This document shows, piece after piece, positions 1 to 64,000 of a stretch of DNA of 64,000 nt (its first letter is position 1; every line of letters begins with the position of its first letter). The stretch lies in NCBI GenBank assembly GCA_963669155.1, contig OZ022590.1:312501-376500 (forward strand). The letters run 5' to 3'. The position numbers and the translations under genes are program-made. Below the pieces are notes generated by a model, which was given only the letters and a program-made list of their open reading frames with translations, was not told the origin of the DNA and did not search any database. This stretch comes from Arbacia lixula. Taxonomy: Eukaryota; Echinodermata; Echinoidea; Arbacioida; Arbaciidae.

Positions 1-837
1 GACACTGTACTGTACACAATACTGTGTACTGTGCACAGGCTAATGAAGACACCCCTTATACAGTACATACATGTATGTGCATACATGTATAGTCTAACCT
101 GTTTAAAAATAAAGAAAACGTAAGAAAAACCCAAAAGCCTTAAAGGAGTGAGATGGAAAATGAAACGATGTGAAGAAGATGAAATTTTGCAATGATAAAG
201 TATCTGGAAGTCAGCCTGAAGGTGCTATTGATGTGTAATCTCACACAGCTTGAATATCCACCACAATGTATTATGATCCATGCACTTACATGGCTTTGTA
301 GTTAAGTGAGCTGCCAAGCAAATTATAATTCACAGGATTGTTTTTCCTGAGAAGCCAGCATCCAAGAAGAAGTGGGGGGAAAATGAAGGGGGATTTTATG
401 GTCCAAACAATATGTTTGCACAATGTATTAAAAATCAATGGAAACTTTCCTCCAAACTCTGTGGTAACGAGTCATTCATATCCCATAGGTGATTCACTTT
501 CAATAGGAGTAACGCTATCTGAATCTTGAAGTCATTGCACCTCAACAAACTTCAGACAAGCCTCAGGGTAACTTAAGTATTGTTTGCAAGACATGCATAA
601 AATGAGGCAGAGTGAAAACAGTAGTTGCTGACTTTGTGTATGGGAACGCACATTAGGAGGGGGAGAGGGTTTACATCCTGTCCTCTCCCCTCCTGTAGAC
701 TGTGATCTGTGATCCTCTGTACAAACAGTTCCTTAATAATTTTGTCTTTCTTAATTAAACAGTAGAATAAACACAAGGGGCTCAAGGCAATTTAGTCCCC
801 AGTTGAGCACCCCTCAAGGCAAAAACAAGCCCCCACA
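1..837. other. no recognisable gene
   Basis: AT-rich sequence with short open frames only. The first bases carry small repeats such as CACTGTACTGTACAC. I see no splice-bounded coding segment. Confidence 0.4.
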
Positions 838-1260
838 AATAACAAAAGAGCCCCTCAGAAAGAGAGGGAAAAAAAGAGAAAGAGAGAGAAAAAAAAAACT
901 AAAATGCAAGACAAATTTTGAGGTGAATAAGGAGGAGGGAAAGAGGGAGAAAGAGAAGGAAGAAGAGGAGGAGGAGGAGGAGGAGGAGGAGGAGGAGGAG
1001 GAGGAGGAGGAGGAAGAGGAGGAGAAGGGGGAGGGGGAGGAGGAAAAGGAGGAAAAGGAGAATGAGGAGGAGGAGGAGGAGGAGGAGGAGGAGGAAGAGG
1101 AGGAAAAGGAGGAGAAAAGGGAAAAGGAAGAGAAGATAAAAGGAGGAGGAGGAAGAAGAGAAGGAGGAGAAGGAGGAGAAGGAAAAGAAAAAGGAGGAGG
1201 AGGAGGAGAAGTAGAAGCAGGATGAGAAGAAGGAGAAGGAGAAGAAGAAGATGCCCTTGA
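838..1260. repeat. long polypurine (GGA/GAA)n tract
   Basis: About 400 bp of almost pure purine on the plus strand, mainly GGA and GAA triplets, nearly uninterrupted from about 930 to 1210. The apparent Glu-rich and Ser-rich reading frames on the two strands follow from the repeat. Such tracts can form triplex (H-DNA). Confidence 0.9.
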
Positions 1261-1597
1261 TAATAAGAACTTCAAAATCCTAATACTTAAGATTACAAAT
1301 GGCTCAAATTCCATTGTTACACAATTAATGTATTGGTACAAATGTTTCCAACCTAAATGGGCAAGTGTTTCAACTGCACAAGCATGTGGGGTGAGGATAT
1401 TTCCCTAAATTGTACATTAAATCAAGGCAAAAGTTATTCAGAGAATCACCGGCATCAAACATTCGATCAAAGAGAAAATCTTGGTAAAGCATTATTTTAA
1501 TTTTCTTTTAATTCTTTTAATTTAAACATCCTTATGTGTACTTAATAAGATTCATGAGCATAGCATGTACATGTACTGTATCTACAGTCCTTATAAG

Positions 1598-1628
1598 GGT
1601 GCTCCTCCCCCCCCCCCCCCCCCCCCCT
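1598..1628. repeat. poly(C) tract
   Basis: About 23 C in a row. Similar runs occur at 22855-22874 (intron next to timeless exon 14) and 29390-29402. Confidence 0.9.
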
Positions 1629-1910
1629 TCCCATTCCCTCCAAACTTTGGTAGGAGTGTCATGGTCTTGTGGTACAAACATGACACATGATTTAAGCCCC
1701 CGAACCAGCATATTTTTTTTTCACTCTTTCTTTTTGTGCTTACTCTTAACCCAAGAGTAAGTAACTACAGGGACCTGATATGAGGGACACACCTTGTGAG
1801 CAATAACGATTCCTAGCCTACATGTAACTAGCAAATAAATACTCTGTAGTTTTCTGCAACCAGGCCCCTTCATTGAACAGTTTAGTAGTTTATTTTAATG
1901 CGCAACCTTT

Positions 1911-2567
1911 TTAACTCTTTGCCCACTTCGTTCGACTCGCGGCACATACAGCGGGCTGCCAAGTTCGATTCAAGTCACATTTCGCGCACAATGCATACGG
2001 AACGCATTTAATTGTATTGTGTGCACACACATACAATCGTGACGCATGTATTGCATAAGGGGATCAAAGTATCAATAGGCAGGAAGTCTATTGAGAAGTA
2101 CCCAGGGTCAATTTCAATAGAGGAGTTTAGTTCATTGTTAGCTTACTCTTTTTGAATGCCCCATTTAAATCCTACATTGCTTGGCTCATTATTCCCATAA
2201 AGACATAGGTTTGGTATGTAATGAAAGCTAAAGAACACATCTTTTTTATGAACTAACTTAAGAGAATAACTTTCATTAGGACATATTTAATATAAGAGGT
2301 ATAAACTAGCCTCCAAAACAATAATTTGGAGACAGAATGTAAAGTTATAATTCTCAGAATCTATGACATTATACAAGACAAAAATGATACCATTGGCAAG
2401 AGTATTAATTTCTCTTAGACTTTGCTACACATTTTTTTCATCACTACAAACCAATAAAAAGTTATTGCAAGTTCAATAAGACAGTGCATGCAAAACCCCT
2501 CTGAATGTGGCACCCTGAAATTAACGCGGCGCAGGGGAGATAGTGTGCGTGGCGGGCAAAGAGTTAA
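1911..2567. mobile_element. MITE with TTAA target duplication (copy 1)
   Basis: Bounded by TTAA-CTCTTTGCCC at the left and GGGCAAAGAG-TTAA at the right. Inverted ends and a TTAA duplication are the mark of piggyBac-type insertion. There is no coding capacity. It shares most of its length with 25086-25607 and has about 140 extra bp near 1995-2140 absent from that copy. Confidence 0.75.
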
Positions 2568-2950
2568 AAGAACTATGATAATTATGCCATCGTTGCATTA
2601 TGTTGACAGCATGCTATAATTAAATAATAGCGATGATTAACTAAAAAGAGAGACAGCAAATAACCATGTTGCGGGGGAGCAGATGAGCCAGTGAAGCTTT
2701 TGATGTTTTGAGGCAACTGATCTCAGATGAATATTTGAGGGGTCAATGTTTGTGTGTGGGCGCTCCGACATCATTTAATGAGTTTTAAACTTGCTAGCCA
2801 CTATCGCTTAGTTTGAACCAAGAATAAGCATTAAGGGTAAACATAAATAAGAGTTTGTTTTTTATCACATCACCAAGTTGATTTCAAGTAACACTGTGAG
2901 CAAACTTCTTCCTCAGAGGGGATGATGGATGAGTGTTCGATTTGTGACAC

Positions 2951-2990
2951 CAGGACCCCATTGCATAAAACTTACCATTAACTGTTAATA
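2951..2990. mobile_element. truncated copy of a GGGCCC...TTGCATAAAACTTACCATTA MITE
   Basis: Only one end of the MITE family seen at 24593-24755 and 33389-33545 is present. It runs directly into the (ATT)n tail of the neighbouring LINE, as expected if the LINE inserted into or next to it. Confidence 0.45.
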
Positions 2991-4505
2991 ATAATAATAA
3001 TAATAATGGTTATTTATCTGCGCTATACACAAAAAGTATCACAGCGCTTACGATCAGATATAAAATATAAATATATACATTAAATTGCATCAACCATTGG
3101 AGTTCTCAACTGTGCCAGATGAGGCCTGGTGGCCTCTTGCTTGCTGCTTCGTTCACCAACAATTTAAGGGACAAGCCCGGTCAGCACATTATTCACAGAA
3201 GCTCTAGTATAGCACTTGAGGCCACCAGGCCCCAGATGGGTTAGCCAAGTCAAACCAAATAGTGATAGCAAAAATCATCAAAACAAATACACATTAAATA
3301 AATGAAAATATAAAACTAGATATTTGGAAAAAGATATGACTTGAGTTGTCGTTTGAAAGATGATATGGTCGGTGTTGTTCGGATGGAAGAGGGGAGTGTA
3401 TTCCAAACTCTAGATCCAGCTATACTAAAACGTTTTTCTGCTATGGAGAGGTTTGTTCTCGGAATAACAAGTTTGGTGGTATCATTTAGGGAACGTAGAT
3501 TACGAGCAGGTGTGTAATGAGCAATTGTGTTTACAAGATATGAAGGACCAGTACTGTTAATCAATTTATAAATGTACAGACAAAGTTTGAACTTGACACA
3601 TTGAGAAAAAGGGAGCCAATGGAGTTCCCTAATCAAAGGAGACGTATGTATATTGCGACCAACTGAAAACACTAAACATGCGGCACGATTCTGAACACTC
3701 TGAAGTTTTTTCTGATCTTTAACACAAAGAACTGAAAAGAGACTGTTACAATAGTCAAGTCGAGAAAGTACAAGTGCCCTAACTGCATGATGGCAAGTTT
3801 TTTCATTGATAAATCTTCTAATGTGCCACAGATTCTTAAGATGGAAATTACAGGTACGTACAGTATTACTGACGTGAGAAGAGAGTGTAAAGCACGAGTC
3901 AATACATATGCCGAGATTCTTAACTTTAGAGGATAGTGCAATTTCATTATCACATACATTGAGTTTTACGTTGGATAGATTTTCATTGAATTGGTTTTTC
4001 CGACATAGTATAGTGAATTCAGTTTTAGAAACATTTAGTTTGAGGAAATTTGAAGTCATCCACGTGTTTATCTCAGCAATACATAACGAAATTCTTTCTA
4101 ACATTTCTTGCTTACTTGATGGTGAACGAGGATCAAACGCATCATATAGTTGAATATCATCGGCATAGATAAGATAGAAAAGATTGTGCTTACGAATTAT
4201 AGTTGACACAGGAGTGATATAAACATTGAAGAGTATAGGGCCCATAACAGACCCTTGGGGGACACCGTATTCGCAAGTCCAAGGAGCTGAAACTTGCTCT
4301 GATATTTTAACACGAGATGTCCAGCCAGTGAGATATGAGTGCAACCATTGTAGAGCAACATTTGACACCTTAAAATTTGATTCAAGTCGTTTTACCAAGA
4401 TCTTGTGGTCAACCGTGTCAAAGGCTGCACTCAGATCCAGAAGCACAAGAAAAACTGCCTTTCGTTGGTCGAAATAAGATAAGGCTTGCATGATAACCAA
4501 AGCCC
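2988..4505 (-). mobile_element. 5'-truncated CR1/L2-like LINE
   Basis: A minus-strand reading frame of 394 residues (3316-4500) holds the back half of a non-LTR reverse transcriptase: LLDLSAAFDTVDH (20-32), GVPQGS (79-84), the catalytic YADD (112-115), then the typical tail (FSIAGSRVWNTLPSSIR, FKRQLKSYLF). The endonuclease and the first RT motifs are missing, so this is a 5'-truncated, dead copy, although the remaining frame is uninterrupted, suggesting recent insertion. The 3' UTR ends in AGCGCTGTGATAC...(ATT)n at 2988-3007, as in CR1/L2 families. Confidence 0.88.
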
Positions 4506-5557
4506 CATTGAAACATTCTTTTTTTCATCAGCAGTTTATATCGAAATTGGCACTTGACATTGTGTAATGTACAGCACGTGTTTTTCATGAACAAGAAGTT
4601 GACTGCCCAGGCACGTGGATTCTATTAAGGACTAACACAAGGGAAATCCTGGATGGCAGCCATTTTTAGCCAGCTAGGCCATCCTGGGAGTTTTTATGAT
4701 GTGACATGAAGCGAGAGAAAGTATGGCCTCATCACAAGACTGCTCGAAATTTCTCATCCTAACAATGTAAATGGTTGCACGCCTAAAATCGCCAACCAAG
4801 TTCCTCCATCATCAGGAAAGCAGAAATATCAAGGGAAGAAGCAGGAATAGTCTTGCATCCCAACTTAGTGGTGGTTGTGGCAGTACATCAGAATGAAATA
4901 TGCTGCAAAGCCCCCCAAAATAGGCTAGTACTAAATGTAAGAGTAGCAATGATGGATGTCTTCACCAGAGTATGTGGCATATGTGGTATGTACATGAATG
5001 TACAGTGACTTGTCATCAACGGAGTGCCTTTCTGCCAGGACATTGGGTCCTATTCTAGTTTCATGTTAGGATACTAGGGAGAAATTTTTAAAAATCATCT
5101 CAAAATTATAGAATTACTGAAATTAACCCTTTGTGTGGCATAAATTATGCATTTCATATTTGTAAATGGCGCTTAAATAATTACATGAAATCCGGGATCA
5201 GAAACAGTTCTACCATGATTCACAGTAAATAATAACTACAACTTCACCTCCTTATCTTGAAACTGGATGATGTGAGATACAGGTCATCCATATTGACTGG
5301 AGAACAGCCCAACTCGACAGGGGAAACAAGGGGCTAATAACTCGCATGGTTTGATTCCTGATTTCCTCCTCCTTTGACCAAAATAGAATCCAAGTGCACG
5401 AACAGCGAATTTCTTGTTTCCTCCACTTATAGTGACTCAAATGTGATTCAAACCCACACACTGCCATGCCAGTCAGCTGAAATCTATGATAATGTGCATT
5501 TTGTGTGCCATTGGTGGCTAACACCTAGTAGGTGCTCCATTCACACTGCGCTTAGCC
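4506..5557. other. no recognisable gene or repeat
   Basis: Short open frames only, no domain or splice structure that I can support. Confidence 0.3.
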
Positions 5558-6251
5558 TAGTTACGAGGCTGTGAGGTGTATGGACACAACCGAGTCTGTT
5601 AACATTTATGTCTGGTAACACAGACTACGCCCTAATCCCATCCTAGCTCCTTAGGTGCGTCATAAGCACGATGTGGCGAAATAGCTGGCTAGTTCTGATC
5701 AGGATAGCCTAGCCAGATCACGAAATAGCTAGCTATTTGCGTCTTCATTAGCCAGATCAGGTGAAATAGCTAGCTACTCGGTCAAGAAAATTTCTCAAGA
5801 AATCTTGGGCTACATGGAGCTAGCTCGGAGCGTTTTCATAAGCCTGAAAATTTCTCGATCCCGGCATGCATCAGCGTGCACAAGGCATTGTTTATGTTAG
5901 GTTTTTATACGTGTGTGAATGCGAGCTCACAACCGAAGCCATGCGGTCGAGGCCTCTTCCCGTCGCACAATGTGTACATGTATGTGCGAACATCGGGATA
6001 ATTTATGCATCCCAAGTTTCAAGCTTCGTATCCTGAGTTTCCAGCTAATGAAGACGCGATCGCAACTTCAGCCTAGCTCCCCGGATCAGCAAACCAGCTC
6101 GCTATATCGTCTGATCGGGCTAATAAAGACGCACCTCATGAGAGGGGAAGGAGCCAGAGGAACGAGGATGGGATTAGAACGTAGTCTGTGTTACCAGACA
6201 TAGTTGTTAACAGACTCGGATGTGTCCATGCACCTCACAGCCTAGTAACTA
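5558..6251. mobile_element. 694-bp MITE with ~100-bp terminal inverted repeats
   Basis: Left end TAGTTACGAGGCTGTGAGGTG and following GTCTGTTAACA...GTCTGGTAACACAGACTACG are matched in reverse at the right end (to 6251). The interior has further inverted motifs (agctagctatttgcgtcttcattagcc-like). It is the long form of the shorter elements at 58893-59099 and 62914-63120. Confidence 0.75.
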
Positions 6252-6534
6252 GTCTACACTGCACTACATATATACGCCTCAAGATGAAAATACACATATT
6301 TGCTGCTGATGCGCTGCGCAGAGATTCCACAAGGGAGATGGGCCACGTACTTAGCTTGGCTACCAGCCTGTTAGATATTTATAATCCAAGCTGACAAATA
6401 GAGTCTAGTACTCTAAGACTAGTCACTGTATAATTCTCCTCTTTTCTCAGTCAGTACGGGATGAGAAGTCTCTGCACCCAGACCCCTTTATTGACAATTT
6501 GAATTTTTAAGTGGGAACAGCCTGGAGCAAGGCT

Positions 6535-6749
6535 ACTACTACCCACACTCATTGCCACTTGTTGGAGTGAGGGGGATGAGTGAAGGTAAGCATAGAGGAC
6601 AAAATAGTTGGGTCAGCAATAGCAACAAAACTACCCTCTTCTTTCTAATCTGGGCAATTCAACAAATCAAGTCTTCATTTTCAAAACAGCAAACTGAGGC
6701 TTTTAAGCCACTCCAATAAGTGGCAACAAGTGTGGGCAGTGGTAGCCTT
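6535..6749. repeat. foldback repeat, ~38-bp arms
   Basis: AAGGCTACTACTACCCACAC...TTGGAGTG at 6535-6572 is repeated in reverse at about 6711-6749 with a ~140-bp loop. No coding. Confidence 0.6.
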
Positions 6750-6754
6750 AGACA

Positions 6755-7256
6755 GGTCAATCCAATCAGCCATGCTTGAGCACACATTAAAGGCAATATT
6801 GTCATTTTTCAAAAGGGTAATTGTTTATGCCATTTTAACAGTACATTTTGGCATTTCTTGTGGAATTTTTAAAGTGTATTCGCTCAACTATGACACGAAA
6901 ACTTCTCATGTTCAAATAATAGGTCATGTTACATCTTTTGTCAAAATATCTAGAGTTTTATTTTTTCACAAAAATAAAGGGTTTTTAAAAAGTTTCAAAG
7001 TCAAGAGGGAAGAGTATTTTTTAAACGGTGCTCACTCAACCAGAACAATGGATCAAATGTCAGGATAGGTGATAGTGCATCCTGAGATGGATGATAAACA
7101 ATAAAAAAAAAGTAAGGACATAAATTATGCACCAGAAATGGAATTCATTAAAAATTCATGTGACACAATCTCAAAATTACCCTTGTGACTTATGAAAAGT
7201 GACAATTTTGCCTTTAATGTGTGCTCACTCATGCATGACTCAGTGGATTAATGCAA
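6755..7256. mobile_element. foldback element
   Basis: The segment TTGAGCACACATTAAAGGCAA and its surroundings near 6755-6825 are matched in reverse at about 7170-7256 (CCTTTAATGTGTGCTCACTC). Non-coding, MITE-like; target duplication not determined. Confidence 0.55.
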
Positions 7257-9130
7257 TTTTCACACAAAAGTTAGTCAATAAGTTAAAGAACATTCATGCC
7301 AAATTATATTGCTCAAAACCTTTTCGATTAAAAGTTATGCCATTTCGCTTAGGGGGGACTTACTTTTTTGTTGCATTTATTGCATCATGAAATCCTCCAA
7401 ATCAATCACCACAGAGACAAAATGCATCCACTTGTTTGGAACATGGACTTGAGACAACCAGTGAAAGTGACTGGAGCTATTACTATCGGCTTGTGAATGA
7501 ACTGTGGAAATTGTAAGGCATTAACAGTTACCAAACAGATGGTTTTGCAATGGTTTTATACCAGCAGAAAAAATAAATTACCTTTCTTCGATACCGATGG
7601 TGTTGACATAAAGTCGACCTCTTTCTGCAGAGAAATCTGCTAAAAAGATAAGGAGTCGGGGCTGTCCCTGTGTAGAGTTTAGTCTGTGCATGCAGTGTCA
7701 GGCTTGGACAATTATCCAAACTATACACATTCATGTTTTTCTTACATTTGTGATTTAGATCTGCATGTAAATTTCACCAAGAGTCTTGCATAAGTTGAAT
7801 TTCCCCTACCCAGTGAAACATAAAAATAACAACTATATTCAATCACAAACTTAATCCTAACCCCAAAAACTATAAACACAAGTATGTTTAATAGTGAATG
7901 AAACATGCAAGGTAGTTCCTGCACATCATCTCTTTTGCAGACAAAAATCACATTCTGTAAAATTTTGTATGAACAGCAAGAATGGCTATTACTCTAGGTC
8001 CCTTTGTTATTAAGTCTTAGACAAATCATTATACAAGATGAAATAACTACTTTGTACACATGAATTTGGTTGCAAAAAAGTCACTAAAAACTACATGTAC
8101 AGTATGTTCTTGTATATACCATGATATTTAGGCCTAATTAGTAATATTTCATGGATATGGCCCCCATTGACTCTAGAAGCATATACCCAGCAGTAAGGAT
8201 AGGCAGTCAAAACGACCTGGATATTGCTGTTTGAGTATGAGGAGAGCGTAGTAAAAGTAGTAATAGTAGCAGTGATGCAATTCACAACGCAAAACATGGT
8301 CTACACACCATCAATTCCAGTACAGACATACTATGTACAAAGTCCTTCATAACAGGTTTAAAACTCCTCACAGCGGTGTATTATAACAATACATTCCTAA
8401 AATATCAACAGTATTAGGCTCATAGGTTTCGTGTTGCAATATTTCATGTGCTCCATTCCTGTATAGTAATTCAATGTAGTAAGAAGTTTTTTATGTAAAT
8501 TGTGTTGAGCTATTCATAGAGGTCACCATTGTTCCATTGAACCATGCAATTCAGCCCTCATGGCTTTGTTCATGCTGCGAGGTTTCATATTAATCAAACC
8601 TTTCAATTCAATTGTTTGATGTGAGACTGCAGATTTTGTGATAAAAAGGAGTGAGTACCCATGTCACAAAAGAATCTAGTAGCTCTCACACTAACGGTTT
8701 AACAAAGTTAGCTGCATGTGCTGATCACAACAAATCAGTGAGTGTTAGATACCATTTAACTTAGAGTAGAGTCTACGAGCGCATGAGCTATAAAATATGC
8801 AACCAATAAAAATAATATTTTCTTAGTATTTAGAGTGGAATGATGCTAAAATTTAAACTGATTTATGGTTCAATTTCATGTAGGTAAGACGTCAGTATTA
8901 TTAGGATTTAGAGCAGTCTTGGGTATCTCTCTCTCAGCCTCAGTTCTACCTGCTACACATACGAGCTGAGTACATTAACTATAGATCGACAGAATGCTAT
9001 GAATTGAACAAGTTTAATAGCTCAGTCAAACTTACATAGTTATAAATTCATAAACTAATGGTAGTATTCCAAAATGGTCACTTAGGAGAAATTTTATCCT
9101 AACTACAATATTCTCCTTTAGAACTGTGGG
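7257..9130. other. no recognisable gene
   Basis: AT-rich sequence with short open frames on both strands. Nothing with family motifs or consistent splice sites was found. Confidence 0.3.
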
Positions 9131-9403
9131 TAATATGCACTAATACGATTATGTGTTACTACGCAGTTAGGGGGAAAGTAGTGAATATATCATGAAAATG
9201 GTATATTTTGACTTCCGTTCAATCTAAGTTTATCAGCGGAGTCTTTTATGGCATTTGACTTCTCTGACGTCACTTGGAGGTGTGCGTTTTTTCAAATTTT
9301 CATCAAAATGAGACTTTATTGCGGCAAGCGAATGTGGAATTCGTTTTCAGTGGATAATTTTATATAGATTAGTGGGAAATTATTTTTCTAATTTAGTAGC
9401 CCT
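9130..9403. repeat. dispersed repeat shared with 38805-39335
   Basis: The stretch with CAAAATGAGACTTTATTGCGGCAAGCGAATGTGGAATTCG and then TCTAATTTAGTAGCCC is about the same as 39150-39330 and, in reverse, 38807-38935. At 39320 the equivalent of the TTAA site is not occupied by the hairpin element that follows here. Confidence 0.6.
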
Positions 9404-9776
9404 TTAAAGGGCATATACTGTACTGGGAAGGCAAAAAGGACTTCAAAATGTGATTGTTAGCAATCTTCTTGCCAATGGTCTTAAATTCATGTATTGTCTA
9501 TTTTAGAAGCTTGCTGAAAGTTATTTGCCCTCAAATGATCTACATTTGGAGTAATGAGTGATTAAATCACAAATCCTCAAAATGTTCGGGCCGAACATTT
9601 TGAGGATTTAATCATTAATCATTAATTACTCCATATGTGGATCATTTGAGGGCAAATAACTTTCAGCAAGCTTCTAAAATAGACAATACATGAATTTAAG
9701 ACCATTGGCAAGAAGATTGCTAACAATCACATTTTGAAGGCTTTTTTGCCTTCCCAGTACAGTATATGACCTTTAA
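9404..9776. mobile_element. near-perfect 373-bp palindromic MITE with TTAA target duplication
   Basis: The arms run 9408-9590 and 9591-9772 and meet at TTCGGGCCGAA with essentially no loop. They begin AGGGCATATACTGTACTGGG and end with its near complement, flanked by TTAA at 9404-9407 and 9773-9776. The arms differ at only a few positions (for example an extra ATTAATC in the right arm), so the copy is young. Confidence 0.85.
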
Positions 9777-9951
9777 GGTTAGGCGATGCGCACTGGGCGT
9801 GGTCAAACCTTCCCTTATTTGATAACAGCATCCTAGGAGGACATTCTGGAATTTGCCAATTTAGGGAGTTATTTCAATGATGAAATTCATTATATTTTTG
9901 GTCTATTATTTAAATGGGAACACTTTTAAGGCCAATAACTTAATAACCAAT

Positions 9952-10330
9952 TCAGGCTCTCTTAAGCACTTCTAAACTTAAGGAGTTACAAGAAAACTTA
10001 TATTTTGGAATACCATCTCCCAAACAAGTAGGGAACATTTTCTGTGCATGTACACAAACTTCTTTTGAAACGTTCTCCAGGTTTGTTTGGCATTCAAGGC
10101 GTGATATCACAACATACCTTGCAGGTCCCTGAGACAATTCATACTTATGATCGGTCGGCAGTGTAGGCCCTATTTTCTTAGTAGTTTTAAATCTGAATAA
10201 CAATTAATTCATGCACTTCTTCTGATAGAACTGATCACATTCGTTTTCCTGAAGTCATAAGCTTTCCAGCAATACCAAATTTATAATCAATATCTCCTTT
10301 TTTGGAAGAGCTTGCTCAAATCTGGGGACA
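9952..10330. other. no recognisable gene
   Basis: Open frames of about 80 codons are present but show no family similarity and no splice context. Confidence 0.25.
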
Positions 10331-10451
10331 GTTACACAAAGACCTTCAGGCGCCACATGCTATGCCTAGCTGCATACATACAGCAGCTGATGACACGCAG
10401 TCTCCGAGAGCATCGGGCTGCATCCATCGCATAAACTCTTGTCTTACTTAG

Positions 10452-11035
10452 CTCACGCACCCAGCGGGCCAGGCCGGGCGGGCCAGCAGCGGCGGAGATA
10501 ATAGTCGGCGCAAGCCAGCTAACGACGCTGATGCTTGCATTCACGTTCCTGCTTCATACATACACGTTCATGTATATTTATGCTGGAAAACAACCACAAC
10601 ATCATCAACACTTAACTAAAGCAAATTGTAACTTACCACCAGGCAAACTGCAATGTCAACTCAGACTTGGGGTTAGACAGTCTCCATCTGTATCTGAAGA
10701 GCTGAGCTGAGTGAGCGTAACTTTACGTACGTACGATAGTGAACGTGCATGCGCTACATAACCACCCTTGCATCTGATGACGATGATGCCCGCAGCCTAC
10801 TCATGTGGATAGCTATAGCGCGGTCGACTGTCACACGTCCATGGCCATATGGTCACACTGAACACAATAAAGGAGCGCGCCGCTAAACTTCCAAAATCGT
10901 CGTATGGTCGAAATAGAGAATCTATAGCTGAGAATCCTACGACCACCCTTGAGCTTAATAACTGGCACCAGTCAAGCATTCTTGCCACCAAACTTGCAAA
11001 TCTCATCGTTTTAGGATTCTAGAAGGCTACATCGG
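10452..11035 (-). promoter_or_regulatory. GC-richer island with minus-strand splice-donor candidates
   Basis: The 10440-10540 and 10680-11030 stretches are clearly richer in GC and CpG than their surroundings. On the minus strand a consensus donor (CTGGTG followed by GTAAGTTAC) lies near 10637 and, after a TTTTCCAG acceptor near 10590, another (CTAA followed by GTAAGAC) near 10453. This could be the start of a noncoding or UTR-first transcript running leftward. No protein is supported. Confidence 0.25.
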
Positions 11036-11159
11036 GTATAGATTGATGGGGATTAGCACATAATGTTCAAACAGTCACCAATTCACGTCTGATTTTACGA
11101 TGCACTGACAAATTCATGAATTCTCTCATTCTTTACTTCCTTCCCCTATTGAATCGCTT

Positions 11160-11692
11160 CATGGTAAATGGTGCTAGACAATTACTTTTCATTTGAAGCG
11201 ATTGATAATATGTTTATGCACAGCTCAATTTGTGTTTGGTTTGAGTGTTTTTGTCATTCTCTAATTGCATCCCCTACAGTTTGTCATCTGGTAAAATGGT
11301 ACGTACTCGACAAATGTTTTTTTTTTTTTTTTCACCACCCAAGTAATGTTTATGCATCTCACTTACTTTGTGAATTGTTTGAGTGTATTCGTCATTGTGT
11401 ATCAAGGTAAACATATTTCTCTTGTGTGTCTGCTGTTTGGCGGGTATTGAGCCCCGGTATTGCGGGGCATGTAATGTATCAAAACCGCTCCTCTGCAGGT
11501 TAATGATGTGTAACATTATACGGTACCTTAATGTATGTTCACGTGATGTTGGTTAATGGTACCTCCTGCTTACCTAACCTTGTGCTTTTTCTTTGGAGGT
11601 CTCCGTCATCTATGCTTTCCTTCAAGTGTATTACTTTGTGTTTTGATGATTTTACTTTCATGAAAATCAAATTGAAATTGAAAAAAAAATAG
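11160..11692 (+). mobile_element. LINE 3' UTR fragment
   Basis: Contains GGCGGGTATTGAGCCCCGGTATTGCGGGGC, then GTGTAACATTATACGG...TTTGGAGGTCTCCGTCATC and an A-rich end (ATCAAATTGAAATTG). Its last ~180 bp are repeated in direct orientation at 12055-12238. I read both as 3' tails of the same non-LTR family. Confidence 0.5.
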
Positions 11693-11921
11693 AAGTATCT
11701 ACCTGGTTCTGACAGAAGGGACCTCTGGCTCTATTTCACACATATCCTAGAAATATATAACATATATCTGATGTCCTTTCAAACTTAAAACAAACTGTTT
11801 GCCTGTGAAGATTCAAATGCAATTTCAAAGCATCTTTATTCAAAAAGTATATTTGTTATTCAACATACTTTCCTTTGTTGTTATTGTTGATAATATCATT
11901 ACTCACCTGATACTGTATTTG

Positions 11922-11922
<1 letters not shown>

Positions 11923-11969
<47 letters not shown>

Positions 11970-11996
11970 TGTGCGTGTGTGTTTGTGTGTGTGTGT
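11923..11996. repeat. (TG)n microsatellite
   Basis: About 70 bp of TG dinucleotides with a few interruptions, between the two related LINE tails. Confidence 0.95.
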
Positions 11997-12054
11997 TTTG
12001 TGTGGTTGTGCTTTTTTATGTGTGTATTCATTTGATTTCTTTCATGTTTTATTA

Positions 12055-12238
12055 TGATGTAACATTATACATGTATTATTGTGTTCATGTAAAGTTGGTA
12101 ACTGGTGCCTCCTTGTTACTCAAGCCTTGTGCTTTTTCTTTGGAGGTCTCCGTCATCTATTCTTCTTCTCAAGTGTATTACTTTGTGTTTTGATGGGGTT
12201 TTTACTTTGATGAAAATAAAATTGAATTGAATTCAAAT
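12055..12238 (+). mobile_element. second LINE 3' tail, direct repeat of 11508-11692
   Basis: Shares GATGTAACATTATAC, CTTGTGCTTTTTCTTTGGAGG and TATTACTTTGTGTTTTGATG with the upstream copy and ends ATGAAAATAAAATTGAATTG, a typical LINE terminus. Confidence 0.5.
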
Positions 12239-12239
12239 T

Positions 12240-13480
12240 TGAAAGAATAAGTACGGGTAAATGATAGCTATTCAACTTGTCAATAAAACTGAAATCAAAC
12301 ATTCTGGCACGCATTCTATTTGAGAGACCAACTATTTAGGTTTCACCTCATATAAGTCATAAAATGTAGTCCATTAAAGTTTCATATGAGAATTTTAAAA
12401 GCCCTATCTTTTGAAGAAATGATATCCATTTTCGCTAATCACTATATCCTGTGAATGCCGTTCGTAAATTGGCCAATATGCTGATTAAAGCACTGCTTTA
12501 AATTTGAAACAGTAAGACCCAATCAAAGAGTTAAACATACGACTAAAATAAAGAAAAGACTGATTACCAGTATTGTACATAAGAGTTCAAAGGAATACAA
12601 GGTCAAGCTAGTCATGTGCTTTCATTATTTAATAATCACATTGTCATCACAGATCAAATTTGAAATAATCATATTTATATACCTTGTTTACTACAGCGTA
12701 GTCACATAATTCAATTTTTTTTGTAGATTTTCTAAAGAAAGATTTCATGTAAAACCTGTATGTATACTTTTCCAGTCTTGCCATCTTACTTTCTCTCTTT
12801 ACATTTCTTCCTCTCTCTATCACTCTATTCCCACACTCCATTTCCAGCTTGATCAATCACTTTGATTCACCAGTACACACATGTATAAAAGTAATCATCT
12901 TGGTTTTAAATAAAGATCCTTTTGCAACACAACGTTCATGGCATGTACAGGAAGTGTTCATAGATATTAATCACAAATGTACAAAACAACTTATAAAAAT
13001 CTATGTACAACAAGATATCGATTTTCAACCAGTTAGGCTATCATCAATGATCAGCCATGTTCACTTCACATTTTGGAACATTGTGTTTGCTCAATATTTT
13101 TGATGAATGCCCACTTTTGTTTTTCCTTGACCAGTCAATGAAAGTCTGACACCAACGTAATCAAAATCCTTGTCTTAAATTACGCACTTAATTCGCACCA
13201 ATTGGCTCATGAAATTAGAATGCATAGTCATGCAGGCCAGTACATGGGCTGCCTAACAGCTACTGGTAGTTGGAACATACATATAGGTGATCATATTTTG
13301 ACTGAGTCAACCTCGGTTAACAAGAAAACCTTAATAATAATAAACATGTGACAGACTAAAGTTATTCAACTGCCACGCAGTCAATAAAAATACCTCCGCC
13401 TGTATGTTGGCTTCATATGGTTTGAATTGATAATCGTCAATGCTCGGAGAATGTGTCTTGGTAGAAATTGTACCACTGAA
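12240..13480. other. no recognisable gene
   Basis: AT-rich; short frames only. Confidence 0.25.
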
Positions 13481-14110
13481 TTCCTGATTATTGTCAAAGT
13501 TCATTCACCTTTGACCTCTGATCTCATCAGTCTACACAATCTCTGTACAGTGTTTGGTTGAAATTGGATCAGTAAATTCAAAGTAATTGCCAAAAATACA
13601 ACTTTGGGTTATTTTGGATTTTTTTTTTTAAGTTAATTGACCTTTGACCTGAAATCTCAGTAATCTCCATGTAGTAATCACACATGGTACAGCTGCATCA
13701 AGCTTGGTTGATAGTGGATAATAAAAAATGTGGGCCATCAGTGACAAGTTCAATGATTCAGGGATTTCCCCAAAAAATTTCATTTGTTTACCCATTCTGT
13801 TATCAGTCTTTCAACCATGTTTGTTTGGAAGAGGACCATTGGAATTGTATTTTGTGTTATAACTAACAATATTTGGCAAATTGTTTACAAAGATCATCAA
13901 CCATTGACCTCTGTCTGAAATTTTACAGTGCATCGGTTTCATGAATTACATACAGGTAATATGTTTAGAGCAAATATTTTGAATGTTTTGAAGATGCTGT
14001 GTTACCAGATTTGGAGCGGATAGGCAGGCATATGGATGGAGGGACAGACAGACAACCCCAAATCATAATGCCTCCAGCCACTTCGTGGTGGAGTCATATA
14101 CTGAAGACAT
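13480..14110 (+). repeat. dispersed repeat with TGACCTTTGACCT blocks
   Basis: Repeated CCTTTGACCT motifs (13508, 13651) and the end GGACAGACAGACAACCCCAAATCATAATGCC...TCATATACTGAAGACATGTAT. The last part recurs at 31725-31802 plus 32040-32180, where it is split by another MITE. Confidence 0.55.
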
Positions 14111-15865
14111 GTATATCTTTCTAAAGTAATAATATGTGGAATTAAAAAATAGGCAGAAAAATAGCATTGCACCAGGATGAATAACTGAATTGACTCTCCA
14201 TTTACAAAATTTCCTGTAACACACAGCACCATAGAATATACATGTCACTTCATAATAATGTATAAAAATATCCATCATTGTACTTACATGCGGTATGTCA
14301 CAAATACTTTTATGATGTTCAAGTGATACCAAAAACACACTACACTGGAAACAACTTTGAAATCTGCTGCATCAGACAATCAATCATCGCTTTAATGAGG
14401 TAAATGCTCCGTCGTATTCTATATAAATAATGGTTCAACTCAAACCCATTTTATTACTGGAGCACAAAATCCTACAAAAACAAGTCCATTATCGTTTTTT
14501 AACAAGCTCAACATTTTCTGTTAAGTTGTTGAAGTTTTCACCAACAGTGTTATTCAAATTAACTTGTGCATAGGGTTTATTTTCACTTCAAGAAAGATAT
14601 TTTCAAGTGAATCAACTTATAACCATGGACACAGGACAAGGTTTTAAATAAACAGCCAAGAAAACAATAATCAGAAAATGATTTAACAAAGAAATACTTT
14701 CATCCCAATCCAGCCAGGACTATATCTCAAGTTCTTGCACCACAGGACAGCAAAGAATACTGACTGATATCAATGTGTAACATTATGTGATGTCCACAAA
14801 ACAATTATTACGTAACTACAATTCACATCATACGCTCTCTTGCAAGATACTACCAAAGAACCAGACCATGTGACAGATGCAGAAAAGTGCCCAGAAAAGT
14901 CAAGAGTAGTAATTCCAAAGTACTACTTTCACAAAGAATTCAAAATCAAATTTCTACAAATTGTAATCGGCTGTTCTGTCCATATTGTTACAAATTTCTT
15001 GACGTGATAAAATACAAAAACACAATTACATGACAGGAACCTCTGAACAAGGAGCAAACTCCAGACTATTTTTAAATATTAAATATGCAATACTAAACAT
15101 TCCTTTGTAACATTTGTGCGCAAACATATACAAACAAGTACAAACATTCCATATCTTTTGGCATTTTCCATCCTTAACAAATGTAATACTGTTACACTGT
15201 AATATAGATATATGATCTGAATCTATAATACACTGTTATATAGGTTCAGACATGACTGCATGATTCCCACTAATGGGCCGTTCAAACTGAAGCAGTCTGA
15301 CTTCGCAATCGCAAATTTATTGCACTCTTCATATAGTTCTCTGCTCTGCAACGCCATGGACCATCTCAGTATTTAAACGGTTTTAGTACTGTGCTGTCAT
15401 AGAAAAACAAGCATCTGACTGAAGGTAGCGAGCTGCAAACTGCTTTTGCATGAACATCCTTTAAGCGCTGACTTCTCTGGCTATCGCACAGATGGGGGAG
15501 CGATGTGAGCTGCTTCGTTCTACTTCCGGCACATACACATGTCTATGTTTATCCCACTGCAGTTCCGATGTATCACATCTCACCCGGTAGAGCCATTTCA
15601 GAGAGGTTGGGGCAGGAGACGCGGGGGAATGCCTCGCGACAATCACGCCCCTTCCTCACAATGCTACGACACGTCAACACAATCACAGCCAGAAAGTGAT
15701 AGCCACATAAATTGCACAACAAGAACGATCCATCATCACAAGAATCAATACGCTGTCACAGACGCTGGAGGTGCATTGTGGGTAGACCCTGTAGAGTTTA
15801 GAGGACTGTGGTTGGACTGGACTGTCTCTGATAGGCTAGCCTTCCATTCAGGCTCATAGAGTTCT
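14100..15865 (-). other. presumed 3' UTR and downstream flank of timeless
   Basis: No further TIM-like exon is visible. Candidate polyadenylation hexamers on the minus strand (AATAAA) lie at 15316-15321 and 14576-14581, with another near 14450. I cannot decide between them. The 15.46-15.75 kb part is locally GC-richer, without coding evidence. Confidence 0.35.
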
Positions 15866-15947
15866 TCATTCAGCCTTACACGCACTCTTGTTTGCCCACT
15901 TAATGACCTTACACCACATCCGCGTTGGCACGTGGAAGTACGGTGTG
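15866..15947 (-). CDS. timeless: timeless terminal coding exon 24
   Basis: Residues about 956-982 (TPYFHVPTRMWCKVIKWANK...) then TGA at 15866-15868. Acceptor CTGTTACAG. A second frame is also open through this exon and beyond (LNEELYEPEWKASL...), ending near 15755, but the phase of exon 23 selects the frame given here. Another tail would need a different donor in exon 23. Confidence 0.72.
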
Positions 15948-18900
15948 CTGTAACAGCGAGAGAGAGGTAGAGAAATGGAGAAAGGAGTATTAATCTCTAT
16001 GTCAAGGGTTCCTCATGGGAAGATACATGTATGGTAGGTCCATGGGAGTATGGTATTCTTATAAAATGAGGATAGGGAGAGGAAGGGAAACAAAGAAAGG
16101 TGTCTTAATCTCTATTTCAAGTGTTTCTCAAGGGAAGGTACATGTATGGTAAGGTCGTTGTTTGCCTAAATGTCATGGTGCACCATGTGTATTCCTGAAA
16201 AGGACTGCTGAGTATATTATTGTGTAATAGAAGACACACACTTTCATTTTCATAAAACAACAAAACAAGACATACACAAGTTTATTTCCACATTGTCTTG
16301 GGCGAAATACTCAACTATTTGTAAGGTCAACTTAAAGTTATAACTCTCCTGTGTCAATTAGTACGAGAGATGAAGCAATGCAGGAGTAGCTTCCAAGGAG
16401 GTGAGACTAACCTGTGGAGCTCCGTGGGCTCCGTGCCTAGCTCCAGGTCCTCCAGATCCAGCATGACGCCCTCCTGGGTCACGGCCGACGGCTCCTTGAA
16501 CTCCACAGGCAGCTTCTGGATGCTGTCACGCTCAAACTTCAGAGCTCCTGTATTAATCAAACGCATGGGGCAAAACAAGCATGAGGTCACAGCTGGATAT
16601 ACAAAATACTACGGAAAGTGCCAAATGGATGACACAGATATGTTAGCATGGATATACAAGTGAAGGAAAAGTAAAAAGCTGTTCACACACAAAAAAACTT
16701 GGATATGAGCAAAATGTAACATATAGTGCCTGACTTCAAGTTTGTGCTTGAAAACTAGCCACTGGCATAGGAGGGGAAATCACTAAACGATCCTTTACCT
16801 ACAAGTCTGCTGTTTACACAAAACACTCAAACACTAAGAGTAAAATGTAATGCACAGATCCTGACTTCAGGTTTCTGCTTGAGAACTGGCCATGGAAGGC
16901 AAGGAGATAGTGGAAGCAGGGGGTCCAGAAAGCGACTGTGAGCCTCGCATCAATTTACTGCACCACCCATTAACTGAGTATCAGTTTTACTATTCGTATT
17001 GCTTTTGCTTTCTTTGAGCCACCCTGAGTGGGAGAAATAGGAGGAGGAAGGGAAGGGTGAATGACGAACGATCCTTTACCGTCTGGTACGGGGCCCAGGG
17101 TGAGAGCGGCTGTGTAGCACATGTCACTGGTCCAGAAGGCAGGGACAGAGGGGTTAAGGCGACCAGTGTCGTGGGACGTGTGCAGACCCAGCTTGAAGAG
17201 CAACGCCTTGAAGTGGGTGTCGTTATGCGCCAGCTCCGCCCGCTCTGTGAATGGGATGATGGGCACAGACTTGCCTTCCGCTGTGAGGAGAGAGAAGAAA
17301 GGATGGATTGGCCGTTTCCCTCGAACAATGTTGCTCATTGAATCCAATGAATTTCACCCTACACCATGTGATAGTTCCTAAAGGACCTGTAAAATATTCT
17401 TTCAGCATAGCTGTGAAAAGTACTGCTCAGAGAGCAACTGAGGGAACACAATAAGGTCAGTTTTATTAGGAGATAATCAACTACTTCTAAGCGTCTCTTC
17501 AAGTAAAACCCGAAAGAATCCCGCTATCCAAATATAAATGAAAGGAAAATCTTTTCAACAAAGCCTAGCTACAACAACATCTTTATACAAACCAGTTTCC
17601 AGGCAAAGTTTCAAGGCCAGTTAGGACAATATTTGAAAAATTAACAAGTTTTTTTTTATTAGTTGTCAAAGTTCCCCAATGTTTTGGGATTGTCAGCTTT
17701 TTACATGTTAACTCTTCAATAGGGTTTCATTCCCATTTCATTCCTGTATATGCCAAAGTATGCACCGAGAATACAAACAAGAGTGCTTTCTCACAAGGTC
17801 CAGAACAATAACAATGATTATATTCCACATACTAAGAATGTTGCTATATGATTGGTCAAGAGTTGATCACGTGATGAGGCGTAGTTTTTCCTATCAGATC
17901 ACCTGGGAATAAAAGTTCGTTACACTCTAGGTGATAGTACTTTTTGGTTTCGCTGATCTCTTCACTCCTCACAGTCCTAATGCGTGATTAATATTTTTAG
18001 TACGCGCGAAATAAAAGTGCGTTACACTCGGACTATCACTTGACATCTAACGCGTCCTAACGCGCGTCCTAACGCGCGTCCTAACGCGCGTCCTAACGCG
18101 TGTTCCCCATGGCAGCAGCTTGGGGTTATGGAGATAAGTAAACATTACCTTTTTACGTCAAATTGTCATTTTTGGTATAAATAGTTGGTTTCAGATGTGG
18201 AATATAAAGCAAATAATCAACTTTTGGTTTCAAGCAATGGGATGAGCTATCACTTCCTCGGCGATCTGAATGTATACGCTATCTTTCCTCAGCTGCGCTT
18301 CGGAAAGATAGCTACATCCAGATCGCCTCGGAAGTGATAGTTCGTCCCATCGCCCTCACCAACGCTGATTATTTGCTTACTATTAGACGATTATTATACT
18401 AATATATTGAATGATGACCTTCACGATATTGATTGGTATTGCTGTAGTTGTACTCATGTGTAACACCATTGTGCAAAATCATTGTAGAAACTGTGAAGTC
18501 ACATGCAATTCGGCTGCGAAGTGTTTCTATTTCATACTGTTTGTTTTATATCCTAATTAACCATTATCTATCTGTCTATCTAAGACATATAGTATCACAT
18601 TTCATCTGACACAGGAAGAGTTAAAGGGATGCGTTGCTTACCACAGCAGTGCCAAATGTATGGCTCTCCAACATGAACTTTGGGGCAATCTGGAGAGAAA
18701 ACACACAGCACAAGCGATCACTGTTCATGTATCACAGTCACACATTACTACAGTAATCCCACAGAAATGCACATTTTTTATTTTAGCATACAGAGGGGGT
18801 AAAGCAATACTGCCCTACTCTGACAAAAGGAAGCAACTAAAAAAGAGACTTTTCTTGTAAATGAGCAAAAAGTGTCTGTCACTTGCATTGGCATCAATGT

Positions 18901-21900
18901 AACACCACTTAAGTTCTAGCAGCAAGATGAAAATTTCTTGTCCAGATTTTTCCTGTATGTAGGGAATGCTAAGAATACGAATAACCCACATTTCAGTGAT
19001 TTGTCACTTGCTTCCTTTTGTCAGAGTAGGGCAGAATAATGATAAACCATGCTTAGCACAAGCTGTAGAGAAAGACTCAAAAGGGGGGAAAGAAAGGCTG
19101 GCTTTATGAGAAGGTGATCTTTCTCTACAGGTGTCTTTCATGCAAGTTACATAATATATGAAATGTTAATGATACAATTCAAGATATAATTTTGAGACAT
19201 GTCCTTTAAATCAAATATAGCAGCAGCAAAAACAAGAATGGCTCTGCCAATCTTTACACTTATGATAAATTTGTATTTTTGAAACTCACTTAATTTGAAG
19301 TAGCAGATTTCTAGGAGCACTTCCTGGAGTTCGGCAACCTCATCCTCAAATCCTGCAAATGTGATTAAAAATAAAGTTGGATGAGGTCAAACAAATAATA
19401 GTATAAATGCAAGGTGTGGCATCAATCTGGCATTCCATCTCAGGATCACTGAGATTGGGGTAACATGGATAGTAATGGCTTCTTTATAACAAGTATATAC
19501 ACTGTACTCAATTCTTTGAATAATCACCCGTCACATCAGAAACTCATGAATGCAAACAAGCAAGGTAAATGAGGCCTTGTGTAATGGTTGCTAAGTATTA
19601 GGAACTTGTTACTACAGCCATCACAGCTAATATCTTATCACCACATGTCCCTTTAATATAAAGCACTTGCAGACTGTTCACCTTTGTTCCTGAGTGCGTC
19701 TAAGCAGTCTTCTACAGACTGCGTCCTAATCGGGATGAAGGGCGCTGCCACCCTCTGCTCCTCTGGCCCGTCATCCTCGTCATCGCTGGAGTCCCGTGGG
19801 ACATACAGGCCGTTTGCTTCACCCGTGATGTTCAGTGTCTTCTCCTGTGGACAAGGGGGATGAGACAGACACAGATTCATCCATTGTAGCTCGTGTGATT
19901 AAGTCTGGCATCGTATGTTATATCAATATATCCTGATAGATCGATTAAACCCATCCAATATTTCTTGATAGATTGGTTAGTCCTGTCTGCTCATTAGGAT
20001 TTGTGTGTATATTTTGATCGATTTTGAAGAATGGGATAGAAGTCTGACAGTCTCACTGACTACTTTTTGTTCAATTCTTTTGCCAATCAAAATTCCCTAA
20101 CTTTCTCTTCCTAACTTTCCCTTGTTTTAAGGCATTTTTATCAAATTCCCTGATTTTCCCTGCCTGGAAAAAGTAAAATATTTTTCCCTGATTTCCCTGA
20201 TGGGCTGGGAAGCCTTCTTTGATATTTGTGAGTATTACCTTATACAAAGGTAAATCACTGACACACACACAGCGATAACATACCAGTGGCTTATCAGAGC
20301 TGTCTTGCCCAACTGCTAATTTCTTCGTTCCTTCATTCTCAGTGGCTGACTCGATGCTACGTTTTCTGCAATTCCAGAAAGAATCAATAATCGCTACTGA
20401 GTTACACAGCAGTTACAAAGCAACAAATATACATGTATTAAAGCAATGACACCAAATAAACTATTTATCTAAACAACTACCAAGGTTATGCATGTTAGAA
20501 AACAATAGGACATCTCGAGCACATGTCCAACCTGTACGATGAAACCCCCATTTATTACTGTAAAATTTGTCATTTTTAAGCTTTTCGCACAACACAGCAA
20601 GAGCGAATTTTAAATCCAACCTGCTTTTGTTTTGATGGCTAGACGTGCAAGACTATCAGGGATTCTGGAGTTACCAGTACTGGCAAGCAACTCCTGCACA
20701 TGTTGCACATGTTGCACATGTTGCACGCTGTGACGCATTGCCCAGCTTTCAGCTTTATGGTGGCGTTAAAAATGTAATGCTTCAGTCTGGGCTTTGTTGA
20801 TGATTTTGATGCGTCGGATAGATTTTTTTTGAAGTGCAAAATATTTCAAGTGCACAAAAATAACATCCCGCCAAGATGATGTAGGTGTGCTGTGCCTGAC
20901 ATATTGACTGGTGCGACCAGTTTTAAAAACGTGACAAAGCTGTGACAGTACATACCTTTTGGCTGGCTGGATGACATCCATGCTGCCCACCGTTTGCAAA
21001 CACTTCTCCTTGTTAGTGCTGCCCAGCACGCAGAACTCGCACACGATGTAGTCAATCAGACTGTGCGATTGCTGTAGGGGGAAAGGGACATCGATTTTAA
21101 GAAAATTCAGTCAAAACAAGCTGTGTCCCTACACACATTCAGTCAAAACAAGCTCTGTCCCTACACACATTTTCATTTTTCAGAACAATCAAGTCAACAA
21201 TACAAAGGTGTGAACGATATGTAAGAAAGAGTCATGCAATAAGTTTGCGAGGTGCCGGCAAAGCCCTTTTTAGTCAGAATTGTTCCTTTTCTTCCTATCT
21301 AGGGTAAGAAAGAATGATCTATCACATTTGCACTGTGCACTTCCCTCACGCCAGCTAAGGTTTCCAAATCTTTCCATTTACGTCACAGTCGTATATTTCC
21401 AAAAAGTATAATTGTTATGGACCACATCAAGTGTATAAATATTTGAGTGTTGAAAATTTGTTAGTTTTGTCAAATTAATACTTATTCATGTTTGAAGTAA
21501 ATATAGATTACATTTCAATAGGTTATATTTCTCCATTCTCCCAAGATAATTTCCACTTGAATCACAAAAATTGTAATGAAGTGATAACTTGCTCTTTTTG
21601 AAAATCTATATGTATGATATAATAAAGGGTTTTACATAGAGACAGTTCAAATAGAGAAAATGGCCTCTTCTCATCTGATCTTGAGAGGGAGCTGGTTACC
21701 TTGGTGATGTGTCGGTTGCCTGCCTCCCAGAGGCAAGCAAACGTGTTGAGGATGGGGATCTGATAGAGCACCTCCGGCCGCGCCAGGTCCACAGCGATGT
21801 GATGCATCATCGTCATGACAACTTCATTCTCCTCCAAGGTGTTGAGGGAGAACTTAGAGAGCATGTAGTTGTAGACACGCATGATGGGTCTCGATGCAAA

Positions 21901-24900
21901 TCTATGTATCATGAAACAAACATGACATGAAATGATTGGACTTAGACATTTAGGAGATACATCCGGCTGGTTTTTGAGAATCAATTTAAATAAAGTGTGC
22001 TTGATTTCACACGCACTATTGGTAGGTTATAAAGTGTAATTGATAGCTCTTTCTTACCTGAGGTAGGAAAGGGAAGGGAACTATCAAGAGAAGAAAGTCA
22101 ACCAATGCAAGAACTGCAGAGTTTCATGACTTTGGCAAATGGGCTACCCTGTTGTTAGAACTGACAGGAGTGTGTGGATAGAGTATCTTGCTGAAGAACT
22201 CAAGTGCCATTGGTGGGCTCGAACCTGAGACCTCAAGATCTTCAGTCACAGCTCACAACCACTATATGAGGGACTGCCCTCATGGTACTCACTTCCTAAT
22301 GTGTGTGGCCATGTCCAGCTTGCCCCACTCTGGCCGATGGATGTGCTCCACCTGGTTGATGATGCGCAGCACCAGGTCGTTGCCCATGACGATCTCCCGT
22401 AGGAAGGCCAGCGTCTGCTGCTGCGGCTGGAACTTGCGGATCAGCAGGTGGTAGAAGTTGCGTACCGTCTTGGTCAGCACGATGGTGGCTGTTAAATGAG
22501 AGCAACAAAAGTTTAACAGGTGGTAGAAGTTGTGCAAGTTTCCCATTCATGCCATCTTTATTTAGTGAAATATAAATAATTGGCAAAATATGCATCTAAT
22601 TTGCATAAATCATAATGTACACAAAATTTAATATTTTTTTCCTAAAAATATATGCAAAATTGATTTAATGCACCGTGGCCAAAATATAAGAGGGTGGGGT
22701 CCAATATGGCCCTGCTTCCAGTCAAAACCTGCTCTCAAAAAGCCCCGTCAGAATAGAGTTTTAATCAGATGAGGCATTCAGGGGGTGGGGTCATAATAAC
22801 CCCCCACCCCCTTCCTGGAATAGGAAGACAAGAACAAACTTTGGCCTGGTTTTGCCCCCCCCCCCCCCCCCCCCTAAGAAAAAGAGACGCCCCTTCTCAC
22901 CAAGCATGGTCTTCATGTGAATGACATCAGTGCTCCGTGGGTCCGTAGTGAACTGCTGCACTGCATGGAGCATCTGCCGCAGAGCTGACACCTGCATATT
23001 CAGGCTGGTGGAGAATAATCATGATCACAACCATTATTACTCCTTTCTTACTGAAAGAGACAAATGTTCCAAAGATCAGTGCTACAAAATCTTCAAACAA
23101 CTACAGCAGTATTCCCAAATTACATAGCAACAATCATTTACACTGTTTGTCTAATACGTAATTTATTGAAGAGTCTTGACTCAAAATAATTTCTAAGCAT
23201 CACATAGAATGGCATCCACATCACTACACTACACTGTCTTGTGTTTGCATCAATAATTCCAAAATTACTTAAATTGAGAAAAGGTGGTAAGTGAAATAAA
23301 TGCATTTTCTATCGAGACACATCATGTTAAGTGACAGCTACTTGACATTTCTAAATTAATAAAATAAAATGATTTTAATTGAATGGCCCAGCTTCCTAAT
23401 ACACCTTCTACTACAATATTTTCAAGACACATTTGAACTTGGGATTTGGATCACCAAAGACAGATGTTTGCTCTAACTGTAAGAGTCATGAAAAAGCACT
23501 CAAGAATGAAACAGATGAGGAGAAGAGACAGATGTCTTCCTGCAGATAGCAACATCCGGGAGGTGTTTCTTTACAGTGACTCTTGTGCTGTGCTAGGTCT
23601 TCTGAATATGTTATCAACAGAGTACAATGATTTAAATTGTCCCACAACCTGAATGCAAGGCTATGAGTCAATAGAGATACAGTGAAATGCATCATTCAAT
23701 ATCGTCTTCCTTTTCTTTCTTTTTTTGCAAAATGACAATGGCTAAATTAGTCAATTTTCACAGACTGCCACATGTAAAAATGCAATATGTTTGCAAGTTG
23801 CTGGGAGGGACTCACATCTTGAAGACAGAGTTTGACTTGCTGTCGTTGTTACGCTGCTTGCTGGCCTGGATGAACTCCTCCCACGTCTTCAAGGCTGAGG
23901 CTACCACCTGGCTGAAGACTGGCGCTGACAGCAGCAGCCTGCCGCAAAAAGGAATATCACAATCACCATTTACATTTAATTAAAACAACAAACTCTAGCC
24001 ATACACCCAGTAGCAAGGATAGTGTTCTCTATCCTATGACAGAAGCAAGATTTATTTTTCGAGTGCCATTACTTCTTGCAATAAAATCTAATGGAATCTA
24101 TTCACGTTTACATATCTAAAATTACTAGCTATATAATCTTGCACTGTAAATCATAGATTAGTAAGGAAAAATCCCTAGGGAGTGGAGATGGTGCACATAC
24201 TTGTGTGTGATACGTTCCTAAATCAAGGCCATGTCTTATAAATTGCAACTGATTATGACTTGACATGCAGTTGATATCAATCATAAATCTTCACAAGACA
24301 GGGCACAGAACCACGACTGTCTGCAAATTCCGATGAAGACAGACCCCGATACCATCACAAGGGACAAAGAGTCTGTCCTTGTACTCACTTGATGTTGGTA
24401 TAGACGACGGTGGGAAGGGCACTAAACGGCAAGAAGAAAGTCATCTGCCACAAGAAGTAGTGGTTGGACATCATGTTCTTCAAGTCATCCTGCGCAGATG
24501 GAAAAGGTAAAAACAATGTGATGATCTGTTCTTTAAATGGTACTCTTCAATAATAGATTTGCTAGAAAAACTAGGAGAGAATGGGAAAACCAGGACCCTG
24601 TTGCATAAATCTTTCCATTAATGGTAACTCTGCCATCAATGGTAACTATCATGGTAACATCACTCATCAGCCAATAAAATTCAAGGTTGGCATTGAAATT
24701 TCTATTGGTGGCAGAGTTACCATTAATGGTAAGTTTTATGCAACGGGGCCCAGGTAGGGATTTAAACCATGCATCTAGTACCTGCCGGGCAGCGCCATTC
24801 CTAGGCTATCACTTCTCGCAATGTCACGATACATTAGAAATCTATTAACTTGCTTATTGAGTTCCAAAAAGACAAGTGTTTATTCAGTAAAATAAATACA

Positions 24901-27900
24901 GAAAGTACCACTCAAAATAAATGAAGATTCTAAGATTTATTCCAGCAACATGAATATTTTGGAGGAGTTCATTACAACACATCACAACCTCATCGCTTGA
25001 ATTTCTGAAAACATTCCTGAATCTAGTGCTGTGATTCTTCTGCTGTCATTTAACCAAAAAAGACATCAGGGTGTCTTTTTCCTTGTTAACTCTTTGCCCG
25101 CTTCGTTCAACTCGCGGCACATACAGCGGGCTGCCAAGTTCGACTCAAGTCACATTTCGCTTACTCTTTTTGAATGACCCATTTAAATCCTAAATTGCTT
25201 GGCTCATTATTCCCATAAAGACATGGGTTTGGTATGTAATGAAAGCTTAAGAACACATCTTTTCTATGAACTAACTTAGAGAATAACTTTTATTAGGAAA
25301 TATTGAATATAAGAGGTATAAAATACCCTCCAAAACGATAATTTGGAGACAGAATGTATAAAGTTAAAATTCTCAGAATCTATGATATTATACATGACAA
25401 AATTTATACAATTGGCTAGAGTATTAATTTCTCTTAGACTTTGCTACACATTTTTTTTTCATCACGACAAACCAATAAAAAGTTATTGCGAGTTGAATAA
25501 GACAATGCATGCAAAACCCCTCTGAATGTGGCACCCTGAAATGAATGTGGCACCCTGAAATTAATGTGGCGCAGGGGAGATTGTGTGCGTGGCGGGCAAA
25601 GAGTTAAGAGAAACGAATAGATAATCCTTGAAGAGGCTATATGCATCAGAACATGTTGTACTATGTTAATTGGCACACATGGGACACATTTGTTATTCCT
25701 AGGCTCTTGCAATAACAGAGGGACATATATTATGCAATATATCCCTTCTGTGAATATTCATGGGTATTCTAGGACATGATTGATGCTCACAGAATACAAA
25801 ACAATTTTACTAGAAACTAAAATCTGTGCCTCGGCACCAATTATCTTTTCCTAGGGGGCACTGCGCATGCTCTATTTACTAATTTACTATTTACTAATTT
25901 CTTCCTTGGCACTACTACGCATGCTCTCTACCTGGTAACAAAATTTTTTATGACTGCGACGATGCGCAGCGCACTGTGCACTTTTATTTACAGTCCGCCC
26001 AGTTCCGACCATAGAGCTTTATATAATGACCGAGATTGTAAACAAACATGGCGACCTTTCGTGTTCCTTTTTTGTTATTGTTTTGCAAGAGGGATATTAT
26101 ACAAATATACCAAGCTGTGAGATTGTATAGTGGAAATTATCTATCTGAGGAGGGAGTGGCATAGAACTATTTTTTCCTCGGGGGCTTCGCCCCTCGGAAA
26201 AAATAGTAACTTATGCCAGTACCTCCGAAGTTGGATAATTTTCACTATACTTTCGAACTCAATGCTTGGTATATTTGTTTTATATCCCTTTTGTAAAACA
26301 ATAACAGAACAAAAATAGCCGCCTTTTATTTTCTCTGTCTCATATCGGTTCATCTCCGGTAAATGCGCAACACGCCGCGCACCTCATCCACTGCGCACTA
26401 ATTTACGCCCGCTCAGGTAGAGAGCATGCGCAGTAGTCCCAAGGAAGAAAATAGTAAATAGAGCATGCGCAGTGATCCCCAGGAAAAAATAGTGAAAACT
26501 ATCCGGAGCTCTTCGAGCATCAATTGACCAATCACGTTCCTAGAATACTCATGAATATTCATAGAAGGGATATAAAAAACAATATACCAAGCAGGGCTGC
26601 CAACCTTTGAAGGTCAAAATTCATATTCTGCACCTCCAAAATTTGTTTTTTGCCTTTAAAATTCGTATTTTTAATGATGAAGGTAGCAAGTCTAAGCCTG
26701 TGACTAAACAAATATCATCCGTTTAGAATTTTAAATCTACTCAATGGCCAACTGCCACTGACAGCTGATCGGCAGCTAGCAGTGTAGCACTACTGCTAGT
26801 ACAGTGCAGCACAGTGCACCCCTACACTGTGAGCCGAAGTCTAGCTTTCCTTCCCCAGAGTTCTGGGGAAAAACTTAGCTAGTGCTAGGGGTTCCAAAAT
26901 TGTAACAACCGATTTTTTTTTCTTTTCCCAAATGATATGGAAATGTTCTTAAATGTCCATCTTTGGAGGGACTGGCATAAGTTAATATTTTTTTCCTCGG
27001 GGGGCTTCGCCCCTCAGAAAATATCATTCTATGCCAGTCCCTCCTGAGATAGATAATTTCTACCACACAATCTTACGGCTTGGTGTATTTGTATAATATT
27101 GACATATGATTAACTTCATCGCAATCTTACCTTGCACTGCATGATGATTTTGTCCAAGCCATTTGTGATATATTCCTCAGCAAAAAAGGCCAGCTTTTTC
27201 CTGCATGAAAAAAAAAATGGATGACAATTATTAGGTAGCCTGTAACAATTGACAAATCACCTCTCAATTTTCTTAGAATATCTTTTTGACTATCATCATC
27301 ATTATTTTTTTTATTCTTCCACCCAAAATTTTGTGAGTAATATTTACTTTAACTCATACATGCATTGATCATTTTCTTACATTTTGTATCAGATATCAGT
27401 TTGTAATAATATCTTATTAAAAACAATTTGTTTCAAGGTTATCAACTACACCTACCACTCATAGCACCTGCCTACCACTTACTCTACCACACTCACAACT
27501 CCCACTACACACACACACACAATGCCCATCACTTCAACCACATATCATATCACTCTACCACACATAAATGCTATCACACCTATTACTGTTTTCACTACAC
27601 CTACCACCTAATATAAGCATACCACATATCAGCCACCCTATTAACAAAGCATTTCCCTGCCTTCCTTGTACAAATCATGTTCTTTCCATTAGGATGACAA
27701 ACATGCATTGTGCATGCGTTTTCTTCTGTTTTACAAACGTTCTTGATTTGCCAGATGAAAGCTCAGGCAAATTTACAGTTATGAAATATACAAGGAAAAT
27801 TTGGAGCAACTATGACCTGATCATAGTGATCTAAATTCAAGCAAAAATCAAACAAATCAGCTACTCGCTTTACAGATGATTTAAATACATCATATTGAAC

Positions 27901-30900
27901 ATACAAGCATTCCATGTGTGCAGCAATACACCCAGGTATACAACAACATTCACTTAGAGTTCATGTATTTCAGGTCAGAGATGAATTAGGTTTTAGAAGG
28001 CTGCATATCCATACTAATATCCAGTGCACAACAAATATGTTACGTAACTCTTCACGCTGTGTGAATACATACAATGCACATCAAGAACGAAGTCTTCTAA
28101 GCCCGCTACAAAGGAGGTAGGTGTCCTACCTGAGTAGTTTCTCCTTGTACATTGAATGTCTTCCCTTGTTACATAACAAACTGACACACACTATACAAAT
28201 CAGGCTGGTTAGAAAACAGATCCGAACCCATCTCCGTATATAGGCCAAAGGTGCTTACACAATCTACGACTATTTATACACTTAATATTTTAACGATGTG
28301 GAGATGGCCACACAGTGTCACACAGTGCATACTTTGTGCAGACGGCGCAGACAGGCAAACATTGCTAAACTGCCATTCCTCAACACATTGCTGGCATAGA
28401 TGCAATATTTCTATTCTGCTGGTACCCTTATCTGAACATTAATATAGCCAAGGCATCACTGCTTGCGCTCAAACTGCTTATAACATTTGGAGCTGTTATT
28501 CTGGTCAGTACTCCACTGCCTCAAAAATGTTTAGAAATCTAATGCTGGAAGTGGCAGCTGTTTTGGACTCCCTGTTGTGTACAAAATGCTGTAAAAAAAT
28601 AAGCCTGACTTGGATCGGTAGGTGAACCATGGCCCGACCTAATCCCATGTTCCATGAAAGGATACAATACATAAGAAATCTAATGTCTAACAAAAGTCAC
28701 ATGAAGAGATCGGATTTTGTTACGTTCTTAATATGTATTCTTACCAGTCTTTACTCTTTTTTCCCCATTTTATATTTGTGAGCTAGGAAAAGGCACTCAT
28801 GATTCAAATCTTATTTTTACCAGTCAAACTTTACTACATATCATGGGGAGTATTGTGCGACATCTAAGGTCACCGCAAGCCCCTCTATCCTTGTGTACTT
28901 AAATAGAATAAATAGGAATGGGTGATCTTACATGTTTGTCTTCTTGACATTCTTGACGTTGTCTTTCTCTGTTTCTCCCTCTGATGAGCCGGACCATATT
29001 GAGGACCCAGAGCCTGTGCTCTGTCCCATACTTCCCTGCACAGGGAAAACAAAAATCACACAAGAGTTAGAAGAAACATTGGTTATGATTTACAATGATT
29101 GGATGAGTCTTCAACTCTAAGCATATAAGCAATGATGCTTCTGTCTTTAAATCTTCTCCTCCAATCAGTTAATCTCAGAATGGGTGAGAGAAACGATTCA
29201 CAGTTCTCTTTTTACTATAGAATATTTCCATTTGTTGGCCGTATAATGACACTTCCCAAATAATCCCGCAAAATGTCTGGAAAATGGTGACAAAAAAGAT
29301 GGAACGTGTCCATGATATAAGATACATCCGTCACTAACTTCTTGTCCCAAAAACAAATATTAGCCCCCCAAAAAATGTCTAATACCACCACCCCCCCCCC
29401 TCCCCCACCCCCATCAAGTGTTTGGAGCCACTAAAATGACAATTGAGTTTAGATATCCCCTCTCGCCCCTGAGAGCTCCAGAACCCTGAACATCAAATAC
29501 TGCCACCCTTCAAGTTTTTTGAGCAAGCAACATCAGAATTTAGTTTGGCCCTGACCTCCTGCATGGTGCTGCTGTCACTGCTCTCATTGGTTGGAGACCC
29601 GCTCCTTGATGAGTTGGGACTGATGGTCTCGCTCCCTGATACCTCCTCGCCTCCCTGACTGGACCCGCACTGCGACTGCACCGGGGAGGCCATGGACCCA
29701 GAGGTGGAGGGGGAGGACGGTAGATCTGGGGTGATGTTAGGCTCCTGGTCGGGGTGAGAGGGGAATACATGGGGAATACACCATATTCGTTATGTATGCA
29801 AATCTCATTCACATTGTTTAATACATTATGAATGGTTAGCACAAAGCTTGTCTAAGGTTTGTCCTAGTAACAACAACTAATGGATTCAGAGGGTGAAGGG
29901 TGAAGAAGGTATGAGCACACTCATTAAAAGTCAACACTTTGGTGCTACACAAAAAAGAATTAATGCATATTGATGGTCCAAAAATTGTTTTAAGGGCCAT
30001 GTAAAGTGAAGAATCCAGCAACCTTTACCTCATTCGCCAGAGAGGGGCTATTATCCTGCTGTGTTAATCTGTCATCCTCTCCCCTCTCATTGGCCGTCGG
30101 GAGGCTGTCGCCAAGGCTACTATTACTGCCAGCGGTCAAAGGTGATGAGGGTAGTGTGGGCTCACAGTCCATCTCCATGGGTTTGACCTGGGCCTCTTCC
30201 GAGGCCTCGTCCGCGGCCACCTCCGAGGCCTGACACTCCTCCGGGGCCTGAGAGGCTTCCTCCTGGGACTTCTTCCTATGCTTCTGCTTCAGATACTCCA
30301 CCATCTTCACAGGGTTCTGTGGTAAAGGTCAAACATCAATGTCAGACATCATTTTAATATCATATACCGTATCAACCTGTAGATAAGACGCACCCGCAGA
30401 TAACACGCACCATGACTTTGAGCATGCAATTTAAAAAAGAAAAAAAAAGAAAAAATTGGGTCTTTCAAACGAACACGTATAAACACGTATGGGACTATGC
30501 ATTGTGTGACAACATTCAACAAAATAGATGGCTTTGATAGCCTGACACAATTCATGTACCTGTAAAACAATCTCAATCACATCATGAGCATAATTACCAG
30601 TACCAAGAAGGCACCAGGACTAGTATTTGTCTGAGACACCTCAAAGATACTGCGAAGGACAAAGCTAAGGCTCAAGCTCCAAAACTCTGTTAGAGGGGGG
30701 CCCGCCTTGTTTCTTTGATCTCCGGCCATACGGTTTCATGTATAGCGCCATCTCGCGACCCGATCAAAGACCGTATATAGCCGGAGATGAAAGGAACATG
30801 GCGGCCCCCATCTAACAGAGTTTCGGAATTTGAGCATTACCTTTCTCCTTAGCGGTATCTTTGAGGGGTCTCTGACAAATACTAGTCCTTGTGCTTTCTT

Positions 30901-33900
30901 AGTACTGGTAATTATGCTCATGATGTGATTGAGATCATATTACCGCTACATCAATTGTGTCGGGCTATCAAAGCCATCTATTTTATTGTTGAATGTTGTC
31001 ACACAATGCATAGTCCCGTACATGTTTATACGTGTTGGTTTTAAAGATCCGACTTTTGCTAATGCCGCGGATAAGACGCACCCGGACTTTGGTGTGATTT
31101 TCAAGGGAAAAAACATGCATCTTATACGCCAGAAAATATGGTAATATCAATATACATCATATCACATTTTCTTCTGCTTCTGCTTCAGATAGTTCACCAC
31201 CTTCACAGGGTTCTGTGTTCAAAGGTCAAAGATCAAAAATAAGTTTGATATCATAATGTAACTATACATCATAATTCACTTTCCAATGCTTCTTTCTTCA
31301 GATATTTCACCATCTTGACAGGGTTCCTCAGTCAAACATCAAGAGTAAAGATTAAACATACGTTCAATATCACATATACATATAAATAATATCACTATGC
31401 ATTCAAATGAGATGCTATGTATGAACGAAACATCTCTATGAAGTCATTGATATAGATTGTAAATACTTCTTTCAATGAAGAGACACACGTATTTGCAGAA
31501 AGATACTTACAGTGCCCTTGTACATAAGGTGTAGCACTTGCAAAAAGGATGACAACCATTTGCCCTGGAAGCACGAAAAAGGAAAAACAAAATCAATAAT
31601 ATAGTTCACTCTTATGCACATACATGCAAAACCAAGGTTCTTTACTTTATAGAGCACATGCAAGGTTAGAAAAGAAATTGCTTACCATGCCCAGATAATT
31701 CTTTTTTGTTTGTTTTTTTTTTGTTTTAATTTCATTGACATTTGACCTTGGTCCAATTTGAGCCTAATGTTATCATGGTTTCATGAATAACATACAGGTA
31801 TTCTGCCCTACTCTGACAAAAGGAAGCAACTAACAAAAAGAGACTTTTCTTGTAAATGAGCAAAATGCATTGGCAGCAGTGCAACACCACAGCATGTTAG
31901 ATTGAATATCTTGCAGCGCGATGAATATTTCTTGTCCAGATTTTGGCCGGATATAGGGAATACTGGGTACAATCTAAGAATACCAATAACCCAGATTTGA
32001 GTGATTTGTCACTTCCTTCCTTTTGTCAGCATAGGGCAGTATTAAGCTTGAAGGAAATTTATCTGTTGAGCAGGTCTATTGCATAAGTGGATTCAGGACA
32101 GACGGACAGACAGACAACCTCAAAATATAATCTTTTATCTGCATTAGAATATCCAGCAGTCATGTACTGAATGCATGTATGTTGTTTAACTCTATAAACA
32201 ATTATACCGGTTCAAGTGCATGCTTCTAAATATTGATGTGCATGTCCTAGCAAATAAATATGAATTGGGGAAAGATTTTGACAGAAAGACCAGACAATAA
32301 AATGCACAACATACCTGTTCGCTTCTCTTGCACATTTCTTTCAGTACATCGTCGAACCCACACGTGAAGAGATTCCTACGAGATATGAAAATAAACACAT
32401 GTTACTTCACGGCCCTTGCCTCACAAAGATATGGGAATAGTCCCATTGAGAGACTCACAGAAGTGATAAACTGATCTATATATTATTTATCAAAATATAT
32501 TTTTTTACCTACAAAAGGGCTACCCTGTCTTTGATAAATTGAATATTAAAAATAGAGTGGCTGTTTTGCAGGTCAATTCTTATTTCATCAAATTTCTATT
32601 ATATTGTTGAATTTTATCGTTTATGATGTACTACATCACAACAAAATTGTGCTAGTTGACCAATCTGCCCATATGTGGGCAAGGTAGTATGTGGCAGGAC
32701 CTGATTTTCAGGTTTGGGGCTGATGACTGTTAATCATGCTCACGAGATAATTGTGTCGTTCCTCAGCCTGCCCGTGTGGCTGCTTTTGCAGCTGACGTAA
32801 AGTATGTTCCTGAGGAGCGTCAAGCAATTGCTGAGGGTCTCGGCCGTGGAGTGGTCAATAGGATAACTGCCCGCCTGCATGGAGGGAAGGGAGAGAAGGG
32901 TAGGGAGAAGGATTCAAATGAATGATACATGAATTGTTGAAGACTATTTATATTTCCAGGGTATTTGATTGCACGGTGTGAGGACGGCTTCATCACCAGT
33001 TTTCCACTTTACTCTTACTTTGAGCTGTTCCTATCCCTGTAACACTCCTCGATGTCATTGATCGATCTCCTGCATTTCCTGCCTCATGTCTAGTGTACAC
33101 CATACAGAAGAGGCAGACAATGCAACACAACGATTGAAGAGGCTAATTGTTTTGTTTTGTTTTAAATAAACGTAATACTTACAGTGACTGACAAATCTAT
33201 TTGGTAATTATTGCAATGTAAAAATAGTCTTGCAATTTTTCATAAATTATGATTTTCCAGCTTTGTCATAAAGGCAAACATAATTCTTTTACGCATGTGC
33301 GCTGAATAACTTGGCTGGCAGGTACATTACCTACTAACAAATCGCTAGCATTTCGTTGGCAGTCAGACATCACACTTTTTTTAGCAAAGGGCCCTGTTGC
33401 TTAGAACTTACCATTGATGGTAACTTTGCTACCAATGGCAATTTCCATGGTAAACTTGAATTTAAATGGCTGTCAAGTGGTGATACCATGGTAGTTACCA
33501 TTAATGACGGAGTTTCCAGAATTGGTTTATTTTATGCAATGGCCAAATAATGAGATAAATTGATTGATTGATTGATTGACTGACTGAACTTATTCTGATT
33601 AATTGAACATTATTTATTTCCATCAACACAATTAAATAGCATATTTACATACATAGTCACATATGATTAAAAAAAAACATGAAAATACATTTATAAGATA
33701 AACTTAAAAAACAAGTTATGTTGGACATGTATCGACAATTTGAATATAAATAGCTACACAGACGATAAATAACAATTATTTTCAAAAGCACTTTTTTTTT
33801 TTAGTGTTTAATGAGCTGACCTCCTCTATGATAAGAGCCATCTGATCCACCAGAGCAGAGATGACCCTGAGTTCAGTGAACTCCTTCTTAATAGACTCCA

Positions 33901-36577
33901 GCATCTTCTGCAGCTCCTGCCGCTTCTGGTAGTCCTCCTGGGTCAGCTTCTTGACGATAGGCATGATAACCTCTAATGGCATGGACAGGTGCATCAACAG
34001 CCTGAGGGGTGTAGGGATTCCATAAGGGCATGGTAAATAAGCCATTTTCGTAATGTACATGTACATGTATTCGTAACTTTCCCCTTAGCTACCTGGTGAT
34101 GTGTTATTACATCAACCTCTATTTCTTGATTCAATTTGAATGGATAGAACGTACTCTAAATCTATTAGTTGTTGCTTCTCGGAGGAACCTCGGACAAGCT
34201 TTGGGGTTACCATTAGTAACCTATTGTTTGAACGAGATGAATAAAATTTGCATACATAACAAAAATGATCTATTGAACCCTCTCAGTATTAAATAGCCCC
34301 CTGTCAATTATCACACAGTTTATTGCCTGTGGGACTATGGTTAAAAGTCTACAGGTGCATGTGGTATAGCAGCTAGTACATGTACTTGAGGGATTTGCCT
34401 ATTGTTCTCCGGAGCCTAAAAGGGGTACTGGTGTTACATAAGAGTACAGGCAAGTTTATTGTTATTGTCAACAATAAAGAAACAAGACAATGTTCAGCGC
34501 ATCATCTCTGGATAAGTTGAACAAAAATGCATTTACCTCCAGTACCGGACTAATAACAAAGTAAAGTTGGTACAATTTCAGGATTAGCAATTCAATGGTG
34601 TATCTATTTATAATGTAATCCTGCATGGGAGATACAGCTTATCATCAAGACAAGCAAATGTATGGATGCCTTAACAATCTTAAGTCCATATTTTTCAAGT
34701 AGCTGTTACATTATATAAACTTGGGGAAGTGAAATGGGTTAAAATGGGAAAATACTGGTTTATAATGGCTACACTCTCAATATATACTACAACAATGCAT
34801 GCAAACAATATTTGAGAGATTCATTTACTGGATATACAATATATCTACACAACAGCTCAAAGGAATTGGCATAGGGAAAGGGAAAGGGAAGAGGGGGAAG
34901 GAGCCGTGGTATATTTTGTCTAGTTCAGCATGAAACACGATGCTTTATCCTAAAAAGCATCATGTTCCATGCTTAACTGGACAAAATATACTGCAGTTTA
35001 AGACTGCTGCTCCTTCCTTGTCTTCCCTTTCCCTATGCTAATTCCTTTGAGCTGTAGCGTACATGTACATGTATACATATAAGCTGTTATTGTGTAATAT
35101 TGAGGACATACCTGTAAATCACAATGGATCCCTAGAGTGCACCATTTCAAACAATGGGTGCTCAATTTGGATGAGGTAGTTGAATGATGTCTTACCTGAC
35201 AATGGCATCAAAGACCTCTGGCTCATCACCTGAATGACACAAAATGGGAATCAAATCCTGGATAGGGAAAGGAAGAAGAGATACTATTATTACACAAGGA
35301 TTATTATTATCACTACACAAAACTATGTAGTAATTTCTGTTACATGGACGGACATACTGTATCTGTAGGGTTCTCAACTTGTTTACCAGCCCCCAATCAC
35401 TACATTAGTACAATTCTGTTTGATTTGTGTATTATTGGCAATATAATACTGCAATATATTTTTTCCAAAACATTAACCTTAATTTTTAAGATTACAAATG
35501 CACAGGTTTTCTATATATCTGCTTTGGTTAATCAATGTAGACATTGATTTAGCTTTTCACATGAGTATCGTTAAATTGGTTGGAAAGTGTCTTTTTCTGT
35601 AGTTTACATTTATTGCAATTTCAATATAAAAGATACAAAATTAATATTAATCTAAGTAGAAATTAAGAGAAGTTTATATCATAGAGCCATAGGCTTTCTT
35701 GCAGGAGGGGGAGGTCATCGATTGCACCAAAATATAGGCTTAGCGGTACACCTTGTACTATGTGGTACACCCATCATCTGCCCATGCGTCCTCCTTTATG
35801 AGTACAGTTAACGGGGTCAGAGACAACCACTCACCATAGGGATTAATCTACTGTTGGCGACATTTCTCCTGGCTTGGTGCTTCACCTTGCTCTCTTGCAA
35901 GATGTTATTCAGCATTTGTTCCAACACATCTGCAAAGGAAGGAAAATACATCATTACTACATGGACATAACCAAACTAAAAATGAAGATATGAAAGCGTC
36001 ACAAAATGCTCATTGGTACAAAATAGATACATTTTATACATGTATTTTTTTCCATTCTCCGTGGCAAAATCTATATTGATCATATCCGCAGGAATGTACA
36101 TGGTACTTCTTTCAGTTCCTTGCACCTTGTAGAAATAATCCCATTAGCAGCTCACTTTAACAAGGTTAAATTTTGCTCTAAAACATAAAACAATTGAATG
36201 ATTGGTCAATAAAGAGGAATATAAATCCCTGATAACTTAATTGATTAAATTGTTTTTGTTTTTTCAATTCAAAGAAACAAGATAGGCAGAGCTTTTGGAA
36301 AATCAGACATAAAAATTTTAAATATTTACAAAAAATCAAATTGTTCACCGACATCCTGGCACCAAAGACAAATTACTAATTTTCAAAATGCATAAGATTT
36401 ATCTTGTCAAGATAAATAAAGTTACTCAAACGCATCTACGCAACATACGTACATAAATGAAGTTCAAATAAAAGTCTTACCTTGACATTCTTCTGTGATG
36501 ATGTATCTTGAGTCTTCTTGGTATCCCAAGTTGCTTGCTGAGGCCGACTGGCCACCACCCATGATTAACCACTCCAT
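15866..36577 (-). CDS. timeless: timeless (Drosophila-type TIM), complete 24-exon coding sequence
   Basis: TIMELESS-family armadillo/HEAT-like protein of 982 residues, assembled from 24 minus-strand exons with GT-AG borders and continuous phase (2949 nt). In Drosophila, TIM binds PERIOD, moves into the nucleus and helps repress CLOCK/CYCLE; that role here is inferred. Family signatures in order: MEWL start, 'DLIPIL' and 'FDAIVRLLMHL' (about 65-90), 'NCLTLLRNIL' (about 161-170), 'LQVLHLMYKGT' (217-227), a Ser-rich insert (about 228-420), 'KKLAFFAEEYI' (about 422-432), 'HHIAVDLARPEVLYQIPIL' (about 652-670), a basic cluster PAKRKR (722-727), an acidic run DSSDDEDDG (770-778) and 'VPIIPF...LLFKLGL' (about 848-875). 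It is shorter than fly TIM (about 1400) and human TIMELESS (about 1200). I see no equivalent of the SANT-like, PARP-binding part of TIMEOUT. CDS exons: 36481-36577, 35835-35929, 35196-35257, 33821-34001, 32744-32874, 32315-32375, 31511-31564, 30029-30316, 29556-29744, 28932-29035, 27131-27200, 24389-24489, 23816-23938, 22901-23004, 22293-22488, 21700-21901, 20956-21071, 20284-20365, 19682-19844, 19290-19352, 18642-18689, 17080-17280, 16412-16547, 15866-15947. Confidence 0.93.
15962..16158. repeat. ~110-bp tandem duplication in the last timeless intron
   Basis: The unit GGAGTATTAATCTCTATGTCAAG...TACATGTATGGTA (15962-16045) is repeated with differences at 16070-16158, just upstream (in gene sense) of the terminal exon acceptor. 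Confidence 0.65.
16412..16547 (-). CDS. timeless: timeless coding exon 23
   Basis: Residues about 911-956 (ALKFERDSIQKLPVEFKEPS... to LGTEPTELH). Acceptor TTAATACAG, donor CACAG followed by GTTAGTC. Less conserved tail region; the call rests on phase agreement and coding composition. Confidence 0.88.
16715..16910. repeat. imperfect tandem repeat in intron 22
   Basis: AAAATGTAACATATAGTGCCTGACTTCAAGTTTGTGCTTGA at 16712 recurs at about 16840. The piece ACGATCCTTTACC at 16787-16799 copies the donor flank of exon 22 (17069-17080). Confidence 0.6.
17080..17280 (-). CDS. timeless: timeless coding exon 22
   Basis: Residues about 844-911 (EGKSVPIIPFTERAEL, HFKALLFKLGLH, FWTSDMCYTAALTLGPV). Matches the C-terminal block 'PLVPLTEE...FQQLLRKLGV' of human TIMELESS. 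Donor G followed by GTAAAGG; a copy of the donor flank lies in the next intron near 16786-16798. Confidence 0.94.
18046..18100. repeat. 12-bp tandem repeat CTAACGCGCGTC
   Basis: About four units in the intron between exons 21 and 22; strongly CpG-rich against an AT-rich background. Confidence 0.85.
18208..18379. mobile_element. foldback MITE, ~80-bp arms
   Basis: AAGCAAATAATCA...GGGATGAGCTATCACTTCC...GCGATCTG is mirrored by CAGATCGCCTCGGAAGTGATAG...GATTATTTGCTT, with a short loop CCTCAGCTGCGCTT. The similar GATAGT/TATCAC motifs at 17930-18040 may be a decayed relative. Confidence 0.7.
18642..18689 (-). CDS. timeless: timeless coding exon 21 (48-nt microexon)
   Basis: Residues about 828-843 (CPKVHVGEPYIWHCC). 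Only 48 nt long, supported by good sites on both sides (TCTCCAG and GTAAGC) and by phase agreement with both neighbours. 'EP..WH' recurs in the family. Confidence 0.88.
18810..19034. mobile_element. 225-bp MITE with ~27-bp inverted ends (copy 1)
   Basis: Starts CTGCCCTACTCTGACAAAAG and ends with the complement CTTTTGTCAGAGTAGGGCAG. Almost the same element occurs at 31803-32039. It lies in a timeless intron, 120 bp from exon 21. Confidence 0.8.
19290..19352 (-). CDS. timeless: timeless coding exon 20
   Basis: Residues about 807-827 (FEDEVAELQEVLLEICYFKL). Small amphipathic helical exon of 63 nt joining exon 21 to give 'LLEICYFKLN'. Acceptor TTTGCAG, donor A followed by GTGAGTTTC. Confidence 0.9.
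19682..19844 (-). CDS. timeless: timeless coding exon 19 (acidic)
   Basis: Residues 753-807, with an acidic run DSSDDEDDG (770-778) followed by PFIPIRTQSVEDCLDAL. The acidic stretch is a general feature of the family. Acceptor GTCCACAG, donor G followed by GTGAAC. Confidence 0.92.
20284..20365 (-). CDS. timeless: timeless coding exon 18
   Basis: Residues about 725-752 (KRSIESATENEGTKKL...SSDKPL). Hydrophilic linker after the basic cluster. Acceptor AATTGCAG, donor CTG followed by GTATGTT. Length 82 nt. Confidence 0.88.
20680..20726. repeat. short tandem repeat TGTTGCACA
   Basis: Three to four 9-bp units in the intron next to timeless exon 17. Confidence 0.8.
20956..21071 (-). CDS. timeless: timeless coding exon 17
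   Basis: Residues 687-725 (QSHSLIDYIVCEFCVLGS... to MDVIQPAK). It ends inside the basic cluster PAKRKR, which is completed by exon 18 and could be a nuclear localisation signal. Acceptor CCCTACAG, donor AG followed by GTATGTAC. Confidence 0.92.
21107..21172. repeat. 32-bp tandem duplication next to exon 17
   Basis: CAGTCAAAACAAGCTGTGTC... is repeated once, with a single base difference, about 35 bp beyond the exon 17 acceptor. Confidence 0.8.
21700..21901 (-). CDS. timeless: timeless coding exon 16
   Basis: Residues about 619-686, containing HHIAVDLARPEVLYQIPIL, equivalent to 'MLHR.A.DLKM.ALLFQLS' in human TIMELESS and one of the most diagnostic blocks. Acceptor GATACATAG (poor polypyrimidine tract), donor AAG followed by GTAACC. 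Confidence 0.94.
22293..22488 (-). CDS. timeless: timeless coding exon 15
   Basis: Residues about 554-619, including TVRNFYHLLIRKFQPQQQT and VEHIHRPEWGKLDM. It matches the 'FRKFDE..QPRSFLRDLVETTH' block of the family. Locally GC-rich compared with its introns. Donor AA followed by GTGAGTACC. Confidence 0.93.
22901..23004 (-). CDS. timeless: timeless coding exon 14
   Basis: Residues about 519-554 (LNMQVSALRQMLHAVQQFTT...). An AG 13 nt further in (TATGCAG) breaks the frame with exon 13, so the CCACCAG acceptor at 23004/23005 is the supported one. Donor G followed by GTGAGAAGG. Confidence 0.9.
23816..23938 (-). CDS. timeless: timeless coding exon 13
   Basis: Residues about 478-519 (LLLSAPVFSQVVASALKTWE... 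to SNSVFK). The Leu-rich helix and 'ALKTWEEF' fit the TIM core. Acceptor GCGGCAG, donor AT followed by GTGAGTC. Confidence 0.9.
24389..24489 (-). CDS. timeless: timeless coding exon 12
   Basis: Residues 445-478 (DDLKNMMSNHYFLWQMTFFL...). It corresponds to the 'YYMWALAFFMAF' helix of human TIMELESS. Acceptor TGCGCAG, donor AA followed by GTGAGTAC. Confidence 0.9.
24593..24755. mobile_element. palindromic MITE with GGGCCC...TTGCATAAA ends
   Basis: Left GGACCCTGTTGCATAAA...CCATTAATGGTAAC, right complement ending ATGCAACGGGGCCC. Located in the intron between exons 11 and 12. Relatives: 33389-33545 and a fragment at 2951. Confidence 0.7.
25086..25607. mobile_element. MITE with TTAA target duplication (copy 2, in a timeless intron)
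   Basis: Same ends as 1911-2567 (TTAACTCTTTGCCCGC ... GCGGGCAAAGAGTTAA). It lies in the intron between timeless exons 11 and 12. An internal 19-bp motif (GAATGTGGCACCCTGAAAT) is duplicated near the right end. Confidence 0.75.
25735..26580. mobile_element. ~850-bp foldback element in a timeless intron
   Basis: The two halves are mirror images around about 26187 (CCTCGGGGGCTTCGCCCCTCGG). Matching pairs include ATATCCCTTCTGTGAATATTCATG / CATGAATATTCATAGAAGGGATAT at the ends and ACTGCGCATGCTCTATTTACTA / TAAATAGAGCATGCGCAGT inside. No coding; the loop is only a few bases. Confidence 0.75.
26960..27068. mobile_element. short relative of the 26-kb foldback element
   Basis: Carries GGAGGGACTGGCATAAGTTAATA and its mirror around CCTCGGGGGGCTTCGCCCCTC, the same core as 26140-26235. 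It ends close to timeless exon 11. Confidence 0.65.
27131..27200 (-). CDS. timeless: timeless coding exon 11
   Basis: Residues about 421-444 (KKLAFFAEEYITNGLDKIIM). It matches the family motif L..F..DFLL..Y..L, which restarts the globular core after the linker. Acceptor TCATGCAG, donor AAG followed by GTAAGAT. Confidence 0.9.
28932..29035 (-). CDS. timeless: timeless coding exon 10
   Basis: Residues 387-421 (GSMGQSTGSGSSIW... to KKTN). It continues the Ser/Gly-rich linker and becomes basic at the end. Acceptor TGTGCAG, donor AT followed by GTAAGATC. Confidence 0.88.
29556..29744 (-). CDS. timeless: timeless coding exon 9 (Ser-rich)
   Basis: Residues 324-386, phase 0-0, 189 nt. It is rich in Ser, Pro and Gly (SPSTSGSMASP, GSETISPNSSRSGSP, ESSDSSTMQE). 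It resembles the serine-rich phosphorylation region of fly TIM in composition and position. Donor GAG followed by GTCAGG. Confidence 0.88.
29762..29900 (-). repeat. member of the TTATGTATGCAAAT repeat family
   Basis: TTCGTTATGTATGCAAATCTCATTC...AGCTTGTCTAAGG...CAACAACTAATGGATTCA. Related copies at 34070-34280, 38940-39150, 55640-55950 and fragments near 44835 and 51090. The orientation here is opposite to most of them. Confidence 0.55.
30029..30316 (-). CDS. timeless: timeless coding exon 8 (Ser/Glu-rich insert)
   Basis: Residues 228-323, phase 0-0, the longest exon (288 nt). It starts NPVKMVEYLKQKHRKK, a basic stretch that could serve in nuclear import, and continues as a low-complexity Glu/Ala/Ser-rich linker. 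The linker probably corresponds to the Ser-rich variable region of fly TIM, but the alignment there is weak. Two partial copies of the first part of this exon lie in the intron upstream of it (31165-31330). Confidence 0.9.
30363..31141. mobile_element. ~780-bp foldback element with 8-bp target duplication
   Basis: Ends carry CCGTAT...TAAGACGCACCC and the mirror GGATAAGACGCACCCGG...CCAGAAAATATGG. Halves mirror around about 30755. The octamer TAATATCA flanks it at 30355-30362 and 31142-31149, as for hAT-type insertion. It lies in the intron between timeless exons 7 and 8. Confidence 0.75.
31165..31335 (-). pseudogene. two relic copies of the exon 8 splice boundary
   Basis: On the minus strand the intron holds two extra copies of the intron end plus the start of exon 8: AACCCTGTGAAGGTGGTGAA...CTGAAGCAGAAGCAG near 31165-31215 and AACCCTGTCAAGATGGTGAAATATCTGAAG near 31275-31318. 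They encode NPVKVVNYLKQKQKK and NPVKMVKYLKK before losing the frame. The first keeps a usable ACACAG acceptor; the second has TGAG instead. Confidence 0.7.
31511..31564 (-). CDS. timeless: timeless coding exon 7
   Basis: Residues 210-227 (GKWLSSFLQVLHLMYKGT), an in-frame 54-nt microexon of phase 0-0. It matches the 'QLIALIYKDQ' segment of fly TIM. Acceptor GCTTCCAG, donor ACT followed by GTAAGTAT. Confidence 0.9.
31725..32180 (+). repeat. dispersed repeat split by a MITE
   Basis: Left part has TTTGACCTTGG...TTTCATGAATAACATACAGGTA. Right part has GGACAGACGGACAGACAGAC...CAGTCATGTACTGAATGCATGTATG. Both match 13930-14110 in order. The 237-bp MITE at 31803-32039 sits between them. Confidence 0.6.
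31803..32039. mobile_element. MITE with ~27-bp inverted ends (copy 2, nested)
   Basis: Same ends and interior as 18810-19034. It interrupts the dispersed repeat whose uninterrupted form is seen near 13930-14110, so it inserted later than that repeat. Confidence 0.78.
32315..32375 (-). CDS. timeless: timeless coding exon 6
   Basis: Residues about 189-209 (NLFTCGFDDVLKEMCKRSEQ), matching the fly segment beginning NLFIQSIDKLL. Acceptor CTCGTAG, donor CAG followed by GTATGTT. Length 61 nt. Confidence 0.9.
32744..32874 (-). CDS. timeless: timeless coding exon 5
   Basis: Residues 146-189, containing NCLTLLRNIL, the best conserved TIM/TIMEOUT helix (NCLLLLRNILHIP in flies). Acceptor CCATGCAG, donor TC followed by GTGAGC. 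Length 131 nt. Confidence 0.93.
33389..33545. mobile_element. MITE of the TTGCATAAA family, second full copy
   Basis: GGGCCCTGTTGCTTAGAACTTACC at the left and TTATTTTATGCAATGGCC at the right; more diverged than 24593-24755. Confidence 0.6.
33560..33592. repeat. (TTGA)n microsatellite
   Basis: TTGATTGATTGATTGATTG followed by ACTGACTGAACT, next to the MITE at 33389-33545. Confidence 0.85.
33821..34001 (-). CDS. timeless: timeless coding exon 4
   Basis: Residues about 85-145, starting LLMHLSMPLEVIMP and ending ALVDQMALIIEE. It corresponds to the helical repeat segment 'VNLT.P' of the family. Acceptor CCCCTCAG, donor GAG followed by GTCAGC, a slightly weak donor. Confidence 0.92.
34070..34282 (+). 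repeat. member of the TTATGTATGCAAAT repeat family
   Basis: CTTTCCCCTTAGCTACCTGGTGATG...AGTTGTTGCTTCTCGGAGG...GGACAAGCTTTGGGGTTACC...TTTGCATACATAAC. Located in the intron between exons 3 and 4. Confidence 0.6.
34852..35056. mobile_element. foldback MITE, ~90-bp arms
   Basis: AGCTCAAAGGAATTGGCATAGGGAAAGGGAA...AAACACGATGCTTT is mirrored by AAAGCATCATGTTCC...CCCTTTCCCTATGC...TTTGAGCTG. Located in the intron between timeless exons 3 and 4. Confidence 0.75.
35196..35257 (-). CDS. timeless: timeless coding exon 3
   Basis: Residues 65-85, including DLIPIL and FDAIVR, a strongly conserved N-terminal TIM block. Acceptor CTATCCAG, donor CAG followed by GTAAGAC. Length 62 nt, exit phase 2. Confidence 0.92.
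35835..35929 (-). CDS. timeless: timeless coding exon 2
   Basis: Residues 33-64 (DVLEQMLNNILQESKVKHQA...). Acceptor CTTTGCAG, donor ATG followed by GTGAGTGG. Length 95 nt; entry phase 1, exit phase 0. Confidence 0.9.
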
Positions 36578-36604
36578 TATGAAGGTTCTTTGTTAGCAGC
36601 TGAT
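36481..36604 (-). CDS. timeless: timeless coding exon 1 (with 27 nt of 5' UTR)
   Basis: The coding part is 36481-36577, residues 1-32, beginning MEWLIMGGG. The ATG is chosen because MEWL/MDWL is the conserved start of Drosophila-type TIM and because an acceptor (TTTTACAG) lies 27 nt upstream of it, at 36604/36605. The exon ends CAAG followed by GTAAGAC. It leaves phase 1. Confidence 0.9.
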
Positions 36605-37514
36605 CTGTAAAATAATAATAGCATCCAGTAATGTTTGATCACTGTGATTTCGTTAAATCCTCACATTCTTACTTTATCATGTAGTGTTAAATCAACAGTA
36701 GCCTAGTGAAAAAAATCACAAGGCCTGGGGGCTCAATGGCAATAGCAAAAGAACTTCTGTCATACTATAATACAGCTAGACAGGAATCGTTTCATTACAT
36801 TTTTGGACATACCCCTAAGGCACCAGCTACAAACTCCATAGGCCGTGAGTACGAAGTAAGGCAGAACAGCCTAAAAATTTTGACAACGATAACTATCTAA
36901 TGCGCCTAAATAAACTTAAATTACTTGTAGGTCGTCTTCCTTACGTAACTCTAGATCTAATGTGCAAGTTAAAATGAAATGCATAATCTTTTACTCACAT
37001 TCTAGGTAGTTTTGGTAATCATGTTTCACGAAACCGTCAGCTTTGAAATCTCTCAGAGAAACCGTGTATTATTTCATGTATTTTGTTGCTCCCTCACAGA
37101 TCTTTCGGTCTACAGTACAGCTATCTAGACCAATGGCATTAGGCCTTCATTATGATGCCAATGAGCCTCTATCACACTAATATTTATAGAGACAGGTACC
37201 GATTACAATACCATACCATACAAATTACAAATAGGCTACCATATAAATATAATTAAACTACTGTAGACGTTGTAGTGTCGCGAGTTGTAACTTGTATGTG
37301 TTATGATGTTACTTTTTTTTTTAGTACACTGTTCGGGCCAATTCGTTGGCTGGAAATAAATATTAAGCGGTCTACAACATTCTTTATTTAGAATTTAGAT
37401 ACCCCTCTGCTCTGTGTCACCTAGTGCCAGTACTCAGTAGTACTACAGTAGAGGCTGGTCACAGCAAAAGTTTCGATTTCTTTCAATCTTTGACCCTATA
37501 TAATTTTGACTTAC

Positions 37515-37800
37515 CTGAAAAATTCAGTGAAATATCTAGTATTCCGTAATGATCTTGATCACTCGTAAAACTCTCGGAAGAAGTTTCCCCAAACTCTTGA
37601 GTCGTGTCGTGATAAACTGGTTTGCTTCCTTGGCTTTGGGTCGTCGATGTGATCCAGCTAACGTTACGACTTCATCAGTACATGTACGTCCTTTGCAATA
37701 TGCCTTTGGCATGCATGCCTGCGCCTGTGATGCTAGGACTAGTTTTGCGTGAGCGAATCAGTGAAAGAGATGTCGTCAAGTGATGAAATACGACGTGGAA
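37515..37800 (-). other. candidate noncoding first exon of timeless
   Basis: A strong minus-strand donor (TTTTTCAG followed by GTAAGTC) ends an exon at 37515, about 0.9 kb upstream of the acceptor of coding exon 1. A second good donor (AGAAT followed by GTGAGTAA) ends at 36999 and could belong to an alternative 5' UTR exon. The 5' end is not determined. Confidence 0.4.
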
Positions 37801-38182
37801 GGCGAGAATAAACTGTAGTCAAAACACATCTTTCACACAATATGCACTCCTCGAATCTTCAAAAATAATGAGCTGTACACGTCTGATCTTAAGGCCGATG
37901 TACCTTTATGCAGTTCCACTGGCACTTTCCACGATAATGATTGTGAAATACTTTGATACGGAAACAGTCGCTCAGAATTTTGTAGATTCACCGTCCGCAC
38001 TACGTTTACGTTGTGGTGTGGAAACCGCTGTGTCGCAGTAGCTGGCTAACTTTACTGTATAGTACAGTGTACATTGTACAGTGTACTACTCAGTGACAGC
38101 GTATCGTAAAAGGCAGACGTGCTAATAAGGTCGGATCGTCCAAGGGCCAATCAGCACAGCGAAGACGCTCGTAGATTACCTA

Positions 38183-38203
38183 CACGTGCAGGTCCTGCAC
38201 GTG
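38183..38203. promoter_or_regulatory. palindromic pair of CACGTG E-boxes upstream of timeless
   Basis: Two canonical E-boxes, CACGTG at 38183-38188 and at 38198-38203, separated by 9 bp. They form a perfect inverted repeat with 11-bp arms (TACACGTGCAG / CTGCACGTGTA) around GTC. The site is about 0.7 kb upstream of the candidate exon 1 donor and 1.6 kb upstream of the ATG. CLOCK/BMAL1-type bHLH-PAS dimers bind CACGTG; binding here is inferred. Confidence 0.5.
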
Positions 38204-38517
38204 TACCAGTATTTACAGGATAAACGATTTCACAAAACAAAACCAGAATCTGAACCTAGTATTCTCGAATGGTATTTGTATTTCTCCTTCACAAAAGTAT
38301 CTACAAGGTGGAATTTTATTACCCGCAAGTAAAGTAAACTCATTATTTTGTGTGTTTTTTTCAAGTAAAACAAATATATATTTTTGTATGCCAGGCTGTG
38401 ATCTACCCTAAATATCATACATTACGAAATAGAAACTAGCACTGGTACTGGTACCCGCTGGTTTTCGTGAAAAGAATACAAGGCTACGACGACGACGTGC
38501 AGTGGACCATGTATACA

Positions 38518-38523
38518 CACGTG
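38518..38523. promoter_or_regulatory. third CACGTG E-box upstream of timeless
   Basis: A single CACGTG in the context ACACACGTGTAC, 315 bp upstream (in gene orientation) of the palindromic pair. One CACGTG is expected by chance about every 4 kb, so alone it is weak. Confidence 0.3.
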
Positions 38524-38719
38524 TACACATGCGATCTTTGATCTACCCCGGCGACCGCGTATTCTGGTCAGAAATAGCTAAATGAAGACATTTTCTTACA
38601 TCGTCGAGGTGGGATAACACGATCAGTTCTTTTTCAGTACATTTCTTCATTGAAATGAAATATATACATGTAAAAAACAGACATAGTACTATAATAGTCA
38701 TATGAGCTAGGGAGGGGGC

Positions 38720-38800
38720 GGAAGGAGAGGGTGTGGTGGTGTATGTGTGTATGTGTGTATGTGTGTGTGGGACCAGGTGTGTGTGTGTGGGGGGGGGGCG
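38720..38800. repeat. (TATG/TG)n plus poly(G) tract
   Basis: GTGTGTATGTGTGT repeats followed by nine or more G. Boundary of the timeless upstream region. Confidence 0.9.
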
Positions 38801-38804
38801 GTTG

Positions 38805-39335
38805 TAAAATTATCCACTAAAAATGAATTTCACATTTGTTTGCCGCAATAAAGTCTCATTTTTACGAAAATTTGAAAAAAAAACGCACGCCTCCAGTGAC
38901 AAATGAGAATTCAAAATGCCATAGATTGTACAGAAGTCAACAATTAATAGACCATTTTCGTAATGTATTCACAACTTCCCCCCTGACTGCGTAGTAACGC
39001 GTTATTGCATTCACCTGCATCTTATCATTCAGATTCAATGGATGGAATGCACTTTGAATCTAGTGTTGCTACTCGGACAAATCTCGGACAAGCTTTGGGG
39101 TTCCCATTGGTGACGTATTGTTTGAACTGCATGAATAAACTTTTTTATTTACGCCGTTGGCATTTATGGAATTTTGACTTCTCATACGTCACTAGAGTCG
39201 TGCGGGTTTTTTTTTTCAAATTTTCGTCAAAATGAGACTTTCTTGTGGCAAACGAATGTGAAATTCGTTCTTAATGGATAATATTACATAGATTAGTGGG
39301 AACTTATTTTTTCTAATTTAGTAACCCTTTAAAGT
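38805..39335. mobile_element. foldback element with ~130-bp arms and a repeat core
   Basis: The arms (38807-38935 and 39152-39290, inverted) share CATTTGTTTGCCGCAATAAAG / its mirror and poly(A)/poly(T) runs. The core (38945-39150) is a copy of the TTATGTATGCAAAT family. A related arm occurs at 9250-9403. Confidence 0.65.
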
Positions 39336-40070
39336 TTTGATTTTGGCAATTCATGACATTGTTCTATACACAACAATATTATGGGAGAGGACCTCGCGCA
39401 TGACGTTTCAAAATTGAAATTTCAAAAGATCATAACTTTCTTATCCCTTGACGGATTTCCGTCAAACCTTCACTAATATGTTTCTTTAATGTTACTGCTT
39501 TTGTTGAAACCAACTTATCTTCAAGGTGAACTATCCATTTCACTTGAGACTTGAATCACGAGCTCCTACCTCACCACAGTGTTTGCAACACGATGGTATT
39601 TTCCTAATCCAATAGGGGAAACCGCGCATTTTAAGCCCAAATTTTTCTTTGATGTAACAATTCTTGTCATGCTTATTAACATAATTGCGAAAAGTATCGT
39701 GCATCCCGTCCAGGGAATAACTGGTTACCACGGCAATCTTCTCTTGTAGATCTTAATCATAAACCTTACAAATCTATCCGCCGGCGGAGCAAACGCATTT
39801 GGTTAGCCTCATTTCATCCGAGAACAATTATGACGAACCTGGAATGCGAGTAAGTTTCCCAGGCCAGGCGAGATGAAATGTGGTTATCGATTGCCATGAC
39901 TACGACTGACATGACTGTCACGTGGAATCGGCATGTCACATGCTTGTAACATCCATGTGGACGTGACGTCATCCAGGGGTGGATCAATTAAGCTTTTTGC
40001 CGAGGGGGATTAAGATATATGCCAGGGTCAGCGATCAGCTAGGCGTGAGATATTGCGCGCTGGTTTACCG
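39336..40070. other. no recognisable gene
   Basis: AT-rich flank, followed by an unremarkable stretch with CACGTGG at 39917. No coding evidence. Confidence 0.25.
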
Positions 40071-40078
40071 GAGTCGCT

Positions 40079-40212
40079 AAGTAGGGGGGTGGGGGGAGAG
40101 AGGGGGGGGGGGGGGGGCGGGGTGGTTGGATTTTTTTGTTGTTGTTTGCTTGGGATACCAAGGGAGGGGGTTAAACCGCTAACCACCCCCCACCCCCCCC
40201 CCCCCCCCGGAG
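40079..40212. repeat. poly(G) tract and facing poly(C) tract
   Basis: G-rich run (40084-40125, including about 18 consecutive G) and a C-rich run (40183-40208) separated by ~60 bp. They could pair as a hairpin or form a G-quadruplex. Also a likely site of sequencing error. Confidence 0.85.
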
Positions 40213-41097
40213 GTCAAAGGGATAGGAGGTAGAGATTAATTCCCAACTTACCACACTTTTTAGAAATACACCCCGATAGATCCGCCACTGCCATCGCGTA
40301 GTGGTTGCGTAGCTCACAGAGCAAGTCAACACGAGAGGCGATGGATGGATGTCATGGCAATTTTTGAACATTGGAGATAGAAAGGGGAGAGTGAGTCAGA
40401 TGGCGAGAAAAAGATGGTGACAAGATGGGGTGGAGGTAGGGTGAGAGGGAGAGGGCGAGATCGCAGCGGTATGGTGGTAGAGTGTGGCTGTGGTGTGGAG
40501 GGGAAGGAGAAGGGGTAGTGATAGGTGGTAAGAGATCCAAGCAATTGAAGAGAAAGAGGCAGGTGAGAGAAGAATAATACACTACACATTTTTTGTGTGG
40601 TCATTATAAGATAAGACATATCATGAACCCATCATCTAATGTTCATACTTCATACATGACAAGTTCAAGAAATTTGGTGGGGGTTTTCTGACTCAGTCAT
40701 TGCAACTGATGGGTATGCCGTGGACTTCTGACTGAACTCATAAAACTAAACAAAAACAAAAAAAATGCTACGGCGGCATTTTATGGACTCAGTAGACTTT
40801 CCTGAATGAATTTCTTTTTCTTCTCCATATCATTGCCACTTACTTGTAAGATGTGGTCTTATCTGATTACTGTCCTCCCTTAAAGCTGACTGGCGGTAGT
40901 GGTAAGTCCCAAATCCATCTCGAGATCTTCTTTTTTTCATTCTACATGTACTTCCATTTTGTAGGACTCTTACCTTGTACAAGTTACCCATATCATATCA
41001 TACAATTGACAAGGAATTAATCTTTTTGAGCCAATAAGACTTGATGTTGTATATGACATTAGGTCTGCAGGTGCTAGTTCATACTTTAAGACGATCC
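40213..41097. other. no recognisable gene
   Basis: A purine-rich stretch (40370-40570) gives open frames on the minus strand that are compositional. Nothing else stands out. Confidence 0.25.
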
Positions 41098-41383
41098 GCT
41101 GTTGTTGTTGCTGGTTGATTTTAGGCATGTGTTCAATCACACCCGATTATTTACACGCAGCTAGCACGTCACTGACGAGGTGGCTGGCTCTCCGGAAAGG
41201 AGTTTACGACCATGACAACCCTGTGCACATTTACTTTGTTTGTTTACTATACTGTTTAGAGGTCATATTGTTAGTAATTTTTGTTAGAGGTGCATTAAAG
41301 TTCATTAAAAGTTTATTGTTACATTTTTTGTCTTTGGAAATTCATTTAACTCTTTTTCTCTCGTGATTTTCAATCAAGAAATA
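41098..41383 (+). repeat. dispersed repeat, copy 1
   Basis: TTGTTGCTGGTTGATTTTAGGC...GTTCAATCACACC...GGTGGCTGGCTCTCCGGAAAGG...TTTTTGTTAGAGGTGCATT...CATTTAACTCTTTTTCTCTC. The whole of it recurs at 46895-47207. Nature unknown; perhaps a retroelement tail. Confidence 0.65.
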
Positions 41384-41818
41384 CATTTTTTTTATGAAAA
41401 AGTCAATGTAAACCCAGCTTTCTGTATAATGAGGGAAGGGCTCTACAGTATATTCTTCTATTTACACGTAACTTTCTATTTTAGGCCTGAAAATGAAATA
41501 CTTGATGTTCTGTTATTAATTTCTCGCATTGCAGCTGAAGTGGAGTGACATATTCCACTAAGACTCGTATAAGTGTGGGTGCATGTTAAGATTTGAGTCC
41601 ATGATGATAACCCTAGAATCTTGACATCTGTTGTAAGGAGGTATGTGAGAGTTTGACCAGGGATACTGTTTTGGCAGGATATATACCTCAATCTTCAGTC
41701 TTTGAATCCATGCTTGGCGCCGCCAAAAAGTTATTTCGTTCTTAACGTAATGTGCGTTTCAGTTTTTTTTTTTTAACAATTACGAACATGATTGGGTGGC
41801 AACGGCTCTCAGAGAAAT

Positions 41819-42060
41819 AAAAGGTCCCCTGAGATCAAAATATATGTTTACTTCTGCTGATGTATAATAGTATGTACATTACAAAATCACTTACTGTGTA
41901 ATTAAAATAGATGTTTTTTGGGGGGGCGGGGCTTAGCAGTATTAAGCAAAATGTATAACAATAATTTTAAAACATATGACACAAATTTCCATTGAACAAT
42001 TAGTTATTTGAAATAAACATACAATGTACTTAGCTGCATCAATATTTTTAGGGGACCTTT
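41819..42060. mobile_element. MITE of the AAAGGTCCCCTG family, short copy
   Basis: Begins AAAAGGTCCCCTGAGATCAAAAT and ends ATTTTTAGGGGACCTTT. Interior ATTTCCATTGAACAATTAG. Family members: 45274-45708, 58094-58711. Confidence 0.65.
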
Positions 42061-42359
42061 GAAAGAGATTCAGAGTCTCATTTCGCTTGAACAATAATGC
42101 CGTCAATACTTTTACGAGCATAACATATATCAGAAAACAAAAATGATCAAGTTCTTCAAGTAAAATATGCAAGCAAACACTGTCCATGATAATACACAGC
42201 CTAAGATGTTATTTTGACAATTATTGAATTAGTCAATTTTGTAATCTCCGTTTATTCATCATTTCTAGATCCTTTAGAAGAAAACTGATTACAGTATCTT
42301 AAATGGTGTGGCCCTTAACTTTCTTAAAAAGTGCAAAATAATGTAATAAGGAACACAGC

Positions 42360-42790
42360 TTCGAGAGACCAAATGGGCAATTAAATATATCTCTTTCCAA
42401 GTTGACAGCCGCTAAATGTCGGTGTTGAGCATGCACAGGACATCAAAGCATTTTCATGATTGTGGAATGCTTTCGACATTAATTAGCACGCTTGAGTATC
42501 CAATATCATATCCATACAGATGTTTGAATATATTATGCCCGATATGTTTCTCATCCCTAACACTTCCCTAGTTTGATCGGGTAGGTATAAGAACTGGGGT
42601 CAGCACGAAGAGTTAATCACGTTCGTTGATAGCGTTTAGCTATTTGACTCAGGGAGGCCTGCCGCCAATCAAACGAGGCAAATTGTGGATGCATTTAACT
42701 TAATACAAGTCATATTTTGCATAGGCAGAAGATTTCAGTACCTCTTCATATATTCAAGTGCATGTGGAGTTGTAGTACATGTACTGTATG
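42360..42790 (+). repeat. unclassified repeat family A, diverged copy
   Basis: Shares GAACTGGGGTCAGCACGAAGAG, GAAGATTTCAGTACCTCTTCAT and TCAAGTGCATGTGGAGT with 48031-48260, and CCAAGTTGACAGCCGC...CATCAAAGCATTTTCATGATTGTGGAATGC with the reverse of 54500-54625. It ends next to the (CT)n tract at 42849. Confidence 0.55.
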
Positions 42791-42847
42791 TCTATATGGA
42801 TGTATGCCTGTTTGACGGTCTGTTTGTATGCCTGTCCGACTCAACCC

Positions 42848-42848
<1 letters not shown>

Positions 42849-42902
<54 letters not shown>

Positions 42903-42920
42903 TTCTCTCTCTTTCTCTCT

Positions 42921-42965
<45 letters not shown>

Positions 42966-42999
42966 TTCCCTCTCTGTTCATGTCATCATTTTTTTTTTC
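42849..42999. repeat. (CT)n microsatellite
   Basis: About 150 bp of CT repeats; the Ser/Leu-rich open frames across it are artefacts. Confidence 0.95.
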
Positions 43000-43600
43000 T
43001 CCTGATTTCCCTCTCACTGTCTTCCCCTCTCTCCCACTCTCTCGTTTTCTCTTCCCCCGTTCTCTTTATATCTTTAGCCCTATCCTAATGTCCAAAAGCT
43101 CCCATGGCTACCTGAACTCGATACACGTAGCCCTATCATGGCTATACTGTATGCCATGTGCAGCTGAAATCACGTGGAGATCTACATCCGAAACACAAAA
43201 TGCGGAGTAGGTATTACTAATGCCATCTCCTGCCTAGCATATGCTGCCAAATTCACGTGTACTTCTACGTCTAAAGCAACGAAAATGTACGTATATCTAA
43301 CTGCGACGAAATTTAACTTGAACGAGACCTTGATTATAAGTTTATTATATTGGCTTAAAACAGAAATATCAGGGAAACAGATATGTGAAAATTGAAGGAA
43401 ATAAATTATACAAACTACTATAAGAGTATGGTTGTTTTAAAAACTAATTCTTAAGGGACACTTAAATTGTGCTACATCTTATAGAGCTAAGTTCATTAAT
43501 GTATAACATGTCCCTTTGCGTTAATAGCTTTCCATATGGGAGGGAGAAGACATACAAACTGCAGAAAACTTAACCCATGGTTTTTATTTCTCTATGTTCC
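43000..43600. other. no recognisable gene
   Basis: Short frames without support; begins as pyrimidine-rich flank of the CT tract. Confidence 0.25.
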
Positions 43601-43603
43601 CTA

Positions 43604-43782
43604 GGTACCATCATGTTACCATGATGATTTGGTACCATCATGTTACCATGATGATTTGGTACCATCATGTTACCATGATGATTAGGTACCATCATGTTAC
43701 CATGATGATTAGGTACCATCATGTTACCATGATGATTAGGTACCACGATGTTACCATAATGTTTAGGTACCATCATGTTCCT
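43604..43782. repeat. 27-bp minisatellite
   Basis: Between six and seven units of GGTACCATCATGTTACC + ATGATGATTT/A. The period is a multiple of three, so both strands read through as 9-residue repeats (YHHVTMMIW; VPNHHGNMM). Each unit is internally palindromic around CATCATGTTACCATGATG. No spacers, so not CRISPR. Confidence 0.92.
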
Positions 43783-44830
43783 AAGTATGTGAGTTCTGTA
43801 CATACAGGCGCGTCGGAACCATTCCAAGATTGGGAGGGACGGGTGGGGGGGGGGGGACCTTACAAGGGGCCCTCATATGTATATTTTATCCCGGCCTCAG
43901 CCCTCTATACCCCATACACACACGGACACATCCATGTCATTCGCGCCCCATTTCTTTCACGTTTGTTCAGTTTGCGAGCGGCAACCTTGAAAAATACATT
44001 TCTGTAGGGGTGCTTTAATCAAAGTTTGTCCATCCAGAGTTAGGGCTAACACAAAATGATAGTCATCATTGTTACATTTTTTCTTGATTTTGGACTTTAT
44101 TTTCTTACTTTGGTCATTCTCTTTGCGAGCGAGCGAAGCGAGAATATTCGATTAATGAAAACATATATACCTTGCGTTATGAGATAAACTGTGACCCCCA
44201 ACCTCCCACCCCCCCCCCCCCCCCCCCCCCCCTTGGCAAAAAACCAGATCCGGTCTATCATGAATGTCCATGAATGTACGTGCCTCTTGTTTCTGCGGAT
44301 GGATATAACGCTGACATCGATAGCATTTCAAGCTCAAGAAGATCAAACGGTTCTTCTAAAAGACAAAATCAGGTGTGTTTTTCTCAAAGAATTTAGTCCC
44401 TGGACAATGCTGGAGGAAAACATCGGTGGTGTCGTAGTGATCCGTGGGGCAGGGGCAACGTGACTAAAAGCGCACGTTAATTAGCGGAAAGAATGGGAAC
44501 AAGACAAGACAAGGAAATAATTGGCAGAAGTCATGAAACTTGACATCTTGACGGCAGTCTAACCTTACGATAAGAGTATGAAATCTCATAGTCGTAGAGT
44601 CACGAATCGTTTCAAGAAACGTGAAAACTGTTCTTCTTTATGTTTAAAACTCCCTATTTCGTAGAGGACTTCATAGTGTTTGTTCATAATCGTTTTGCGC
44701 CTGTCAGCGCGCGATGCGTCGTTTAGCGGGCATTGATTGCATTTAGCGCATGCGCTATGGTGCTGACAGTGGTCTTATTAACAGTTTATGTAATCATCTT
44801 TTGAGTATTTCATGATGTTTTCACTTTTGA
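43783..44830. other. no recognisable gene; poly(C) tract at 44207-44232
   Basis: Contains G and C homopolymer runs (43844-43857; 44207-44232). No supported coding. Confidence 0.3.
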
Positions 44831-45044
44831 ACAATATACCACTTTCGTTATGTATGCAAATTTCATTTTTCTCTTTCTTCAGTGTTTAGCTGATTTTCAC
44901 ACGAATCTTATTTCAGTCAAAACATATACCATAACTTAATATATCTGTGATCTACACCCTGCTCGTTTCTTTGTCGCCGTTTCAGATGAAAGATTTTTTT
45001 AAAAAAAATAATCATTTTGTAGATACTCCAAAAAGCAATGGTGA

Positions 45045-45270
45045 AAACGTCATTAACTGGATCACTGGACCTCCCCGGCTTGCAAAGAAAAAAAAGTCGG
45101 ATGAAAAAAAAAATACCTTCTTGGTATTGCAAATCACCTAGGCAACACGGACAAGGGGTCGGTCGAATGCTCTCGGGCGCCACGTTGTCTCTTCGGTAAT
45201 CCATTTAAAGCTACCGGAGCAGCCATTCCAGAATACGCCAGTATCGAAAAGTCTGAATAAAACATGACAT
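45045..45270. repeat. duplicated segment with coding-like frames, copy 1
   Basis: Shares CCGGCTTGCAAAG...TTGCAAATCACCTAGGCAACA...GTAATCCATTTAAAG...TCTGAATAAAACATGACATTGT with 46190-46395. On the plus strand a frame preceded by TCGCCGTTTCAG (44983) runs MKDFFKKNNHFVDTPKSNG... to ...VLQIT and stops just before AATAAA, like a terminal exon. On the minus strand MAAPVALNGLPKRQRGARE reads to a CCTAG/GTGATT donor, like a first exon. I cannot decide which, if either, is real. Confidence 0.4.
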
Positions 45271-45273
45271 TGT

Positions 45274-45708
45274 AAAGGTCCCCTGTCATCAAAATGTATG
45301 TCGACTTATGTTAATGAAACATAATATGTACATAACAAAATCACTATCTGTTCAATGGAAATATGTTTCCTACACTTTAAAATATTTTTTATTTATTTTT
45401 TCTCAGCACTGATAAGCCCTGCCTCTAAAATATCCTCCAACTAAAGATTCCCCCTGTGACATCACCAAAGGTAGAACTTAGCAGGATAATAAGCAAAATT
45501 TATACACAAATTAAACATTGCAATAACTACGTCCACCTGCCCACAAGAGCATCACACGGGGCTTATCAGTGCTGAAAAAAAATATAGAAAAAAAAACTAT
45601 TTTTGAATATAGGAAACATATTTCCATTGAACAGTTAGTGATTTTGTTATATACATATTAAGTTGCATCAACAGAAGTCAACATACATTTTGATGACAGG
45701 GGCCCTTT
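45274..45708. mobile_element. MITE of the AAAGGTCCCCTG family, full copy
   Basis: Inverted arms: AAAGGTCCCCTGTCATCAAAATGTATG...GTTCAATGGAAATATG and mirror CATATTTCCATTGAACAG...GATGACAGGGGCCCTTT. Core CTCAGCACTGATAAGCCC / GGGGCTTATCAGTGCTG. Confidence 0.75.
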
Positions 45709-45894
45709 AACACTTTTGAAAAATAAATACATTTCATTTTCAAATCACATCAAGCTGAAATTGACACATCATAAATTCAAGGCATGTCCATTTTTAGGCA
45801 GGTTTGGTAACATTTTATCGATATCTCTTTTCGTAATAATCCTGTAAAAATTTAATGAGATTTTCAATTTTGAACAAATTTGGATCTAACAATG

Positions 45895-46030
45895 CTTCAA
45901 AACACAACAATGAACATTTTGTGTATCACACCTGTCAATCCGCTGGCAACTGCCATCAGAGTTTCATTAGTAATGCATGTGGCTTCTGGCACAAAATAAG
46001 TTGTGGGCTGACATGTGTGATGCACAATGG
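45895..46030. mobile_element. short MITE, TTGTGTATCACACCTGTCA family, copy 1
   Basis: Ends TTTTGTGTATCACACCTGTCAA and mirror GACATGTGTGATGCACAATGG. About 130 bp. Copies at 51243-51358 and 55513-55632. Confidence 0.65.
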
Positions 46031-46189
46031 TTATTGTTTTTCTTTTCTGAATTATTTATCTGCTACATACATATTTTTATATCCAGATGTGTCCAAAAAT
46101 TAAAATGTTATTAGTTATTCACAAGATTATTTTTTGCAACACCTAGTACTGTAGTAGCAATACGTTCTCGAATTGCTTTTTTTTTTTTA

Positions 46190-46395
46190 ACATCTTGGCT
46201 GGATTTTTGGATATCTCCGGCTTGCAAAGCAGCATTCTCGAAAAAATCGGATGAAAAAATTACTTTCGTGATATTGCAAATCACCTAGGCAACATGGACA
46301 ATGGCTCCGATACTCGCGGGCGGCAGCTTGTCTCTTTGGTAATCCATTTAAAGCACACCGAGCAGCCAAAATCTGAATAAAACATGACATTGTTG
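46190..46395. repeat. duplicated segment with coding-like frames, copy 2
   Basis: Diverged copy of 45045-45270. Both the plus-strand ending (KKSDEK.TF..LQIT and stop) and the minus-strand ALNGLPKRQ...ARE are kept; the minus-strand start is not (LAARCALNGLPKRQ). Confidence 0.4.
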
Positions 46396-46894
46396 TTATA
46401 TCTTACATTTATCAGACCTCAGACTTCTCTGGTGATACACGCCTAGATGTACAATAAAATCCATACCACAACAGTAGCATAATGAATTACATTATCAAGT
46501 TATCAGTGTCTTGATTTATGCTCTGACGTTAGTGTATGTGTTTTAGTGCACGATGCTAAAAGCCCTCGGATCCCATCTTGCATTTTCAATTTCCAATCTT
46601 TAGTTTGAACTCTTATTTTGCGCCTAGTATTCCTACGCATTACCATCTGGCGCAGGTGGAAAGTTGTGTAATGCGCATGACAGCGTCATTGTAATGACAG
46701 ATAGGTTGCCTTCAAGTTCATGCGACACTTTTTAGGCCTAAACAATCATGATTCAAAAGGCGTTTCTGCAGAATCACGATTGCGTTCAGACGAAATTGAA
46801 TATAAATGTGATTCAAAAGTCAAACATGAAACGCGGGGAAAAGGGGAAACGCGAATCATGATTCTCTGACATCAATGCGTTGGCCTCTTTCCGG

Positions 46895-47207
46895 TGCTAG
46901 TTGTTGTTGTTGTTGCTGGTTGATTTTAGGCGCGTGTTCAATCACACCAGATTATGTACACGCCGGCATTGTAGTGGGTCGAAAGCAGCTACACGTCACT
47001 GAGGAGGTGGCTGGCTCTCCGGAAAGGAGTCTACGACCGGCCTGTACTGTGCATATTAAGTTTGTTTGTTTAGTTTACTGTTTAGAATTTATGTTGTTAA
47101 TAATTTTTGTTAGAGGTGCATTGAAGTTGATTAGAAGTTGATTGTTACATTTTTTTTTTCTTTGATAATTCATTTAACTCTTTTTCTCTCACGATTTTCA
47201 GCGAGCA
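46895..47207 (+). repeat. dispersed repeat, copy 2
   Basis: Same unit as 41098-41383 with a ~20-bp insertion (GGCATTGTAGTGGGTCGAAA) after ATTATGTACACG. Confidence 0.65.
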
Positions 47208-47771
47208 TATTTTTCTCAAAAAAAAAAGTTCTTTCTTTTGACATGTATAATACAAAAACTACAGACTGAGGGAGAAGTCTGTGGGCTGCTGTGGGCTGCT
47301 AGTCAAGCAGCCCACGTTTAGTAGAAGTCAGAAAATGCGCACGTAAAAAGCTGATCTATACTTCCTGGATCAAACTGCGCACTGCGATGCGCACTGGATC
47401 GCCCCGAATCCGAGTATAAACGTGATTGGAGAGAAAGTCGTCTGAACACTGATTGTGTCGTTATCGTGATTCATGTTTGCGTTTTGAATCATGATTAGAA
47501 TCATGATTCAAATCCTGATTCTGGCGATGGTCGCATGAACGCAACCTGAGATGATTATTAAGAGGGAGGCGTTGGAGTAGTCTATGAAAGGAGAATGAAT
47601 GGACACGATGATAAAATATGTCAACAGAGAGTTTTAAGATTGCCATGACTGTGACTATGGAGTGGACGTGACGCAATCGCGTAGGTCTATGCATCGTATT
47701 GTTATGAGCAGCTACCAATCACAGGCAGTGGCGTGGAAATCGAAAACGCTTCGTATACCATAGTTTGAGAG

Positions 47772-47776
<5 letters not shown>
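47208..47776. other. no recognisable gene
   Basis: Contains repeated AATCATGATT motifs (46790-46865 and 47470-47520, roughly inverted) that may be arms of an undefined foldback enclosing the 46895-47207 repeat. Confidence 0.35.
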
Positions 47777-47856
<80 letters not shown>

Positions 47857-47937
47857 AATAGGGAGAGGGGGAGACAGAGAGAGGGGGGACAGAGAGAGAG
47901 AGAAGGAGAGAGAGAGGGCGAGAGAGAGAGAGAGATG
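47777..47937. repeat. (GA)n microsatellite
   Basis: About 160 bp of GA with G-rich interruptions, about 90 bp left of repeat family A copy at 48031. Confidence 0.95.
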
Positions 47938-48030
47938 GGGGGAGGGAGGGGTGCACGTGGCTTACATGATAGTGTTTGAGCGAAGAATGGCAGATATGTG
48001 CTCATACTGTAAAAGGTCTAGTTATGCAGG

Positions 48031-48770
48031 AAGGTGTTAGAACTGGAGTCGGAACGAAGAGTAATTTATTCATACACCAGTCGCGATCATTGATACCACA
48101 ATAGAATATTTTACGCGTTTGGTTCTTTGATCCAGTGATGACCGCCGCCAAATATGCAAGACAAATTTTGGATGCATTTAGAGGAATATACAATCTGCAT
48201 GCGCAGAAGATTTCAGAACCACTTCATGTACTGAAGTACATGTGCAGTAGTAGTACATCTTATAATGATACGAATCTGTGAATTTCAGATTATATTGTTG
48301 CGTCGTTTTTGTGATAAATCAAGAATACGGTAGAAAACATGTCAGAAAATGCCTCAATATCGCACATTGGGCAATCATATTTTCTTACAAATATCTTGTA
48401 AATCGTTTATTGAGTGTTTCACCTTCCATGGAAACAACGTCGATTTCGTGTCCGGAGATGTCCGAAAACGTTACGGACCAAATTCTTTCTACAATTTTAT
48501 CAAAATTTCCCTTCGCTCACCTCCAAACTAATTCCCAGTGTGTGTAATAAGATCAGCTATGAACTCCCAGCGAAGGCTGAACGGTTGACATATTTCTCAA
48601 AACAGATTTTCTTTTGTTATTCAGAGGAAGGCACTGCCTCATTAGAAATACAGCGTATTGTTTAAAACACCTGAATGTCTTGAATTTTTATGAGGCGGTG
48701 GTCATCATAGATCAAAGGAAGTCTATCCGAGCGCAGTCCATCCATGATAGGTCCATGAGTTATGCAACTA
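48031..48770 (+). repeat. unclassified repeat family A, copy B
   Basis: In reverse orientation to 52862-53605 and 53719-54460: AGGTGTTAGAACTGGAGTCGG at the left end and CGCAGTCCATCCATGATAGG at the right. Several moderately open frames persist in each copy but none has a known domain. Confidence 0.8.
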
Positions 48771-49136
48771 TAGAAACCATTCTTGTTGGGAAATTGATCA
48801 TTTCGGTAATTTACATATGATACATGCATGTTAAGACAAAATTCTCAGCTGAACTATCGTGTTGAATTTTTGAATGCTTTCTTGCTTTAGAGTAAAATAA
48901 TCAGGATTCCACAGATTGCACATTTTGTACAAACATGTGTGACGCAGGATAAAGACACGAAATGAAAACCGTTTTTTCTGGACTTTTTATTTCAACACCA
49001 AATTAAAACTTGTATCAAAGATACTTAACAATATATAAACATAATGTATAAACGAATGCATAAGGACATGTTAAGCACAAGATCCCTCTTGCAAACACAT
49101 ACTACACAGTAGCACTGTTCGATTAGTATGCCCAAC

Positions 49137-49151
49137 TCTCTCTCTCTCTCT

Positions 49152-49192
<41 letters not shown>
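49137..49192. repeat. (CT)n microsatellite
   Basis: CT repeats with two TTTAT interruptions. Confidence 0.95.
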
Positions 49193-49193
<1 letters not shown>

Positions 49194-49469
49194 ATGTAAC
49201 ATGTTCAACAATCATCTCCGATTTACTCTAAGTTCTGAGTACTAAGATCTTTACACTCTTGAGTTAATTTGTGTTCGGCCATCCGTCACAGTACCAGGCC
49301 GTGAAAACTCCATTGACTTATTTCATACTCCCATGCCAATAGACATGAGAGGGGAGATCTGGAGCCAGGCCGGATCTTGTGCACTATACTCTGCCTCACT
49401 AAAGGTGGCGCTATTCCATAATAAACTGCAGTGCCGGCGGCACAGGAACCTTCCGGAGGCCGTGACCAA

Positions 49470-49945
49470 CCCTCCAGGATTGGACGGTTGAAAACTCGCT
49501 GGTACTCAACCACCTAAAGTGCAAACAGATGCAATTCTGCTTCAAGAGGCTCACACCGACCCACCTGTCATCACCCTCTGAACCCATGAACTGGATCATG
49601 TCCATGAAAGCAAACTTCTAGGAGTCTGGATTCATTACAACTTGAAAGGCCGGTTGACGAGATGATTAGCAAGAGCAAAAAGAAAATACACAAAATACTC
49701 AGTAGACTCGGGAAGTTCAAAGTGCCTCAACAGGACCTCATATGTATCTACCAGGCACTTATGTAAGATCCGCCCTTGAGTACGATGTACCGGTGTGGCA
49801 ATGTGGACTGTCTGAGCAGCAAGCGAAGGACCTAGAGAACATTTTTTTTTTTTTTAAAGCATGCCGTATCATTCTCGGACCTCAACTTTCGAGGTGCTTG
49901 GGACCAAGCCAATTACCTCGCTTTAGCAAAATCTGGTTATGATCA
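49470..49945 (+). pseudogene. degenerate LINE reverse transcriptase C-terminal fragment
   Basis: Across several frameshifts the plus strand reads WTVENSLVLNHLKCKQMQF, then GVWIHYNLKG, MISKSKKKIHKILSRLGKF, ALEYDVPVWQCGLSEQQAK and KACRIILGPQL. These are the order and motifs of the region after the RT catalytic core (KCK.M.F; LGVWI...LKW; LEY..PVW; RIILGP) in non-LTR elements. A poly(T) run at 49844 and stop codons break it. Confidence 0.75.
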
Positions 49946-50122
49946 ACATTGAACACATAGGTTTACACAAATTGGGACTTTAAGAATTGCCTCATGACAA
50001 AATCGTGTTGTATTTGTGCTCTGTATAAGGGGATTCACGGGTTTTGAGGTACGCGTGGAGCCCTACAGTATGCGGTAAAATTTGTAATTTCCGAAAGAAA
50101 TACTGTAGTTACCTCCCAATCA

Positions 50123-50128
<6 letters not shown>

Positions 50129-50171
<43 letters not shown>

Positions 50172-50185
50172 GGGGGGGGGGGGGG
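50129..50185. repeat. poly(T)42-poly(G)15 homopolymer pair
   Basis: An uninterrupted run of 42 T followed directly by 15 G. Likely unstable in length. Confidence 0.95.
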
Positions 50186-51090
50186 TCAACGATCGGCAAA
50201 AAATGAGGGTGCGTGCGCATTATACCTAAATATGTTGTTGGTCGAAACCTTTATTTGGATAATATACTTTTTAGTCAAGTTTACGGGTGGGGTGTAATTT
50301 TCGGTTGTTGTTTTTAATTCGCATCGTCCAAGCCATGGAAAACAACAAATCAACGTGGATATCCAAAAAAAAAAAAAATTTCAAACCAAAGAAGAAAAAG
50401 AAAAAGAAGGGGAAAAGGATAAGTTGCTTATTACATAGATATAAAGGAAAGCAACTAATCAACATGAATCAAAAAAATAAAAGATTACGCAATGGTTGCC
50501 AGGCGTTCAGGTGTCGCGACTTGGGGCCAAATCTATGACCTTTTACCGACTACCATTAGTGCCCTTCTGATATGGCGATCTCGGCCCAAAGCATGTCTCT
50601 TCGTAAACTCCTGGAACTCTAGCCCATGGGCCCTGACGATTTAGGGGAGGAAACAAGGCTGATCCCAATCACACGGTGCCAAACCGCAAAAATCCTTGAA
50701 CCTGTATTAGCGTCAGACGAGATTCGAACCCGTGCGAGGCGCACGAGTGTGAGCTTACTGCCGGCGTATTAAACCTCTCGGCCATAATAGCGTCGGTGCT
50801 AAGCCAGGAGAATTTACTTGTTACATGGTGTTTATGTTTATATTTGCATCCCTCCTCGGCGAATGTATTAGCGACCCTAAGCTGTGAATGAATCGTGCCC
50901 GAAATCTTTCATACACCGTGAACGTGGCCTTTTGTTACGCGGAAAATATTGAAAAGGGACCCTTTGAAATTGTGTCCGCATAACAAAAGATCGTGTCCAT
51001 ATAGTGCCAGTAATTAACACACACAGACCCATGGTACACACAGAGTCATGACAGGTTGTATTTAGAAGTTCATGCTTGTGTGGATTATTC
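50186..51090. other. no recognisable gene
   Basis: Short frames only; an A-rich stretch at 50366-50420 gives a Lys-rich artefact frame. Confidence 0.25.
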
Positions 51091-51242
51091 ATGGTAAATA
51101 GACCGATTTACTAATGTAGTCAAATTTATGGATGTTTCTTCTTTCGGGGCCTATAGTAACGACTTATACCATTAACCTGTACCTAACAATGGTATTACAG
51201 TACTTGGAATCCACTTTGCATATATTAGTTGTTGAGAACATA

Positions 51243-51358
51243 ATAATGCTCATTGCGCATCACACCTGCTAATCTCCTAGCAGCCCCATCACCGTGCTAT
51301 GATGCTTTTGGTGGAAAAAAAAGATCTTATGAATTGACATGGGTGACGCACAATGGGA
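51243..51358. mobile_element. short MITE, TTGTGTATCACACCTGTCA family, copy 2
   Basis: TGCTCATTGCGCATCACACC and mirror GGGTGACGCACAATGGG. Confidence 0.6.
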
Positions 51359-51596
51359 ATATATTTAGATCCAAGGAGATGTGTGTGGGGGTGGGGGTGG
51401 GGGTGGGATGGTAGAGAGAGACAGAGAAAGAACAGGCAAAATAGAAAGATCGAGAGGTAGAGAGGATTATACGGACACATGCACACTCGCGCACACACTT
51501 AAGGACAGACAGAGAAATAGAGAGCTCCAGAACAAGGGACAGAGACAAATAAAAAGGAAGTGGGAGAGAAAGCGAGATACAGAAGGAGAGAGAGGG

Positions 51597-51646
<50 letters not shown>
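51597..51646. repeat. (GA)n microsatellite
   Basis: GA repeats inside a longer purine-rich stretch (51380-51646). Confidence 0.95.
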
Positions 51647-51648
<2 letters not shown>

Positions 51649-51659
51649 CATGCTCTGGG

Positions 51660-52780
51660 TAGACGGGAGCGTTTTTTGGCTGTTGAGTACCACTCGAAAA
51701 CTCAAGGACGTTCATTTCCCTTGCGTCACATGCACGTAAATCTGACATAAACATAGACAAGAATAACTCATTTGGGGCACTCTTTTCTAAATGGCGGTGG
51801 GTTTTTTAAGTACAGGTGTAGAGCTAAAAAAACAATCTCAGCGGTACCAACGGCTGAACAGTCAGATACCGATGTTATATACCCTGTGTGACTGGAATAT
51901 AATGTTTCCTCAAAGCTAGTGTTCCTTCCCTTATCCAAGAGATATTGGAATCTGCATTTTCCCAGAGCCCTTCATACACAAAATTTGGCCGACTTGGTTT
52001 CAATAGGTAGCAACATGGCGCTTGTTGCTTTGTTGGGCAAGCGAATAACAAAAGAATAATGCGTCATTTTGCTATTGACAACGAGTTAGCCAAGCTCTGT
52101 GTGCAGAGGGCTGTGACGTATCCCTCGGTCTAGCGCCATCTGTTCAGATATTGTATTTGTTTTTTAAGTGTCAAAGGCACTGGCCAGCCCTCTGATTATA
52201 TCATTATATTCTGTTGGTCATAAATGTGGAATAACATATTTTTGAATAAAAATAAAAAGGGGTTTTTGTATTTGAACGGTAACGCGTAGACAAAATGGTC
52301 AGTTAGTGATTTCATAAGGTTACCCAATTGCAGAAGTGACATTAGAACATGAAAACAATTTATTATGTAATGAATTATTTTGCTGTATAATAGCAGACTT
52401 ATCAATATAAAGTTTTTGACAGTCTGCCAGGATATAGGTTAATTAATCTGTTGAAAAATTACAGCGTCAGCGATCGTACATTACCGGAGAAATCAATTCA
52501 AATGAAATCAATTACGCGCGCTCATTGTGGTGTATGCCGTGTTGCACACAAACCTATGAGGATCTCTTGTCCGTTTTTCCACCCACCCTCTTCTTCGTCC
52601 TTATGCACACCCGCACCAAAATAGACTCCGATACTTTTGTAACAAATATGATTCAGAATCGATTTGTAGCCGCATATTTTCAATTCCCCGTGCCCATTTT
52701 TCACAGTCCTATTTCGATCAAATTACCCAAACGAGTTTTGAAGACACGAATAGAACGGCTCGCAGCCGGTCGTGAACAAA
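51660..52780. other. no recognisable gene
   Basis: No supported coding or repeat structure. Confidence 0.25.
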
Positions 52781-52861
52781 GTCGCTAGGTTCTCTCGTGC
52801 GAGGGCGCGTATACAGTTGCATGCATGTGTATCTTTCCCGCATGTGTATTGGGTGTGTGTA

Positions 52862-53605
52862 TGCATGGACCTATCATGGATGGACTGCGCTCGGATTGAC
52901 TTCCTTTGATCTATGAGGTCCGCCGCCTCATAAAAATCCAAGACATTCAGGTGTTTTAAACAACTAGCTGTATTTCTAATTAGGTAGTGCCTTCCTATGA
53001 ATAACAAAAGAAAATCTGTTTTGAGAAGTATGCCAACCGTTCAGCCTTCGCTGGGAGCTCGTTGCTGATCTTTTTACACACACTGTGAATTAGTTTTGGG
53101 GTAAGCGAAGGGAAACTTTGAAAAAAATTATAGAAAGAATTTGGTCCGTAACTTTTTCGGACACCTCCGCACACGAAATTGAGGTTGTTTCCATGAAAGA
53201 TGAAACACTCAATAAACGATTTACAAGATATTTTTAAGGAAATATGATTTGGAAATGTGTGATATGGAGGCATTTCTCTGGCATGTTTTCTACGGTATTC
53301 TCATTTTATCACAAAAACGAAGCAACAATATAATCTGAAATTCACAGAATCGTATCTTTATAAGATTTAATACTACTGCACATGCACTTCAGTTCATGTA
53401 GTGGTTCTGAAATCTTCTGCGCATACAGAATATATATTCCTCAAAATGCATCCTACATTTTGTCATGCTTGTTTGGCGGCGGATCTCCCTCGATCAAAGA
53501 GCCAAACGCGTAAACTATTCCATTGTGACATCAATGCACACGACTGCTGTAGGAATAAATTATACTTCGTGCTGACTCCATTCCTTACACCTCTCTGGTG
53601 TATGT
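52862..53605 (-). repeat. unclassified repeat family A, copy C
   Basis: CATGGACCTATCATGGATGG...CTCCATTCCTTACACCTCTCTGG. Direct repeat of copy D with only scattered differences over about 740 bp. Confidence 0.85.
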
Positions 53606-53630
53606 TTCCCAAGCATACCGCGTTTATTGC

Positions 53631-53631
<1 letters not shown>

Positions 53632-53662
<31 letters not shown>

Positions 53663-53672
53663 GAGGGGGGAG
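53632..53672. repeat. (GA)n/(G)n tract between repeat A copies C and D
   Basis: AGAGAG... then a dozen G with one A. It lies in the ~110-bp spacer between the two direct copies. Confidence 0.9.
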
Positions 53673-53718
53673 ATAGAAAGGGAATACGAGATATATCATG
53701 AGGGGAGAGATCAGTGGG

Positions 53719-54660
53719 AGCATGGACCTATCATGGATGGACTGCGCTCGGATAGACTTCCTTTGATCTATGAGGTCCGCCGCCTCATAACAATTCAAGA
53801 CATTCAGGTGTTTTAAACAATTAGCTGTATTTCTAATTAGGTAGTGCCTTCCTCTGAATAATAAAAGACAATCTGTTTTGAGAAGCATGTCAACCGTTCA
53901 GCCTTCGCTGGGAGCTCGTAGCTGATCTATTTACACACACTGTGAATTAGTTTTGGGGTGAGCGAAGGGGAATTTTGAAAAAACTTGTAGAAAGAATTTG
54001 GTCCGTAACTTTTCCGGACACCTCCGCACACGAAATTGAGATTGTTTCCATGAAAGATTAAACACTCAATAAACAATTTACAAGATATTTTTAAGGAAAT
54101 ATGATTCGGAAATGTGCGATATGGAGGCATTTCTCTGGCATGTTTTCTACAGTATTCTCCTTTTATCACAAAAACGAAGCAACAATATAATCTGAAATTC
54201 ACAAAATCGTATCTTTATAAGATGTAATACTACTGCACATGCACTTCAGTTCATGAAGTGGTTCTGAAATCTTCTGCGCATACAGAATATATATTCCTCA
54301 AAATGCATCCTACATTTTGTCATGCTTGTTTGGCGGCGGATCTCCCTCGATCAAAGAGCCAAACGCGTCAAATATTCCATTGTGATATCAATGCACGCGA
54401 CTGCTGTAGGAATAAATTACACTTCGTGCTGACTCCACTCCTTACACCTCTCTGGTGGGAGCAGGGATGTGTTAGGAAGGACGGACAACTCGAACATAAT
54501 ATATTCAAACATCTGTTTGGATACTATAAGCGTGCTAATGAATGTCAAAAGCATTCCACAATCACTACAATGCTTTGATGTCCCATGCGCGCCACCGACA
54601 TTTCTCTGAACTTGGAAAGCAATATCTTTAATTCCCTATTTTGTCTCTAGAAGCTGTGTT
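53719..54660 (-). repeat. unclassified repeat family A, copy D (longest)
   Basis: Same 740 bp as copy C, then extends about 200 bp (GTGTTAGGAAGGACGG...TTTGTCTCTAGAAGC) into a part matched, in reverse, at 42360-42570. The true element is therefore at least 0.94 kb. Ends and target duplication not found. Confidence 0.8.
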
Positions 54661-55512
54661 TCTTAACACATTATTTTGCAATTTTCAAGAAAGTTAAGGA
54701 CAGCACCACTACAGATCCTGTACTCGGTTTTCTTCTAAATAATTGTTGAATCATGCACAAACGAAGATGTAAGATAATATTCTTACTAACACAATTCACA
54801 AATTTCTGCACTTTCCGCAGATTTCCGCAAATGTGGGATTCAATCATTATCAAAATCATATCTTAAGCTGTTTATTTCCATTAACAGAGTTTGCGTTCAT
54901 TTGCGTGCAGCTGAGATACTTCACTAGAAAAAACTATTTATTTTTGTTCGCTGATCTCTTTTCCTCACAAAAGTATTGATGCAATCCAACAGAAGTGGAC
55001 AAGCGAAATAAGACTCTACATTTCTTGTGTTATCTCTGAGAAACCGTTGCTACGCAATCCTGTTCGTTATTGTTAAAACACCTGAAAAGCACATTCTGAG
55101 ACCACATAATTTTTCGGCGGTGGCACGCATGGTTTCAAAGAAATAAAGTTGTTTCATATCCTTCCATAACACATCCATGGTGGGAGCATGCATGGTCATG
55201 ATGATGGGAACAACACTACATTGTTATGTATAATGTCACCTCAATGATAAATCCTCCGTCACATCAGGAAGGTGTTAGGAAGGAGAAAAAAACTCGAGCA
55301 TGGTAATATTCAAACATGTGTAGAGGGATCTTTGTAAAGCGCTCTTTTGTGACTAGAAGCAGAGTATAATGAATCTGCATTAATTGAATGGCTGCTGGCA
55401 CTCCATGTGCTGAAACATCCTTGGTCTAACATAGTAACATTTGTTCCCCCCCCCCCCCCCCCACTTTGAAAAAGCTGGTGACGACACTGATCAAGTAATT
55501 AATTCAGAACAT
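54661..55512. other. no recognisable gene; small family A remnant at 55255-55330
   Basis: AGGAAGGTGTTAGGAAGGAG...TATTCAAACATGTGTAG resembles 54465-54520. A poly(C) run is at 55447-55463. Confidence 0.35.
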
Positions 55513-55632
55513 AATAATGAAGGTTGTGTATCACACCTGTCAACTCACTAGCAACCAGACATCACAGTGTCACTCATAATGCATGATGATTCTGGAAGAA
55601 AAGGTGTTGTAGGTTGAGATGTGTGATGTACA
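55513..55632. mobile_element. short MITE, TTGTGTATCACACCTGTCA family, copy 3
   Basis: AATGAAGGTTGTGTATCACACC and mirror GAGATGTGTGATGTACAT. Confidence 0.6.
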
Positions 55633-55639
55633 TATTTTT

Positions 55640-55950
55640 ACAATCACCTGCATCTAGCGATTCGGTTTCAATGGGTAGATCGCACTTTGAATCATTAGCC
55701 CCATTTACACTTGCTAAGATCGAGATTTTTAAATCTTAATTTTAATTTACACTTGCCCTTGCCTAGCAACTTACACCCAAATATCGAGATCTAAGAAAAA
55801 TTTCGATTTTTTATTACCAGCTAGTGTAAATGGGCCTATTATTAGTTGTTGCTACTCGACAAACTTCGGAGAAGCTTTTACGGTTACTATAAGTAACGTA
55901 ATGCTTGAAAGATGTACTTAAACTTTGCATACATAATGAAATTGGTCTAT
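55640..55950 (+). repeat. member of the TTATGTATGCAAAT repeat family with nested insert
   Basis: ATTCGGTTTCAATGGGTAGATCGCACTTTGAATC, then a ~150-bp foldback insert (AGCCCCATTTACACTTGCTAAG ... CCAGCTAGTGTAAATGGGCCTA), then TTAGTTGTTGCTACTCGACAAACTTCGG and TTTGCATACATAATG. Confidence 0.65.
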
Positions 55951-56036
55951 TGAGGAAAGGTATAGGGGATTATAGACACAATTCACATAGAGCAGCATTG
56001 TATCTGGCACACAAAGGAATGAAGCTATTTCATACA

Positions 56037-56128
56037 GGTGTGTGGTGTGGTGTGTGTGGGGTGTGGTGTGTGTGTGTGTGTATGTGTATTTGTGTGTTTG
56101 TGTGTGTGTGTGGGGGGGGGGGACTTAC
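56037..56128. repeat. (TG)n microsatellite with poly(G)
   Basis: GTGTGG/TG repeats followed by 10 G. Confidence 0.95.
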
Positions 56129-56430
56129 ATGTTTATTTGTGGGGGTGGGTTCATATGTTCGGGGTATCAGAAAAGATTTCATGAAATCTTATGAAAATTA
56201 TGAAATTGCTTTATCATTACTATTATACACATTTATTAGTATTAGTATGAGTATTATTTTAGTTAGAGGAACATAATTTATAATTTGCATATTCAGGTGA
56301 ATATGGCACATATATATTGTGTTCATATACAAGTGGTATATCATGCTATATTGTGTTTATCGAGTCAATTGAAATATTACGTTTATGTATTTGTTATTCT
56401 ATGTTATAATTTTTTCTTATTTCATTATGT

Positions 56431-56570
56431 TGGCAGTCAGTTAAGCAAAGAATCCGGTATCAACAAACGGTACTTGTATTCAAAATTGTATTCAAAATTG
56501 TATTCAAAATTGGCAGTCAGTTAAGCAAAGAATCCGGTATCAACAAACGGTACTTGTATTCAAAATTCTC
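56431..56570. repeat. tandem duplication (~80 bp) at the start of a LINE fragment
   Basis: GGCAGTCAGTTAAGCAAAGAATCC...CTTGTATTCAAAATT occurs at 56431 and 56512. Between them GTATTCAAAATT itself is repeated three times. Confidence 0.85.
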
Positions 56571-57607
56571 CATGGGCAAGCTCCCCGTTACTTAAAGGTT
56601 ATCAGACCCGGCGCTCAAGAGGGCGTTATTCCATGTAAGCGCATGAGCGGACAGTACGTGTTGTCCAATGACGGCAATGTTATTCGATAATTTCACCGGT
56701 TACGCAAATGCCATGTTCCGAATGCCCGAAGAATGTCGATTCTCAATCTAGGTATGCCGAAATACAGTTCGGCTCATGATTCGGCGGCTGTTCCCTGCTG
56801 GCTCCGCCCACTTGCATACGGTACTTCCAGCTAGCACTCACGTACGTAGACTAGTACTAGTAGTAGTACTACGGTATCAACAACAACATGAGCATCAACG
56901 TCTAGCGAAACAAGTACACTCTTCTTACTTTGAATCTTAGTCTTACCCTCGAACTTAGTAACTTACGTACATGTACATTACGCCGTTTACGGTATGCACA
57001 AACGTGTACTGGCATAGCTCGCTCGGCTAGCGCTCACAACGTACGTGAAAGGGCAAGCAACGCATATCCGCAATCTACCAGTTTGATTGACAGCGTTACT
57101 CGTCAAACTTCGGAACTAAGATGGCGATGATTGTGACGTCATCCAACAGCGCCCTCTTGAGCTCCGGGTCGAAATGCCTTTAAATACCTTAATACAACGC
57201 AGAGATGTTAACTATACAACCCGTTACGCAACCCGCAGCCCGTTATTTGTTCCCACACCTAGAACTGAATACATGAAAAGATCAATCTGCTATTGTGGTA
57301 GTAAACTCTTTAACAGCCTCCCAATCACTGTTCACTGTTGTAATAGTCTCACAAAATTTAAATCAGATGTGCGTCGTATAAGCTACACCTGGGCACTGCG
57401 TTAGGCCGGGGGGGGGGGGGGGGGGGTCACTCACTCACTTACACATTTGTGTGACTTTTTTTTTTTCCTTCTTTCTATTGATTGTATTTGAATGTTACAT
57501 ATTTTGTTATGTTTACGTGATTTGTATCACAGGGCTCCTTTGGAAAGCAGTCCTCGAGACTGAAAGGACTACCCTGTCTAAATAAAACGTGAAATAAATA
57601 AATGAAT
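56510..57607 (+). mobile_element. LINE 3' fragment interrupted by a MITE
   Basis: Before the MITE the frame reads HGQAPRYLKVI. After it, NTLIQRRDVNYTTRYA, then FVPTPRTEYMKRSICYCGSK and LFNSLPITV, ending at a stop at 57404. These are the closing motifs of non-LTR ORF2 proteins. The element ends in AAATAAATAAATGAATGAAA (57585-57607). The 567-bp MITE at 56604-57170 splits the coding piece. Confidence 0.75.
56604..57170. mobile_element. 567-bp MITE inserted in a LINE fragment
   Basis: Terminal inverted repeats GACCCGGCGCTCAAGAGGGCG / CGCCCTCTTGAGCTCCGGGTC. The interior is relatively GC-rich and shows no coding. No target duplication is obvious. The frame of the host LINE resumes across the insertion. 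Confidence 0.8.
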
Positions 57608-57807
57608 GAAATCAAATGTTAGCGTCTTGCTGTTGTTGTTTATTCTTTTTATTTTCAACCATTTGATCCTCTCTAAATTTTCCCCTAGATTTCCCTACCC
57701 ATTTTCTATTGTGATGTACTACGGAAAAGTTTGCTTTAAAAATATACTTTATCTATTTTGGAATGTGAGTGGTGCGTAAATGGGTATATGTCCTTGGTGT
57801 GTGCGTG

Positions 57808-57811
<4 letters not shown>

Positions 57812-57850
<39 letters not shown>

Positions 57851-57868
57851 GGGGGGGGGGGGGGGTGA
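57812..57868. repeat. (TG)n plus poly(G)
   Basis: GTGTGT tract followed by CC and 14 or so G; a second poly(G) (57408-57427) lies just after the LINE stop codon. Confidence 0.95.
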
Positions 57869-58093
57869 AGAGCGTGGGGATAGGTTTATTTAAAAGAGTT
57901 TAATTTGATTCCATTCATTGCATAATTATGTGTAAAGGTTAACTTTTGGGTTGTTTTTATAATTGCGTATGTTTGAAGGTTTATTAGAATTGTATTTTGC
58001 ATTGTAATAGAATTGTATTTTGTTAGAAAAAGTGCACCTTTGTAAAAAAAAAAAAATGACATGTTATTTTATATGAATGAAATCATAACCCTT

Positions 58094-58711
58094 AAAGGGA
58101 CCCTGTCATAAAAATGTATGTTGACTTCTGTTGATGCATCTTAATATGTATATAACAAAATCACTAGCTGTTCAATGAAAATATGTGTCCTATATTTTAA
58201 AATATTTTTTTCTATATTTTTTCTCAGCACTGATAAGCCCCGCCTCCAAAATATCCTCCAACTCAAGATTCCCCCTGTTAGCAGGATAATAGACATAATT
58301 TATGCACAAATTCAACATTGCAATGACTACCTGTAAGTGCTTATAATAGCATCACATAGCTACCACATTTCTGACAAACGATTATTCCCACATGAAAGGT
58401 TGTTAGATGGTATTATGTGAAGACATGTGATGCTCTTGTGGGAAGGTGGAGGGAGTCATTGCAATGTTTAGTTTGTGCATAAACTCTGCTTATTATCCTG
58501 CTAATTTCTACCTTTGATGATGTCACAGGGGGAATCTTGAGTTGGAGGATATTTTGGAGGCGGGGCTTATCAGTGCTGAGAAAAAGTAAAGCAAAATTAT
58601 TTTAAAATATAGGACACATATTTCCATTGAACAGTTAGTGATTTTGTTATGTACATAATTATGTTTCATCAACATAAGTCAACATATACATTTTGATTAC
58701 ATGGGACCTTT
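58094..58711. mobile_element. MITE of the AAAGGTCCCCTG family with extra internal arm
   Basis: Same ends as 45274-45708, flanked by TTAA (CCCTTAA-AGGGACCC ... GGGACCT-TTAA). The core is duplicated in inverse (CTCAAGATTCCCCCTG / CAGGGGGAATCTTGAG). Its right end coincides with the left border of the segmental duplication at 58712. Confidence 0.7.
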
Positions 58712-58892
58712 AAATGGTGGGGCTTCAAAATCAATCACATTAAACTCCACTGTCCCTGTCTCCAATGGAAACACAGGCAACACTTCACTGACGATAAATT
58801 ATAATCATACGTATTTTTGTTATCAATCTTCAGAGCCGCTGAAATGACATTACATTTGTACACGTCTGAGTGGAACAGCGTCAACATCATAA

Positions 58893-59099
58893 CCTAGGTA
58901 CTAGGCTGCGAGTTATGGACGAAACGCAGTCTGTTAACGACTAAGTCTGGTAAAACAGAATACGCCCTAATCACGTCATGGCTCCTCTGACTTCTGAGAA
59001 GAGGAGCTAGGATGGGATTGGGGCATAGTCTGTGTTACCAGACATAGTTGTTAGCAGACTGGGTTGTACGTCCAAGCACCTCACAGCCTTGTACGTAGG
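58893..59099. mobile_element. internally deleted form of the 5.6-kb MITE (left copy)
   Basis: CCTAGGTACTAGGCTGCGAG...CAGTCTGTTAACGACTAAGTC at the left and its mirror ...GACATAGTTGTTAGCAGACTG...CTCACAGCCTTGTACGTAGG at the right. Lies 105 bp upstream of the ATG of the left gene copy. Related to 5558-6251. Confidence 0.75.
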
Positions 59100-59203
59100 C
59101 TATCGATATCACGGATGTAAAGTGAATTGATGATTGTTTATGTACAAACAGATAACCACATACACGTTGAGGAGAACGGACGGAGACTTCGCCGAGAAGA
59201 ATA

Positions 59204-59621
59204 ATGGCTTGGAAGCTGACATGTTTCATGATACTTTTATGGCAAGGTAGGAGTGGCTCCAGTTTGTAAGACCATCTGCGTGCGTTCTAATTACACCCTG
59301 ATAAGTTGGGCAGGGCAGCTTAATACTTCACTGAAAGCAATACTGTTCATTTCCTGTGTTAATTCTCATCCTGGTAGGTGTGTTTTAACTTTGTTTTTGG
59401 TTGCCCTTCTTTTTTTCTTTTTTTTGTTACGAGGAAGATTGCTTTGTCTCACTCTCAACATCAAACGCAAGAGACTGTCAGAAAGACGTGCAGTGATGGA
59501 TCTGGCCTGAACTATACGCTACCGATGTTCAGCCTTTGTTCCGTGAAAGTGACCACCGACAGCGACACAGTACAGACCATTCCTAAACTGGTTCCGGTTT
59601 CACCTTACGCGTCAGGCATAT
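59204..59621 (+). pseudogene. first two exons of a putative secreted protein, broken left copy
   Basis: Exon 1 (59204-59246) encodes a signal-peptide-like MAWKLTCFMILLWQ, phase 1 donor G/GTAGGAG, identical in layout to the right copy. Exon 2 begins near 59434, but its acceptor is changed from ...TTACAG/GG to ...TTACGAG/G, moving the AG by one base and putting the exon out of frame (early stop near 59510). In the old frame (RKTCSDGSGLNYTLPMFSLC...) a 4-nt deletion after VPVSP also causes a stop at 59621. A three-residue in-frame insertion (HSQHQTQ against QQTQ) is present too. Function unknown. Confidence 0.65.
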
Positions 59622-59630
59622 AACCAGTTG

Positions 59631-60130
59631 TAGCCTATCCGATAGGCGTCGGGCTCGTGGGCTAACTACTTACGGTCGCACGAGCCTAATTACAACAAAA
59701 GAGAAAAAAGTATTCATTCGACCCAACCCTTCCCCAATATTTGTAATTTGATAGAGCTGATTGACAAAAATGTATGCATATGATTCGTCATCAAGCACTG
59801 ATTCTTGGAAGGGCAATCATTGAACTTCATCTTGCCCAAATGGGGAAGAAATACCTCTTCAGCTTGTAACTATTTTACTGGCGGAAGAGTTAGGGCCATT
59901 TGACTGATTTAGGTGCTGATTTAGATCTCGTCAAGAGATGGCGCCATACAAGTTGATTTATTTCCAAAATGAGCCGGTGAGCGGACCATTTGAGTGTCGG
60001 ATATGAAAAGTCAGATATATTTCCTATCTGTTGCTAGTAAACATTAGTCCCCCTAATTTAATCCTTATTTTATATGAATTTTTGTTTACTGCTACATTAA
60101 TACACAGTGGCTATGGGGTGATAATTACAG
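59631..60130. other. no recognisable gene
   Basis: Downstream flank of the broken copy; unremarkable. Confidence 0.25.
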
Positions 60131-60312
60131 GTGTGGAGCCTGAAACGGGCGAGGGCGAAGGGCGAAGCCCGCCCTCTCCCATCATGAGTCATGCGAGGGC
60201 GCCCTCGCCCATCAGTCCCCTTCGCGCAACCAGTAACTTGCCCACTATAGCCCGGCGCATATCAGATAGGCTAAACCAGTTGGGGAAGCCCCCACCCGTT
60301 GTGAAACTCTAA
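60131..60312 (+). CDS. candidate terminal exon, Pro/Ser-rich
   Basis: A good acceptor (GATAATTACAG) starts an exon of phase 1 reading VEPETGEGEGRSPPSPIMSH..., ISPLRATSNLPTIARRISDRL and NQLGKPPPVVKL then TAA at 60310-60312. The entry phase matches the exit phase of exon 2 of the neighbouring gene copies, so it could be a cytoplasmic tail exon of the left copy. No intermediate exon (for example a membrane segment) was found. It could equally belong to another gene or be chance. Confidence 0.3.
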
Positions 60313-60369
60313 GCATATCCGAGTCTTGCGCGAGTATCTCAAGAGGACCACGTACGAACTATAGACTGC

Positions 60370-60600
60370 AAAATGAGTTTCTTTTTGTCTCGATCAGCAA
60401 ACCACATGGCAATCTTTTCGCAAACTGTCAGTCGATGGCTGAAGACTGTCCTCTCGAGAGCAGGCATCGACACGACCAAATTTCGTCAAGTGCGGCTTGG
60501 TGGAATGGTGCTAGTACTGACGTCGCTATGCCCACAGCTTCGTGGACGTCATCAAAGATCTTTGCTTCGTGTTTTTTTTTTGTAACAAACCGCTCATCAA
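60370..60600 (+). pseudogene. decayed tyrosine-recombinase fragment (DIRS/Ngaro/Crypton type)
   Basis: Reads FSQTVSRWLKTVLSRAGIDTTKF, then after a frame change near 60484 GASTDVAMPTASWTSSKIFA. These match the C-terminal half of tyrosine recombinases of DIRS/Crypton-like transposons (ISRWIK..L..AGID...F.AHS.R.AS...A.......I...ASW.S..TF..FY). The catalytic HxxR region is destroyed by the frameshift. No other part of the element is nearby. Confidence 0.6.
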
Positions 60601-60956
60601 ACCACAATATGTATTTTTCACTCTGTTGTGAAAGGTGTTTAGCTAAGTCAATTGACTGTCATTCGTGGGAAATAACATGGTGAATTTCTGATTCTGTTAT
60701 TATATCTGCTTTTTATGTCAAAAACGATGGAATAGGAAGTATTATACGGCGAAACAAGTGCATGAACTTGAAATGAGTTGTCCCACAGTTTTCTTGCTGT
60801 TATCCTTCAATAATGCTTGTACTTGCGTACGATACTAGGTTTCTGTGCGTACTACGACCGAGTCGTGTTCTTGATTGTTTCTCCTGGCTCACCCAACCTC
60901 GGGTTTGAATATGTCCATACCTGATTCCGATTCATTAGGCTAAATACGGAGTAGAA

Positions 60957-61303
60957 TCGGTAAATTAAACGAGATTTAAATGAAATTTTAGATTGAAGTT
61001 TAATTATAATTCTTCGAAGTATAAGACTAATATGAGGAATCAGGTTCCTCCAATCTGTGTGGTGTCTGACTTTTACGGGAGTCTCAATTTTTACCCTTCC
61101 CTAAATTGCACGAGTTGGATGAGTCCTGAATGGCTTTTAACACTGGTTATTCCTTTGTCACATTTTGTTCTTCAAATATGTGGTTCCAATCGGTCCGCAC
61201 AGGTGTGCGTCCATATCTGATTCCTCATATTAGGTTTATACTTCGTAGAATAATGATTAAACTTCCACCTTAAATTTCATTTCAATCTCGTTTAATTTAC
61301 CGA
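60957..61303. mobile_element. foldback MITE, ~90-bp arms
   Basis: GGTAAATTAAACGAGATTTAAATG...AAGTATAAGACTAATATGAGG is mirrored by CCTCATATTAGGTTTATACTTCG...AATCTCGTTTAATTTACC. Confidence 0.75.
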
Positions 61304-61859
61304 ATATTTTGTAGAGAGATGGGTCATCCAAGCGGTTATGAAAATATATTGTAGGCAAGCCTGATATAGGTCATAAGCGCAAAGTGTGAAACATGTCTAA
61401 GTTTACAGATATGTGTAAAGTACATGCGTGCGTACACTTGCCTACGAAATATGTTTTTATCTTCCAGTTCTCTTATATCTAGTATGCGCTACATTTAACT
61501 TGGAAAATATGACATTATATGCTGCACTGGTCTTGATATAAATTATGACACCACAAAAAGCTGCCATCAGCAACATACCTCTTTTCATCAAGTAATTAAG
61601 CATTGTCCTCACTTCTGTGCTTTGCGTCATGTTACTAACGTACTTTGACACATCCACATAGCGGAATTCTCTTCATCCCACCTGAATGGGAATATCGCAT
61701 AGGAACTGCATGCTGATCATCCAGTGAGCACTCAAAGTATGTTTGCAAGGACAACAGAAAGAATAACTTTTGTTGTTGTATTTTGTAGAGGATGCAAGGG
61801 CTGTAGTGAAACTAGGTCCATGCATGTTCATTAACTTGTATTCAGCAAGCTTTGCTAGA

Positions 61860-62069
61860 TCAAAGTATTGGGAATTGGCAGTTGATGGCGTAATATTCGC
61901 TGCTCCATCCATTGCTTGATTCTGCCCACCGTCGCCGTGGCCTGCCTTTCCTTCGCATGTCCGGTATGGTGGCTAGCATGATAGTCCTTTCGAGGTTATC
62001 GTTCTTTCGACTACTATCAATCAAATGTCTCATAATGCATGCAATGCGGTAATGACACAAGAATTTCAT
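61860..62069 (-). pseudogene. LINE ORF2 C-terminal fragment
   Basis: On the minus strand NDNLERTIMLATIPDMRRKG then RPRRRWAESSNGW, the closing motif of many non-LTR elements (LEk.im.g...GkR.rGRpR.rW.d.i..W). The upstream RT is missing. Confidence 0.6.
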
Positions 62070-62723
62070 TTTTTATGGGATATCATTAATTTTGGTCAAA
62101 ACTTGTCCTTGCATGTTGCCCTTATTTGTGCTGTCGTATCGTATAAATGTAAGCCAGTCATGTCAATACATCGAGGTAGTATTATGATTAGTTCAAAGTA
62201 ATATATAGCGCACACTAAATATAATGCAAAACTCTAATAAAATAAAAAAAAATAAAAAAAATACAAAGGTATCTGTTTCTTAGGCATGACAACGGATCAA
62301 TGAATTAGCTATGATTTCACAATCACTTGCTTGTTTGGCCTGTGCCAGACTACTGGTGAAAATTCATAACTATGTTATCCTGTAACGGACATTTGCAAAA
62401 TCTTCATTTATTTGGTTCTTTCATGTTTCTGCATATTTTTTTATTAAAATAAACTTGACTTCAGGGTGGACTTACTCTTAGTGAACACACCTGTTCAACC
62501 TATCTTTCTAACAAAGTCAATAATGGTGTGTAACTGCTGTTCATTATCAGGTCATATCCCTCTCTCGATACGCCATAGCAGCATATCAGGAATTATGTTG
62601 TTGTTTTTTTTTGAAACCCGCTTGAGTAAATATTCACACTGTTATTATTAGATTGACTGGTGTCATTTTAACTTAATTAACTAGTTATCGCCATTGGCTT
62701 GTTTTCATTCTGACACATAAACG
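62070..62723. other. no recognisable gene
   Basis: AT-rich, with A-rich runs at 62238-62265. Confidence 0.25.
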
Positions 62724-63640
62724 TTAAATGGTGGGGCTTCAAAGTCAATCGCATTAACCGCCATTGTCCCTGTTTCCAAGGGAAACACAGGCAGTACTTC
62801 ACTCATGATGATTAATGATACGCATATTAATCTTCAGAGCTGCTGAAATTCCATTACATTTTACACGTCTGTGTGCAATAGTAACGATGCATGGAAATGC
62901 TTCAACATCATAGCCTAGGTACTAGGCTGTGAGTTGCATGGACGAAACGCAGTCTGTTAACAACTAAGTCTGTTTAAACAGAATACGCCCTAATTACGTC
63001 ATGGTTCCTCTGACTTCTGAGAGGAGGAGCGAGGATGGGATTGAGGCATAGTCTGTGTTACTAGACATAGTTGTTAGCAGACTGGGTTGTGTCCAAGCAC
63101 CTCACAGCCTTGTACGTAGGCTATCAATATCACGGAGGTAAAGTGATGATTGTGATTGCAGATGTATAAGCAGATAACCACATACACGTTGAGGAGAACG
63201 GACGGAGACTTCGCCGAGAAGAATAATGGCTTGGAAGCTGGCATGTTTCATGATACTTTTATGGCAAGGTAGGAGTGGCTCCAGTTTGTAAGACCATCTG
63301 CGTGCGTTCTTACACCCTGATAAGTTGGGCAGGGCAGCTTAATACTTCACTGAAAGCAATACTGTTCATTTCCTGTGTTAATTCTAATACTGGTAGGTTT
63401 GTTGTAACTTTGTTTTTGGTTGCCATTCTTTTTTGTTACAGGGAAGATTGCTTTGTCTCAACAAACGCAAGAGTCTGTCAGAAAGACGTGCAGTGATGGA
63501 TTTGGTCTGAACTATACGCTACCGATGTTCAGCCCTTGTTCCGTGAAAGTGACTACCGACAGTGACACAGTACAGACCATTCCTAAGCTGGTTCCGGTTT
63601 CACCGATTGTACGTCAGAGATATAACCAGTCGGATATTCC
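62724..63640. repeat. segmental duplication, right copy
   Basis: Direct repeat of 58712-59630 with the same order: conserved upstream block, 207-bp MITE, exon 1, intron, exon 2. Confidence 0.88.
62914..63120. mobile_element. internally deleted form of the 5.6-kb MITE (right copy)
   Basis: Same as 58893-59099 and at the same place relative to the gene, so it was carried along by the duplication rather than inserted twice. Confidence 0.75.
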
Positions 63641-63669
63641 AGTTGGGCTAAGGGTCTGTCGATATCCAG
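63226..63669 (+). CDS. putative secreted or receptor protein, exons 1-2 (intact copy, runs off window)
   Basis: Exon 1 63226-63268 (MAWKLACFMILLWQ, a hydrophobic signal-peptide core), donor G/GTAGGAG. Exon 2 63442-63669, acceptor TTTTGTTACAG, donor CCAG/GTGGGT. Phases 1-1, the usual pattern for extracellular exons. Joined, about 90 residues: after the likely cleavage near GKIALS comes RKTCSDGFGLNYTLPMFSPC and SVKVTTDSDTVQTIPKLVPV, ending GLRVCRYP. Three cysteines and two N-glycosylation sequons (NYT, NQS) fit an extracellular domain. I do not recognise the family; a cytokine-receptor-like ectodomain is one untested possibility. Further exons must lie beyond 64000. Confidence 0.55.
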
Positions 63670-64000
63670 GTGGGTTGACCGGCTGTCACGTAGTGTGGAT
63701 CCCGTACCATATAATCCCTGATTCAGTGTTATCACGCTATGTCATGTCTTAACCCGTAGGCTACATTACCGAGCCTTGGAAAATCTCATTGGCTAACGAC
63801 ACATCTTCATGCCAATGAGAGAATTATGTCAGGGAAGCCCTTTTGCTTTTCCACGTAATGAAATGTTGTAAACACGACGAAAATGGAAGAAAATATCGTA
63901 TTAGACCTTTCCTCCCAATAATAGAATTGGAAACTGACTAAAATTGGACTTCTAGCGATCGCTAGATTTCGGGGAGCTATGCTTTGGGCGGTTCTTATAC

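Follow-up and report, generated by a model that had tools for sequence, protein, structure and literature searches.

Drosophila TIMELESS (TIM; PDB 8dd7 chain B), TIMEOUT, or vertebrate TIMELESS (7pfo), and the timeless reported from a sea urchin are the closest described relatives of the gene considered here. The window, that is, the whole 64,000-nucleotide stretch of DNA that was analysed (C15:312501-376500 of the assembly), encodes a protein that resembles fly TIM in its M-[DE]-W-L start, N-terminal domain, long Ser-rich insert and TMMHHI motif, and in a PAB domain that is followed by [FY]WT...Y..A..LGP. Unlike fly TIM, it has a short tail after the PAB domain and the SANT-like segment was not found. 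Fly TIM has 1398 residues and is 415 residues longer, in line with the difference of about 400 residues given in a preliminary description of this DNA that was made from the sequence alone. With TIMEOUT, including the gene found on contig C1 of the same genome, the window protein shares the superfamily and the domains PF04821 and PF05029, but its placement as a sister of TIMEOUT was rejected by tree and simulation.

Both genes have been described from a sea urchin. In the available excerpt of Reitzel et al. 2010 (PMC2943474), Rubin et al. (2006) are cited as having found timeless and timeout in the sea urchin (purpuratus), and the duplication is therefore placed before the protostome-deuterostome split. 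Sp-Tim, Sp-Dcry and Sp-Vcry are listed in the accessible part of PMC10486798. The present case is like that report in having a fly-type timeless and a timeout in one sea urchin, a likeness at the level of description. The novelty implied by the preliminary description is thus lost to a finding of 2006, as cited in the excerpt of PMC2943474, and the window gene is an ordinary example of an already described type in an already described group. Here, one sea urchin assembly was seen to hold timeless and timeout together with a cryptochrome that is probably light-type. Their co-occurrence agrees with a timeless/timeout split older than the protostome-deuterostome split and a later loss of timeless in chordates, a conclusion that is already in print in the same excerpt (PMC2943474). 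The role of TIM is of interest because PERIOD is reported as lacking in the related purple sea urchin.

Structure of the timeless gene

The gene was rebuilt on the minus strand as a chain of 24 exons from 36577 to 15866, with both ends identical to those of the preliminary description. The exons joined in phase into a single open frame of 2952 nt without internal stops, corresponding to 983 residues and a stop codon, where 982 residues had been given earlier; the gene and its ends therefore stand. The MEWL start, the serine-rich insert and the VPIIPF block were all present as had been described. The exons, all on the minus strand, were as follows.

Exon 1, 36481..36577, minus strand, MEWL start
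Exon 2, 35835..35929, minus strand, spliced alignment to fly TIM
Exon 3, 35196..35257, minus strand, contains DLIPILCHSG
Exon 4, 33821..34001, minus strand, inside the TIMELESS N-terminal domain PF04821
Exon 5, 32744..32874, minus strand, contains LSNCLTLLRNILYV
Exon 6, 32315..32375, minus strand, aligned to fly TIM
Exon 7, 31511..31564, minus strand, aligned to fly TIM
Exon 8, 30029..30316, minus strand, acidic/serine-rich insert begins
Exon 9, 29556..29744, minus strand, serine-rich insert, without clear homology
Exon 10, 28932..29035, minus strand, serine-rich insert, without clear homology
Exon 11, 28130..28180, minus strand, set by phase and splice sites only
Exon 12, 27131..27200, minus strand
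Exon 13, 24389..24489, minus strand, contains HYFLWQMTFFLPF
Exon 14, 23816..23938, minus strand
Exon 15, 22901..23004, minus strand
Exon 16, 22293..22488, minus strand
Exon 17, 21700..21901, minus strand, contains TMMHHIAVDL
Exon 18, 20956..21071, minus strand
Exon 19, 20284..20365, minus strand, completes a basic KRKR stretch
Exon 20, 19682..19844, minus strand, PAB domain match starts near its end, at residue 818
Exon 21, 19290..19352, minus strand, contains LQEVLLEICYFKL, PAB domain
Exon 22, 17080..17280, minus strand, VPIIPF block, PAB domain PF05029
Exon 23, 16412..16547, minus strand
Exon 24, 15866..15947, minus strand, stop codon, without homology support

The chain was built with GT-AG sites as the only candidates, so the presence of GT-AG in 23 of 23 introns is no independent test of the model. 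The model was also guided in part by fly TIM, and E-values are for that reason somewhat tilted towards fly TIM. A low intron penalty in the spliced alignment produced dozens of false micro-exons; the stable exons were taken from higher penalties, and the remaining ones were set by phase and splice score. Clear homology was absent for exons 9, 10, 11, 19 and 24. The weakest of all was exon 19, the top one of five in-phase candidates, which occupies the place of the SANT-like segment in fly TIM and TIMEOUT. A reading at approximately 28120-28030 that appeared TIM-like by eye was dropped, as exon 12 joined in phase with better sites.

Without any assumption of splicing, the fly TIM core (disordered insert omitted) matched three distinct ORF fragments that lie in the expected order on the minus strand, with E-values of 1.6e-10, 3.6e-6 and 0.003. 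The reversed-sequence control for the core gave no ORF fragment at E up to 0.5. Serine accounted for 20.5% of residues 226-420, the insert, compared to 9.6% of the whole protein. Fly TIM is also known in an N-terminally extended form, L-TIM. In the window, an in-frame TAA is the sixth codon upstream of the MEWL start, which leaves no room for an extension of the L-TIM type within exon 1.

Two partial copies of the exon-8 start and acceptor region were observed on the minus strand in intron 7, at 31169-31236 (88% identity to exon 8 over 68 bases) and 31281-31342 (79%). The first kept its AG and met a stop after 16 codons, and the second had lost the acceptor. Both look like decayed duplicates and not alternative exons.

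Domain content

Pfam searches matched the TIMELESS domain (PF04821) to residues 24-270 with an E-value of 1.2e-23 and the Timeless PAB domain (PF05029) to residues 818-898 with an E-value of 1e-10. Both domains are common to TIMEOUT, and their joint presence is therefore not diagnostic of TIM1. PAB stands for PARP-binding, the very part that the preliminary description had held to be missing; the PF05029 match and the alignment of the human PAB to the same region contradict this. Single-sequence matches to the human PAB were weak (PDB chains, E 0.058 and 0.073), and pairwise comparison of the human PAB with the window protein, with composition correction off, gave an E-value of 5e-6. The human PAB aligned to the VPIIPF block from both fly TIM and the window protein. 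Based on this alignment and on Pfam, the VPIIPF block, which had been taken as a mark of fly TIM, belongs to the PAB domain.

The SANT-like segment was not found with either of two queries. The fly segment gave best E-values of 0.61 in six-frame fragments and 8.6 in the spliced protein, and the segment of the host's own TIMEOUT gave 2.8 and 0.64, respectively. To the extent of these searches, the absence noted in the preliminary description was reproduced. Its use as a marker of TIM was not sustained: the own-TIMEOUT segment aligned best, though weakly, to WSQEEMDTLYWYYVQ of fly TIM (E 0.40, compared to 11 for reversed fly TIM), and because fly TIM has a weakly alignable segment of its own, the absence does not mark TIM against TIMEOUT. 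The missing segment means either that the protein differs from fly TIM here or that the model is incomplete at exons 18-20.

TIMEOUT paralogue elsewhere in the genome

The searched assembly comprised 607 Mb in 590 contigs. Profile searches with PF04821 gave three matches, at C1:27237313-27240886, and spliced alignment to the human blocks extended these to a TIMEOUT gene from approximately C1:27241286 to 27186890. This gene contains the N-terminal arm, the middle blocks and PAB, and carries the WSEEEQAELAGLFEQYRD segment. For its assembly, four exons at the end of the first block B result and four at the start of block D were discarded as spurious, and the end of block B was realigned. Over the blocks, the product shared 52.9% identity with the human protein and 18.8% with the window protein. 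A search for a separate timeout gene, proposed as a check in the preliminary description, was thus positive. Exon by exon, PF04821 missed the window gene, and its silence elsewhere in the genome consequently means little. When the window protein itself was the query, 24 of the 25 genome matches belonged to its own gene and the other had an E-value of 5.3; no second copy was found among these 25. Inside the TIMEOUT span, at C1 ~27229374-27230090, a 239-residue ORF appeared by eye to be Tc1/mariner-type transposase-like.

Relationship to fly TIM and TIMEOUT

The PDB search returned fly TIM as the top match (E 8.8e-54, three stretches), followed by human TIMELESS (4.9e-26) and then a nematode homologue (2.5e-13). 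We take 8dd7 to be the fly TIM chain, 4gu5 and kin to be fly chains, 7pfo, 5mqi, 4xhw and 4xht to be human and 8ouw to be from C. elegans. The alignment covered four conserved blocks from the window protein, fly TIM, human TIMELESS and the own-genome TIMEOUT, and three of these blocks from the nematode homologue. The tree was calculated on 580 aligned columns from these five proteins, one of which is a known fly-type TIM; 5mqi, a second human chain, did not enter it.

Identities of the window protein to the other four ranged from 18.8 to 26.9%, with 26.9% over the blocks for fly TIM. Among the columns in which both TIMEOUTs agreed, the window protein and fly TIM shared a different residue in 42, and the other two pairings accounted for 3 and 12. 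At these 42 columns, the nematode protein agreed with TIMEOUT in 13 and with TIM in four; in the remaining 25 it had another residue or a gap. The common TIMEOUT residue was carried by the window protein where fly differed in 31 columns, and by fly where the window protein differed in 51, as expected of retained old residues. The TMMHHI motif of exon 17 was common to fly TIM, and the three TIMEOUTs have [VM]LHR. In the maximum-likelihood tree, the window protein and fly TIM were split from the three TIMEOUTs with support of 100/100 in both full and trimmed alignments. Six of the 15 topologies were compared, and all five alternatives were rejected (largest AU p 8.4e-5). Grouping inside TIMEOUT, named in the preliminary description as the contrary outcome, was looked for in the five-protein tree and not seen; a position as sister to the human, nematode or own TIMEOUT was not upheld by tree and simulation.

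The gene is therefore read, with a probability of approximately 0.85, as the sea urchin orthologue of Drosophila-type TIMELESS (tim/tim1), an old TIMEOUT paralogue without counterpart in vertebrates. The earlier assignment to fly-type TIM and not TIMEOUT agrees with the PDB ranking, the 42 columns, the 100/100 split and the simulations. Family membership and pairing with fly TIM are established by computation, as is the second, true TIMEOUT in the genome. A fast-evolving, lineage-specific TIMEOUT duplicate could be fly-TIM-like only through shared divergence, and the long branch of the window protein (1.33) and its low identity to each of the other four would suit such a history. However, the nematode branch is about equally long (1.29) and is not drawn to fly TIM, and joining the window protein with the own-genome TIMEOUT costs 69-72 log units. 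In 100 simulations with the window protein as sister to the own TIMEOUT, window plus fly was the favoured pairing in 15, by no more than 3.2 log units, compared to the observed 71.5, so that for these five proteins long-branch attraction of this kind was rejected and such a duplicate is very improbable. Just as improbable is a decaying pseudogene, to which the divergence, the five exons lacking clear homology and the duplicated exon-8 fragments in intron 7 might point; set against it are the 24 in-phase exons with no internal stop, third codon positions of 70.8% GC compared to 33-43% GC in 2-kb stretches of the window, and a genome in which no further copy was found.

Identity of the host

The mitochondrial genome was contained in contig C590 (15,740 bases). 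Its COX1 frame has 14 TGA codons and two AAA codons, in the contexts SS[AAA]IAHAGG and NI[AAA]TTFFDPA, and both of these sites are generally asparagine in other animals. The mitochondrial lysine tRNA has the anticodon CTT. The use of AAA for Asn is the mitochondrial code of echinoderms and flatworms. Bindin, an echinoderm marker, was matched in the genome with an E-value of 2.2e-65. By eye, ORFs were assigned to nad1 and nad2; these lay on the same strand as COX1, which fits the echinoid and not the asteroid mitochondrial gene order. Together, the mitochondrial code, bindin and the nad1/nad2 strand confirm the deuterostome host suspected earlier and identify it as an echinoderm, very probably a sea urchin.

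Cryptochromes, PERIOD and the possible role of TIM

Profile searches with PF03441 gave 13 matches at four cryptochrome/photolyase loci. For the joined exons at C22:8.26 Mb, the best PDB match was the light-receptive cryptochrome 8p4x (E 1.5e-80), which we take to be a Platynereis chain; mammalian CRY1 (8.9e-74) and 6-4 photolyase (1.4e-58) were also matched. Among the four loci, 8p4x was the best match at this one only. Fly CRY matched it at ~5e-51, below the mammalian CRYs (~1e-73) and 6-4 photolyase, and the type I label therefore rests on the Platynereis-type match. The exons of the second locus matched mammalian CRY1 (1.9e-28) and 8p4x (4.9e-11), those of the third a mixture of CRY2, animal-like CRY and 6-4 types, and those of the fourth DASH types. 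As typed by PDB matches, C22:8.26 Mb is a probable type I (light-type) cryptochrome gene. Cryptochrome exon fragments (GYPWIDACMK..., ANHEQMEKVINKL...) were repeated several times around the real exons at C22 ~8.26 Mb, the same kind of duplication as in timeless intron 7.

In the fly mechanism, as given in the available portion of the review PMC11362059, the N-terminal helix of TIM enters the flavin pocket of light-activated CRY. By analogy, the window protein may be a light-sensitive clock partner of the C22 cryptochrome. Its N-terminal helix (MEWL...) would enter the flavin pocket of light-activated CRY as in fly TIM, and light would thereby remove TIM. The chances that it has such a CRY-linked light-input role are put at about even. 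Jointly with PERIOD it might repress CLOCK/BMAL as well, but no PERIOD was recognised in this genome.

The PER PAS-A family had no matches in the genome, and the control genomes were likewise silent. PAS_11 gave six matches, in none of which was PER recognised by eye; some of the frames read looked unlike PAS, and PAS exons may be split. In the excerpted text of PMC9939569, S. purpuratus is reported to lack PERIOD and the sea star Asterias rubens to have it.

The protein could be a TIM that has left the PER-TIM repressor and was kept, without PERIOD, as a CRY-linked light-input factor or as a non-clock factor. The empty PER PAS-A search and the lack of a recognisable PER among the PAS_11 matches would be consistent with this, as would the reported absence from S. 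purpuratus (PMC9939569, same excerpt) and the failure to find the SANT-like segment, but the silent control genomes, the possibly split PAS exons and the un-PAS-like frames weigh on the other side, and this reading is considered rather unlikely. More doubtful again is the proposal that sea urchin TIM has lost the SANT-like segment and pairs with the light-type cryptochrome without PERIOD, forming a light-input branch of the clock that would have outlived a dismantled PER-TIM repressor pair.

Other features of the window

Rfam searches of the whole window at gathering scores gave no matches. Long simple repeats were present at approximately 755-1400, 42700-43050, 47700-48000 and 51370-51660, and such stretches give rise to ORFs made of poly-Glu, Ser/Leu or Arg-Glu repeats that are spurious. 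Ten of the 56 ORFs of at least 85 residues outside the gene were scanned, with a Pfam match in one. A 402-residue ORF at 3316-4524 on the minus strand contains a reverse transcriptase domain (RVT_1, E 2.8e-23) and is probably a retroelement fragment.
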